NCBI RefSeq assembly: GCF_963576615.1
Contig: NC_088715.1
Location: 2,744,001 to 2,808,000 of the forward strand
Reading direction: 5' to 3'
Length of the DNA: 64,000 nucleotides
Source: Watersipora subatra
Taxonomy: Eukaryota; Bryozoa; Gymnolaemata; Cheilostomatida; Watersiporidae
The position numbers were made by a program, and so were the translations under genes. Below, in pieces: positions 1 through 64,000 of this stretch. Within the stretch, counting starts at the first letter, position 1. Each line of letters starts with the position of its first letter. Below the pieces are notes generated by a model. That model did not search any database. It worked only from the letters and a program-made list of their open reading frames with translations, and was not told where the DNA came from.

Positions 1-592
1 TCGAGTCAATTGTTAATTTTTGGGTAACGCTACATTTTGGAACTCTGGAAAATCGGAAATTTTTTAGGATCTCTGGAAAGTGGTGCATTAATTATGTTCA
101 TTAACTGCCTTGATGTTGACTAGGTGATTTTTGAGGTTTCCCTTTATTTATTTTAGCATTTGTTAAAAATTGTTTAAATAAAATTATCTGTCACGTTTGT
201 ACAAAGTTTAACGTTTAATGAGATTACAGAAAATAACTCAAAAAATTAATTATATAGTTTTATAGAAAAGACAACTTTTGATTTCTATGAACACTTGTAA
301 ATGAAAAATACTATCAAAAAGTAACGTACCAATAACAAATAAAAGATTTAAATAACAAATACAAGATAAAAGTTTGCCTTTAAAACAGAGCTTTATTCCA
401 AATTGGAAAAAATTATTTTTCCTCATTTTCCACACAAAAACAGATTTTTGTCTTTTTTTTAAAGTTCTTGAACCAATGTAACACTGTACATAGCAAATGT
501 GTATTTATTCAAGAGTGTTACCAAACCTTGACCTAATTAATGTCTGAAAATGTACTAAATCAGGTCACATTATTTTGTCAAAAATATTTTAG
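1..592 (+). other. Intron of an upstream propeller-gene copy (copy A)
   Basis: No coding sequence was recognised. The stretch aligns by eye with 21230-21706 and about 23640-24224, the introns that precede the same terminal exon in the other two copies. Shared phrases include the start near base 30 (acattttggaact) and the pre-exon motif aaaatatttt. It is therefore read as the last intron of a gene whose earlier exons lie left of the window. Confidence 0.6.
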
Positions 593-720
593 GAAGGAGA
601 CATATTTTCCTATCTAACCTGGACCTATCTGTAGACCAGAACATCACTGATTTAGCTGTGTGTGAAATCAACTTGGTTGTAGCCTGTGGACCAGAGATGA
701 TGTTGTTCAACATACTCTGA
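593..720 (+). CDS. Terminal exon of a propeller-type TRIM-related gene, copy A (partial)
   Basis: The acceptor atttt-ag precedes 593. Two bases finish a codon, then 41 codons run to TGA at 718-720. The C-terminus contains LVVACGPEMMLFNIL, identical to the end of the TRIM-like gene at 21707-21834 and nearly identical to the copy at 24225-24352. The preceding residues (DLAVC, then LVVACG) look like two strands of a beta-propeller blade. The start differs most from the other copies (RRHIF against MARNF or WGHNF). The upstream exons are outside the window, so it is unknown whether this is the end of a working gene or a fragment. Frame and splice phase are intact. Confidence 0.65.
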
Positions 721-795
721 CATTGGATCTCTCTGCTTGAGGCTTTTGTATATAGTAACTTTTTCTATCGTATAGACACTAATATCCACCGACCC

Positions 796-826
796 CTTAT
801 TGTCACATCTTTCATGTGACAATAAG
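796..826 (+). other. 3' hairpin, copy A
   Basis: A perfect 13-bp inverted repeat (CTTATTGTCACAT and its complement) encloses a 5-base loop, 75 bases after the stop codon. The same hairpin follows the same exon at 21909 and 24425. It is probably a 3'UTR structure; its function is unknown. Confidence 0.7.
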
Positions 827-1067
827 AGAGCTATTATGCTGGACAGTTACACTGTAATTCTATGAACTTAGTAAAATATTTTAGATTAATAATTCAGTCT
901 TGTTAAACACTTGATTTCACGTGGGAAGAAAGCATATCAAAGTTAGAGGATGAGAGAAGACAACTTGCAAGATTACAATCAAGAAACACTTCTGCAGTAA
1001 TTAGATCAAACCATAGACATACCTATGTTAGTTAACTCTCTTTTTGCACATAATAATCTTTGCAACC

Positions 1068-1073
1068 AATAAA
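1068..1073 (+). terminator. Probable poly(A) signal, copy A
   Basis: AATAAA lies in the conserved context caaccAATAAAtac, about 350 bases after the stop. The equivalent AATAAA occurs at 22205 and 24694 in the paralogous ends, which supports a real cleavage signal. Confidence 0.55.
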
Positions 1074-1179
1074 TACATAAGTGTTGCAACACTACATATT
1101 CTGTCGCACGGAGAGTGTTTTATTACTTGTTTTACCAACTGTTTTTGTTTATCAACTTGTTTTACCAAGACACCTAATT

Positions 1180-1350
1180 AAATTGTCCCATAATATTGTC
1201 ATATAGCAGGTGTTCTGCAATATAACAAATTTCATACCATATAACAGGTGTCCTGCTATACAACAGGTGTCTTGTTATATGACCGGTATCCTGTCATATA
1301 ACTGGGCTTCTATCATATATAAATCATTTTAACATATGACAGATATCCCG
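1180..1350. repeat. Degenerate 19-22 bp tandem repeat (atataacaggtgtcctg)
   Basis: About seven diverged units contain acaggtgtc or a close variant. The matching place in copy C (24992-25178) holds a much more regular 19-bp array, so this is the old or degraded form of that array. Confidence 0.6.
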
Positions 1351-1553
1351 ACTTATAGACATGAAGTCAAACAATAATAGCAAATGGTTCGACGAGCCAT
1401 GTCTTGCTGAATAATTTAAAATATACTTAAAATAATTTTGATAATGTAAAATTTCCTAAAGATGGATATATTTTTCATAAAGTATTTGATATATTTTACA
1501 TAGAATATACAATTAAAATACAACTTCAAGGTGGAGCTCAGACTATCCATTTG

Positions 1554-2608
1554 TTAGAGGATACCGAGTCGACGCTCCATAAGTGCATGTGGATCACCGG
1601 CTTGCTCTGGAAACTCCATTGGACCTGAATATGCAAAATAAACTTTCATGCAGGGAGTTTATTTATGAGACAATAACTGGTATAAAGACATAGCAGTTGC
1701 CAAAGAATAACAAAGTTGACTATATTTACTGTTGAAAACATCCTCTATGTCTATGGATTCATCCCTGCCTGTTAGTATGTCCTCCATCAGGTTGGAATTT
1801 CTTGTGGCCATGCTTGGCAGTAGATTTATCTGTTAATAGATGTGATTAGAGTTTTTAGAGGTTAGAAAACTCCGGAACAGTCTACTAGCAAGGGTTGAAC
1901 TTTTAAATGCATGTGATGGTTTGTATGTGAACTCTTCTAGCTGGCTCAGTACAAGAAGATGGAAATTCAGGCAGAGTATCGTTCACACATACTATAGACA
2001 TAAACTGTCTTTCACATGAAAGATGACAGGCTGTCTCTCATACAACTTGTCAATAGATGTTCAATAATAGTCTTGGCCTATACTACAACTTCTCCCTCTA
2101 TAGCAAAACTAGACAGGTAACCTTTCATCAGCCTGCTTCACAACTGACAAAAGTGTTTCTGGTAAAAACAATGCATTATTACATGAACCTTGTTACCTTT
2201 TTAAAACACTGTCATTTGCTTGCGTCCTCGGCCTAAAAAGCACCATGAATAAAACCGCAGTATAAAATAATATATCAATTAAAACTCGTGGTTGATTGAG
2301 CATGACCAAACCCTTTCACATTTAAAATTTTTCTTTTAGTTGCACTGGTTCATCATGAAAATCGTACCTGCTGATGTCAACAATTCCATCCTGATCATGG
2401 ACAACAGAGGTTATAGATATGGTAAAGACAGAAAGAATTTTAATCGGCATATTTTGAGGCATCAGTAGTTTCAAACCTTATTTCGTGTGCCGTACTGCAA
2501 TGTCTGCTACCTAGCATGAGAACCTATAGATGCAGCAAGCACCTGTTGGGTAATAAACCTTTTTATGCCAAGCTTCATAGGCATATGGAGACCTTGTATA
2601 GAGCGAGC
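1554..2608 (-). pseudogene. 5'-truncated duplicate of proteasome maturation protein POMP
   Basis: Three minus-strand exons match the POMP gene at 25489-33096. They are 2543-2608 (partial, containing IQGLHMPMKLG), 1730-1829 (containing NSNLMEDILTGRDESIDIED) and 1554-1624 (ending MERRLGIL and stop). Frames and splice sites are still open. Between the copies, the core of the middle exon differs mostly by silent changes. Similarity stops inside the first of these exons, at about 2608, so the N-terminal half is missing with no acceptor. That makes this a truncated segmental-duplication copy, probably a pseudogene. A chimeric transcript started from another promoter is not excluded. Family knowledge: POMP (Ump1) is the chaperone of 20S proteasome assembly. 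Confidence 0.8.
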
Positions 2609-3161
2609 TTTATACAAGCGAGCTCTAGGAGCTCTAAGAGCCCTAGGACTCCTTTCCTAGAAAGGAGTCTTTTCTAGAAAAGGACTTGATTCCTATGTTG
2701 TGGCTGTTCTCTTTTATTTTGAATGCTTTAGCCGTTTGTCCATATAAAGTAGGCGGGCGAAATTCCCGAATACTGCCTATCAAGCTATTTGACTAGATAT
2801 GCATGGTTAAACACAAATGAACTTATTACGAGAGCCGGCTGGCCAGCGATGCATTATAATTTGGCTGTGCAGAAGGCACACAGCTAAGTTTCACACTGCC
2901 GATGTCAGTCTGACTAGCATCACAGGTTAGTATAAAAACAGGATGTTGCCGGTATAAGGCCATATCCTAGTTGTAGTATTTCTCTAGATTTAAAAATATG
3001 ATTCTGAAATGTTGAATATATATCATAAACCTGACTATGTACGACAGGCTGGCTTCATCCCTCTGAGATTCACTTGTAGTTAATAATATTTACAGTACTC
3101 ATCTCATTGCGTATTACAGCCTGTGCTCCATTGCTTAGGTTTGAGCATAGGCACTCCAGAC
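2609..3161. other. Duplication breakpoint and presumed 5' flank or UTR of the TRIM-like gene
   Basis: Just right of the breakpoint lies a run of short palindromes (agctct, ctag motifs). It includes a hairpin at 2647-2669 with a 9-bp stem (GACTCCTTT) and a small loop. A possible splice acceptor (gtattacag) ends at about 3119, so a 5'UTR exon may begin there. No convincing TATA box or other coding exon was seen. Confidence 0.4.
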
Positions 3162-3304
3162 ATGGAAAAACAGGAGGATACCCGCTGTGGATTCTGTTTA
3201 GAAAAACTTATAACTAGTACAGACCCTAAAGAGCTATCATGTTCTCATGTTTACTGCTTGCCCTGTCTTGTAGCTGATTATAAAAAGACGTGTCCAACAT
3301 GCAA
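3162..3304 (+). CDS. TRIM-like gene exon 1: RING finger
   Basis: The ATG at 3162 opens 47 codons plus two bases before the donor GTGAGT at 3305. Zinc ligands are complete: C9, C12, C27, H29, C32, C35, C44 and C47, spaced CxxC, CxH, CxxC, CxxC as in a C3HC4 RING. That layout implies an E2-binding, ubiquitin-ligase-type finger. The open frame extends a little upstream without another ATG. Confidence 0.85.
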
Positions 3305-6300
3305 GTGAGTACAACTCTTAATATTTATTTTGTCTACCACATTTAAAAACGCTCACTTCAGCCTACCAAAACATTGTTTTTTGTTTGTAACAAAATGCTG
3401 CAGTTCAAACATGCTTTTTTGGCATTGTGTTTGATCAATAACTCAGTGGTTAAAGCCACATGGTAAATACTTTCTGTTCCCTGTTTACTTGAACCCACCT
3501 TGGTTGGGAATCACCGGTTACACATCTTGTGTAAAGGTTTTGTGCCGCCCTTACTTCCCTCCACTAGTACAAGACTCGGTGCATGAGTTTATACATATAT
3601 TTCTGCTTAGTTCATAAGAGTACAAGAATAATCAACACCAGGCAATGAACAGGCCCAAAACAGCTCTGCTCTCTGCACAAATGTTCAGGCTTATATAGCG
3701 GGTAGGCCCCGCCTCTGTCCTACTTGGCTGGGCCCGACTCGGCCCGGCTTGGCTTTGGCTTGGCTCGGCTCAGCTAGGCTTTGCTGCAGGTGGACGCCAT
3801 CCACCACACTTGTATATACACGGTACATGGTGTAAAGTACGTGTGCACCGGCTTCATTGTCCATGGTTTGTTTATCTTACTATTATAGTCAGCAGTGGAC
3901 AGGGGAGGCCGATTCCCTCCAATCATATTCCTTGACAGCTGAAACGAGCTGTACAAAAAAAGATATTATCATTTGTGACCCCTGCAAATCAAGTGAAAGT
4001 CCAGCCAGTGTCTACTGTGTCAACTGTAAAAAGACATTTTGTGAAGCGCATGAGCAGGTGAGTGTGACACTCATTGACATGTTATGTCTGACATGTAGAT
4101 AACTCATTTATAGCATTTTACTTTTTGACAGGATCATGACAAGCTATTTGACCTTGAGCATGACAAAGTAAGTGTGTCAACCTACGCATCTTCTCGTGCG
4201 AGTTACAGGAAACTTTTATGCAAGGAGCACCCTAACCAAGTTATTGCTGTAGCCTGTGGTCTGTGCTATCAGATGTTCTGTGGGAACTGTGACATGGGCT
4301 CCATATGCCAAGGAGAAGAAGGTGAGACCATTTCAAATCCCCCAGTTGAGTTGTTGATAACACAATAACAGATGAAGTTTGTCACCATTGACTAGTCTTT
4401 CCTGATTAACAATTGAACATTAGTAAAAGACGATCTACTAACAATTTTCATTTTGACTCAAAGTTGCCTCGCCTATGTCTGGCAAAGGACAAAGAACGGG
4501 TTTAGAGAATTGTAAAACACAAACCAACTGGGACCTTTATTTCTAGTTGTCACATTCTTTTTCTTAAACAGTAGTAAATTCTGCAATCAGTAAAAAAACT
4601 TGAGTCATTAGAAGTTAATTGATTATAATTATTTCCAATCATTACTTTTATTCAAAACAAGCGAAAGTTATTCTATCTATTGTTTTACCTTAGGGAACAC
4701 AATAAGTATTATTATTATTACATGTATTATTATTCATTTACAATAACGTCGGCTAAGTGATGGTCAGACACAGTAATATTGTAGATGCTTTACAAAGGCA
4801 CTTCATATTTTTCTCAATCATACAATAGTGTTTCATCAATGTTGTCAAACTAATATGCCAAGTTGTGTACACATGCAACAAAGATAGGGCAACTACAGAG
4901 TTGTTACCTTTACATTTTGACTCAAAACTATCTATACAATATACAGAGCTGAGGTCGTAAACCTCACATTCAATACAAGGCTTTCATAGACATCTGTTAA
5001 ATTGTTCAATCATTTATTACCACAATTACAATTTCTATGTTAATAGTTTTGCGCTTTTACAAACATGTAAAACATTTGATAACACTACCAGTGTTTGATA
5101 TCATTAGGTAAGATTAAGTAAAATAGTTATTTGCCTGCAGGCACTGTAATATTGACTTGCTTACAAATGTCATCATCATTTGTTCATTTCTACATAAAGC
5201 ACTAATTGGTTTGGTTGTTATAGTGTTAATATCAACAATTTACTGATGATGTAATACACATTTTGAATATAAAGAAAGCAAGAATGAAGTGAAGAAATTT
5301 AAAGAGTGAATATTTACCATTTGCCCTCTAAATCTAGAAGAATAGATATTTGTTGATCTGTTCATTAACATGCTGGCTTGACTCGTCAGGAGCAGACAAC
5401 TCATTTATGCCTTTTTTCTTTCAGTGCCATATTCTGTGAAGATGTGGGAGATGATGGTTCTCCACCACTTCCTTTTTCTCTTTCTTCAACAACGCTTGAT
5501 CCGATATCTCTACTCTCTCTTACTAGTAGCTGAGAAACCATCCATTGAGACATCTGCTCTATCACTACCAGAAAGAGATAGAGAGCACAGATATCGGAAC
5601 AAACATTGTTGAAAAAAACATGGAATAGATAATGGTGGAGAACCATGGTCGCCTATATCTTCACAGGTTATGGCACTTTCCTCTTTCTCCCTTTTTTCAC
5701 TCTCTTTCTTTCTCTCCCTCTCTCTCTCACTCTCTCTCTCTCTCTCACTCTCTCTCTCTCTCTCTCTTCCTCTCTCTCACCCACATACTCTCCCTCTCAC
5801 TCTCTCCCTCTCTCTCCCTCTCACTCACATTCACTCACTTTCTTTCTCTCTCCCTCGCTCTCCCTCGCTCTCCCTCGCTCTCCCTCGCTCTCTCCTTTTC
5901 TCCCTCTCTCTTTCCCTCTCTCTTTCCCTCTCACTTTCCCTCTCTCTTTCCCTCCCACTCTCTTTCTCCCTCTCTCTCCTTTCTCTCACCCTCTCTCTCC
6001 CTCTTTCTGTTTCTCTCCCTCCCTCTTTATTTTCCTCTCTCTCTCTCCTTTCTTTCACCCTCTCTCTCCCTCTCTCTGTTTTTCTCCCTCCCTCTTTATT
6101 TCCCTCTCTATTTTACTCTCTATTTCCCTCTCTCTCCTTTTCTCTCCCTTCACTCTCCCTTCACTCTCCCACTCTCTCTCCCACTCTCTCTCCTACTCTC
6201 TCTCCCTCTCTCTTCCTCTCTGGTAGTAAACGAGCAGAAGTATCTGTGCAAGCACTGTTAAACAGAACAAGGAATAAGAAGGGGTAAATAACCATCATCA

Positions 6301-9300
6301 TAGCGGTTTACGCTAGGTTTGTAGTTTGTGAGTGTCTAAAGGAAATTGAATCACTGATTTGGAGATGACTCATTTCTGTTGTATTAAATCACCACCAAAA
6401 CCGTAAAATCTACAATTGAAAAACATATTCTCAACAAGTTCTTCCACTGCAACACAAAAAATAACGATTTTATATAAGTTGCTCTTGGAATTAATAAACC
6501 AAAATGTCAAGCGTGGATGGAGGGTATTACCGGAAATAAAAATGTGTCGAGACATAAGGCACGTCACCGAAAAAAGTCAAATCCCACTACCAGACCACCA
6601 GCACAGTTGGTCGAACACGCAACACAACGAAACAACTTTTATGGCGACTTAGACCCAAACACAACGATGTCATAATGAACTAATGACAATAAAACCGCTG
6701 AGTGAGTAATAGACAGAAAAGGCTACTTGGGTTCTCCTACAATCATGTCATCCACCATTTTATATGGTATATTATTCACCTGATGATTTGTATTAAAGCA
6801 CTAATAAATCGAGTTAGCTAGCAGCAAAGGTAAACAAAAATAACATCTCTTGGTTTCAAGATAGTGGAATTGTTGAAAACAAAAAACAGATTAAAGAAAT
6901 AAGGTGAGAGTCAGCCACTTCTAATACAACTCACTTCATTGCTATGAAGGCAGGCTTAGTAAGCTATGGAACCGAAAACCGTTTCAGTTTTTAGCTTTGA
7001 CAGATGCAATTTTATTTTTTGTAAGCAATCTCTATATATTTTTAAAACATCTACTTTAATTTGGTAAATAAAAGCTTGAAAAGCTTACTGCATTTTTTTC
7101 TTATGTGGATCATTTCAATATTCCCTGTCAGAAAAGCTATGTAGGTCATCCAATTTTCAAGTGATTTTAAGGTTGCTTTGTAAATAAGTCTACAATTATA
7201 GTCAAACAGGTTTGATTTTGTATAATAGTTTGGTAGAATTGTAGCTGAACCAATTTCATTTTGTAACTTTTCCTCTGCTATAGGATTTGAAACTGCAACA
7301 TCCAAGCCGACCACAAAATTGTTTGATGTTATGAAAGATTTCAATATATCACCCAGCACTATCGCTGCATCAAAGTCATATTTGTTTGATTTCAAGCCTG
7401 CCTCACCAATCATATCTGCAAAACCCAAATTAAACAAAGATACACTTGGTAGTACGGCAGATTCCAATAGAACATCCAGCAGCAAAACTGCCCCAGCTCT
7501 CTCTGGTGCCGAGCCTGTGTCCACATTTGGAGCGACGACATCCAAATCAAACACAGGACTATTTGACAGTACACCAGATTCCAGTACATCATTCGGCAGA
7601 AAAACTCCACCAGCTCCCTTTGGTGCAAAGCCCATGTCAGAATTTGGAGCAGCAACATCAAAACCAAACACAGGATTATTTGGCAGTACGACAAATTCCA
7701 ATACATTGTTCGGCAGTAAAACTACACCAGCGCTTTTTGGTAGAAAACCCATGTCAGGGTTTGGAGCAGCAACAGCCAAGCCAAAGACAGGCCTATTTGG
7801 AAGTATGACAGATTCTAATACATCGCCTGGCAGCAAAGCTGCACCAGCTCTCTTTGGTGCAAAGCCTATGACAGGAATTGAAACGGCACCATCCAAACCA
7901 AACACAGGATTATTTGGCAGTACAACAGATTCCAATACATTATTCAGCAGTAAAACTGCACCAGCTCTCTTTGGTGCAAAGTTCATGTCAGGGTTTGGAG
8001 CAGCAACAACCAAGCCAACGACGGGACTATTTGGAAGTATGACAGATTCTAATACATCATCTGGCAGCAAAGCTGCACAAGCTCTCTTTGGTGCAAAGCC
8101 CATGTCAAGATTTGGAACAGCAACATCCAAACCAAACACAGGAATATTTGGCAATACTACAGATTCCAATGCATTATTCGGCAGTAAAACGGCACCATCT
8201 CCATTTGGCGCAGAGCCCATGTCAGGGTTTAGAGCAGCAACATTGAAACCAAACGCAGGACTTTTTAGCAGTACAACAGATTCCAACTCATCATTCGTCA
8301 CTACAACTGCAGCAGATCTCTTCGGTGCCAAATCTGGAACAGCGACACCCATATCAAATGTAAGGTTATTGTGGTCTAACAACTACCAGCAAGTCATCTT
8401 TCACCACATCTTCTAATTCAATGGCAAATCTATTTCATGGTTAGGCAGATTCTTTTAGTTTTGATGTTACTATATGAGTTCTTATCTGATGTTACTCACT
8501 ATGTCTATATTACTGTATGAGTTCTTATCTGATGTTACTCACTGTGTTTATATTACTATATGAGTTCTTATCTGATGTTACTCACTGTGTCTATATTACT
8601 ATATGAGTTCTTATCTGATGTTACTCACTATGTCTACATTACTATATGAGTTTTTACCTGATGTTACTCACTATGTCTATATTACTATATGAGTTCTTAT
8701 CTGATGTTACTTACTATGTCTATATTACTATATGAGTTCTTATCTGATGTTACTCACTATGTCTATATTACTATATGAGTTTTTACCTGATGTTACTCAC
8801 TGTGTCTATATCACTATATGAGTTCTTATCTGATGTTACTTACTATGTCTATATTACTATATGAGTTCTTATCTGATGTTACTCACTGTGTTTATATTAC
8901 TATATATGTTCTTATCTGATGTTACTCACTATGTCTATATTATTGTATGAGTTCTTATCTGATGTTACTCACTGTCTCTATATTACTACATGAGTTCATA
9001 ACTGATGTTACTCACTGTGTCTATATTACTATATGAGTTCTTATCTGATGTTACTATGTTTATTATAGTACTATATAAGTTCTTATCTGATGTTACTCAC
9101 TCTGTCTATATTAAGATATATAAGTTCTTATCTGATGTTATTCACTGTGTCTATATTACTGTACAAGTTCTTTTCTGGTGTTACTCACTGTGTCTATATT
9201 ACTATATGAGTTCTTATCTGATGTTACTCACTGTGTCTATCTATATAATTGCAGACGTCTCAGAGAGGAACAACATCAGTGAAGTTTGTCGCAACTAATG

Positions 9301-12300
9301 GAACAGATAATATGGTTAAAAATGGTGTATCCATGCAAATCAAAACCAGACATTATCATATAACCGAAATGCGTCAGTATAAAACATACAGCGTAGAGGT
9401 AACTCAAGTGAAATGTATTTCACAATGTATTTCATTTTAATAAACATGGCAGAACATTTGGTTTGTCAGTTTACTATTTAAATTCTTAACAGTTTGTAAG
9501 ACACTCAAATGAGATTAACAATGCCAGCTAATGAATTCCATAATCACTTAATATATAATGGCTGTTGACTTATGTAAATTCATGACACATATCTTATTTA
9601 CTTACAAGAGAAGATGGTGTCAGGAGAAATAAGTTATGTCCAGTTATAACATGACTAGTACAAGCCTTAAGTTATTTTGACCATTTATTCTTTCATGAGT
9701 AGAGATCAGTATTTCATTCAGACCCTTTCACTATCCTATCTGAACTTAAAGTCACAAGTGTTTTTTGGAATTTCTATTTCAACCCAGTTATTTGTTTTTA
9801 GTGCAACAAGTTTATTAAAGAAAGTGTTATAGCACTATCTCTGCACTTATCTGTTCACAGGAGCTCAGACTGGATGACTATCAACTGAATGGAAAGCGTC
9901 CACTTTGCTTTAGATCAGCTGGTGCAAGTTTTGGTTGCGCTTCTTTCCAAAAACTCACACTCGAAAACAAGCCGCCTGCGGACAAAGGTTCTGGTGCATT
10001 TACATTCGATAGCATTCTTAGTGGTTTTATTTTATATAACTCTCAGTAACTGTTTCTATGAATTTCTCAAATTGGTTTATCTTGTTTTTTGTTTAATTTT
10101 TTTTCTTTACAATCAAGCTCAGAGCTTCAGGGCAGGGCATTTTCAAGTTTTTGAGCAGTTTCTAATTGCTTTGTTAAAGTTTTTATTTTGCTTGTTACAG
10201 TAAAGATAAAACCCGTGGTTTTGAATAGACTCGCTGAGCAACTAAGAATGTAGCTAACCATCCAGTTGATGAATCAAATATGACTCATCAGAATAAAGTT
10301 TTTAATGAATCTTATTTTTGAAATCTGAAAATTTAATTCCGACTTGGGTAAAAATTAAGAGAATCACTTCTATCGATTAAATAAAATAGTAGGATGGTTT
10401 CTCAGAGCTGAAGCGAAGGTGGACAACTCCAGTTGTAATTAATTTCCTCTCCAAGGATGCGACATAAGTACAAACATAGCTAAGAACATATCAATTTAGA
10501 AAATTTTGTAATGATGGTTTCAAAACATGATTTATGTTTGTTAGTCACGCGCCTTCACAAATTCATGCCTGTCGCTGATGTGCTGAGCAAAGCGGATGAG
10601 CTGTTAAGGAGACGACTCCAAAACCTTTCTGAGCGGTCTACGGAGATCTGCAGAGCTGAAAAGCAGCTTTGGCAAACTGTTGATGATGCTGATATCTATA
10701 ACAAAAGAATGGAGTCATATGTAGACAGAATCATCAAGGAGAAGGTAACTCCCTGAGTGTTTCAGGCAACCAGCACTGAATAGTAACAGTGACTAGACTT
10801 GAAAGGTTTGTTTATCAGTGTAGTATTTGGAGTATCTTCTCAGTGTTTTGATGAACTAGGAGTGGCTGATGCTATTAACATTGATGACAATATTGGTATA
10901 TTGTACGGATTAAAAACTATTTCAAGGGAGTGAATATATTATATAGCCTTGTCATCAGCCACTCAACAAGCAAGGTTTGATACAACAATACAAGGTTTGA
11001 TATAACTATACAGGGTTTGATATAACTACACAGGGTTTGATATAACCATACAGGGCTTAATATAACTATACAGGGTTTGATATAACTATACAGGGTTTGA
11101 TATAACTATACAGGGTTTGATATAATTATACAGGGTTTGATATAGCTATACATGGTTTGATATAACAATACAGGGTTTGATATAACTATACAGGGTTTGA
11201 TATAACTATACAGTGTTTGATATAACTATACAGGGTTTGATATAACTATACAGGTTTTGATATAACCATACAGGGTTTGATATAACTGTACAGGATTTGA
11301 TATAACCATACAGGGTTTGATATAACTATACAGGGTTTCATATAATCATACAGGGTTTGATATAACCATACAGTGTTTGATGTAATCATACAGGGTTTAA
11401 TATAACCACATAGGGTTTGATATAACTATACAGGGTTTGATATAGCTATACAGGGTTTGATATAACTATACAGGGTTTGATATAACTATACAGGGTTAGA
11501 TATAACTTTACAGGGTTAGATATAACTATACAGGGTTTGATATAACTATACAGGGTTTGATATAACTATACAGAGTTTGATATAACTATACAGAGTTTGA
11601 AATAACTATACAGAGTTTGATATAACTATAAAGGGTTTGATATAACTATACAGGGTTTGATATAACTATACAGAGTTTGATATAACTATACAGTGTTTGA
11701 TATAACTATACAGGGTTTGATATAACTATACAGGGTTTGATATAACTATACAGGGTTTGATATAACTATACAGGGTTTGATATAACTATACAGGGTTTGA
11801 TATAACTATACAGAGTTTGATATAACTATACAGAGTTTGATATAACCATACAAGGTTTGATATAACAATACAAGGTTTGATATAACTATACAGGGTTTGA
11901 TATAACTATACAGGGTTTGATATAACTATACAGGGTTTGATATAACTATACAGGGTTTGATATAATTATACAGGGTTTGATATAACTATAAAGGGTTTGA
12001 TATTACTATACAGGGTTTGATATAACTATACAGAGTTTGATATAACCATACAGTGTTTGATATAACTATACAGGGTTTGATATAACTATACAGGGTTTGA
12101 TACAAGCGTGCAGAGTTTGATATAACTATACAGGGTTTGATATAACTATACAGGGTTTGATATAACTATACAGGGTTTGGTATAACCATACAGGCTTTTA
12201 TATAACCATACAAGGTTTAATATAACCATACAGTGTTTGATGTAATCATACAGGGTTTAATATAACCACATAGGGTTTTATATAACTATACAGGGTTTGA

Positions 12301-15300
12301 TATAACTAAACAGGGTTTGATATAACTATACAGGGTTTGATATAACCATACAGGGTTTGATATAACTTTACAGGGTTTGATATAACTATATATGATTTGG
12401 TATAACCATACAGGGTTTGATATAACTATACAGGGTTTGATATAACCATACAGGGTTTGATATAACAATACAGGGTTTGATATAACCATACAGGGTTTGA
12501 TATAACTATACAGGGTTTGATATAACTATACAGAGTTTGATATAACCATTATACAGGGTTTAATATAACCATACAGGGTTTTATATAACCATACAGGGTT
12601 TGATATAACTATACAGGGTTTGATATAAATATACATGGTTTGATATAACTATACAGGGTTTGATATAACTATACAGTGTTTGATATAACCATACAGGGTT
12701 TGATATAACTATACAGGGTTTGATATAACTATACAGGGTTTGATATAACTATACATGGTTTGATATAACCATACAGGGTTTGATATAACTATACAGGGTT
12801 TGATATAACTATACAGTGTTTGATATAACTATACAGGGTTTGATATAACTATATAGGGTTTGATATAACCATACAGGGTTTGATATAACTATACAGGGTT
12901 TGATATAACTATACATGATTTGGTATAACCATACAGGGTTTGATATAACTATATAGGGTTTGATATAACCATACATGGTTTGATATAACCATACAGGGTT
13001 TGATATAACTATACAGGGTTTGATATAATCATACAGGGTTTGATATAAATATACATGGTTTGATATAACTATACAGGGTTTGATATAACTATACAGTGTT
13101 TGATATAACCATACAGGGTTTGATATAACTATACAGGGTTTGATATAACTATACAGGGTTTGATATAACTATACAGGGTTTGATATAACTATACAGGTTT
13201 TGATATAGCCATACAAGGTTTGATATAACCATACAGGGTTTGATATAACCATACAGGGTTTGATATAACCATACAGGGTTTAATATAGCTATAAAGCGTT
13301 TAACTTGCTGACCCTCATTTTTCCCCTGCTCATAATTCGCACATGAATGAAGATCAACGGTGTCTCTTATAGAATAAACTTTATTCAATAAAGGATCAAC
13401 CTGCTACATTTCAATCTCAGCTCTGTTTGTCATGCCTGTGTTAACAAAAGTAATTGTTGAGGTCAAATAAAATATGAATTTCAGTGCAAGGTCTTGTTCA
13501 TGAATGGTAAAAAGATAAAGGGAGAGCTCAGGACAAAGTTCAAAAGTGCAGTTACAAGAGCTGCTCTACGTACGGATGAACTGAACTCAGAAAGTGAACG
13601 TCTACAGAAACTGGAAAAAGAGATTACCTCAAATATAGATGGTGATGGAGCCAGCCTTCTTGACTTTATGCATGAAAACAAGTCAAACTTGAACAACACC
13701 AGCCTCCAGCCCTTAAAGATGTTTAGTATTGAGAAAGAAACTTTACAGCTTGAAGGTTAGTATTTGAGTCTTGTTAAAACCTCATATGCACTAAGCTATC
13801 GCTTCCAAAGGCCCAAACACACAAGGCGATATTTAGCGCGATGTTATCTTGGTGCAAGTCTGCGATTGATTCCGCTAGGCTAATTGATACTGAGTCAAAA
13901 ACTTGCTCAATTATAACTTCATCGCACTCGAGGTGCATTTTGATTGGTTGTTTATCTCCAGAATTCAATGCCCTGATTGCCAATTTTTGTGTCAATGTTT
14001 GTACACCAACAACAGTTTGCTATATTGTTACGACTGAAACATGATCAAAATGAACAGGTAATTGTTCATGTATTTAATAAGAGCGCACCCAGACTTGTAC
14101 AACACAACACAACACTCATTCTTACAAAGATATCTATTTGAAAACTAATAATTGGAAGTTGATCTTTGCGCAGGTTGACCATCGTGAGAATAGAAGATAT
14201 TTATTTAATATATTAAAAGCACTATTAATAAATGTATATATAAAATCGATAAATATTATCATTAAAATATGATAATTGTTTTTTCTAATGTCTTCTAGTA
14301 GTGCGCAATTTGAGAAAGAAAGATAGGCCTTTTAAAAAACAGAAGTTGTTAACGCCGTTATCTAGAAGGGCCATAGTTGCTTAAATTTATTAACAGCATC
14401 GAAAAACTGGTGATACAGAATTTTAGTGAGAGCTTCCAAGCGTACCCGGGTTATCTATCGCTCAGTGGTGAATCGCCCACTGGTGAATCCCCTAAGTGTG
14501 TTTGGGCACATGCTAGCTATATCTCCGCACTCGCCATAACACTCGCAACAAACCCATCTAGTGCGTTTCAGCCTTTAGTGACCACCTAGCTGTGCTTCCC
14601 AGCGTTGCCCGCATAATAAGAAAGTATTTGGTCAGGAAATTTATTTGTATTTAATATATAACAATATTTGCCATTCTTACTTTCAAACTACATGTACATA
14701 TCATGAAAAAAGTGTTTTGTGTAATTGAAATAAATTAAGAGAGAAAATAAAGCAATGGTGAAGGTTTTCAAACTTAGTCAAACAACTTTTAAACTCATAT
14801 TTTCTTGTATCATGAAGAAAATGTTTCGTGCAGGTCAAATGAATAAAAAAAAATAAAACAACTATAAAAGGTTTAAATGTAAATGTGAAATGATTAGCAA
14901 GTAATAGCTAAATTGAGTCTGTTTAGCTACGATTACAATATGAGATGATTCGGTAATGATACAATTAATACAAACTGAGAAAACAAAATAAAAATCCTGA
15001 ATATGTAGAATTAATAATAACAATTCTTGCATAGAAGTGTATGTGTATAAAAAAGTTTACTGTGCTACCAGAAGCTATCTATCAAAACTTTGAATACGAC
15101 GATACGGAGAAGATATAATTGTGCGCGTGAGAAGAATTGGCCTTGACCCCAGATATAGTAATTGAACCTTACAAAAGATATTTGTTAACAGGGGCATTGT
15201 AACGCCTGGCTGCATTGGTAAAATAATCAGCGTGCGCTATAGTTGGAATGACAGATAGATCCACATACTTAGAGAAATATATATATAAACTAACTGTGCT

Positions 15301-16017
15301 ACCCGGCGTTGCCCGGGTAATAAAATCAGCTAATTAATAATGAGAAGTAATGAGAGTTGCCTGCCACTTGCTATTAGCCTGGCAGATTGCCAATTGAAAA
15401 TTTTAGTTAGCTGACTAGTGACAACCACTTACTTATACAACCACCATGCATGGTATGCAAAGCCGTTGGGAATGTGCTCCAATATAGCGACTTATGTAGG
15501 CAAGCAATTATATCAACCAATTCTCTGTGGCCTGTAATATTGGATAAAATGTCTGACTGGCGAATAGTAAGGGCTGTGATCAAATCTTCTTTGGTCCAAA
15601 TTCTTTATTCTAAGATTTTAATAGCTATAGCCGGAATGCATACATACGGACGTACTTTGGGAAGTATATGCTTAGATTAGTAACTAGTAACATAACTATA
15701 ATATATATATATATAAATTATAATAACTAGGTTGAATTAAACCACTTGCTTTCTTTACTTCATAGTTTCAAAAGCAAAAACATGATTTCAACTATGATCT
15801 CTTTTTCCAATTTAGTTACAAGGCTTGGCTAGTTTGGAAAAGTGAGAGGTACTTCCATGCAGACATCATAGCAACCTGTACAGCTGATAAGTTAGAATTA
15901 TTAGACTAAATTATATCTCGAAGCTGTGACACATTCCTCTTTTTCCAAAATCTGGACTATAAATGTGCTCTCAGGCATTCAATCACAAACTGTGTAAGAA
16001 TGTTAGCTTCACAAATC

Positions 16018-16080
<63 letters not shown>

Positions 16081-19000
16081 CTGTGATAGAAAATTTAACC
16101 ATTTCCAGACGAAATTAAATGGTGAACTGAAGCTGGATGCTCCGAGACATGGAAGGTGATAGCAGTGTTAGTAGTAGTGTTATAAGTTCTGAAAGTTTAA
16201 CCAGACTGTGTATGTAAGGAAATGACCAATCGGATTGTGACTAGTTGTGATACTCTAAATATGATTGGTTCATATACACAATGTAAACATGAGTAGTGTA
16301 AACAGGTTTATAATAGTAGGTACAGTTAGAAGAATAGTTCTTGTCGCAAAGAGATGACATGATGAGATCAAATGATTTTATCAAAGTTCCGCTCAGCCCT
16401 TTATACAAAAACTGTAAATATCTGAGAGAGTTACGATAAACAATGCACAAACATGATATAAAAGAATGTCTTTGAGATAACTTCAATACAGTTTTAACAT
16501 TTTCACTCGCATCAAAAGCCAAATTAAAGAGACAAATGAATTGAAGAACAGGTCTAAACAGTGAAAGGAGATTATGGCCCATGTGCTCCAAACATGGAGA
16601 CAACATATCAGTAATTTACTTTATCTCTTTGAAAGTAAGATGAGTGCATTCCTTACACTCTGAGCTTTTCATTGATGTGTACAATTATAAGATTAGCTTC
16701 AATCTTACTCAGTCTAGAGCAATTTAAACATTATGAAAGCATTTATAGCATAATTGAATATGTGTCCCAAGTATTTCGCACACCACTGTAGTTAGAAGAT
16801 GACATAGGAACTTTATACAGATATATAAGGGATATAGAAAAGATATGAAGTCATCTCTAGGAAAGGAAAACTACACTAAAATGAGACTATGACAGAACAA
16901 GACATGAATTATCGAAAAAAACCTCTGACATGGAATTATGGCTAGCCTCACTGGTATTTACATGTAAGTAGATGAGAAAGGTAGATATTACCGCATGAAC
17001 TTTAATAACCACATGACATAAAGCTACTGACCTTACTACTCCTACTGTTACTAATGAGCAGGAGTTCGCTTCTCTTGCCCCTAAATAGAATATCGCTTCA
17101 TGTTCTGTTTATTAGTACGAAATGTGCTCTTTTCTATTACAAGAGCTGCATATGTCTAGTGTAACAGCAATAAGCTATGGCGCCTCACAGTGCCACGGGT
17201 TGCGTGTTCGCAACTCGAGTTGTACAACTCGAGTTGCTGTTCAAAGAACTCGGCCTGGGTTTCTGATGAACTCGAGTTGTATTACACAAAACTAACCCGG
17301 GTTAGTAAAAAAGCAAAGTGAATAATTGGGGTGTCTCATTTACAGAATTGCATTTGCGCATATTATATAATTTTATAATAGTAACAATTTAAATATATAT
17401 TTAAATTATATATATTGGCGATATTTGCGCATATTTATTTATATAAATATAAAGAGACAAAAACAATTGTAGAATGTAAAAAAGCAAACTAAAAACAATC
17501 TATGTGGGAGCTGGGCTACTTCTTTTTCAAATGAAAAAAAGAGTCATCTCTCTAGAACCAGACAAGAAACTGAATGAACACCGAAAATAAACAAACATAG
17601 AAATTATGTCAACGACGTTTAATGATGCACCAAAAAAAATTCCATATAAAAATATAGCTAGAGAAAATTAAATGATGAGTTGTTTAGTATGGCGACTTAC
17701 AGTGCTTCACGTTCCATGTTCTCAAGCCGAGTTGTTGAACTCGAGTTGCTGTTGAAAGAACCCGGCCTGGATTTTTGATGAACTCGAGTTGTGTAACTCG
17801 AGTTGTACAACTCGAGTTATGTTTACAAACTCGAGTTTGTAAATATAACTCGAGTTGCAAACTTGGAACGCTATAATTCGCCATTAGCTCTAGTTTTACA
17901 GTACATACATACATAGATTAATTTCTATTAGCTAACGGGTGCCTGTTGATGTACCATTGTTAATATAACCAGATCTACGGTTATGAGACTGTAATACCAA
18001 TATATTGCACCTTACTTTTACAAACTCGAGTTCCGTGTTCACAACTCGAGTTGTGCAACTCGAGTTGTACAACTCGAGTTGTGAACACGGAACGCAAGGC
18101 ACTGTAAGGCGCCATAATAAGCTCTTCTTGTCTGTTGCTAAATCGGTCATCGTGTCTCTTTCAAGCGTTGTGAAAATATTTTCAGCGAACAGCATTTCAG
18201 TGCCTTTATTATATTGATGTACATAATAAGCGCACTGACTGCCAAATTTGAACTCGGGCAAAATGTTGTTGCTGAATTTGTATGGTGAAATGAGATTTGT
18301 ATAGTGAGGCAAAAAATCATAATTTTCTACTTTGTAAGGTGAAAAAATCATATATCAGGTATTGTATCATATATATATATCATGTATATATCGTATCATA
18401 TGTATGTATCATATGTATATATCCTATCATATATATATCATGTATATATCGTATCATATATATATATATATATATATCATGTATATATCATATCATATGT
18501 ATATATCCTATCATATATATATCATGTATATATCGTATCATATATATATATATCATGTATATATCGTATTATATATATATATATATATATCATGTATATA
18601 TCGTATCATGTATATAATGTACAACATATATATATCATGTATATATCGTATCATGTATATATCGTATAATGAGGGTGAACTGTATATATATATATATCAT
18701 GTATATAACGTATCATATATATATATATATATATCATGTATATATCGTATAATGAGGGTGCACTGTATATCAGAGTAATCGTATAATGAGGGTGCACTGT
18801 ATATCAGGTAATCGTATCATGAGGGTGCACTGTATATCACGGTAATCGTACCCTGAGGGTGCACTGTATATCAGGGTAATCGTATCATGAAAGTGTACTG
18901 TATATCATGTATATATCGTATCATATATATATCGTATCATGAGGGTGCACTGTATATCAGGTATATATCATATCATGAGGGTGAACTGTATATAAATCTT

Positions 19001-21834
19001 AATGATTGTAGTCATCTGTTCGGATGTCTGTCTGTTCAGTTATAGCTATTAAAACTTGGAATGAAAAGGTCACTGCATGCTGGATTTGAACTCACGAGAT
19101 TGCAATCACATGTGTCAAACCACGCGCTGTATCACTGAGCTATACAGTCCTTGGCTATTAGTCAATTTTATCATATACCGTATACAGTGCAAAATGTGCA
19201 CGCTCAATGTCAACTTTTGATTATTAACTAATATTGCTGCTTGCATTTGTTATTTTTTGTATTTGTTTAAAAAATAGTTTTTTGTTTCTATTACCTATCT
19301 TTTTAATTTGTAATGATTAAATGTGCCATTTCAATTTCCAATGTGTGTTATACTTCTATTTCCGGTTTTTCGTAAGGTTCAATTGCTAAATCTGTAAAGG
19401 CTAATACTTCCACGCGGACAATTGTATTATCTTGAATAGGAATAACCTTTAGATTCTCTCTCCAATCCGTCAGACAAAGACAGTACGATATCTCATTTTT
19501 ACATTTGTACCATTGTATAGAGGTACCAGTATCGCCGTATTCAAAGTTTTGGTTGATAGCTTTTGGTGAACACTAACCTTTTTATAGACACACTTCTATG
19601 CACAAATTGTTAGTATTAATTCAACATATTCGAGAATCTTATTTTGTTTTCTCAGTTCGTATTAATTGTATCATTACCAAATGATCTTTATTGTAATTAT
19701 AACAAAACAGACTTAATTTAGCTATTACTTGCTGATTATTTCACATTTACATTTAAACAATTTTAAAGTTGTTTCATTTTTTAAAATTTATTTGACCTGC
19801 ACATAACATTTTCCTTATGATATGAAGTTTGAAAGTTACAGTTGTTTGACAAAGTTTGAAAACCTTTAGTTTTTTAATTTTCTTTCTTAAATTATTTAAA
19901 TTGCACAAAACACTTTTCTCATGATATGAAGTTTGAAAGTTAGAATGGTAACTGTTGTATATGTTAAATACAAATCAATTTTCTTTGCAAAGACTTTTAT
20001 GACCCGAGCAACGCCAGTCATTCCTAGTAATAACTATATACTAGTGATAACAAATTTTGAGTTGAGTAAATAAACCTTAAATATAAAGCTTATTGCTATT
20101 AATTGAATATAAATATTTAAATATGAAATTAAAATAAAAAAAATAGAAACTAAAAATCGATTATGTTACCCCTAAACCACATTTTAACACATCATGGGCT
20201 CAAGTCACATTTTAATAACGACCTTTTAGCTCATTAACCAGTTATATCCTGGGTTCCTCGTTGTAACATTTGATTCTTATCTTGTTAATGAATAGGTCCA
20301 TTCATTAAATGGCAATGGAAGCCATATATTCCCTCACACCTGCAGCTGACTGCTAAGAAAAATACAGATGAACGAATTCTCTCTTTGACCTACTTGAGAA
20401 ACGGTTTTGTTCTTGTGGCCACGGAGAAAAACATTCTAGAAGTTAGAGATCCTCAACTGAACGTTCGACATCGACAGATGACAGCAGGTACTCTTAAAGC
20501 AGTATCTACGCTCAACAATAACGCTGTAGCCTTGACACATGATGGTGACAAGGCAGCCCTTTATCTATACAGTTATAATCTCTTAGAGGGTAGAAAGGTC
20601 ATCGAGTGGAGTAGCTTCGAGCTCGAGTCGTATGATCTGGCAGCATTTGAGGATGAACTTGTAGTATTAGAAGCGCTTGCTAAGAAGATAACACGTGTCC
20701 GTACAGATGATTGGACAATTGAAGAAGAGATATTAGATAGTAAACCTGATTCAATATGCCCCATTGATAAAAACTGCTTCTGGGCTGCCGACTCTACAAC
20801 TATTCGGGGAATCAATAGCAATTTAAACCTGAGTTTTGGCTGTAGCGATGTGCCATGGGAAACTAATTTATTGTCAAGGAAACCTACGCTACCTGTTAGG
20901 CTCTGTAAAACTTCAGATGCAGATGGATTCTTCTATGCAAGCAAAGGAAACCAGATTCTATCATTTTCACCTGAAGGTAAATTTATACATTGTGCATAGA
21001 GCTTCGCAATATGGTGACTTGATTGCTTGGTGGCAGTTTTAAAAGGTAAACGATTTGTAAATTCCCACCATTTAAAAATATATTATCAATTTTAAGTTGA
21101 AATATACAAATAAATGTTAACAAAATTTTCAAGTTTTTGCGTAATAATATCACGATATCTCGAAAATCATCTATAATCAGACGATTCATGATATACTACA
21201 GTATAATATTGTAAACTTGCATTATCGAATCGAATGTTAATTTGTGGAAAACGTTACATTTTGGAACTTTAGAGAATCGAAAATTTTTTTTAGGAACTTT
21301 GGAAATTTGTGCATTAATTATGCTCATTAACTGCCTTGATGTAGACCAGGTAATTTTTTGACGTTTCACTTAATTTTTTTTCAGCATTTATTAAAAATTG
21401 TTTAAATAAAATTATCTGTCTGCGTTTAGTGTTTAGTTTAGCGGTTACTGAAATTTAAATTGAAAATTGTAAATAATAAATAGTATCAAAAAAGTAACAT
21501 ACAAATGACAAATAAAAGATTAAAAGTTGCTTTTAAGACAGAACTTTTATCCCGAATAGAAAAAAACTATTTCTACACATTTTCACCCAAAACTCTGAAT
21601 CTTTTTCTTTATTTAAAGTTCTTGAACTATTGCAACACTTGACCTAATTAATGTTTGAAAATGTACTAAATTAGACAGTTACATTATTTTGTGAAAAATA
21701 TTTTAGGAATGGCACGAAATTTCTTATCCTACACAGACCAACCTGTAGACCAGGAAATCACTGATCTAGCTGTGTGCGGTACCAACTTGGTTGTAGCCTG
21801 TGGACCAGAGATGATGTTGTTCAACATACTCTGA
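3162..21834 (+). CDS. TRIM-like RING, B-box, coiled-coil protein with propeller-like C-terminus (7 exons)
   Basis: Coding exons are 3162-3304, 3889-4057, 4132-4321, 10545-10744, 13485-13755, 20296-20976 and 21707-21834. Their lengths sum to 1782 bases, an exact 593 codons plus stop, with all junction phases compatible. Domains: a RING of C3HC4 type at residues 9-47, B-box 1 at about 77-114, B-box 2 at about 134-172, a helical charged region at about 175-320, and a beta-rich region at 330-593. The family (TRIM/RBCC) comprises E3 ubiquitin ligases, with the C-terminal propeller usually choosing the substrate. The C-terminus is like the NHL type in position, but I could not assign canonical NHL repeats. 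The start is the first ATG, eight codons before the RING. Intron 3 contains the FG/GLEBS exons, intron 4 a 2.3-kb satellite and intron 5 several transposons. Confidence 0.85.
3721..3785. repeat. GC-rich ggcttggct/cggct simple repeat in intron 1
   Basis: Imprecise 5-6 base units of the type ctcgg or cttgg run through the end of intron 1, in marked contrast to the AT-rich surroundings. No function is suggested. Confidence 0.5.
3889..4057 (+). CDS. TRIM-like gene exon 2: B-box 1
   Basis: The acceptor tattatag and the donor gtgagtg bracket one base plus 56 codons. The pattern CDPC, then YCVNC, then FCEAH is that of a type-1 B-box zinc finger. The closing histidines (DHD, EHD) are supplied by exon 3, so the domain is split by a short 74-base intron. 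Confidence 0.85.
4132..4321 (+). CDS. TRIM-like gene exon 3: end of B-box 1 and B-box 2
   Basis: Acceptor tttttgacag, donor GTGAGA at 4322. There are 63 codons plus one base. The B-box 2 ligand pattern starts with CKEH, then CGLC, FCGNC and IC; the final histidine (LHKFM) comes from exon 4 at 10545. The phase-1 end fits two different downstream acceptors: exon 4 at 10545 (TC completes GTC) and the FG exon at 7284 (GA completes GGA). Confidence 0.85.
4322..7283. other. Intron 3, left part: no exon recognised
   Basis: Apart from the pyrimidine repeat at 5689-6222, this is unremarkable AT-rich sequence. I looked for an FG-coding exon or a start exon for the FG/GLEBS module and found none. That leaves either a start inside the FG exon or splicing from TRIM exon 3. 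Confidence 0.5.
5689..6222. repeat. (CT)n / (CTCCC)n pyrimidine-rich low-complexity tract
   Basis: Over 500 bases are almost purely C and T on the plus strand. It yields three long overlapping open frames of Ser, Leu and Pro, and an Arg/Glu frame on the other strand. These are repeat artefacts, not genes. Purine/pyrimidine asymmetry of this length can form triplex (H-DNA) structures. Confidence 0.9.
7284..8359 (+). CDS. FG-repeat exon (GLFG type)
   Basis: Acceptor tgctatag before 7284, donor GTAAGG at 8360. Eight or so copies of a 117-bp unit encode GFGAATSKPNTGLFGS, then a Ser/Thr-rich spacer and ALFGAKPMS. The composition (Ser, Thr, Gly, Ala, few acidic residues) is that of an intrinsically disordered FG nucleoporin domain. 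The first unit begins FETATSKPTTKLF, continuing the repeat across the acceptor. Confidence 0.8.
7284..10049 (+). CDS. Nup98-like FG-repeat and GLEBS module nested in TRIM intron 3 (3 exons)
   Basis: Exons are 7284-8359, 9255-9398 and 9861-10049, joined in phase 0. The first encodes about 350 residues with roughly 20 FG dipeptides (GLFG, ALFG, GFG) in a 39-residue repeat. The second and third together encode a GLEBS motif: TSVKF, GTDNMVKNGVS, ITEMRQYKTYSVE, then ELRLDDYQLNGKRP across the intron. In Nup98 this segment binds Rae1/Gle2, and the FG repeats form the permeability barrier and bind transport receptors. The stop TAA is at 10047. The Nup98 autoproteolytic domain and later GLFG repeats are absent. 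The first exon begins with two bases of a codon, so an upstream exon is needed; none with FG was found. The first in-frame ATG is at 7331. Either a truncated Nup98 paralogue or cassette exons of the TRIM gene. Confidence 0.78.
8466..9245. repeat. 43-bp tandem repeat, about 18 copies, in the FG/GLEBS intron
   Basis: The unit contains gagttcttatctgatgttac followed by tcact(a/g)tgtctatattactat. Copies are 85-98% alike by eye, with a few short or variant units near the right end. It fills nearly the whole intron between the FG exon and the GLEBS exon. Confidence 0.92.
9255..9398 (+). CDS. GLEBS exon, first part
   Basis: The acceptor aattgcag is followed by 48 codons in phase 0 and the donor GTAACT. 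Core residues TSVKF, GTDNMVKNGV, I(T)EM and SVE align position by position with the Nup98 GLEBS hairpin that contacts the Rae1 propeller. The acceptor sits directly after the 43-bp array. Confidence 0.82.
9861..10049 (+). CDS. GLEBS exon, last part and C-terminus
   Basis: The acceptor ctgttcacag precedes GAG. ELRLDDYQLNGKRP completes the GLEBS motif. The tail is 62 codons in total, ending in a hydrophobic stretch (ILSGFILYNSQ) and TAA at 10047. The last residues may be read-through into an intron: weak phase-1 donors exist inside the exon (G followed by GTTCTG or GTTTTA). Confidence 0.7.
   Translation, partial: ELRLDDYQLNGKRPLCFRSAGASFGCASFQKLTLENKPPADKGSGAFTFDSILSGFILYNSQ
10292..10297 (+). 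terminator. Probable poly(A) signal for the FG/GLEBS transcript
   Basis: AATAAA is followed by a T-rich stretch, 243 bases after the FG/GLEBS stop codon and 248 bases before TRIM exon 4. It would allow a short transcript to end inside the TRIM intron. Confidence 0.5.
10545..10744 (+). CDS. TRIM-like gene exon 4: B-box 2 end and coiled coil
   Basis: The acceptor tttgttag precedes TC, which completes the split Val codon from exon 3. LHKFMPVADV closes B-box 2 as in many TRIM proteins, then a charged helix follows (LSKADELLRRRLQNLSERST). Donor GTAACT at 10745, phase 0. Confidence 0.82.
10968..13305. repeat. 20-bp satellite array (tttgatataactatacaggg), about 115 copies
   Basis: 2.3 kb of head-to-tail 20-bp units sit in TRIM intron 4. 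Variation is mainly act/acc and ggg/gtg/gag. One 3-4 base insertion near 12545 shifts the register once. Local blocks of identical variants suggest recent expansion by slippage or unequal exchange. Open frames on the minus strand here are repeat artefacts. Confidence 0.97.
13485..13755 (+). CDS. TRIM-like gene exon 5: coiled coil
   Basis: The acceptor aatttcag is followed by 90 codons plus one base and the donor GTTAGT. The protein is charged and helical (KKIKGELRTKFKSAVTRAAL, LNSESERLQKLEKEI), consistent with the second half of a TRIM dimerisation coiled coil. The phase-1 end fits the acceptor at 20296. Confidence 0.82.
13808..14510. mobile_element. Short inverted-repeat element or related repeat
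   Basis: gcccaaacacac near 13810 is matched by gtgtgtttgggc near 14497, giving possible terminal inverted repeats. The left part (aaggcgatatttagcgcgat) recurs inverted at 35020-35285. The two copies define a dispersed family. No transposase is seen. Confidence 0.5.
14585..15680. mobile_element. Dispersed repeat family with cgttgcccg ends (plus-strand copy)
   Basis: Two cagcgttgcccg / cggcgttgcccg motifs (about 14597 and 15307) mark the start of a block and of a second related block. 14590-15210 aligns in inverted orientation with 19370-20010. The second block (from 15300, gttgcctgccact) aligns with 60230-60360. No coding capacity was recognised. Possibly a non-autonomous retroelement; the class is not determined. 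Confidence 0.65.
16018..16079. repeat. (AT)n microsatellite
   Basis: An uninterrupted run of about 31 AT dinucleotides in TRIM intron 5. Confidence 0.97.
17177..18118. repeat. Cluster of nested palindromes with caactcgagttg core
   Basis: Three related units start or end with tatggcg(c)c...cagtgcc-type inverted ends (about 17177, 17690-17886 and up to 18116). They are packed with the 12-bp palindrome CAACTCGAGTTG. The best is 18031-18092, a near-perfect 62-base inverted repeat. These look like a self-complementary foldback element family. Confidence 0.75.
18361..18990. repeat. AT-rich minisatellite (atatcatgtatatatcgtatc) grading into a gagggtgcactgtatatcag array
   Basis: Variable-length atatat runs separated by catgtatatatcgtatc are followed by units with tgagggtgcactgtatatca. 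Long frames of Tyr, Ile and Ser here come from the repeat. Confidence 0.9.
19020..20030. mobile_element. Inverted copy of the cgttgcccg repeat family with a tRNA-like segment
   Basis: 19370-20010 is the reverse complement of 14590-15210 with many substitutions. The left part, read on the minus strand (19150 to 19085), has box-A-like (tagctcagtgatacagcg) and box-B-like (gagttcaaatcc) motifs, which suggests a tRNA-derived SINE portion. With its partner at 14590 it forms a long inverted repeat inside TRIM intron 5. Confidence 0.6.
20296..20976 (+). CDS. TRIM-like gene exon 6: propeller-like region
   Basis: The acceptor aatgaatag precedes GT, which completes a Gly codon, then 226 codons follow to the donor GTAAAT. 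The protein is rich in beta-strand blocks of propeller type (GFVLVATEKNILEV, DELVVLEALAKKITRV, FWAADSTTI, GFFYASKGNQILSF). 22698-23167 is a partial duplicate with roughly 80% protein identity. If the donor is not used, the frame runs seven more codons to TAG at 20997; the duplicate keeps the same short extension. Confidence 0.82.
21707..21834 (+). CDS. TRIM-like gene exon 7: terminal exon (copy B)
   Basis: The acceptor attttag is followed by two bases, 41 codons and TGA at 21832. It encodes one blade-like segment ending ACGPEMMLFNIL. It is the middle of three copies of this exon (593, 21707, 24225). Phase matches exon 6. Confidence 0.82.
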
Positions 21835-21908
21835 CATGGTATCTCTCTGCTCGAGCCTTTTGTATATAGTAACTTTACCTATCTTATTGACACTAATATC
21901 CACCGACT

Positions 21909-21941
21909 CCTTATTGTCACATCTTCCATGTGACCATAAGG
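21909..21941 (+). other. 3' hairpin, copy B
   Basis: A 14-bp stem (CCTTATTGTCACAT) with a 5-base loop and one mismatch (gaccat for gacaat). The outer C-G pair is absent in the other copies. It lies 75 bases after the stop, the same spacing as in copies A and C (72-75 bases). Confidence 0.7.
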
Positions 21942-22204
21942 AAGCCATTATGCTGTGGACCGTTACACTGCAATTCTATAAACGTACTAAAATATTTTTA
22001 GAGAAATAATGTAGTCATGTTAAACAATTGATTGCCAACAGCAAGAAAGCATATCCTAATGTAAGTTAAAGGATGAGAGAAGACAACTTGCAAGATTACA
22101 ATCAAGCGACACTTCTATTATAACATTTACTTTAGATCAAACCATAGACCGACCTATATTTGTTAGCTGTCTTTTTGCACATCTTGTTATTAATGTTTGA
22201 AGCC

Positions 22205-22210
22205 AATAAA
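22205..22210 (+). terminator. Probable poly(A) signal of the TRIM-like gene
   Basis: AATAAA in the context agccAATAAAtaagtg, 370 bases after the stop, at the position conserved in all three copies. Confidence 0.6.
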
Positions 22211-22227
22211 TAAGTGTTGCATGACTA

Positions 22228-22508
22228 CATATTCTGTTATCATAACATAACATATCCTGTTACCATAACATAACATATTCTGTTGCCATAACATACCGCT
22301 AACATATTCTGTTGCCATAATGTAACATAATCCGTTGCCATAATGTAACATATTCCTGTTGCCATAACCTAACATATTCTGTTGCCATAACATGATCTGC
22401 TGCCATAACATAACATATTCTGTTGCCATAACGTAACATAATCTGTTGCCATAACCTAACATATTCTGTTGCCATAACATAACATATTATATTGCTATAA
22501 CATAACGT
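22228..22508. repeat. Tandem repeat, 18-25 bp (cataacatattctgttgc)
   Basis: About 13 imprecise units follow directly after the poly(A) signal of copy B. Copy C has its own array of a near-identical unit at 24727-24890, and copy A has a single remnant (acatattctgtcgc near 1095). Confidence 0.9.
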
Positions 22509-22695
22509 TTGACATTTCAAATAATTTTGAGAATGTACGATTGCAGAAAATCAGTGCAATGCTGTGTATGGACATCCATATAATTTACAGTTTCTTTCAA
22601 TCTATGAAACTATGATAGCCAAGTTGGATTCTGGTTGTTAACATCATTTTGACGACTGTTAAAGACAGAATTAATGATTATATACACAATTATAC

Positions 22696-24352
22696 ATGAC
22701 GCTCAACAATCAAGCTGTGGATTTGATACAAGATAGAGACAAGGTAGCACTTTATCTATACAACTTTAATCTCTTAGAGGGTCGAAAGGTCATCGAGTGG
22801 AGTAGCCTTGAGTCTGAGTCGTATGATCTGGCAGCATTTGATGATGAACTTGTAGTATTAGAAGTGCTTGCTAAGAAGATAACGCGTGTCCGTACTGATG
22901 ATTGGACAATTGCAGAAGAGATTTTAGATAGTAAACCTAACTCAATATGCCTCATTGATAAAAGCCGCATCTGGGCTGCCGACTCTGAAACTATTTGGAA
23001 AATCGACGGCAATTTAAACGTGCGTTTTGGGTGTAGTGATGTGCCATGGAGAACTATTTTATCGCCAAAAAAACCTACGCTACCTGTTAGGCTCTGTAAA
23101 ACTTCAGATGCAGATGGATTCTTCTATGCAAGCAAAGAGAACCGGATTCTATCATTTTGCTCTGATGGTAAGTTTATAGGTTGTGCATAGAGCTTCGCGA
23201 TATGGCGATTTGATTGTTTGGAGACAATTTCGAAGGTAGACAATTTGAAAACCGCTGCCATTTGAAAATATATATTGACAATCGTAGAAACGATATACGC
23301 TTGTAATTGTGCAATGACTATTTATTTTCCACCTGAAAATGTCCCGAGTGAGCTGCTGGAACTAAAACGCACCGGTCCTCTCGTCTTATATCAAGCTCAT
23401 TCCACGACCTTTGACCTTCTACTTACACGGGCATTTAGGCATTTTCACTTCCATGAATGAACACGGACATTCATAAAATAAATGTTTCTAATTGTCACAA
23501 ACATAAAACAGTTTCTTTCTAAGTTAAAATATATAAATAAATCTTATCAAAAATTTACAAGTTTTTACATAATAATATCGCAGCATCTTGCAAATCGTCT
23601 ATAAACAGACGATTAGTGAGATATAGCGATTCGACATTGCAAAGTCGCAATATTGCCAGACTTTGAAAATCTAGAAAATCAGAAATTTTGTAAGATTTTT
23701 ATGAAGTTGTGCATTAGTTATACTCATTAAGTATATCGATGACCAGGTGATTTTTTTGAGGATTCGCTTTCCTATGTTTTAGCATTTGTTAAAAATTGTT
23801 ACAATAAAATTATCTATCATACAAGAACTCTCGAACTAAACAATTGTTTCATTAAAATTATCTATCAAGTTTCAACAAAGTTTAACATTTACTGAGTTTA
23901 CCGCGATTAACTAAAAAAATCGAATAGTTTTATAGAAAAGATAACTCTTAATTTCTATCAACACTTGTAAATAAAAAAATAATTGCAAAAATTAGGATGC
24001 AAATGACAAATTAAAAATAAAAGTTTGCTTTTGAAACAGAGCTTTTTTTCCAAATAGCAAAAATTATTTCTATACATTTTTCCACCCAAAAAGCTAAAGG
24101 TTCTGTTTTTGAACCATTGTACATATCAAAGGTGTATTTATTTAGGAATGCTACCAAACTTTGCCCTAATTAATGTTTGAAAATGTAATAAATTAGATAC
24201 AATATTTTGTCAAAAATATTTCAGGATGGGGACATAATTTCCTATCTAACCCAGACCTATCTGTAGACCAGGAAATCACTGATCTAGCTGTGTGCGGAAC
24301 TAACTTGGTTGTAGCCTGTGGACCAGAGATGATGTTGTTCAAAATACTCTGA
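22696..24352 (+). pseudogene. Propeller exon pair, copy C (5'-truncated duplicate)
   Basis: Exon 22698-23167 and terminal exon 24225-24352 repeat the last two exons of the TRIM-like gene. Frames are open, the donor (GTAAGT) is stronger than in copy B, and the phase (1) is kept. Shared blocks include NLLEGRKVIEWSS, LAKKITRVRTDDWTI and RLCKTSDADGFFYAS. Similarity begins abruptly inside the exon at cgctcaacaa, with no acceptor before it, so RING, B-box and coiled-coil exons are missing. An ATG happens to stand at the junction (22696), so a short propeller-only protein of about 200 residues is possible. Mostly conservative differences hint at past selection. Pseudogene is the cautious call. Confidence 0.72.
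24225..24352 (+). CDS. Terminal exon, copy C
   Basis: Acceptor tttcag, two bases, 41 codons and TGA at 24350. It ends ACGPEMMLFKIL. It differs from copy B mainly in the first ten residues. Confidence 0.65.
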
Positions 24353-24424
24353 CATGGGATCTCTCTGCTTGAGCCTTTTGTATTTAACTTTCCCTACCTT
24401 ATAGACACTAATATCCACCGACCC

Positions 24425-24455
24425 CTTATTGTCACATCTTCCATGTGACAATAAG
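24425..24455 (+). other. 3' hairpin, copy C
   Basis: Perfect 13-bp stem, identical to copy A except for one loop base. Confidence 0.7.
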
Positions 24456-24693
24456 AGAGCTATTATGCTGTGGACAGTTACACTGTAATTCTATAAACCT
24501 ACTGAAATATTTTTAGAGAAATAATGCAGTCTTGTTAAACACTTGATTTCACACGGCAAGAGTGCATGATATCAAAGTTAAAGGATGAGAGAAGAACATA
24601 GGCAAGATTACAGCCAAGAGACACATCTGCAGTAGATCACATTTATATTAGTTACCTTTCTTTTTGCACATCCTGTTATGAATGCTTGCAGCC

Positions 24694-24699
24694 AATAAA
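24694..24699 (+). terminator. Probable poly(A) signal, copy C
   Basis: AATAAA in the conserved context agccAATAAAtacgtg. Confidence 0.55.
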
Positions 24700-24726
24700 T
24701 ACGTGTTGCATGACTACAGTATTGAT

Positions 24727-24890
24727 TGCCATAACATATTCTATTGCCATAACGTATTCTATTGCCATAACGTATTCTGTTGCCATGAAGTATTCCGTTG
24801 CCATGACGTATTCCGTTGCCATGACGTATTCCGTTGCCATAACATATTCCGTTGCCATAACATATTCCGTTGCCATAACATAATCTGTCG
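24727..24890. repeat. 18-bp tandem repeat (cataacatattccgttgc), 9 copies
   Basis: Regular 18-bp units. As 18 is a multiple of three, both strands read open in several frames, which explains the spurious ORFs here. Confidence 0.95.
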
Positions 24891-24991
24891 CCTGGAGAGT
24901 TGCTGATTTTATGCAGCCCTTTTTACCAAAATACCTTATTACATTGTTCCATAATATTGCATTATTATGTGTGCTGTTATGCAGTATCTTA

Positions 24992-25178
24992 TCATACGAC
25001 AGGTGTCTGATCATACGACAGGTGTCTGATCATACGACAGGTGTCTGATCATACGACAGGTGTCTGATCATACGACAGGTATCTGATCATACGACAGGTG
25101 TCTGATCCTACGACAGGTGTCTGATCATACGACAGGTGTCTGATCAAACGACAGGTGTCTGATCATACGACAGGTGTA
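24992..25178. repeat. 19-bp tandem repeat (tgatcatacgacaggtgtc), 10 copies
   Basis: Near-identical units. Each unit carries the palindrome TGATCA. The degenerate version in copy A is at 1180-1350. Confidence 0.95.
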
Positions 25179-25488
25179 AGCTTGTAAGCTTTTCTTGTCC
25201 TATTACAGGTCTTCTATCACATATAAAGCCTATAATCAAGCGTATTAACATGTGACAGATTGTCTGATATATGACAGATGTCCCGACATATAACAGGCCT
25301 GGAGACAAACATCATTTGTAGCTGATGATTCAATGAGCCATGCCATGCGAAAAAACAGCATTTCAAATTATTCTGAGATTATGCAATTGCCTAAAGATGA
25401 ATATATTTTCCATAGTAAATTTGATATACTTTACATAGAAGATACAATTAAAATACAACTTCAAGATGGAGCTCAGACTATCCATTTG

Positions 25489-25559
25489 TTAGAGGATACC
25501 GAGTCGACGCTCCATAAGTGCGTGTGGATCACCGGCTCGCTCTGGAAACTCCATTGGAC
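25489..25559 (-). CDS. POMP: POMP last exon
   Basis: The minus-strand acceptor catgttcag is followed by GT and 22 codons to TAA. It encodes PMEFPERAGDPHALMERRLGIL split around the previous exon's Ser. The plus-strand open frame over the same bases is a shadow: the differences from copy A are silent or mild on the minus strand but all amino-acid-changing on the plus strand. Confidence 0.85.
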
Positions 25560-28500
25560 CTGAACATGCAAAATAAACTTTCATATAGCTAGTTTATTTA
25601 TGTGACAATAACTGGTATAAAGACACAGCAGTTGCCAAAGAATAACAAAGATGACAACACTTACTGTTGAAGACATCCTCTATGTCTATGGATTCATCCC
25701 TGCCTGTTAGTATGTCCTCCATCAAGTTGGAATTTCTTGTGGCCATGCACGGCAGTCGATTTATCTGTTAATAGACGCGATTAGTTTTTAGAGGTTAGAA
25801 AACTCCGGAACAGTCTACTAGCAAGGGTTGAACTTCTGAAAGCATGTGATTGTTCGTATGTAAACTCTTCCAGTTGGCTGAGTACAAGAGGGTGCTATAG
25901 AGGCAGAAGTTTTGTCCCTGAACATTATTGAACATCTATTGACAAGTTGTACAAGAGACAGCCTGCTCTCTTTGTTGTAAAAGACAGTTTATGCCTTTAG
26001 TATAATTATGTATGAGTGATACTCTGCTTGCATTTCCAAATATGGACAGGTGACCTTTCATAGGCCAGCTGCACGATTGACATATCATACTTTTCGGACT
26101 ATTAACCGCACCCTTATATAAGGCGCATCTGCTTTATTTAAAAAAAAGATAATAAAACAATACATAGGCCGCACCTTTGTATAGGCCGCAGAACTCACGA
26201 CGGAGATTTTTAACATGGCAGCAACTTTGCTAGTTAAAACGGAACAGTGCCGTTAGGCACTGTTCCGTATTAACTGACACTTTTTAACCCAGCGCCTAAC
26301 GGAACAGTACAGTTGGGTATTGTTTCGTATTTTCTTTCACCGGTAAAGATACACTAACCAGAGATTCCGAATGATGCGCCCTAGAAGTGAAAGAAAAAAC
26401 CACAGAATAGCCGCACCCTTATATAAGCCGCATGGCTCATAACATCAGAAAAAAGTAGTGGCTAAATTATAGTCTGAAAAGTATGGTAGCTGTTTTTGTT
26501 GAAAACAATGCATTGTTACATGAACTTTTTAAAACTGTCATTTGCTTCCGCCCTCGGCCTAAAAGGCACCACGAATAAAACCGCAGTATAAAATAATATA
26601 TCAAATAAAACTCGTGGTTGATTGAGCATGACCAAACCCTTTCACATTTAGAAATGTTTCTTTTAGTTGCACTGGTTCATCATGAAAATCATACCTGCTG
26701 GTGTAAACAATTCCATCCTGATTACGGACAACAGGGTTTATAGACATAGTAGAAACAGGAGTTTTAATCGGCATATTTTGAAGCATCAGTAGTTTCAAAC
26801 ATTATTTTGTGTGCCGTACTGCAATGTCTGCTACCTAGGATGAGAAACTATAGATGCAGCACACACCTGTTTGGCAGCAAACCTCTCCATGCCAAGCTTC
26901 ATAGGCATATGGAGACCTTGTATAGCGCGAGCAGTCGCCATAGCTTGTCTCTCCTGCTGCTCCCTCCACTGTCAACAGACAAAGTTAAACCTAGTACCTT
27001 GATGCCCTCAAACATTCACCCTCGTGTCTCTGTCTCAGTCTTCTGTTATTTATGATATGAACATACGATAACACAAATAAGACACTAATCTATATAAATC
27101 TCAGTGTTCGACCGCCTAATTATAGCCATAAACTTTTAGGAACCGAAAATCCACCTCGCACTGGATTTGAACTCAGAACCTCGAGGTCTGCAGACCAGCT
27201 AGCCAATCCACTACATTACGCTGTCCATTTCGCTGTCACATTACATACTATGAAACAATAGGATACATACATGCACTTAATCATCATTTGCGAAAATTCT
27301 ATCAGCCAGCTTGACGTTACACGTAATGTCATTACTCATTAGGTCAAGCTGGTTTCACGGCTGCTATTAAAGATAAATCAGGTAAGTTACTCAAATTCAA
27401 TGGGTAACTAGAAAATTCCCCTGTCATACAGCCCACGACCAAAGAGATAAATGAAAAAAGAAAGGGTACTACTGGTTGAAAAATGCAATATTAGCAATCA
27501 AATGGCACTGCAGTGCAATATGATAACTGCAATGGTAGCTGTAATGTACTGGGTGTTATTATATACAACAAACAGCAATAATGAAAGGAAAGATTATATG
27601 TTTATATCTCTCCCTGCAATAGGAGAAATGCAATATTAAGTAAGTAAAATGGCAAGCTGCTGTGTAATATACACAGGCAAGGGGGGGGGGGGGCTGTATA
27701 TCATTGGTCATAGCAACCAATATCAAGAAGTTGTGATATTTATCTAGATTTCTGTATTTATATCTAAAAAGCTATGCTGAATTTAAAAATCTAAACAGAT
27801 TTTAGCTGGTTGTCATAAAAATTGATGTATATCTATAAGAAAATGTAGACCTATAACTTAATTTTGTAGATATTACAAACGGCTTGGCAGTACCGCGATA
27901 TTGGGCACAGCCGCAGTATCATCAACAAAATCATTAGAAAAATAATAACAGTACATATTGCAAACCATTGGTCACTATAATTATACTTTGATCTTGTAAA
28001 CTCGAATGATTATTCTTACAACTATATATTATAATAATCTCATAAAATCGAATAATTATTCTCACAATTAAATATTGTAATAATCTTATAAGAATCGTTA
28101 GAAAAATATCATCATCATATCCTTTACTTTCACTGCTTTGGACATAAGTTGGAATACCAAAGTACTCATTATAAGTGTCCAAAATGTCAGAGTCCGGTAG
28201 AATCGGCAAAAAAGAAATGATTACTTTTCAGTACTTCTATGTTAATTACAGAAACCTTCGGCAATTGGACAATGCCATAGACTGGTGAAATCACTAAAAT
28301 GTGCACGTTTTTCTCGTGAAATGCGCACGACTTAATGGTTCTACTCTCTGTCGCACGGCCTTATCGGCGTTTCGTTGACCGGTCTTAATTTTGATTAAAA
28401 AACGCTTGTCAAGTTGTAATGGCGATTTTTGGGCCAAATTCATCTGTCTAGCTATGTATAATCCGATCAGATGGGTAAGTTTTAGAATATTGTCTACACT

Positions 28501-31500
28501 ATTCAAAGACTTGGTAACATATTTAAATAGGTTTACGTGTGTTTTGTATGATTATATACTTAAACGGCTCTATACAAAAATAGTTTAATTTTTTGATGTG
28601 ATTTCGGCACAATGGTTTGGTCACGGCCGTTGACGGATAATTTTTCGGGAGCTGTGTGCGCATATGCATTTATCATAAAGCTCCCAAACAATCGCTTCAC
28701 TCGTGTTTGGTCGTGGGATTATTTTATTACCAGTGCTAGTAGTCTACAATAGCATATAGCAATTGTCTTACTGCCAAACATTTGATATTATATTATGTGT
28801 TTGGAGTTGTTGTCACTCGAACCAGTATATAGCTTCTGTTGAGGTGATAAGTTTTCTCAGGATAAGCACCACAAAGTGTACTTTGATTTGTGATAATCCT
28901 AGAACGGATTATTTACGCTGTAAGAGTGCCTACTGTGTATGTAGACCTAATTAAAGTCCTTTACATAGTTCAGAAGTTTTCCTTATAGCAATCGATTTTA
29001 AGCTTTGGGGAACACGATAAAGCCTGCGGTACCATAGTAAAGCTGTTCTTTGTGCTTAGAAAATACGCGCAGCTGTGCCTGTTTATAGCAGTTCGTCTCT
29101 GTGAAACTTTTTGAGATGGCCAAAAATAATACTAGCTCTGCAAAGACTTCAATATTGATGCTGATATCGACTGATTCGGCAATGGTAAAGATTTCAGGTT
29201 AGAAGACCTGAAGAACATGACAACACGAAAGGTAAAGAGAATTAAAATGACAGGAGATACTTGTAGCGGCAGTGTGGAAACTTACGATATGAAATAAATA
29301 TATTTATATGATTTTATTTTAGTTGCTATAAACATTGAGTGTATATGTTCCCTGCTTTTGTATATTTCTTTTGCATATACATGTAAATTTTTAACATTTG
29401 ATATATATTGCTATTATTTATTTTATAAACTTGCAGGTTTGTAACATACCGTCTGATGACCCCAAGGTCGTTTATCTAAAATGAGCTTGCATTCGGCAAA
29501 GGCTCATAACTCAATTTCTATTGGGCTATAGAAAGTTGGTTTTTGTTGAAAACTAGCAAAAATGATTCAGTCCGATGAACCTTTATACATAATTGTTAAT
29601 TCTACAATTATAAATATACAATGTATAATTTTATCTTTTGTTTTCTGTAGACGATGTGTCCAGCTGTAGACATTAAAATCTTGCAATGAATAATCCCCGC
29701 CGTACTAAAATTCAACTTGTGACAATTGAAAACCTGACCACAAGAATAAGCTATTCTTATCTTATCTAGCTCAACTATGGTATTTCCATTTTATAAAAGG
29801 ATTAATATCACATTATATAATATCAAATGCAATATCACAATATTGCATTTGTTCTTTCTTTGAAACTTTTTGTAAAAACTGTTTCAAAATTCATTATCCA
29901 TTTTTCTTTATTCGTAAATTTCATTTTGCGGTTATTGCAAAGGGTAATTGCTAAAAATTACAAAACTAAAAGTGTTCACATAAACAGTCTCAAGTAGAAA
30001 TTGTGTCTACATTCTCTCTCGGTTCGGTTAGACTGAGTAACCTTGTGCAATTCACTGATGTATTTCGTTTAGGCTATCAAATATCAAACGAATCAAATAT
30101 TTAATTTTTAAATTTATACCAGTATCGACTATCGAAAGGTTATAGGTTATATAACAGTAAAGACGTACTCAAAATTTGAATGGCTAGCTTCTGCAGCAGC
30201 AGTAATCTTTTATATACACTATTATGAACTCTCTGTTATTAATTCAACATATTCATTATTTTTATTTTGTTTTATCGGTTCATTTTAATTGTATTAGTAT
30301 CAATTCACTTTTCAATGTAACCATTGTAACAAATCAGACTTTATCTAGCCATTACTTATTATTTTACATTTAAACACCTTTACAGTTGTTTTATTTGTTC
30401 TCATAATTTAATTGAACTGCCCAAAACGCTTTTCTCATGATATGAAATTTAAAAGTTATGATGGTAAATAAAGATCAATTTTGTGTGGGAATATGATATG
30501 CGCGGATATCATCAGCAACCATATAACAAATCATTTATAGCCCTAAAACATATTACATGTATATATAGCCATATAACATATCCTCTGTAGCCATATAACA
30601 TATCCTCTGTAGCCATATAACATATCCTCTGTAGACATATAACATATAATCTATATCCATATATATAACATATGGTTGTTGCTTTATGATATAACATACC
30701 ATAAAGCAGGTAATACATACATGCTCAAGACTGTATTGAAGAGGGTGTGTAGATGGATTAGCCTGGTCCTTAACTGATGATGACAAACTAAAACGACAGC
30801 AATATAAGTCAGCAGTGAGATAGGAACTGTATGCTTTAAGGAGCCAACATTCTCCTATGCATCTTTTGATCTGCTGAGCCCAGGTATGACAGTGACAACT
30901 AAGAGCTGACAGTGACAGCTAAGAGCTGACAGTGACGGCCAAGAGCTGACAGTGACGGCCAAGAGCAGACAGTGACGGCCAAGAGCAGACAGTGACAGCT
31001 AAAAGCTGACAGTGAAGACTAAGAGCAGACAGTGACAGCTAAGAGCAGACAGTGACGGCTATGAGCTGACAGTGACGGCTAAGAGCTGACAGTGACAACT
31101 AAGAACTGACAGTGACAGCTATGAGCTGACAATGACGGCTAAGAGCTGACAGTGACAGCTAAGATCTGACAGTGACAGCTAAGAGCAGACAGTGACAGCT
31201 AAGAGCAGACAGTGACAGCTAAAAGCTGACAGTGACAGCTAAGAGCAGACAGTGACAGCTAAGAGCAGACAGTGACGGCTATGAGCTGACAGTGACAGCT
31301 AAGAGCTGACAGTGACAGCTAAGAGCTGACAGTGACAGCTAAGAGTAGACAGTGACAGCTATGAGCTGACAGTGACGACTAAGAGCTGACAGTGACAGCT
31401 AAGAGCTGACAGTGGCGGCTATGCGCTGACAGTGACGGCTAAGAGCAGACAGTGACGGCCAAGAGCAGACAGTGACAGCTAAGTGCTGACAGTGACGACT

Positions 31501-33096
31501 AAGAGCTGACAGTGACGACTAAGAGCTGACAGTGACAGCTAAAAACTGACAGTGATGACTAAGAGCTGACAGTGACAGCTAAGAGCTGACAGTGGCGGCT
31601 GAGCTGACAGTGACGGCTAAGAGCTGACAGTGACAGCTAAGAGCTGACAGCTAAGAGCAGACAGTGACAGCTAAGAGCAGACAGTGACAGCTAAGAGCTG
31701 ACAGTGACAGCTAAGAGCTGACAGTGACAGCTAAGAGCTGACAGCTAAGAGCAGACAGTGACGGCCAAGAGCAGACAGTGACAGCTAAGTGCTGACAGTG
31801 ACGACTAAGAGCTGACAGTGACGACTAAGAGCTGACAGTGACAGCTAAAAACTGACAGTGACGACTAAGAGCTGACAGTGACAGCTAAGAGCTGACAGTG
31901 GCGGCTGAGCTGACAGTGACGGCTAAGAGCTGACAGTGACAGCTAAGAGCTGACAGCTAAGAGCAGACAGTGACAGCTAAGAGCAGACAGTGACAGCTAA
32001 GAGCTGACAGTGACAGCTAAGAGCTGACAGTGACAGCTAAGAGCTGACAGCTAAGAGCAGACAGTGACAGCTAAGAGCAGACAGTGACAGCTAAGAGCTG
32101 ACAGTGACGACTAAGAGCTAACAGTGACAGCTAAAAACTGACAGTGACGACTAAGAGCTGACAGTGACAGCTAAGAGCTGACAGTGGCAGCTATGAGCTG
32201 ACAGTGACGGCTAAGAGCAGACAGTGACGGCCAAGAGCAGACAGTGACAGCTAAGTGCTGACAGTGACGACTAAGAGCTGACAGTGACATCTAAGAGCTG
32301 ACAGTGACGGCTAAGAGCTGACAGTGACATCTAAGAGCTGACAGTCACGGCTAAGAGCAGACAGTGACAGCTAAGTGCTGACAGTGACGACTAAGAGCTG
32401 ACAGTGACAGCTAAGAGCTGACAGTGACAGCTAAGAGCAGACAGTGACAGCTAAGAGCAGACAGTGACGGCTAAGAGCAGACAGTGACAGCTAAGAGCAG
32501 ACAGTGACGGCTAAGATCAGACCATAATAGCTAAGAGTTGACAATGACACCTAAGAACTGACAATGACAGCTATGAGCTGACAGTGACGGCTAAGAACTG
32601 ACAGTGACAGCTATGAGCTGACAGTGACGGCTAAGAGCTGACAGTAACGGCTATGAGCTGACAGTGACGGCTATGAGCTGACAGTGACGGCTATGAGCTG
32701 ACAGTGACAGCTATGAGCTGACAGTGACGGCTAAGAACTGACAGTGACGGCTAAGAACTGACAGTGACAGCTAAAAGCAGACAGTGACAGCTCAGAGCTG
32801 ACACGGGCTGCTAAAATCAAGACAATGATCGACACAGTTTTATTATAATTAATTTTTCCTTCCATGATTTCGAAGCAACTGCCAAAGTATCTGCAAGAAA
32901 TTACACTTAAGCCAAGGTGCTCTAATTCAGTGAAACCAACAAAGAGTTTTTATTCATACCTTCAAGCTCCTAGGGTATACTGTAGACAAAATACATACCC
33001 TGTATGCATAAGGGAAGCAACTCCATACTCGCCATGCGGCTCTAGTGCTTGTCCTAACTTTTCCTCCTTAGGCCTGAGGCTAGGTATTTTTAGACT
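25489..33096 (-). CDS. POMP: Proteasome maturation protein POMP/Ump1 (5 exons; short N-terminal exon not found)
   Basis: Minus-strand exons in coding order: 32999-33096, 30721-30787, 26867-26968, 25665-25764 and 25489-25559. All junctions are GT-AG and in phase; the lengths sum to 438 bases (145 codons plus stop). Family landmarks appear in order: GEYGVASLMHTGLSSSVKD, STHPLQYS, RAIQGLHMPMKLGME, NSNLMEDILTGRDESIDIED and the C-terminal PHALMERRLGIL. Human POMP is 141 residues, so only a few N-terminal residues are missing. No start codon precedes the first exon in frame (TAG upstream), so a small exon must lie at or above 33100. Role (family knowledge): chaperone for assembly of 20S core half-proteasomes, degraded by the finished particle. 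The first intron carries a 1.9-kb satellite and the third a short transposon. Confidence 0.88.
25665..25764 (-). CDS. POMP: POMP exon with NLMEDILTGRDESIDIEDVF
   Basis: Acceptor ttaacag, 33 codons plus one base, donor GTAAGT. It matches the most conserved central-to-C-terminal segment of the POMP family (hydrophobic LP, N-L, then an acidic D-E-I-ED-F string). It aligns over its full length with 1730-1829. Confidence 0.85.
26087..26484. mobile_element. MITE with atacttttcggactat terminal inverted repeats
   Basis: The ends are atacttttcggactat and its near complement atagtctgaaaagtat. Subterminal gccgcacccttatataag motifs recur inside. The element lies in a POMP intron; the matching place in copy A (about 2140-2150) has no insertion, so it arrived after the duplication. 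No transposase. Confidence 0.85.
26867..26968 (-). CDS. POMP: POMP exon with IQGLHMPMKLGME
   Basis: Acceptor ctgttgacag, 34 codons, donor GTGTGT. It carries the family signature R-x-IQG-x-xxPLK-like core. Copy A (2543-2608) keeps only the 3' two thirds of this exon. Confidence 0.85.
27130..27260 (-). mobile_element. tRNA-derived SINE-like repeat
   Basis: On the minus strand, a box-A-like tagtggattggctagctgg and a box-B-like gagttcaaatcc are separated by about 30 bases. There is no intact acceptor stem, so it is not a tRNA gene. Confidence 0.5.
28200..28985. mobile_element. Dispersed repeat, also inverted at 54380-54900
   Basis: Matching blocks include gtataatccgatcagatggg, gggagctgtgtgcgcatatg and the aaacactcgtgtttggtcg-type segment. 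These are found in reverse order and orientation at 54390-54870. The two copies define an interspersed family of at least 500 bp with no coding capacity recognised. Confidence 0.7.
30180..30480. mobile_element. Fragment of the cgttgcccg repeat family
   Basis: Aligned by eye with 19600-19970 (ttctcatgatatgaa(a/g)tttgaaagtta and flanks), same orientation. Confidence 0.6.
30560..30665. repeat. 22-bp tandem repeat (cctctgtagccatataacatat), 4-5 copies
   Basis: Three near-perfect units plus diverged flanking ones, 60 bases from the POMP exon at 30721. Confidence 0.88.
30721..30787 (-). CDS. POMP: POMP exon with STHPLQYS
   Basis: Acceptor cgttttag, one base plus 22 codons, donor GTATGT. HPL followed by an aromatic and Ser matches the SHPLE/HPLQ motif of the family. 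Confidence 0.8.
30890..32815. repeat. 20-bp satellite array (agctgacagtgacagctaag), about 96 copies, with higher-order repeat
   Basis: Variants alternate agct/ggct/gact and ctgac/cagac. A distinctive block with short units (gtggcggctgagctgacag) occurs at about 31595 and again at 31901, showing a higher-order period near 306 bp. The array lies in POMP intron 1. Confidence 0.97.
32999..33096 (-). CDS. POMP: POMP exon with GEYGVASLMHTG
   Basis: Acceptor ctctgcag, 32 codons plus two bases, donor GTATGT. YGV followed by a small spacer, M and HxG corresponds to the N-terminal conserved motif of POMP. It begins SLKIPSLRPKEEK, so the preceding exon should be tiny and end in phase 0. Confidence 0.75.
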
Positions 33097-33437
33097 CTGC
33101 AGAGCAATAGACTAATTTTAATAACATGATCAGTGAAATATACATGTAGTTTGGATACTGCGATATGCAAGCAGATGAGTATGTTTCAAAAAACTTTGGA
33201 ATTTACTTCGAATCCGCGGTTAAATATTCACAACAATTCTATGTAATACATTGAAACGTTAAAGATGTGGTTGCGTCAATAAATTCCATTTAATGAAATT
33301 AAAACCCATAAAAGGCTAAAACATCAGCTACAATTTGATGCCATTTTTGTCTTTGTAGACCAACCCTGTCCAGAGATATATGCGTTTGAATGAGGTCCTC
33401 TTTTAAAAAGCTCACGTTCCAGCGGGTGCTTCTTTCG

Positions 33438-33529
33438 TGACGTCACAAGCAATACATCTGAAAAGAAACCACGAGCGACAAATAGGAAGTCGCTTCCTTA
33501 GCCAATCATCAGCGCGAAACTTTTATATA
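33438..33529 (+). promoter_or_regulatory. Promoter-like block: CRE, CCAAT, TATA
   Basis: TGACGTCA (33438-33445), CCAAT (33502-33506) and TTTATATAG (33522-33530) occur in this order and with promoter-like spacing in a locally CpG-richer stretch. The orientation suits a plus-strand gene starting at about 33555. As CRE is symmetric and POMP begins just left on the other strand, a shared divergent promoter is possible. Confidence 0.45.
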
Positions 33530-33549
33530 GGCCGTAATAAATGTTAGCA

Positions 33550-33789
33550 CTCGTAAAACGCGTTGTCTGTGATCTCAAAGTTAGGGATTTTACTCTATTA
33601 TTAAATCGCCTGGACTCGCCTATTTACTAAATTAATTAACATCGTTACTTTAATGAATTACTCGATCGACACGTTTTATTGGCGAACAACATAATTGTAA
33701 AAATTGCTGTGAAGTTACTACGAAGGTGACTCCGAGTTTTCTTGACATCAGGTAGTTAAAGTTCTACGGAGGAAGATCGGAGAATGGAG
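33550..33789 (+). other. Possible first exon of an unidentified plus-strand gene
   Basis: After the TATA-like motif, the ATG at 33784 is followed by GAG and the donor GTAAAT. Possible next exons are 35489-35509 (flanked by tttacag and GTAAAT) and from 36029 (after atttcag), but no combination gives a recognisable protein. Weak candidate only. Confidence 0.25.
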
Positions 33790-33849
33790 GTAAATTTATC
33801 TTTTACTTTGAGTCTCCTATAGAGTTTCCTGTTGAGTTTACATTCAGAT

Positions 33850-36690
33850 TATAGTTCCCTGTTTGAGGCCAAAATGTAATTTCCTGCACGTGCTACTCAA
33901 ATGCTTACACAGCATTTGGAGAAAGTGAGTAGGACAAATTTTCAATTTTCATTATTTGAGGCCTTTGAAACATTCATAATAATGTATCTGTAGCAGGGTT
34001 TAAAATTTTATTCTAACCAACATGAGCAAATACAAAATAAAATATATGCCAATAGAGCCGCGTAGGACTAGATTTTTATCGCAAATAGTCGATGTGAATA
34101 CGAGATATATTGACAGATAAATCACGTGTGACATCATTTTGGGCAAGTCTGGGCATGTTTTTTTGGCCTGAGCGTTTTTACCGCGATCAGATTTTTTTGA
34201 TTTTAATCTTCAAATATCTTGGCAATGAGATCGCCTAACACAACAAACAACATATTAACTGATAGAGAAAAAAAAGCTTTCTTTTAAGATCAACTCAAAT
34301 TTGACGCAACCACATCTTTACGGTGATCATACATAGAGGTTTGATTGTATGGTGTAGAAAATCCAGCATTGCCTCTATTTGCCTGCACTTCATACTATGG
34401 TTTGTTCAAATGCTCCCTGACTACATCTTTACCACTGCCCATGCAATTATTATTACAGTGTCTGACCGAAGTGTTAGGAAAAAGATCTACCTCACACAAG
34501 ACTCAAACCCACGCCGTCAGATTCAAAGATAAGCACGCTACTATTACACCTCTTGGGGACTTTACTGCTGCATGTGATAATTCTCTATGTACTGATTACT
34601 CATGATGATCTATTAAGTGCACTGGACTGGCAAGGGTACTGGTCTTAATCTTAATACGAGCCGTCTGTCCGAAGCCACTCTGGAGCGTTTGGATAAATGA
34701 TTGCACCGCACAAGAACCGAACCCGAATATGCAGACTATCGGCTCGACGCATTACCCTCTGCACCACTCGACCGCTTTTCTAAGAATATTTGTGCACATT
34801 GTTATTACCTATTACTATCTCTCACGGTACACGGAGTTGCCAGCATACTATCCTTTACTATACTAAAAAAAGACTCAATAATTTTCTAAGAATAATTGTG
34901 CACATAGTTATTACACATGACAAACTCTCTGTACTAGTATTTACTATAATAAGATGTCTGTCTGGTATGGTGTACAGGACTGAGAGTGCTATATTAAATT
35001 TATAAACATTTCAGTGTTCGTTCTGAAGATGTTTCAATATTAACAAAATAGCAAATTGTCGCTGCTGTACGTTGGTGAACATCGATAAGAAATAATTACC
35101 CGCCATAAAATTGCATTCTGGCAACATCCAACCAATCGGAATGCATCTCGCTAGCGATAAAGTTGTGTAGAGAAAGTCTAACGTTATCGCTCTGCATGAG
35201 CACGCTGAGTGAATTCTAGCGCAGATTAGCACCACACAGTGCGATATCGCTCTAAATATCGCCTAGTGTGTTTTCACCTTTAGAGGTTAGGAAAAAACAA
35301 TACCTCACAGGTGAATCAAACTCAAATATTCAGCTTAGTAGCCAGGCACACTACCATCTGCGCAACTCGACCACCTTGCTTCATCGCAGAACAATTGCGC
35401 ACATAGTTATTACACATGACAAATTCTCATGACACTAATCTAATTGTACAAGTAATTCATAGAACATCTGCTGTTTTCATATTTACAGTGCAGCTAGAAA
35501 TGGAAGGAGGTAAATATACTGCTTGTGTAACACTTGAAGCAAGTTTATATAACCAAACTATAAATTATATATGAATAAACTTGGATGTTTAACTATTGCA
35601 AATGTTATATAATATTACTAATAAAGATCAGTACTAGTCGGTAATAGATGTAGACTTGTTTCTTAGCCTTACACAAATGAAATACCAGCTTAATAACAAT
35701 AGATGTTTCATGAATTGAGTCAAACCTTGACACAGTTAATACATTCTATGAGTTGCTTTATAAGTTGAAATATTGTAGGTTGAAACAAAGATTCTTATAA
35801 AAATACAATGTATTTTGTTTAATTCATTCCAGAGACTAAATTGAGAAATATTTCAAGAAATCCCGTTTAGCATCAAAGCATTAATATCATATAAAAATAT
35901 GCCAAACTAAGTTTAAAGACCTAAACTATATGCTTTTGCATATATTTTAGGTTTTTAGTCTAATTGATAAAGGAATGATAATAAATAATAAGAAATAATC
36001 AGAAGGTTTTATTGCTATTTTATTTCAGGGCGCGAGCACCGAAGTGTATGATCAGCAATGCATTAGCTCTCAGAGTTATAGAACTATAGTACTATTATGG
36101 AACTAGTACTATTATGGAACTGTATTACTTCGTATTTAAAGATAAACACTAGAGACGAGACTCGAGTTAGCATGCTTGCTCGAGCAAGCCTTAAGGCTCA
36201 TCTCACAAATGAATTGAATCAATTCTATGGTATCTGTAATTTACTGTAGAATTTTAATGTATCGGAACACCCTTCCATTAAGAAATGACTTAAGTTTTCC
36301 TGGTCACCATCGAGGAATTCACCTGATTCTCTAATTTTAACAAGCAAAAGGACTCGAGTCACAATGCATTCATGCTTCATTTTATTATTACTGCGTTGAA
36401 AGAAAATCCTTCCCTTGATACTGTAATAAAAACTTTGGTGAAGTCTATGAATACAGCATACAATTCCATAGTCTGTTCTGTACATTTTTTTTGAATTTGT
36501 CTCAGGCTGAAGACCATGTCGATAGTACTCTGGCTGCTTCAGAAACCACTTTGTGTCTCGAAGAGAATGCTTGGTAAGATCTTCGCGTTGATTTTATTTA
36601 AGATGATACGAGCCATTATCTTTCCTGCAGCCGATAAGAGAGAGATGTCTCTAGAGTTCCCACATTTTTTCCTACTACTGGTGTGCACTG
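33850..36690. other. Non-coding interval with tRNA-like repeats
   Basis: tRNA-like box-B sequences appear near 34500, 34715 and 35300 (for example gactcaaacccacgc and gaaccgaacccg), next to gcgcaactcgaccac / gcaccactcgaccgc, suggesting related SINE fragments. No gene was recognised. Confidence 0.4.
35020..35285. mobile_element. Inverted copy of the 13808-14080 repeat
   Basis: gatatcgctctaaatatcgcc...gtgtgtttt at the right end corresponds to the aaacacac...aaggcgatatttagcgcgat start at 13810. The interior also aligns (cgttggtgaacatcg against tttgtacaccaaca). Confidence 0.55.
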
Positions 36691-36699
36691 AAGAAGTTT

Positions 36700-37790
36700 G
36701 GCTGCACGGAAAAAATTATTAATTTCATACAAGTTCTTCATGTATAAGGAAATCAAAGTAGTACAGGGCAATGCTGCTTCTCAAGGATTCACAGTAACAA
36801 ATGGTGTGAAGAAGGGGTGTGTTCTAGCTCCAAAGTTGCTTTCACTTTATCTCACTGCAATGCTCTAAGTTGCATTCAAAGACATTCATAAAGGAATTTA
36901 CATACAGACTAGGCATGAAGCTGACTTTTCAACGTACCCCAATACAAAGCAAGAACACGCACCAGATATCTCGTGAAAGAAATGCTCATTGCCGACAATA
37001 GTGCACTGGTGGCGCATAGTGCTACTGACATACAACCACTGGTGGATAGATTCTCATGGGCAACAGCTATGGTCAGCCTGAAGATCAACATCAAGAAAAC
37101 AGAATGCATGTATCAACCAATCAAGCTCCTTCATTCCACTTCCGAGTCTGTAGAAATCACCATAGACCAAAAGCCGATTGTTCAGACAACAGACTTCACC
37201 TATATAGGCAGCACTGTTTCAAGCTCCTCCAAGATTGACAAAGAACTTCGTAACAGAATGGGAAAAGCAATCGGTGCTTTTGGCAAACTCTGGGACAGGT
37301 TGTTTAACAACACCCATGTTTCCATAAAATCCAAGTGCAAAGCCTACAAAGCAGTGATACTATCAACTTAACTCTATGAATCATAAAGCTGGATAGTATA
37401 CAGAACTAAGGTAAATAAACTACATGATGAGACAACTGAGACATAAGGATAAAATGGTACCAGGTTACAAATGAAGAAGTTTTTAGATGTGCTAGCCTTC
37501 AATGGCCGACATCTTTGTCGAGAAGGACCTTCGATGGCTTGGCCATGTACACAAGATGGAGCACAACAGACTCCCCAGACAACTGCTCTACTCACAGCTC
37601 TGCGAGGGAAAGAGACATTGGGGAAGGCCAATACAACATGTTGGCAAACCACAGGAGAAAACAGACTGTTCTGCAGACACGCAATCAAAACAAAGCGAAA
37701 GTGCAGTCTTAATTGCTTCGACTGACTGTAGAAAGAGACAGAAAATCCATCACCAACAGGGATATCGCAGGTAACCTAATGTGTTACTTG
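36700..37790 (+). mobile_element. Degenerate non-LTR retrotransposon (LINE) reverse-transcriptase C-terminal part
   Basis: Decayed reading frames give NGVKKGCVLAPKLLSLYL (RT motif), then LIADNSALVAH at the catalytic site, then INIKKTECMYQP, FTYIGSTVS and KCKAYKAVILST. In another frame DLRWLGHVHKMEHNRLPRQL follows. This order is typical of LINE RTs with a C-terminal LGH segment. The catalytic pair is ADN rather than ADD, and several frameshifts and stops are present, so it is dead. The 5' part and endonuclease were not found. Confidence 0.85.
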
Positions 37791-37799
37791 ACATGCGCC

Positions 37800-39640
37800 A
37801 CAGCGATGATATCGTGTGTTGCCAGCCGCAAACGTTTTTACAAGGCCTCAATATCATTGCGGATATTTTATTGGTCGATAATATGGATTACTATATAATC
37901 TAGCTTCATGGTTTGCCTGCACACATACAATACGCTTACTTATAAGCTTAATGACTGCTCATGAACATTGTTCATTCTGTCGAAAAGTCTGTATAACGAC
38001 ACCTCTCCAATAAATAGGTATAGGAAGTAGGATTAATAGATCCACCCAAATCTTTGCCTCAATAAGTTATGAAGTTCAGTTATTATTTTGCCAAAAAACA
38101 GCCAGTTACAAAGTTTTTCCTTTACTTAAAAAACAACATAAAATTGTGGTTTCAATTTTTTATTTACGGGTTTGAATGGGTGAAAAAAAAAATGTAAACA
38201 GTGGCTTAAACGTATGTCTGCAAATGAAATTCTTCAACACTGGACCAAATATATTTTTGACTACTACATGTTCATATTAGATAATGCGTGTCTGCGTTTC
38301 GGTCAAACTGCAAAAATGACTTTTCTTATGCAGGGGGTTCACTGAACGACAAAAATTAAAAAAATTCCTTTTGTTGTTCAAATGCATTGATTCTTGTGCA
38401 GTCTTTTGCCGATTCTAAAAATATATGACATTATTATCTAAGTTATACGACATCAACACTGCTTTTACAACATAAATACCGAGTATGTCAGCAATACTGG
38501 TATGGCATGACTGGTACTGGCATGACTTGATAATTCCAGCTAAAAAGCAATAAAGTTCATTGTGAAATAACTGATATTTACTATACATACAGTCAATGGA
38601 CTGATGCAATGTGTGTAGATAAATTAGCAATTGTAGATTATTATTATTATTTGAAACATTGTTATAAGACAATTTTTTGGTAGGAATTTATTTTGTTTAT
38701 TTAGAAGAACGAAATCGAGTCATCGAAAATAGGATAGCTAATAAATTGAGTTTTGAATTGTGATGGTGTGCCATGAAATGGGAATTGAATTGATTCTTAC
38801 ACAACAGATGATACAAAAGAATTACGAATTGAACTGTCCTTATGAACATCTCTGACAATCGCGGTCGGTCAGTCTAGAAAGTAATATATAGAGGAAAGGG
38901 AGGGCAAGTTTTAGCTGTTTCCAGCTATCTTCAAGTTTTCTGTGTAGTCTTGATATTTGTCTATATCTATACTAAAGACTCATATTCGCATCTAAAATGC
39001 AGTATAGTGAAGTGCAAAAATAGTTTTTAAGATCTTAATTCCCTCAGTTTACGAGGCCAAAAAAACCGATGAAAAAGATTTGTTCTTATGTGGACGTGTC
39101 CGTAAATAATAGTTTGACATTAGAGTTATTTGATATTTGAACTGCCTGCTGAGACACGTTCCTTCGCCTCTACAGCCTCCTTATCTTTTCTCTTTGCCTC
39201 TGGAGCCTTCTTATTTTCCCTACTTAAGGAGCCTCCTTCTCCATCATCAACTGACCCTCTTTTACTTCAACATCTTAATTACCGAGCCTCTATATCTAAG
39301 GACTGCCACATGACTCTCGTTTAACTGTCGAAACTCGCCGCTGCACATACCAAGCAAGCAAACATGGATGACCGTTCGAGTGAGGGTGTAACTTTTATTG
39401 GCTATTTTAACCTTTTGTCTAGAGATGCCCAGATTCTAAAATCAATAGCCGATTCAGATATCGATCTGATATACCGATTCATATTGAAAACTAGTGCGAT
39501 TCAGATCTTTTGTCTTGCATAGATGACTGTTCATTCTAATGTAGAAAATATAAATATTATTGTATTTATTTGTGTTTATTTATGGAAAAAAAGAGATATA
39601 TATATTCACATACTGACATACTGTCCGTGTATTAACAAAA
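37800..39640. other. Non-coding interval
   Basis: No gene was recognised. 38700-38860 contains an element with ttgaattgtgat / gggaattgaattgattc that recurs inverted at 42690-42850; a related caattcaattc-rich piece lies at 43240-43420. Confidence 0.4.
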
Positions 39641-39659
39641 CAGACAATATTTCTTGCAA

Positions 39660-39945
39660 TTAATAATAGTAGTTATTGTAAGTGGTACAGCTCTCTCTCT
39701 CTCTCTCTTTGTGATTATGAAGTCTCTTTTCTATTGCTGAACGAACTGTTGTGCCTGTACAAGTTTGGAGAAAATCAATTTTTTTAAAAATTACTGTTAG
39801 TGATTCAATTTTCTTAGTAAGAAGTCTCGTTCTTCTATCACTATCAATGTAGCCAGTCGTACTGAAGATGGACTCACTTGCTACCGATGATGGAGGACAG
39901 GCAAAATACCGATAAGCCACTGGAGTTATTTTGTAAGATACAAAC
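39660..39945 (-). mobile_element. hAT transposase C-terminal (dimerisation) remnant
   Basis: The minus-strand frame contains TPVAYRYFACPPSSVASESI, then FSTTGYI and RRTRLLTKKIESL. The pattern A-x-x-Y-x-x-x-PxSSVxSExxFSxxGxI is the hallmark of the hAT dimerisation domain. Nothing of the catalytic core was identified, so this is a fragment. Confidence 0.8.
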
Positions 39946-40984
39946 GATACATTGTATCGTCAGGATTAAACTCAATAAATCCCATCGCTGTTATTGGGAA
40001 ATACCACACTTTGTGATCACGTTCCGACTAAAGCAAAAAAGTTCCTCAGTTGTGTCGAGGTCAATCAGACTATAGACATAAATAAAATAACTAGTGTGTC
40101 AGGCTTGCAATTCATTAGGTAAAAGTAAGAAACTTGCAGCTGATGATATTTATTAATGAAGCCGGCTAAAATACTGCTTAAAATTCTGCTTAAAAAATAA
40201 AATTCTGTTTAAAAAGTTAAACTATAAAAAGTATTTAAAGTTTAAAATTCTTATGAAAATTTCATAAGAATTTTAAACTTTAAAACTTTAAAAGAAACTT
40301 TATAAGAATGATTCATCACTGACACTGATTCAGATACTCAACACCCATCTCGGCACCGATACCAAAAACGGGGTCACTTTTGTCACTAATATTGTTTATA
40401 ATTTTGTTAGTTGTGTGTTTCAATTGTTGGACTTAACAAATGAAGAAGTGTTTTTTACTGCTAAATATCAGTATTGCGTACGATAGCTGAACACCTTCAC
40501 TTGTATTTGAACCAGGAATAATCAAATTAGTTCCCATATGACAAAGCAAAAGTACACAAACCAGTGATGTAGTGCTACCCTAACTCTCCCTAACAAAGTT
40601 ATGGTTAAAAAAATTTGTGTTTTTTAAGTATAACTATAGTTAAGTTAAAAAATTTTAGACTTTGCCAATTCTCAAGGTATATTATAGCTCTATTTCATTA
40701 ATTCAAATACACTAATGTCATTATAGTCGACATTCAATGGCCATTCAATATAAAAACACCGTACAGTACAATACAGTGATGTAATGGTCATGTAACATGA
40801 CAAGATTGTGATCCTAACTGAATCCCAACAAATACTTTGAACTATAAATTCAATAGTTGATCGTCTTTCTCAGAGCTCTTGGCAACACTATATTCCCAAA
40901 TATCTATTATTTTCTCGGCTTATTTATTACTACAGATGTGCTCATTCCTCATATCATATACATGAGTTTACATGCTACATGATT

Positions 40985-41100
40985 TTAAAGCCCTGTAAGC
41001 GTTGGCGGCCAGGGCAAAGCCCCACTGGAGGGCGTACAGCGCCCCCAGCTGTTCGTACACGTAGTGGAGTCGCGTTGCGACTCTTGGTCGCCTACATCCA
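40985..41100. other. GC-rich islet with a hairpin
   Basis: ggcggccagggcaaagcccc and ggcgtacagcgcccccagc stand out in AT-rich sequence. 41067-41083 is the hairpin gagtcgc-gtt-gcgactc. No identity assigned. Confidence 0.4.
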
Positions 41101-44100
41101 CTTATCTCAACTTTACAGTTATTGTTAAAAAAAGGTTAAGACTACATCACTGACACAAAACTGAACATAGTCAAAATAGAAAGAAATGACAGAGCAAATT
41201 CAACACTGATGTTGTGTGTAGATTTGGATTAGTTATACATAACATAATTGCTTTATGTCCACTTATAACATCTTCCTCCTGAGACTCACATCAGTATTTT
41301 CTATAAGTTTAGTGAAGCTCATCTGTCCTTCGATGTTGACAATAAAGTCGGGAAGAAAGTGCACAGCCTTATTTTATAACCTTTCAAGCTGTTTTATGTA
41401 ATTTTTTTTCATAAATATCCCAATCTGAGAAACATACTCAAGCAAAGGTCTGACCAAAGAAAAATAGGCAATTTTCAGTAGGAGTGTCAGCTGATTTTAA
41501 GACCCTTCTATTTATTAATTTATACAGGATGATGTATGAGTAAATTATCTTGAACAAATCAATAACCATAACCAAAAATCTAGTTAGAAAGCCTTACCAT
41601 TTTGAAGATTTATTGAATGACAAGCTTTTTCCCAGCTAGGCGATAATCAAAGCAGCGGAAAGCCGTGATTGAGCCTTTTTATTTTGATCGGACTGCAGCA
41701 AAGAGGCACCAATCCAAAAACCTTTGTTTGATTAAACATTTAAATTATTTTGAATATTTAAAAATAATTAAATGTGTAATGTTATAAAAAACTAAAAAAC
41801 CATGTTTTTTTTTTATGATAAATAAAATTATTTTATTTTTGACATGTAACTCTGAATTTTGGATCAACATACAGTTTGCGGTCTATTTTTTAACTGGGTT
41901 TTCTGTACTCATCGACCAGTATACAACGCTTACAGCGAGTGTTTTCACCGTACTCTATTTCTATCAGGTACTATACAGTATCATAGGGTTGTTTGAAATA
42001 TTTGTTTGTTTAGTTTGATCGTTCGTTAAGTTTTTATTTAAGATACTCCATTGACTTTGTTTATGGATAACAGGCAATGTCGGGCAAAATAGAAAGCTAG
42101 GGAGCGAGACGGCTGTGCCTGCACTGCGTGCTAGAGAGTGTCTCATTTGTATCTGACTGATTTGGGGTTTTTGTCTCATTTGTGACATTAAACTTGACAG
42201 CATTTGAGATTTTAGGAGACTGTAGATCCATTGAGGTGGTCGTCGTCACTAAAAACTAGCAAACCGGACAATCAAATATGGTTCGAAATATGTTTTCAGT
42301 GCATAGCGCAACTTTGTGCTGTCGTTTCAAAAATTATTTTGTGTAAGTGCATCAACTGCAAAATTCTTATAAAGTTGCGAATTATGTAACACTGATGTGA
42401 AACATTTTTGCACAATTAGCATGCAAACTTTGTTAGGCTCATGCCTTATCTAAGCTGTGTGATAGCATAGTATTATAAATTAGTGTTATAGCCTATCACC
42501 TATGTTAAATGAGTGTCATAGCATTGGTTATAATACGTGTCAAAGAGCAAACACATATACGCCATAGTTAAAATCCAATTTGTTTTAGCATATTTTTTTG
42601 GTCTTGTACACTAAGGGAGTTGAGATCTTGAAAAGTATTGAGCAGAGAATTTTTATAGTACGCTTTAAAAATGGCTTGATTCAATTTAATGCTCATCAAA
42701 AAATTGACAATTCAATTCCCAACTTTTCGCATCATAAGTTGTGTAAGAATCGATTCAATTCACAATACATCACAATTCAATTTTCAATTGTTTAGCTATC
42801 CTAACTTCAATAAATTGGTTCAATTCAATTATCTCAAATAGACAATGGCAATATATCAAAATAATCATAAACCACAATCACTAACTTAGCTACACACATT
42901 ACCTCTCTTTGTATAGCAAATACAACTTTTTTACTACAGATTTCATTGCTTTTTTGGATGAAATCAAGTCATGCCGACAATTTTTTACTAGCTTACACTC
43001 GGCATTGTTGGGGTCTTGTGAAAACGATGTCTAATGTGGATGGTGACATTGACACAGTCCAATTGGACTGCACTGATATCTTCCCTTTTATGCACATCGG
43101 ATAACAGATGGAATTAGGATATCACTGTCCATGATGAGTTTTTCGTCAAGGCAGTAATTCTGATAGAGGAAGTAATAATAAAGGGAAGCATTGGTGCATT
43201 TTGAATTTTTTGAATTATAGAATCATGTCAATTAATCTATTGTGACTCGGCTCCACGGAGACAGTAAAAAGCCAATTCAATTATTTTATGATTGCGTTAT
43301 TCGAGGCAATTCATTTATGATTACAATTAAGTATCAATTCAATTCTTATTGGTAAGATGCGCCAAGTCATTTCAATTCTACAGTAAGTAAAAGATACCAG
43401 AGTATCAATTCAATTCATTTGTGAGATGAGCAAGCACTTGTTAATACTTGTCAACTCTAGTGCTGATCTCTGGTATTTACAGTAACGTATGTAAATCAAA
43501 TTAGAGATAATAGAAAAAACATACACACATCTACATTAAGTTCTTATTTGGAACTGCCTTTTTAATTACAGATGTTCCTCCGTGCACCTCCTATAACGTA
43601 AATTTCAGGTTAAGTATCAAGTTTATGCAAAGTTTTTGTTCTGTACTATGTAAAAAATCCATATAATGGAAAGTGTTAAGTAGGGAAACTTCTCAAATTC
43701 GATGTAAATTGAACATTTATTATGATAAATTTGTGAGAAAAAACGACGTTTTGTACAGCGTTATATCTACTACATATACAATTTCCATGACATTTTAGTT
43801 TATCGTGATCATCAGATATGTCGATAAAACAGAAAATAGGTGGCTGCGCAATTGTTAATAAATACTTGAAGGCAATTGGTGCAGGTGTTACAGTGTAGGT
43901 TTACCAATATGAATGTCACGAGTTAGAGTATTGTCAAAAATTTTCTTCTAACCTAACCTTGACCCTTGATTACGGTTAGACGTCGAACAGGTATAGCTGC
44001 TGTTTTTGTAGTAAAGATATATTTCTGTTTTATTGTAGTTGTATAAATATTTGTTTTGAGTTTTACTTTACAGAATATACTTTGCTGTCTATAAAAGAGC

Positions 44101-44465
44101 AAATCGTTGTAAATAGAATATGCATGTTTCCCATCAACTTATTGTAAATTTACTGCAATCATTGTCTATGAAGCCAATAAAATTAATCAGAAAAAGGAAA
44201 CAAGTTTTTGATGTACACTAATAATATTACTGTTACGATACCGCCAACAAAGTCAAAATCTTTTCTTTTTTATGGTTAATGGGAAGAGTTTAAAAAGATC
44301 TTAAAATGGATTAGGTGCATAATGTAAAATCTTTATAACGTTAACATTGCAGGAACTGATTATTTATGTTGTAGGAGCGTCTTTTGTCATAAGCTATTGT
44401 GTTCCCACACTTTTTCTGCACTCGCATTTGTATTATTTTGATGCTCATTAAACCAGAGGCCAACC
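41100..44465. other. Non-coding interval
   Basis: I see no exon with a recognisable protein. Only the inverted caattcaatt repeat (42690-42850) and scattered AT runs are present. Confidence 0.4.
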
Positions 44466-44469
44466 ACAT

Positions 44470-44795
44470 TTATTGATATATGTGATATATAAATATACCA
44501 CATATATTTATTGATATATTTGGTGTATATATACACACCACATATAATTATTAATATATGTGGTATATATATACACACCACATATATTTATTCATATATG
44601 TGGTGTATATATATACACCACATATAATTATTAATATATGTGGTATATATATATACACACCGCATATATTTATTCATATATGTGGTGTATATATACACCA
44701 CATATAATTATTAATATATGTGGTATATATATATACACACCACATATATTTATTCATATACATGTATGTGATGTATATATATATATATATATAAC
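44470..44795. repeat. Palindromic AT-rich tandem repeat (cacatatatttattcatatatgtg)
   Basis: Units of about 60 bases each contain a self-complementary tggtgtatatatacacca or similar. Both strands give short Tyr/Ile frames that are artefacts. Confidence 0.9.
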
Positions 44796-45044
44796 ATGTA
44801 TTAAGAACTGTATACTTCAAAAACTATTTACTACTTTAAGTTTCACGGTTGTTACCATATATTAGGTAAAACTCAAATTACAGTTTCAAATTTCAGTTTT
44901 ACCTAATGAATGGTAAAAAATATGAAATTTCAAGTAGTAAATAGTTTTTTTAAAGTTTATAGTTCTTGATATATTTTATACAAATACTCTTTTTAAATTT
45001 TGAACCTTCTGGTTCTAGTGAACTGCAGCCTTCTTTCTCATCAG

Positions 45045-45125
45045 TATATACATATATCTATTTAGATATATATATATGTATTTTAATATATATATATATT
45101 TAAATACATATACAGTATATATTTT
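45045..45125. repeat. tatata / tttaaatacata low-complexity tract
   Basis: Alternating AT blocks separated by ttta; imperfect. Confidence 0.85.
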
Positions 45126-46559
45126 TGCAGCGTTAACTTTTGGCCTGCCAGTCTAGCGTTCAACAAAATAACCTTCCACCAAATTGAATAGATCTTTTCC
45201 TAATATACATATGTAAGGATATACATGTAGCTCAAAGAAAATGTGCCTATACAACTTTCTAAGCAGATGGTGATGTAATAGGACAGTAAACATTCTAACC
45301 CAATTATCAACAGATGCATTCGCTTGTCTCTATTAACTGCTAACATAACGACTCATAACTCATAGTTGTTCTGTTGAGGAAAATATTTAACGGATTGTTG
45401 GTAACTACTTTTGATTCACTAACTTCTATTCATCAGTCAATAAGCACAGTAAGTCATCCTAGTAGAGGAGCCAAACTACAGTAAATTAATGTTATCTTGC
45501 TATTTCCTCTGCTCAAATGTTTATCAGCAACTTGATAACGATTCATTTAATTTGACTCTCTTAAAAAAGCATTGATTTGAATTTATGCGTTATCCGGCTT
45601 ATCCCACAATATTATTAAAACGTGGTATTGCAATTTACTCCATATTTGAGAACAAAGGCGTTTACAAGAATATTAGAGCAAAAAATTGCTTTGTGGTTTT
45701 TGCAACTTGGCTGATGCTAGTTTTTGCATTTTGCAAGGCTTTCAGATTTGCATCTGTTGGCAGCTGTGGGTTTTGAAAGGCAGATGATGGTATTCGTTAC
45801 ATGAGATGACATCTGTAGAGCATGTCATGTAAACTGGCAGCATGAAGCCACATTGCCTAGCTGCCCTAGCATGTAGTATATGAACGATGTTTACTAGTTT
45901 CTTATCTTTCTGTCTATTTGTCTATTCAAGATAAACGCTTGATAATTTATGAGATTTGTGAGTATTTATGTGTTACCATCTGCTGATCCTTGATCTTAAA
46001 CTAAGGGCTCTTAATCATATAGGTATATCCAGTCTTGGATGTAAGCAGTTCACTTGTCTCTCTCGAAGTACCTTGTCCTTCGAGGTGATCATGGTTTCCC
46101 TCACTTCCTATAAGCAGTTCACTTGTAGTCAAGTGTAAAAAGACGTAATATTGGCTTAAGACAATGATGTCTTTACATTATTCAGTCTCCCACACAGTAT
46201 TTATCATGTGATAAAACATGAAGACATCATTGGCTGCTGCAGTTTTTCTTGTGTACTAGTTGATAGATTTGCCAGCTCATTACACCCCTTACGCTAGTAA
46301 CCTCGCAGCCTTTGAGCTGTGAGTATCTCCAACTTTACAATGAGTTGAAGTTCTTGACCTAGCAAGGGTCGGATTCCCTATCTGGTTACGGTGTTAAAGC
46401 CGGGCTAATACTATACTGTGCTTGTTTAGTAGAAACCATATCAAAGTTATTATCTTTTAGCTTTGACTATATATTAGCAGCATTCACAGTTTTGAAAAAT
46501 TAACACAATTAACAATTGAGTTATAAAGTTAGAGATGAAATACTAAAATTACAAATAGA

Positions 46560-47120
46560 GGTATTGCCATATAAGTAGTCATGGAGGCGGTGCCATGGGG
46601 CGGTACCATGGAGGCGATGCCATGGAGGTGTTGCCATGGAGGTGTTGCCATAAAGGTGGTGCTATAGACGTGTGTTGCCACATAGGTAATACAATAGAGC
46701 TGGTGCCATAGAGGTGTTGCCATAGAGGCAATATAATAGAGCTGGTGCCATTGAGGTGTTGCCATAAGGGTGGTACCATAGAGGTGTCGCCATAGAAGTG
46801 TCGCCATAGAGGTGTCGCCATGGATGTGGTAGCATAGAGCTGGTAGCATAGAAGTGTTACCATGATAATATGGCTGTCTGTCGGGAACTGACAATGACTT
46901 GCATCTTAGCGTTGCATGCTTGGGTCAAGCAGTAGCGCCTTTGACACCCTGGTGTTACCATAGAGGTAATAACAAAGCTGGTGCCATAGAGGTGTTGCCA
47001 TAAAAGTGTTACCATAGAGGTAATATAATAGAGCTGGTGCCATAGACTAACGTAAATAATAATAGAGCTGGGGCCATAGAGTTGGTACCATGGATGTAAT
47101 GTCATGGAGGTGGTGCTCCA
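46560..47120. repeat. 14-18 bp tandem repeat (gccatagaggtgtt)
   Basis: About 30 loosely spaced units of gccata/gccatgg plus gaggtg in two blocks, separated by non-repeat sequence at 46865-46950. It produces long spurious His/Trp-rich frames on the minus strand. Confidence 0.9.
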
Positions 47121-47794
47121 AAAGTAATGCAGGGAGTGGACGTATTTATAAACAAAAATTTTCTTTAGTTTTACAGGGAATATTTCTTCTTGTGTACAGG
47201 GGTTGTCATGCCTGTTGTAATAGACACAATGTTGCGCGCATGTCCAGGAAAACTCAACTTGCTCCATGTATCACATAGTACAACTAACACGGTGTAAGAA
47301 AGACTATTTCTTGCGCTTGTTTAAACCCCCCCATCCCGTGATACTGAGGTCAAATACTGGGATGGTGTACATATTCGTCTCTGTTGCATACTATTCAGGC
47401 TTATGCCAGCCTAGTTGGGTAGACGAATAGAACTTGAGGCTATAATAGCCTATTACAAGATACCAATTTAATCTGTAATAGTGCATTGTATTCAGAAGTG
47501 GTAGCTTTGAATCTAATTCATTACATTCCATTTGTCTGTCCTACATCAAGCCTAAATTCTGTTATTGTTATTTCAGTAAATTCCATAACCTGTCGTCCTT
47601 GATATGAAACCAGACAAATGCCAGGTTTTCTCAAATGGGATAAAATATAAATAGCTAATATAATAATCATAAAATAGTTTCTTCTCTGGATTGTACACTT
47701 CCAATGAGCGGGTTATTTGTTTGACGTATTTAGTAATTATGTTATGATATCATTCAAAGGTTCTGTTTTCTATATAAATGTCAAAGTTTGTCTG

Positions 47795-47995
47795 TCTGTT
47801 GTTCGTCTGTCAGGCTATAGCGATTAAAATCTAGGAATAGAAATGCCGCTTTGTACAGGATTTGAACTTTGAACTGCACAAAACACTTTTCTCATGATAT
47901 GGAGTTTGAAAGTGAGAACATCAGCCTAACTGTTGTCATAAATGTTAAATAGAAATAAATTTTCTGTGTAAAAACTTTTTTATTTTATCAGGGAA
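47795..47995. mobile_element. Short copy of the cgttgcccg family with tRNA-like piece
   Basis: gcgattaaaatctaggaata, gatttgaact and ttctcatgatatggagtttg align with the 19030-19960 copy but with a large internal deletion. Confidence 0.55.
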
Positions 47996-48786
47996 AAGCC
48001 CGAAAATTTGGTAGTAGTCTATAAGATCTACGGCCCAAACATCTAGGCTATATACTCATAAATTGTAGCAAAACCTGTACATATAATACGAGATAAGTCG
48101 AGTTGTAGCTGTTTGAAGTTATCTTGCACACGGTTCTAAAAAGTCTCAAATAATTGAAAGTAATTAATGCATCGCCCAAAATGAGGTGGTTTTCAGCCGA
48201 GTCGAATTCGATGACTACCCGTATGTATGCCAAACGATGATTATAATATTCCTACAAGGAAATTTCTTGTGGTTAAAATGAGATTGTCTACCCAACAACC
48301 ATTTGCACTAAACATGGAAACATTTTATTGTCACACATTAATTAGTACAATAGTTTTAGCGAAGTGTCTGTCACGCATTGGTTAGTTCTTATTCTAACGC
48401 CCACCACATTAAAATATTGAATTTTTATTAATTACTTTGATGAATAATATTGCTTAACAATGATCAGCGATTATTTCCAGAAGGGACAATGGATCACGCA
48501 AATCTACAATTCCTACTGTATTGTTACTGTTTTACTTGTCTATATGAATTTATTAAAATCGTGACATGACCCTCATTGACCTAGTAAATATCTTAGCCTC
48601 TTTAGTAGTCAGACAACATCAGTTTAACATGTTTACAGATAGTGAAATTGTCATGAAAACATTGCCATTGTGAAATATCAACAGATCAGGAAACTGATAT
48701 TCTAAGAATTTATAAATGAACTGTAGTGAGCTGTGAGGTTTGTCAAGTGTCCCACCTACCCTAGGACACTTATATTTCGCTAGTAT

Positions 48787-49598
48787 CAATGATATACAGC
48801 CCCAAAGGATAGCCGACGGCGCTCATATGGGCGGGGTTTAATGATGAAGCTCTGTTGGGATTAACCCGAACACGGCACCCGAACAAACAAATATGCTGAA
48901 TAAAGCACCTTGTAAATTTACGAATATTATGAACTATAGTGGTTATTTTACTTATCTGTTGAATTCATTTTGTTGTCAAATAAATATAGTATCCCAATAT
49001 TGTCACCGTTATGATCAGTCAGTTGCCATTCACAAGCATTCGTGATATTAATACTCACAATCGTAAAATAGCTCAAATTCGGTTTTGCATTTAGATTTTG
49101 AGTATGAAAACTACACTGCACAGCTTTGCCTGCTGTCCCATCTTATTGGCAAGGTAAAACAATGTGAAACCGATGAAAGACTTTGTCATTTTATATTAGG
49201 GGTGGCAAAATATTAATCAAAAACTAAAAAAAAAATGCCGTTCGGGTAATTATATTCAACTTTAGGCATATACTACGACCGTTACTAATTTTAAAATTAC
49301 TAAAAGTAGGTAATTTGAAATGTTTTATTTTGAATAGATACATTATTTTGGTTAGGTATTACCCCTACATTGCAGAAATTCAATGTTTGCTATTGTGACC
49401 CGCGGGGTCTACTGGCTGAATAAGCTAATGAAACGATAACAGCGATTCGTGTTTTCTAAAACCTAACAAGGCAACGCGACCGCCCCGCGAGAGTTGTGTT
49501 TGCTTTGAAACCCAGGCTAGCACAATCCTAATAGAGCTCCATCATTAAACCCCGCCATATGATAGCCGTCGGCTATCCTTTTGGGCTGTATATCATTG
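48787..49598. mobile_element. MITE, 812 bp, with about 75-bp terminal inverted repeats
   Basis: Ends caatgatatacagccc and gggctgtatatcattg; the inverted similarity continues through ggatagccgacggc and ggggtttaatgatg. The flanks carry gctagtat on both sides (48779-48786 and 49598-49605, sharing one base with the element). That suggests a 7-8 bp target duplication, as for hAT elements. No transposase inside. Confidence 0.9.
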
Positions 49599-49609
49599 CT
49601 AGTATTTAG

Positions 49610-51448
49610 TTTCGTGAGTAGCATACAGAGTAAAATTTCGCTGCAACTTAATTTCGCAGCTCTGATGAGTGCAAAAATATAGTGATGTGAAAATAAATGC
49701 AGTGGAACAAACATAATTAGATTCCTCAGGTTCAGTTCACCGATAAGAAAAAAATTTCAATTTGGGACTAGTTTGTAATTGTGAACCGCCGGTAGAATGG
49801 TGTGGCCAAGGTTGATAATGCAATTTGATCGCTTGCTGCCATTTGTTTCTTGGACTATCAATGAACAAAGCTATTTAATTTCGTGTTTTCGCTCGTTCGT
49901 TATGATAGTTTAGTTTCGCACATGAAACTTTGGCGAGAGGATGACTCCGCGAAAATGCCAAAGTTGGATAAGGCGAATACATAAGTGTCTTAGGGTAGTA
50001 GCTGTTTGTGTTATCTATAAATATTCATAGTTTGCTTTACGTGGTTGTTTACTCTTTGATGACGTGACTACAGCATGTTTTTGTTGAATCATTCAGTTTG
50101 GCCAATACAGGAACCAAGTACTGGATATGAAACACACTCCTGTGACCTCTCTATCTTGTTATGTGATTAGATTTCTAATATCTTCTGATATTAGCTGTTC
50201 TATCTTCTTGCTCAGAGGTCTCTTCAGTATAACAATTGTGAAATTGAAAAGTTTAAACTTTGCTTGTAGATGTCTTTGCCGTTCACGAACACTGGTTGAT
50301 TTTGTTCATCTGTGGTTATGTGACTCAGCTGCCCTACTCAGTCATTCGTGCAGCAGCGCCAAGATACATAAGGTATGTGCTGTTTGAAGGGTTTAAAGGC
50401 CATGGGAAAAGTTTTTATATTTTGAGGAAAATGGTAACCAAGCTACTAACCTCATTTCATGTTCTTACGGAATTAGTTATTATTGTTTTGTACTTGAGTC
50501 TGAGTAGAGGTCAATGACAAGCAAGAGTAATAGCCCGTATAGCCATGTGGCTGAATATTCACTCAGCTAAGCATATAGCTCTAGCTACGCTAGTATCATC
50601 ACACCATTTTGTTTTATCTAAAATCTGTTTAAATAGCATATTATTCGTCATAGATCAATCTGTCTGTCAATATCATTTTGGGTGTACTGACCAAAGTCTA
50701 ATTAAATCAACAGCGTGTCTACCATTACAAGCGATATTACAAATGATGTTGAAATATCCTCAAAGTACGCAAACTATTTTACCACCGGAGTAGGCCTACT
50801 GATTGTGTTTAAACTTATCATAAACAGTGTAGGCAGCATCGCTAATTTGTAGCCGTTCTAGAAATATGAAAAGGGTTCATCATTAAAATCTGCATTGTAT
50901 AAACTTATTTGAAGTACTGCATAAACTTATTTGACGTCGCTCTCAACTGTAAAAAGTTCGGCCGAGGACATTTCTGGTCGAAACGAACCATTTCGGTGCT
51001 GCTCGAAATTTCGTGGCTGAACACTTGCTCTTATTGGCTGGTTGAAATTCTAGAATTCTAGCGTCACATTTCTCCTTACGTGCGTGTGAGCAAAGTTCAA
51101 AAGGAAATGGGATGATACTTTTATTTCAATCCTCCGAACCGATCCTACTTTGGTTCGGTGCTCGTGTGACCACGCCTTAAGAATGCACCGTCGGTAGCAT
51201 TTTAATGTACCAATGTATGAAGGGCAGACAAGAGTACAGACAGACAGACAGAAGAGCAGACAGGAAATCTTATCTACACTTAGTTTAGAGACAAATCATC
51301 TTGTTGAAATGAGCTGTTAGTGTAAAGTGTGTAGAGTTCTTGTGTGACGTATTCATGGCTCAAGTACATTGGAGGCATCAATACTACCGCTGACTCTAGT
51401 GGAGATTACATATCTCGTTCTCTGTTCACAACTGCTAGCGATAATACT
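49610..51448. other. Non-coding interval
   Basis: Several short open frames (50127-50793) show no family motif or coding signature. A short gacagacagacagaag tract lies at about 51238. No gene recognised. Confidence 0.4.
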
Positions 51449-51456
51449 TTAGAAAG

Positions 51457-52602
51457 TAGAGGTGGAACGAGACAGGATTTTTAAGTTCGAGACGAGACTC
51501 GAGACACTGTCATGTGAAAATTCGAGACTCGAGACACGAGACAGTAAAATAATGAGCATTTGGTGATGATTTCACTACACAAGTACTAGCTACTCGGTAT
51601 ATATAAATTAATAAATCTATTTTTAAATTGAATTTTCACCTGGTGTAAACGATTTAAATACAACATTTTAATTATTATAGTGATATGCATGTAGTTTTTG
51701 TAAACAAATGTGACACAAACAGCTCTAAAATACCGAAGTTATATATTCTAAGAATTTTGAGCTTGATTGATCATAATTATTATAAACATATTGCTTTGTA
51801 CATGTATATTTTTACCATCTATTGAATAGTTCTTACTTTTTAATGTAATGTGTAATGAAACCGATAGCCGTCGCTCTACAAAGAAATACCGCAACTAAAA
51901 GAACACACGATAACACTTTCATTCTTATCGTTTCATTAATGTTAAGTTTTGTTTATGTATTAACTGTAGTATGTGAATTATATTTAAATTTTACTCATGA
52001 AATTATACTAATTACTGTATACATGAACATGTATATTCTTATATTGAGTTAACAAAACGTCATTGTTAACCGAACATGGACTATGGTCGACACGGCCTTT
52101 CGTTCGTTTCTCCGTGTCCGGGCAAGTTTTACCCGCGATTTGGTAGTATATACGTAAAAGAGGCCCGAATTTTATGAAGGTCAGTTGGTGTTTAGACACG
52201 ATACGATAAAATACAGACATTTTACCCGCAAAAGTTATCCAATTTATTAAATTGGATTATCCGAAGAGTAATTAGATACGACCCGGTATCTGTTTTAAGA
52301 ACACAGAACTGAACTAAAATATAACAGGGCCGTTGTCCGGACTACATGATTAGACTCAGTGGCCAACATAATCAATAGCAACAGGTAGTAACGGACCGGG
52401 TATAACATTAAAGGCAGCTGCCCGTAATCCGTTACAATATATGGAGTTGTTGCTACCGCAAGAAGCCATGTTTTAACGACCGTGCCCAGGCGCTTTAGTT
52501 CTATTTCCTGTCTCGAGTTTGGCAATAGTTAACTCGAGACGAGACCGATACGAGACGAGACAGGTCGATACTCGAGACGTCTCGTGTCTCGTTCCACCTC
52601 TA
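51457..52602. mobile_element. Non-autonomous hAT element, 1146 bp, with 8-bp target duplication
   Basis: Begins tagaggtggaacgagac and ends gtctcgttccacctcta. The perfect duplication TTAGAAAG flanks it (51449-51456 and 52603-52610). The inner ends are rich in cgagac(t)cgagac on both sides, giving long imperfect subterminal repeats. Internal frames do not resemble a transposase. Confidence 0.93.
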
Positions 52603-52610
52603 TTAGAAAG

Positions 52611-53640
52611 AGATTTAAAATGTAACACAAACAGCTAATTTTGATTAGAATCATCGAGGGTCCAGGAAATAATATATTTCTGCTCTTAATAAAAATTGGT
52701 TTTTATTAAGAGCTCTTAATAACTAGTACAAGGGCCTGAAAATTTGTATAAATAATGGTAAAGGACAAAAAGATTTTAGTGTGCCCCCACATTGACACCA
52801 TCACTCAATCTATTTTCTAGATTATTTTTTCTACACGCTACTGTATGTCATTTCATATAGAAACATAGCTTGTTACTCTGCTCAGGTTTGTAAATGTGTG
52901 GTTTGGTAAAGCTCTTCCTTGTTAATAAATCCCGTTCTCCATTAATAAATCACACTTTGTCATGTATGTGTCGGTTTGTTATTCTCTGTAAACGATATGC
53001 GCTTCCACATTGTTTGGCCGACTTTATCCAAACTCATATCCATATGCTCCGGCCTTCCGGCCAGGTCGCTAAAAATATTTGGGTTCCAAAGTCTGTCTGG
53101 TTCTTGAGAAACAACTTCTTACAAACCACCCGCTGATTTAAAACGACTATCTGATTTAAAACGAAAAATATGGACATTGCCGGGTTAACCTATAGTCTGA
53201 ACGATTCCCCCAGGGACTTTTCTAATCAGAAAGTGTCTTTTTTTAAACGGAAGCGTGATATCCGTATTGTTAACAGCATTTAATGTCAGCCTCCTACACT
53301 ATCTCTACCTCTCTCTGCCTCCAGATATGTCAGCTATTAGCTGTAATAGGAACTGTAGTCTGGAATGTGACACTCGTCCTAAAACCATCACACACATTCC
53401 CCATTCATTTATACTAAGCTAGGCGATTTATCATCGTGAATCAATCCGTATTGCTACTATTAAATGCCTGTGCGTGATCAATAGGCAGGCATGAGGAAAA
53501 CATTTGTTTATCCGCTCAAGGCTGACAGCCACCTGCTAGTACTTGTTACTATTTAGTTGTTGTTCGCCAGCAGGTCAGACTAGCTCTCACTCGCTGCTTT
53601 CACACAAACACAAGCGGATTCTAGAGTTAGCGTGTCAAGG
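52611..53640. other. Upstream region of the Ig-like gene
   Basis: No earlier exon was recognised. Part or all of 53500-53647 may be 5'UTR. Confidence 0.35.
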
Positions 53641-53647
53641 ACTTGAC

Positions 53648-56600
53648 ATGGGATATACTAGCACTCTATGGTTTCACATATTAGGTGAGTATTGCAGTGT
53701 ACTTGTTCATTCCTCCCACAATAAACACTTTGGATATTCCGCTAACCGGTCTGTTATCTCTCTAGGGTAAAGGGCTATGATGTCACCATCAATATGTTTC
53801 TGATTGTATATAGGTGTAATGTGTTGGTGTTTGCTTGGAATGTATTTGACACTATAGTGTCCCATTAGCTAATTATAGTAGCAATCAGAATGCTCTTGAG
53901 TTTTAAAAAGAAAGTTCCTGTCGAGGTGAACTTACCACTATGATAATTCTCTATCGACCGATGTAAACAGGAAAGCATCGTCAAAACTGGCGTCGATTTT
54001 ATGACTTTCTATGCTGGTATTATTAAAGGCACCGAGACATACGAATGATGATACATTGCTGAACATCCGTATCTTTAAACATCACCGTCTATAGACTTCC
54101 TTTAACAGTGTAGAAATAAGGCTACACAGGCATGCGTCTTCTAGCTCCTACTCGTTTTGATTTTAGACTTCAGTCCTGCGAAAACTATCATTAACTGGTA
54201 CGCTAGCCGTTCCCTTACGCTGTGAGAGTTTGTCATGAGTAATCACTATATCCATAATTATTTTGTGATGCATTAAGGTGATAGGCTTAGTGGTAGTGTG
54301 CTAAACACTGAATCTGAAGCACCAGGTTTGATTCCTGTGAGAGGCAATCTTTTTCCTAACACACATAGCGCAGCTTCGGACGGACAGACACGGCTCTTAT
54401 CCCACGACCAAACACGAGCGAAGCGATCGGTTTGGGAGATTTATGATAAATGCACATGTGCACACAACTCCCGAAAAAATTATCCTTTAATGGCCGTCAC
54501 CAAACCCTTGTAAAGGAATCCTATCAACGAATTTAACTATTTTTCAGTAAAGTCGTTTAAGTATAATAACGATACAAAACGCATATAAACCTATTTAAAT
54601 ATGTTACCAAGCCTTTGAAAGGTTACCGCAAATTCCTAAAACTAACCCATCTGATCGGATTATACATAAATAGACAGATTTATTTGGCCGAAAATCGTTA
54701 TTAAAACTTGCTAAGCCTCACTTTTATCAAAGTTAAGACCGGAAATCAAAAAGCCGAGGGACAGAGAATAAAACGATTAAGTCGTGCGCATTTCACGAAA
54801 AAAATAACGTGCACGTTTCACCAGTCTATAACATTGTCGAATTGCCGAAGGTTTCTGTAATTAAGTTAGGAGTACTGAAATCGTTTCATTTTTGCGGATT
54901 TAAAAGTAACTGACATTTTAGACAATTTTGAGTACTTTGGTATTCTAACTGATGTCCAACGCAGTGTAAGTAAAGAAAATGATGATGATATTTTTTTAAC
55001 GGTTCTAATGAGATTATTACAATAATTAATTAAAAGTTTGGATCACTACAGAACAATGATTACGTAGTACAGACTTTCTAAAAATCTATATAAATATCAC
55101 AACTTGTTGATATTGCTAACTATGACGTTTTGAAATGTAAACAAAATTGTGCATTGGTTTTCTATTATTACTGTATTACTATATTAATAATATTGGTTAT
55201 TCTAATAATATCAGTGCATTTTACTTCTAATATTGGCCAATATTGCATTTCTCCTATTGCAGGGGAGATATATACACATATAATCTTTTCCTTTCATTAT
55301 TGCTATTTGTTGTATATAATAACACCCACACCCAGTACATTACAGCTACCATTGCAGTTATCCTATTGCACTGAAGTGCCATTTGACTGCTAATATCGCA
55401 TTTCTCAACCATCAGTACCCTTTTTTTTCCAATATCACTTTGATCATGGGCTGTATGACAGTGGAATTTCTAGTTATAGTAAAGATTGGATTTTGCATAC
55501 AATTAAGTTGGCTCTGTCTGATGGTTTTTGAGGTACTGCAGGCTGTATCTGTCCTGCTATTGAATATGTTCCACGTTACCGCTGTCTCTGTCCCTCTGTC
55601 TCTTTCCAGCTGTCGCTGTCCCACTCTTCCTGTCCCACTCTTCCTGTCCCACTCTTCCTGTCCCACTCTTCCTGTCCCACTCTTCCTGTCCCACTCTTCC
55701 TGTCCCACTCTTCCTGTCCCACTCTTCCTGTCCCACTCTTCCTGTCCCACTCTTCCTGTCCCACTCTTCCTGTCCCACTCTTCCTGTCCCACTCTTCCTG
55801 TCCCACTCTTCCTGTCCCACTCTTCCTGTCCCACTCTTCCTGTCCCACTCTTCCTGTCCCACTCTTCCTGTCCCACTCTTCCTGTCCCACTATACTCTGT
55901 CAGAGTAGTTCTAGGCTATGTCACTTATTATATAAAACCTACATGGTCAGAGCTAGTGATAAATATTAAGCAGGCACGTAAATGACATAGAGTCATCTTA
56001 TGTGAATAACTCTATGTCTGATATGCCTTAGCTTGTGCTCTGTAGTTACATAAGTTTTCTTCACCATTTCTGCCAGCAAATCAGGTTTTTTGCTCATCAT
56101 TATAAGCAAAGGATGTCATTTACTTGTTGACTGAACTGTCTTGAGAATATAAAAGAGCAGCGGCTTGTACTTTTCAAGTCTGGTGGACTGCTATCGGTGA
56201 GATCTCACACTCACCAGTTGATCATTATGCGTTACCGAGCTTTCCAAGAAACAACAATGTTTGTTTCCTGCCGGTCATGCGCTGCTTGTTGTTATAGAAA
56301 TGTGCTATGGTAGCGCAAGTTTTTATCCGCTGTAATAGTGTTTTTAACAGCCTCTGGCTGTAAAACTAGGTTCTTGATAGAAGGCACGAGAACCAGCTGT
56401 TTAGTGCATTAGCACATGCCATTGGTTTGCTGGTTAAACATTAGCTGGGCAGTTGAAGCTATGCCTGCCGTGGGCTAGTCGGGTTAAATAATTTATGGGT
56501 GTCTGTTGGAATGATTTGTTTCCGAGAGGCATACGAGGTTTGACCAGTCATCCTTTCCTGTGAGCTGTTACTCCCCTGCAATCCGTCAATCCTAAACAAT

Positions 56601-56764
56601 ATATTTGCATTGTACTCTCTAACTCTATACACACCCATTCCACTCACTCCCACCCCCTTCTTCTCCCCCCTCCTTCTCCCTCCCTTCTTTCCCCCCTTCC
56701 TCCCTTGCCCCTTTCTCCCCCACTGTTTCTCCCGTCCCTCCCTTCTTATCTTCCCTCTTCATTC

Positions 56765-56829
<65 letters not shown>

Positions 56830-59800
56830 TACTAGCAGGCCTTTGTACCTGCTAGTAATGTATTGAGATTTCTCTCCTGACCTCAACCTCAAAACACATG
56901 CATTTTGATACTGTAAGGACAAGGCGTCTGCTGAAAGGTCTGAGTTGCTTTTTTCATCAAACGTCGTTGTCAGTTTTACATGAAACAGGAAATGTGGGGG
57001 TGGGAAGGGGGTGGTTTTTTGCATAAATCATTGTATTCCTATTTCTTGTAGTGCCCAATAATTACCATAACGCTCTATGCTGTATTTCTAAATTCACTGA
57101 CAAAGAACAAACAACAGATAATCACTTGCAGAGTACATCCTTATAGGCAACCAATTTCTCTGGACTTGTTATAATTTTAGGAAAATAGTCAGAGCAGTTT
57201 GAGATACTCTTTTGCCCATGGTCATGACTAATCACTATTTAGCTTTTCATGGTCTTTATAATAATTGTTTGAGATTTGTCTTCTTTTTTACACTGCTTTA
57301 GAATCCATCATGTTTTCCATTAGCACTTTGTCAATACTTTGGTAGATCTTCTGGTCGACTAACGGATTACAGCTCACACATCTAATCCATATTTTTTGCC
57401 GTCCGTCCGTTAATAGGAAGCTAAATGAGCTAACAGAAAGACTGAAGCCTCTTACCAACCTGTCCTTATCAATCGTGTGTGTCTTGAGGATTAGTCACTC
57501 ACTGTCTTATCATAAGCCTTAACTGTCTATCATTCACTATGTTTCCATGATGCGCAGTGCTTCGATGCAGCCCCCTCCGAAATCGAGGGGATTGTTCGTT
57601 TACATGCTGCGCAATGGTTTTCAGCAAATTAGCCAGAGAAGAGAAATTGTATAAATTGAATCTCTGGATGGAGACATAGAATCGATCTAGAAACGGTCTT
57701 TTTATGCTTCTATCCTCATGATACTTTTATTTACAATACACATTCACAAGGTTTTACAAACCTTAACTAAATTTTTACAAAGTATTATATTTTTAATATG
57801 TATTTTATTTTTAAGTAATATATTATTTAAATGTTACTGTAGGACTTGCCATTTATTTTTCGAAAGGTGTTGGCATCGATAACAAAATCCAGTAATGTAA
57901 TCACCTCATCATCCTCGTGGGTGCAGACCATAATTAAATTCAAGTGAAAGAAAATCGGAGGAATAGAAAAAAACAAGATAAGCCGGATAACTTTTGTACT
58001 AGTTTATGGCCCTCGATGAATCTGCCTCCACAGCAAGAGAGCTCTGCGCAACTGCCGTTTCCTTGCTGCGAATTTGCACTGGCTTCGCACTGATCAGTGC
58101 GCAGTGATTTCAGTGCAAAGACGCCGTTTCCATGATTCGGAGAGGACGCAACTCCGAAGTACTGCGCATCATGGAAACATAGTGATAGTTGCCTCAGCTG
58201 GTCAACATTATAGTGAAATACACTAGGATTTTATTAGTTGTCCATGGTTTCTTATAGCCACGGTTTTTTATAGCCACGGTTTCTTATAGCCACAGTTTCT
58301 TATAGCCACGGTTTCTTATAGTCACGGCTTCTTATAGCCCCGGCTTCTTATAGCCACGGTTTCTTATAGTCACGGCTTCTTATAGCCCCGGCTTCTTATA
58401 GCCACGGTTTCTTATAGCCACGGTTTCTTATAGCCACGGTTTCTTATAGCCACGGCTTCTTATAGCCACGGCTTCTTATAGCCCCGGTTTCTCGTAGACA
58501 CGGTTTCTCGTAGACACGGTTTCTCGTAGACACGGTTTCTCGTAGACACGGTTTCTCGTAGACACGGTTTCTCGTAGACACGGTTTCTCGTAGCCTTTAT
58601 AGGAGTTAAATCCTCTATGCTCTTGTAGGAAACCTACAAGCTGTCTGCAATGATAGCTACTGTAAAGAGAGCTGATATTTCCAAGGAGTATTGTATTTAG
58701 CCATAGTTTTCACAGCTGTTTCTCAGCTGTCCAGTGTATAGCTTCGTTGTTTACATTGCTGCAATAGATTATAGTATTATAATAACAAGGATATGACTAG
58801 GTGCCCGGAGTGGGCGCAAATTGCGTGAGTCATAGATGGTACGTTGCTCATCAAAGGGTCATACATATGCATACAGTCTTGTCAGTAGCTGTAGGACATA
58901 GAGATCTACGATATACCAGTAGCTGTAGGACATAGAGATCTACAATATATCAGTAGCTGTAGGACATAGAGATCTACAATATATCAGTAGCTGTAGGACA
59001 TAGATATCTACAATATATCAGTAGCTGTAGGACATAGAGATATACAATATATCAGTAGCATGCGGTTCGACGCCGGCAACTTGTTAAAAAAAAAGAAATA
59101 CACTATTATAAGTTAATAATTAGCGATGCAGTTAGCGACGCACGAGTTCGCGAGGCGACCACGTGAAACTTGATCGAGAAAGGACGACGGAACCATTGAA
59201 AATGTTTACAATTGAATAGTTGGCGCGGTATTTTAATGCGCATCATTCGTAAGTGCTGTTTCCATTGCAAGCATGATGGATTCGATAGAGTTTTGCTTAG
59301 TTTGCAGATTAGTTTTCATGACGCTAATAACTTGCGGATTGTCTCAAGTTTACGAATTATTAGCATCATGGAAACACAGTGATTGTTGCTACCTAATTAG
59401 ACTGTGTAAGAGAAGTTTATTACCTGTCAACAAAGTAACTCTACAGTAAGTACCTGACATAGCTGTCAACAAAGTAACTCTAGAGCAGTTCAGTGTTCTC
59501 AGTTTTATCTCTGCCCAGGCAAATACAAATCATGAGGCTGTTTTTATTAAGAGTTTTACGTCATGATTGTACAGGGAGTTCAAAAACTGATTACATCAGG
59601 TTTTAGTGTTGGTTTCTGTTTGTTTGAAGTCAAAACTTGATCTCAAGTACTTGTAGATTACACTTAGATATAATATATATGCATATATATTATATGTGGG
59701 TATAGTCTAAATTTACATGACACACATGTAGATATAATAATTTATATGTAGATATAATTATGTACAGATTATTTACATGACTACATGTAAATATGACATA

Positions 59801-61195
59801 CGCGTAGATATAGTATATGTACTGTAGATGTAATATATTTGTACATATAATCTACATGTAGATATAACATTCATGTAGATACAACATATACTACAGGTGA
59901 TGACTACAGTAGATGACGATGCTTTGCCAAAGCATCGCCAAGGCGTTGGCTACACACACAGTGCATTTTGTCGCTATGTGTGTAGTCAGCACTTTGTGCC
60001 ATTCACATTATAGTAGAAAATATATACTCACATGTTTATACCAGGGATACTAGAAATTTTCTAAAAATGGTCATCGTACTAAGCCTTTACTCATGATTGA
60101 AATGAAACAAAGCCTATAAATCTATATATATATATATATAGTATATTCTAGACTTGCTATGGTTAGTTTAAACAATATTATATTTTATTGGTGATGAAGT
60201 GATCGTGTTCCTGGTCACATCTATGACAATGACTAGCGGGAATGCCAGGCGTTGCACAGGTATTAAAAATCGGCTTATAAAAAGTGACAGGTAATGTAGT
60301 TGCCTGCCACTAGCCATTAGCCTGGCACTTTGCCAATGACTCATTTGGGTAAGCTAGTTTTGCTGAATTTATTAATAGGAGTCGTGAGAGCAAGCTTTAC
60401 TGATGTTGCGCTGTAACGTAATGCAGATTCGCTATGCGAATTTTAACCAACAATGATTCATATCACCCAATGAATTCTTGCGTAGCTCAATGAGTTAGCA
60501 CATGACCTGAGGATTGAGAGGTTCGGCTCATTGGTTTAGCATATTGTCTCGTGATTGAGAGGTTCTGAGATCAAATCTTCTGCGATACGGAGTCTTCATT
60601 CCTAGATTTAATAGCTGTAGCTGGACACACCGAATCACAGACAAACTTTGAGCTTTATATATATATAGATTGAATGTTAACTTGCATCTTCATATAGCCT
60701 TGTGTTGATGTATCATTTTTAAACACTGGTTGAGGCTGTGGTGATTGACTCAAGTTTCAAGCGTTCTCGATTACTATAAAATTATCAATTCTAATTTCTG
60801 TTCAAATATTCTGAGTATCTTTCTATTTCTATAAACATACTGTATTTGTTAATGTTCTGTGGTTTATGTTTGCACTTACACTTGTGGCATATTGAACAGC
60901 TGCTGTGCATGAAACGTCTGCGACGATGAAAGATTCTGCGGTATCCTAAAGATTTGCTCAGATAAAATTATATGTTTTAGCATTCTATCTCCTCGGCTGT
61001 CCTATATCGGGGGAGGTAACATTCACCATAGCATCCATTACTGAGCCACGATTGGGCCAAGATCCGCAGACGTACACTCCTCCAGTCGCTGACGACTATC
61101 GATATGATATACCAGCTGGCTCTACCGTAAAACTGAGGTGCCAAGTATCCGTTGGGGAGGCTACTGTCAGATTCTCCACCAATGATATCGCACTG
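53648..61195 (+). CDS. N-terminal exons of a probable secreted or membrane Ig-like protein (partial)
   Basis: Exon 1 (53648-53684) runs from ATG for 12 codons plus G to the donor GTGAGT. Exon 2 (60981-61195) follows the acceptor tatgttttag with two bases and 71 codons. Joined they read MGYTSTLWFHILAFYLLGCP, a textbook signal peptide with its hydrophobic core created only by the junction; a cleavage site near residue 23 is plausible. Residues 58-84 (GSTVKLRCQVSVGEATVRF) fit the B-C strands of an Ig domain, with Cys66 and Phe77 in the usual Trp place. The exon-2 donor (GTTTGT at 61196) is weak, and later exons were not identified, so the protein continues beyond what I can trace. Intron 1 is 7.3 kb. 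Confidence 0.55.
54279..54350 (+). mobile_element. tRNA-like SINE head
   Basis: ataggcttagtggtagtgtg (box A-like) and aggtttgattcctgtg (box B-like) are spaced as in a tRNA. The acceptor stem does not pair, so it is not a tRNA gene. It leads directly into the dispersed repeat at 54380. Confidence 0.55.
54380..54900. mobile_element. Inverted copy of the 28200-28985 repeat
   Basis: cacgaccaaacacgagcgaa, atctgatcggattatacata and cacgtttcaccagtctata each match the complement of the other copy in the corresponding order. With the tRNA-like head it may be a composite SINE. Confidence 0.7.
55614..55891. repeat. 14-bp tandem repeat (tgtcccactcttcc), about 19 copies
   Basis: Almost perfect units. Three units equal 42 bases, so all frames stay open on both strands, producing spurious 100-200 residue frames. 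Confidence 0.97.
56640..56826. repeat. Pyrimidine-rich tract followed by an (AT)n microsatellite
   Basis: ctcccccctccttctccc-type sequence to about 56760, then about 30 AT units at 56766-56826. Confidence 0.95.
57534..58185. mobile_element. MITE, 652 bp, ends tcactatgtttccatgatgc
   Basis: Terminal inverted repeats of about 25 bp (tcactatgtttccatgatgc and its complement) continue as a looser repeat (cttcgga). A related end, gcatcatggaaacacagtga, is at 59366-59385, so the family has at least two members here. Target duplication unclear. Confidence 0.85.
58240..58590. repeat. 16-bp tandem repeat in two variants
   Basis: About 14 units of tttcttatagccacgg are followed by seven homogeneous units of tttctcgtagacacgg. 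Confidence 0.96.
58911..59060. repeat. 34-bp tandem repeat (cagtagctgtaggacataga...), 4-5 copies
   Basis: Units of agtagctgtaggacatagag plus atctacaatatatc, nearly identical. Confidence 0.95.
59220..59390. mobile_element. Second, shorter member of the tttccatgatgc MITE family
   Basis: The right end gcatcatggaaacacagtga is clear; the left end (gctgtttccattgcaagcat) is diverged. Confidence 0.45.
59655..59905. repeat. Irregular tagatataat / acatgta AT-rich repeat
   Basis: Degenerate units of gtagatataatatat. A perfect palindrome gatgctttg-c-caaagcatc follows at 59918-59936. Confidence 0.75.
60220..60660 (+). mobile_element. SINE-like member of the cgttgcccg family with tRNA-like region
   Basis: aggcgttgcacagg and gttgcctgccactagccatt match the block at 15307. 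Further right, tagctcaatgagttagcaca (box A-like) and gagaggttctgagatcaaat (box B-like) indicate a tRNA-derived part. It lies just upstream of Ig-like exon 2. Confidence 0.6.
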
Positions 61196-61534
61196 GTTTG
61201 TCATCATTAACTTATTATGTCAAAGTTTTTGCCTCATTACCTACTTGTGCCCTTTTTCTTCATCCCTGTTTTTTCATCATACATGTAGATGAACAGATTT
61301 GTCAGAGTTGCGGCAGAAGCCAAGCCAGTGTGTTTCGTTTAGTAGTTGGTCTTAACATGAGCTTTGCAAATTCATCATACATGCACACTAGCAGATGAGT
61401 TGTTAGTCTATATACTATATACATGCAGAGCATTGCCTACAGCTCCCTAGTATATTGAGGGTCGTCTTTCGGGCCAAATTTCTCTAACATCATTTAATTA
61501 AAAGAATTCAGGTCTGTTGGGCTTCATTGCTGTA

Positions 61535-62036
61535 GTTGTCTACCCCCATCTCTATTACAGCATCATTGCTATAGTTGTCTCCCCTGTCTCTATTACAGCA
61601 TCATTGCTATAGTTGTCTCCCCTGTCTCTATTACAGCATCATTGCTATAGTTGTCTACCCCGTCTCTACGACAGCATCATTGCAATAGTTATCTCCTCTG
61701 TCTCTATTACAACATCAGTGCTATAGTTGTCTCTCCTGTCTCTATTACAGCATCATTGCAATAGTTGTCTCCCCTGTCTCTATGACAACATCATTGCTAT
61801 AGTTGTCTCCCCTGTCTTTATTACAGCATCATTGCTATAGTTGTCTACCCCGTCTCTACTACAGCATCATTGCAATAGTTATATCCTCTGTCTCTATTAC
61901 AGCATCAGTGCTATAGTTGTCTCCCCTGTCTCTATTACAGCATCATTGTTATAGTTGTCTCCCCTGTCTCTATTACAGCATCATTGCTATAGTTGTCTCC
62001 CCTGTCTCTATTACAGCATCATTGCTATAGTTGTCT
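61535..62036. repeat. 38-bp tandem repeat, about 13 copies
   Basis: The unit contains cagcatcattgctatagttg and tctcccctgtctctatta. Each unit contains ctctattacag, a perfect splice-acceptor look-alike. Confidence 0.96.
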
Positions 62037-62039
62037 ACA

Positions 62040-64000
62040 GCTTCAATTATTTTAATGAGTCAAGTTAAAATATTAAACAAAATTTAGAGTTGTTTTTTTA
62101 GTTATTATGAAAACAAGAAGGCAGCACCATTATTTTCATGGTTTGCTCTATGGTGTCACATGAACTATTACACAGATAACAATGACATTTTTGTCCTGAA
62201 AATACCAGGATGCGTGAGTCATCGTTGCATGATATTGATATAATCTCTAAACAAATGCTCAGTGTTTAATTTCCTTTGTGAATCACCAAGTTTTTAGTTT
62301 GAGAGTTGTTCAGTCACATATGGGTAACTCCAACATTATTTGTAAACATTTAACAACCTATTCATATATCAGATGGTTACGTATAGCTGTTATTTTGAAT
62401 AGAATGGGCCTGTTTTGATTCTGTCATTTTAAACATAAAACCATAAACCATAGCGCATGATCAAGTTGGTCTTCTTTTAAAACAAGTTCAGTGAAACCTC
62501 CATTTACGAATGCCTCAGTAGTATCATATTTTAACCTGTGAAATTTCTAGTAAATATTTAAGACTGTTTGGAGCAGTTTTATAGGTCACAGTGAAGAGGA
62601 TAGTGAAAGTGAAAAGTATACAAATGGATACATGATAACAGTGTTAGTTTGGTCTTCAGCAATCTTACACTTTCGTTCGTATAACAAAAAATTATTTTTC
62701 CTAAATATTACTTTATCAACTTAGTCTTTGTTATATATAACTTTGTTTTTACATGGAGTTTTATATTATATATTTATCTTAATGTTATGTGTAATTACCT
62801 AACATATTTGTTGTGCAGTTGTCATAGTTTTGTCTGCAGTTTAATTGACTAGAGTGCGACCTTATGGGAATGTTTACTCCAACATAAGATGGTTTTTACA
62901 TACATAATCTTACATATAATTTTTACATATCAGAATTTGCAACAATTTAACTTCATATATAAAGGTTTAACCATGTATTAGCATGCTGACCTCTGAAGTA
63001 TGTAGAGGTCTGACTGTAGTATCTAAGGTTTAACTGTAGTATGTAGAGGTCTGACTGTAGTATTTAAGGTTTAACTGTAGTATGTAGAGGTCTGACTGTA
63101 GTATCTAAATGTTTGGCTGTTGCATTTGGGTCTATTACAGACTTGCACTTAGCAGTTGTAGTTAAAATCATTTGATTGTCTCAGAGCTAATGACTTAACT
63201 GTTTTACCCGGACGGACGGACTTTGACTAGGTAGTCTTTTGTTATACTAGGTGCTCTTTTAGCTGCAACTGATATGCTTTTTTTTACTAATCTTTGAACC
63301 ATTGTAATAACTTCTAGCTCACCCTTGTGTCAAGGTCAGCTCACCCTTGTGGCAAGGTCAGCTCACCCTTGTGGCAAGGTCAGTTCTAGTCTAAACATTG
63401 AAATTACGTTATATTCCATTAACTATGAAGTAGAGTTATAGGATTGGCTAGTCAGTGTTATCTTTGGCTGCCAGATAATACCGTATTCTAACAATTTCAA
63501 TGTTTGAAAGAGTGGCAATGAAAAGACAAACATAAATCGATATGAGGTTGTACGGTCACATAAAAGCTGCCCATGTTAAACAGAATCTTACTTGCAAGGT
63601 CGGAACAGGGTCAGAACATAGTAAGATGCATACAGTAATTTGGTCTCAACGAAATTAGTGTCGAAATGCCGTAGACTACCCTGTAATGTACATTCCTTTC
63701 TGCAAACATTTATGTTAATGAACCATAAAATACATGCCCATAGCCTAATTTACTCCAAGATCGTTCCAAACTCTCCCCTTGAGCTCTTCCAAACGAAAAA
63801 AATAGTCGTAACTTTGTAATTTGTCGATCGTACGGCAACTGCGGCGTAATCAGTTTGTATCGACAACTTTTCCCTTTTTTATCACTTTCACTTAGTCTAG
63901 GGTACATGATTATTTTACATTAAGGGAACCACACACGTTTATCATCAATTTAAATCAGTTTTTTTTACGTTTTTGTAGAAAAAATAATGCATTTGTCTGA
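62040..64000. other. Non-coding interval with short tandem repeats
   Basis: Three units of about 41 bp (gtatgtagaggtctgactgt) lie at 62997-63122, and three 22-bp units (agctcacccttgtggcaagg) at 63316-63381. No exon was recognised. Confidence 0.5.

Follow-up and report, generated by a model that had tools for sequence, protein, structure and literature searches.

Composition of the locus

The window, a stretch of 64,000 nucleotides from the bryozoan Watersipora subatra (NC_088715.1, positions 2,744,001 to 2,808,000), contains a gene with the exons of a TRIM protein. An FG-repeat and GLEBS module lies in its third intron on the same strand (Table 1).

Table 1. Parts of the TRIM gene and of the FG-GLEBS module in its intron 3, in window coordinates.
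Feature	Position	Strand	Evidence or remark
Candidate non-coding 5' exon of host gene	2877..2925, start uncertain	+	Donor ATCACAG/GTTAGT, score 4.5
Exon 1: start codon and C3HC4 RING	3162..3304	+	All 8 Zn ligand positions
Exon 2: B-box1	3889..4057	+	TRIM28-like alignment
Exon 3: most of B-box2, phase 1 end	4132..4321	+	Strong donor AAG/GTGAGA
Rival donor AAG/GTGAGA in intron 3, possible non-coding first exon	6903	+	Score 6.73
FG exon: 39-aa GLFG-like repeats, phase-1 acceptor	7284..8359	+	PF13634, E 5.8e-8
GLEBS exon 1 (Rae1/Gle2-binding motif by homology)	9255..9398	+	PF21240, E 3.5e-15; PDB Nup98 matches
GLEBS exon 2, FG tail, stop	9861..10049	+	PDB Nup98 matches
AATAAA, candidate poly(A) signal of FG-GLEBS end	10292..10297 (another at 10380)	+	Motif common in window
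TRIM-form exon 4: last B-box2 His and coiled coil, phase-1 acceptor	10545..10744	+	TRIM28 alignment
TRIM-form exon 5	13485..13755	+	Matches P0050 residues 14-103
TRIM-form exon 6, strand-rich C-terminal region	20296..20976	+	P0050 predicted strands, low confidence
TRIM-form exon 7 with stop	21707..21834	+	

The RING has a complete set of eight zinc ligands (C9, C12, C27, H29, C32, C35, C44 and C47) and was assigned by the C3HC4 pattern. With exons 1-3 and the module as query, the Pfam RING models (best E 1.3e-5) and the B-box match (E 0.0084) stayed under their cut-offs. The RING, B-boxes and coiled coil of TRIM28/TIF1-beta (PDB 6h3a) align over query residues 8-245 and across the exon 3/4 join (E 3.6e-8), and by this alignment the form that continues into exons 4-7 has the RBCC order of B-box(es) followed by coiled coil. 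The alignment ends ahead of the C-terminal region of this TRIM form, in which no Pfam family scored above cut-off. A protein search with the TRIM form matched a single protein, P0050, which lacks a RING. The AlphaFold model of P0050 has low confidence (mean pLDDT 38) and predicts strands in the C-terminal region.

The initial annotation proposed a chimera in which exons 1-3 are joined to the FG exon and the two GLEBS exons. All borders of these six exons are canonical GT-AG, and joined they give 1911 nt with an open frame of 636 aa plus stop in the order RING, B-box, FG and GLEBS, as proposed. Splice sites were scored with a generic matrix, with percentiles relative to all GT or AG in the window. 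The donor at 4321 ranks at the 99.9th and the acceptor at 7284 at the 99.8th percentile. The chimera acceptors at 3889 (79th) and 9255 (89th) are weaker, and those of the TRIM form are also weak (10545, 80th; 13485, 33rd; 20296, 84th; 21707, 43rd). Since TRIM donors 1-3 are in phases 2, 0 and 1, some TRIM donor suits any acceptor, and the frame match is by itself weak evidence (1 in 3 for exon 3).

Two further parts of the proposal stood only in part. An AATAAA does follow the chimera stop, but the motif occurs on average once per 853 nt in the window and is a weak indication of a poly(A) site. The description as a RING/B-box ligase is weakened, as the end of exon 3 cuts B-box2 and the coiled coil is lost. 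The coiled coil and the His aligned with the last His of TRIM28 B-box2, which presumably binds zinc, are both encoded by exon 4, and the chimera does not have the complete B-box2 plus coiled coil of TRIM (RBCC) proteins.

Relation of the module to Nup98

The GLEBS motif is of the Nup98 type, as had been claimed, with a Pfam match above cut-off and matches to Nup98 structures. It is identical to human GLEBS at 30 of 54 positions and keeps 13 of the 18 columns that are invariant across the proteins of ten other species. The presumed canonical Nup98 of W. subatra lies on the same chromosome, is 64% identical to the module over 44 aa and has its GLEBS intron at the same position (E/E, phase 0). 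We considered the divergence of the window GLEBS as a sign of decay. This reading was softened because the GLEBS of the presumed canonical W. subatra Nup98 also diverges, with 34 of 57 positions identical to human, and it was not dropped, since three departures (K36R, E39K and A53L) are the module's own and not seen in the presumed canonical protein. By motif homology the module would bind Rae1, and GLEBS is the only feature that would place a product at the pore or on export factors.

As in Nup98 (Nup98-Nup96), GLFG-like repeats precede GLEBS in the module. It differs in having more charged residues, fewer FG motifs and no autoproteolytic domain; with matches up to E 1 considered, Pfam gave no PF04096 in the chimera. 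With 14.5% charged residues (K, R, D and E) and one FG per 17.9 aa, it fits the term FG-phase module poorly, as the FG domains of Nup98 are described as having a median of 2.5% charged residues and one FG per 11 aa (PMC4283134). The proteins P0016 from the aphid Metopolophium dirhodum and P0034 from the fish Pholidichthys leucotaenia resemble the module in combining GLEBS with degenerate FG repeats and no PF04096. Unlike the chimera, they have neither the RING pattern nor a Pfam RING or B-box. The RING pattern was found in none of the 49 database matches of the chimera, so that no RING-GLEBS protein was seen among them, and the GLEBS tail as a region query gave no match in the protein search. 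No FG coding homology was detected 5' of 7284 (DNA p 0.39; protein p 0.19). Opposite the FG exon an antisense frame of 443 codons was read as a by-product of codon make-up and dismissed, because GLEBS fixes the strand.

Paralogous copies and constraint

TRIM exons 2-3 were found in 11 copies by genome search, all on one chromosome and some of them on its minus strand (W for the window's copy and A-J for the others). The FG module follows in 10 of these and GLEBS in nine, eight of them above cut-off. The open six-exon chimera, with identical phases 2, 0, 1, 0 and 0, was found in five of the 11 copies: W (636 aa), E (656 aa), D (749 aa), H (528 aa) and J (943 aa). The claim that a single host gene may end in either of two ways, with coiled coil and C-terminal region or with FG-GLEBS, gains support from this arrangement, and the recurrence of nesting, phases and open frame across paralogs makes chance unlikely. 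The RING ligands are complete in nine of the 11 copies, with losses in B and H, and every copy has a GT donor at the end of exon 3. Exon 4 was found in seven copies (C, D, F, G, W, I and J) and was not seen in the examined stretches of E and H.

The FG acceptor AG/GATTT is kept in all six copies that have the FG start (W, E, H, D, I and J), although by eye W, E, H and D, I, J do not share the intron upstream of its last ∼150 bases. We weigh this conservation in favor of the chimera. The second GLEBS exon of copy E departs from the family sequence after 18 residues. The donor motif of the candidate 5' exon occurs in nine of the 11 copies (not in D and J), in varying frame. An ATG frame at 2817-2925 was rejected as a coding first exon ahead of the RING, as by eye indels break it among the copies.

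Judged by sequence comparison, the GLEBS exons are under purifying selection. Their pairwise w is 0.46 and 0.36 for exons 1 and 2 over all nine copies and 0.40 (5 rows) and 0.42 (4 rows) when only the open-chimera copies are used, with consensus test p values of 0.056 (8 rows) and 0.0013 (6 rows). The FG start region is unconstrained in two estimates (w 1.07 and 1.34). The constraint on exons 1-3 could be explained by the RBCC form alone.

Proposed splicing of the module and its likely origin

The best reading of the sequence is that exon 3 can be spliced to the FG exon. One alternative is a separate Nup98-like gene nested in the intron, with its own promoter, a non-coding first exon ending at the 6903 donor, a start at Met 7333 and a stand-alone FG-GLEBS protein. 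The initial annotation found no other upstream exon for the module. This holds for coding exons, as intron 3 has no phase-1 ATG exon with a donor score of at least 2, a single one of six codons at 1.1 and weaker ones below zero. The donor at 6903, however, equals the exon 3 donor in score and is retained in E and H; P0016 and P0034 likewise tell us that GLEBS proteins can do without the autoproteolytic domain. Yet W, E and H all have an in-frame stop ahead of this donor, which is missing from D, I, J and, by eye, from C, F and G, and Met 7333 has no counterpart in the other five copies with the FG start, the FG start regions of E and H containing no Met. A nested gene appears unlikely to us.

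The module could also be a decaying segmental relic, spread by tandem duplication of the TRIM gene and either not produced or produced at noise level only. This would fit the unconstrained FG start, the loss of FG start and acceptor in C, F and G, the stop within GLEBS in copy I, the partial or unlisted modules of B and A, the lack of a RING-GLEBS protein in the searches and a shifted-frame FG remnant past 8359 (p 0.006). Against it, the FG exons are open from acceptor to donor for 242-664 codons in W, E, H, D and J, copy I is stop-free for 1000 codons from its FG acceptor, the GLEBS exons are constrained, and splice sites and phases are intact in five copies. A neutral-drift simulation that we designed ended with the frame intact in 0-0.2% of the runs that included indels, yet in 7-24% of those with substitutions only. 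We hold such a relic to be improbable. Exons 1-3 might, finally, serve the FG-GLEBS product solely, with exons 4-7 a separate gene, an arrangement compatible with the chimera whose odds are not exclusive of it. The sole family protein found in the database, P0050, indeed begins within exon 4. P0050 is, however, the product of copy G (99.6% in exon 6), and its short model is explained by the interrupted exon 3 of that copy; the TRIM28 alignment over the exon 3/4 join also speaks against two genes, which we regard as very unlikely.

We think it probable that a piece of Nup98 was copied into intron 3 of the TRIM gene, where it acts as alternative 3'-terminal exons and yields a RING/B-box1/FG/GLEBS chimera. 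The piece, FG repeats plus GLEBS, would have arrived as a DNA-level copy, oriented like the host gene, earlier than most tandem duplications of that gene. Transcription would start from the TRIM promoter. Splicing of exon 3 to exon 4 would give the RBCC with its C-terminal region, and splicing to the FG exon would give the chimera, ended by a stop and a poly(A) site of the module. Its GLEBS may bind Rae1 and so bring a putative RING E3 to Rae1 or to Rae1 binders. We know of no FG-GLEBS alternative end for TRIM28.

The closest analogue of the chimera would seem to be TRIM5-CypA (TRIMCyp) of macaques and owl monkeys, described as a cyclophilin copy fused to the TRIM motif (PMC2279257), the copy having been retrotransposed (PMC4378998). 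In both cases, ours by inference from genomic sequence, a TRIM locus acquired the copied gene of another host protein, which alternative splicing adds as a new C-terminus. The bryozoan case differs in that an intron-bearing Nup98 piece, copied at the DNA level, would join inside B-box2 without the coiled coil, and in that the unit has been multiplied about tenfold. The Rae1-Nup98 mRNA-export node is described as a target of viral antagonists (PMC8790125, PMC12458179). It is a doubtful but conceivable extension that the copies are natural TRIM-Nup98 fusions evolving as a birth-and-death family, and that this bryozoan thereby has its own equivalent of TRIMCyp, made from a nuclear-pore protein and not from cyclophilin, with GLEBS/FG as bait drawing the RING to Rae1 or to viral proteins gripping Rae1-Nup98.

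Should the chimera be produced, TRIM genes in a lineage distant from primates would have acquired a second and unrelated host domain through alternative terminal exons, sufficiently early for the fusion to multiply and stay open in several copies. A Nup98-derived FG protein would have departed from the low-charge composition typical of Nup98. The chimera would also tie a ubiquitin ligase directly to mRNA export at the Rae1-Nup98 node and provide a test case for bait-capture as a general route of TRIM evolution.

Two open forms at the window locus

All six exons that the initial annotation had claimed for a TRIM-Nup98 chimera, i.e., TRIM exons 1–3 (RING, B-box1 and part of B-box2), an FG exon and two GLEBS exons, are present in the window with canonical borders, and their join of 1911 nt encodes 636 aa plus a stop. 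The joined chimera matches the Pfam families Nup98_GLEBS (E 3.5e-15, 56.2 bits, cut-off 27) and Nucleoporin_FG (E 5.8e-8, 33.9 bits, cut-off 32.2); its RING and B-box give weak Pfam matches under the model cut-offs. Compared with solved Nup98 chains, the window GLEBS matched 7 distinct sequences (best E 3.8e-14).

Exons 1–3 are also open when joined to exons 4–7 (coiled coil and C-terminal region), here called the TRIM form. An alignment with the TRIM28 RBCC (6h3a; E 3.6e-8) covers residues 8–245 of this form and spans the junction of exons 3 and 4; the C-terminal part of the form has no family above cut-off in the Pfam scan. TRIM donors 1–3 have phases 2, 0 and 1, so any acceptor would be fitted by one of the three.

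Behind the main exon set lie partial exon 6/7 copies, possibly a spare C-terminal cassette. The ORF antisense to the FG exon has equivalents on the opposite strand of TRIM family copies E and I. The duplicated minus-strand gene is presumably that of the proteasome maturation protein POMP; both copies lie within a segmental duplication (pieces 81–92% identical) that also includes the TRIM 3' end.

Features of the window (window coordinates)
Feature	Position	Strand	Remark
FG exon	7284–8359	+	
GLEBS exons 1 and 2	9255–9398, 9861–10049	+	
TRIM exons 4–7	10545–10744, 13485–13755, 20296–20976, 21707–21834	+	TRIM form frame open, 593 aa
Partial exon 6/7 copies	22699–23169, 24221–24349		Open; exon 6 dN/dS 0.61
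Antisense ORF	7054–8382	−	443 codons
FG-like remnant	8361–8440		Shifted frame, with stops; p 0.006
Tandem arrays, FG-GLEBS intron	8464–9240		~43-bp units (from repeat offset)
Tandem arrays, TRIM intron 4	10960–13290		~20-bp units (by eye)
Putative POMP copies	1541–2600, 25490–27000	−	1.5–2.6 kb copy seemingly partial
Frames resembling degraded reverse transcriptase	36925–37709		By eye

The TRIM family on C8

In the 783,720,542-base genome the window occupies C8:2744001–2808000. The family was mapped by sequence searches of this genome, in which the best candidates were scored, so that all counts are lower bounds. TRIM exons 2–3 gave at least 12 matches, representing at least 11 copies since two matches are pieces of one copy (A–H, W for the window, I and J, in order along C8), and exon 6 gave at least 13. 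FG exon DNA had at least 66 matches, grouped to 11 loci, of which all but the one at 2644207 lie behind an exons 2–3 copy. GLEBS had at least 12 matches, nine of them above cut-off (copies C, D, E, F, G, H, W and J, and a locus at 30.04 Mb); the GLEBS of copy I falls under the cut-off with one stop. Because FG and GLEBS sequences are found at many TRIM copies, their nesting probably predates most tandem duplications of the family. GLEBS-like matches under the cut-off, with one stop each, were also seen at G000:C10:28012689 and G000:C4:15019157. A further unit on C8 (2642707–2645988, L026, and 2652404–2656076, L043) holds an FG piece and TRIM exons 6–7 with no exons 2–3 copy detected, and is either headless or has undetected exons 2–3.

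The FG acceptor AG/GATTT is retained in all six copies having the FG start (W, E, H, D, I and J), and by eye about the last 150 of the 650 bases upstream of it align well across them. The GT donor at the end of exon 3 is found in 11/11 copies. The chimera was joined for W, E, D, H and J, and is open with identical phases in all five (636, 656, 749, 528 and 943 aa, respectively). The second GLEBS exon of copy E leaves the family sequence beyond 18 residues, the tails of H and J are also divergent, and H is without two RING ligands; the RING ligands, FG and GLEBS core are all intact in W, D, E and J. Both the FG start and its acceptor are gone from copies C, F and G, and the first repeat of C additionally contains an early TGA. 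Copy B has lost 3 of 8 RING ligands and has no GLEBS among the matches listed, and copy A has no nearby FG match among those listed from the genome search with FG exon DNA.

The chimera matched 49 database proteins of 350–1113 aa (7990 candidates scored), with GLEBS, FG and PF04096 as precomputed domains and PF13358 in one; none of the 49 has the RING pattern. The TRIM form had one match, P0050 of W. subatra (368 aa), which traces to copy G (99.6% over exon 6), where exon 3 is interrupted (split). As the genome holds at least 12 further exon 6 copies, the database evidently lacks most of the TRIM family, and not finding a protein in it carries little weight. According to the available part of PMC12902671, the published Ensembl annotation of W. 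subatra is mainly transcript-based and RNA-seq data exist. Titles and abstract openings of the papers listed from the open-licence literature yielded no description of such a TRIM-Nup98 gene.

Origin of the module and source of the FG exon

The 30.04 Mb locus is presumed to be the canonical W. subatra Nup98, since FG exons flank its GLEBS. Its GLEBS exon ends in KSME (phase 0), at the same position as SVE in the window, and its GLEBS is 64% identical to that of the module over 44 aa (35/58 over a longer stretch). The shared intron position and this identity mark the FG-GLEBS module as having been copied from part of Nup98 at the DNA level, with the intron position retained. The shifted-frame remnant just behind the FG exon donor suggests that the FG exon was once longer and has lost ground at that end.

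Constraint on exons among copies. Pairwise w is given with decayed rows excluded and for wider sets; the stricter test counts distinct changes against a neutral simulation, its p values being guides because related copies are non-independent
Exon	w (copies)	w, wider set	p (rows)
1	0.26 (11/11)		0.012 (RING, 11)
2	0.53 (10, without H)	0.56 (all 11)	
3	0.37 (9, without G, H)	0.35 (10, without G)	0.19 (8, without G, H, J)
4	0.52 (7)		0.16 (7)
GLEBS 1	0.44 (8/9, without I)	0.46 (all 9)	0.056 (8, without I)
GLEBS 2	0.34 (7/9, without E, I)	0.36 (all 9)	0.0013 (6, without E, H, I)

Under the stricter test constraint is clear for GLEBS exon 2 and marginal for GLEBS exon 1. The FG exon is weakly constrained (pairwise w 0.57 for W-E, 0.56 for E-H and 0.89 for W-H); its start shows no constraint (two estimates, 1.07 and 1.34), with 0 stops observed vs. 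3.0 expected (p 0.042, likewise a guide). Among the six reading frames of the window FG repeats, the coding frame has the lowest pN/pS (0.58), but the third-position excess reaches p 0.057 only.

The FG exon could instead belong to a separate nested gene, served by donor 6903 in intron 3 and by Met 7333 within the exon. This donor equals that of exon 3 in strength (6.73 each, five plus-strand donors in the 64 kb window scoring at least 6.5), yet in W, E and H, which retain it, an in-frame stop precedes it, and it is absent from D, I and J and, by eye, from C, F and G; Met 7333 is present in W alone among the six copies having the FG start. Given the constraint on the GLEBS exons and the lack of a shared start in the FG exon, the simplest reading is that translation of both would enter from a coding exon further upstream, for which exon 3 is the sole shared candidate found. 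The proposal that FG-GLEBS is an alternative end of the TRIM gene was strengthened by the genome comparison, given five open copies and a kept acceptor, and is on balance probable.

Predicted product

Both forms would use a single promoter, with a candidate 5' exon ending at 2925 whose donor motif is present in 9/11 copies. Exons 1–3 would be transcribed, followed by a choice between 3' ends, the FG-GLEBS end supplying its own stop and AATAAA. The RING/B-box ligase envisaged in the initial annotation would hold in part: the chimera would keep RING and B-box1, and a full B-box is doubtful as B-box2 is broken. The coiled coil would be absent, so dimerisation, if any, would be by other means.

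Charged residues make up 7.6–14.5% of the FG exons in nine copies. None of the 49 database proteins reaches 14.5% (the counted stretch being partly non-FG in some), and six of them counted before GLEBS only have 1.1–3.2%; charge is low in 3/4 FG pieces counted from the presumed canonical Nup98. The aphid paralogue P0016, a GLEBS/FG protein of Metopolophium dirhodum, has 9.2%. Against the median of 2.5% for Nup98 FG domains in the available part of PMC4283134, up to 14.5% charge weakens the claim that the module would enter the FG phase of the pore.

The GLEBS of the chimera would, judged by its sequence, bind Rae1. Possible outcomes are that Rae1 would be marked for ubiquitination, that the chimera would act as a decoy, or that it would trap viral proteins using Rae1-Nup98; this last reading, as bait, is drawn by analogy with TRIM5-CypA, as described in the available part of PMC2279257.
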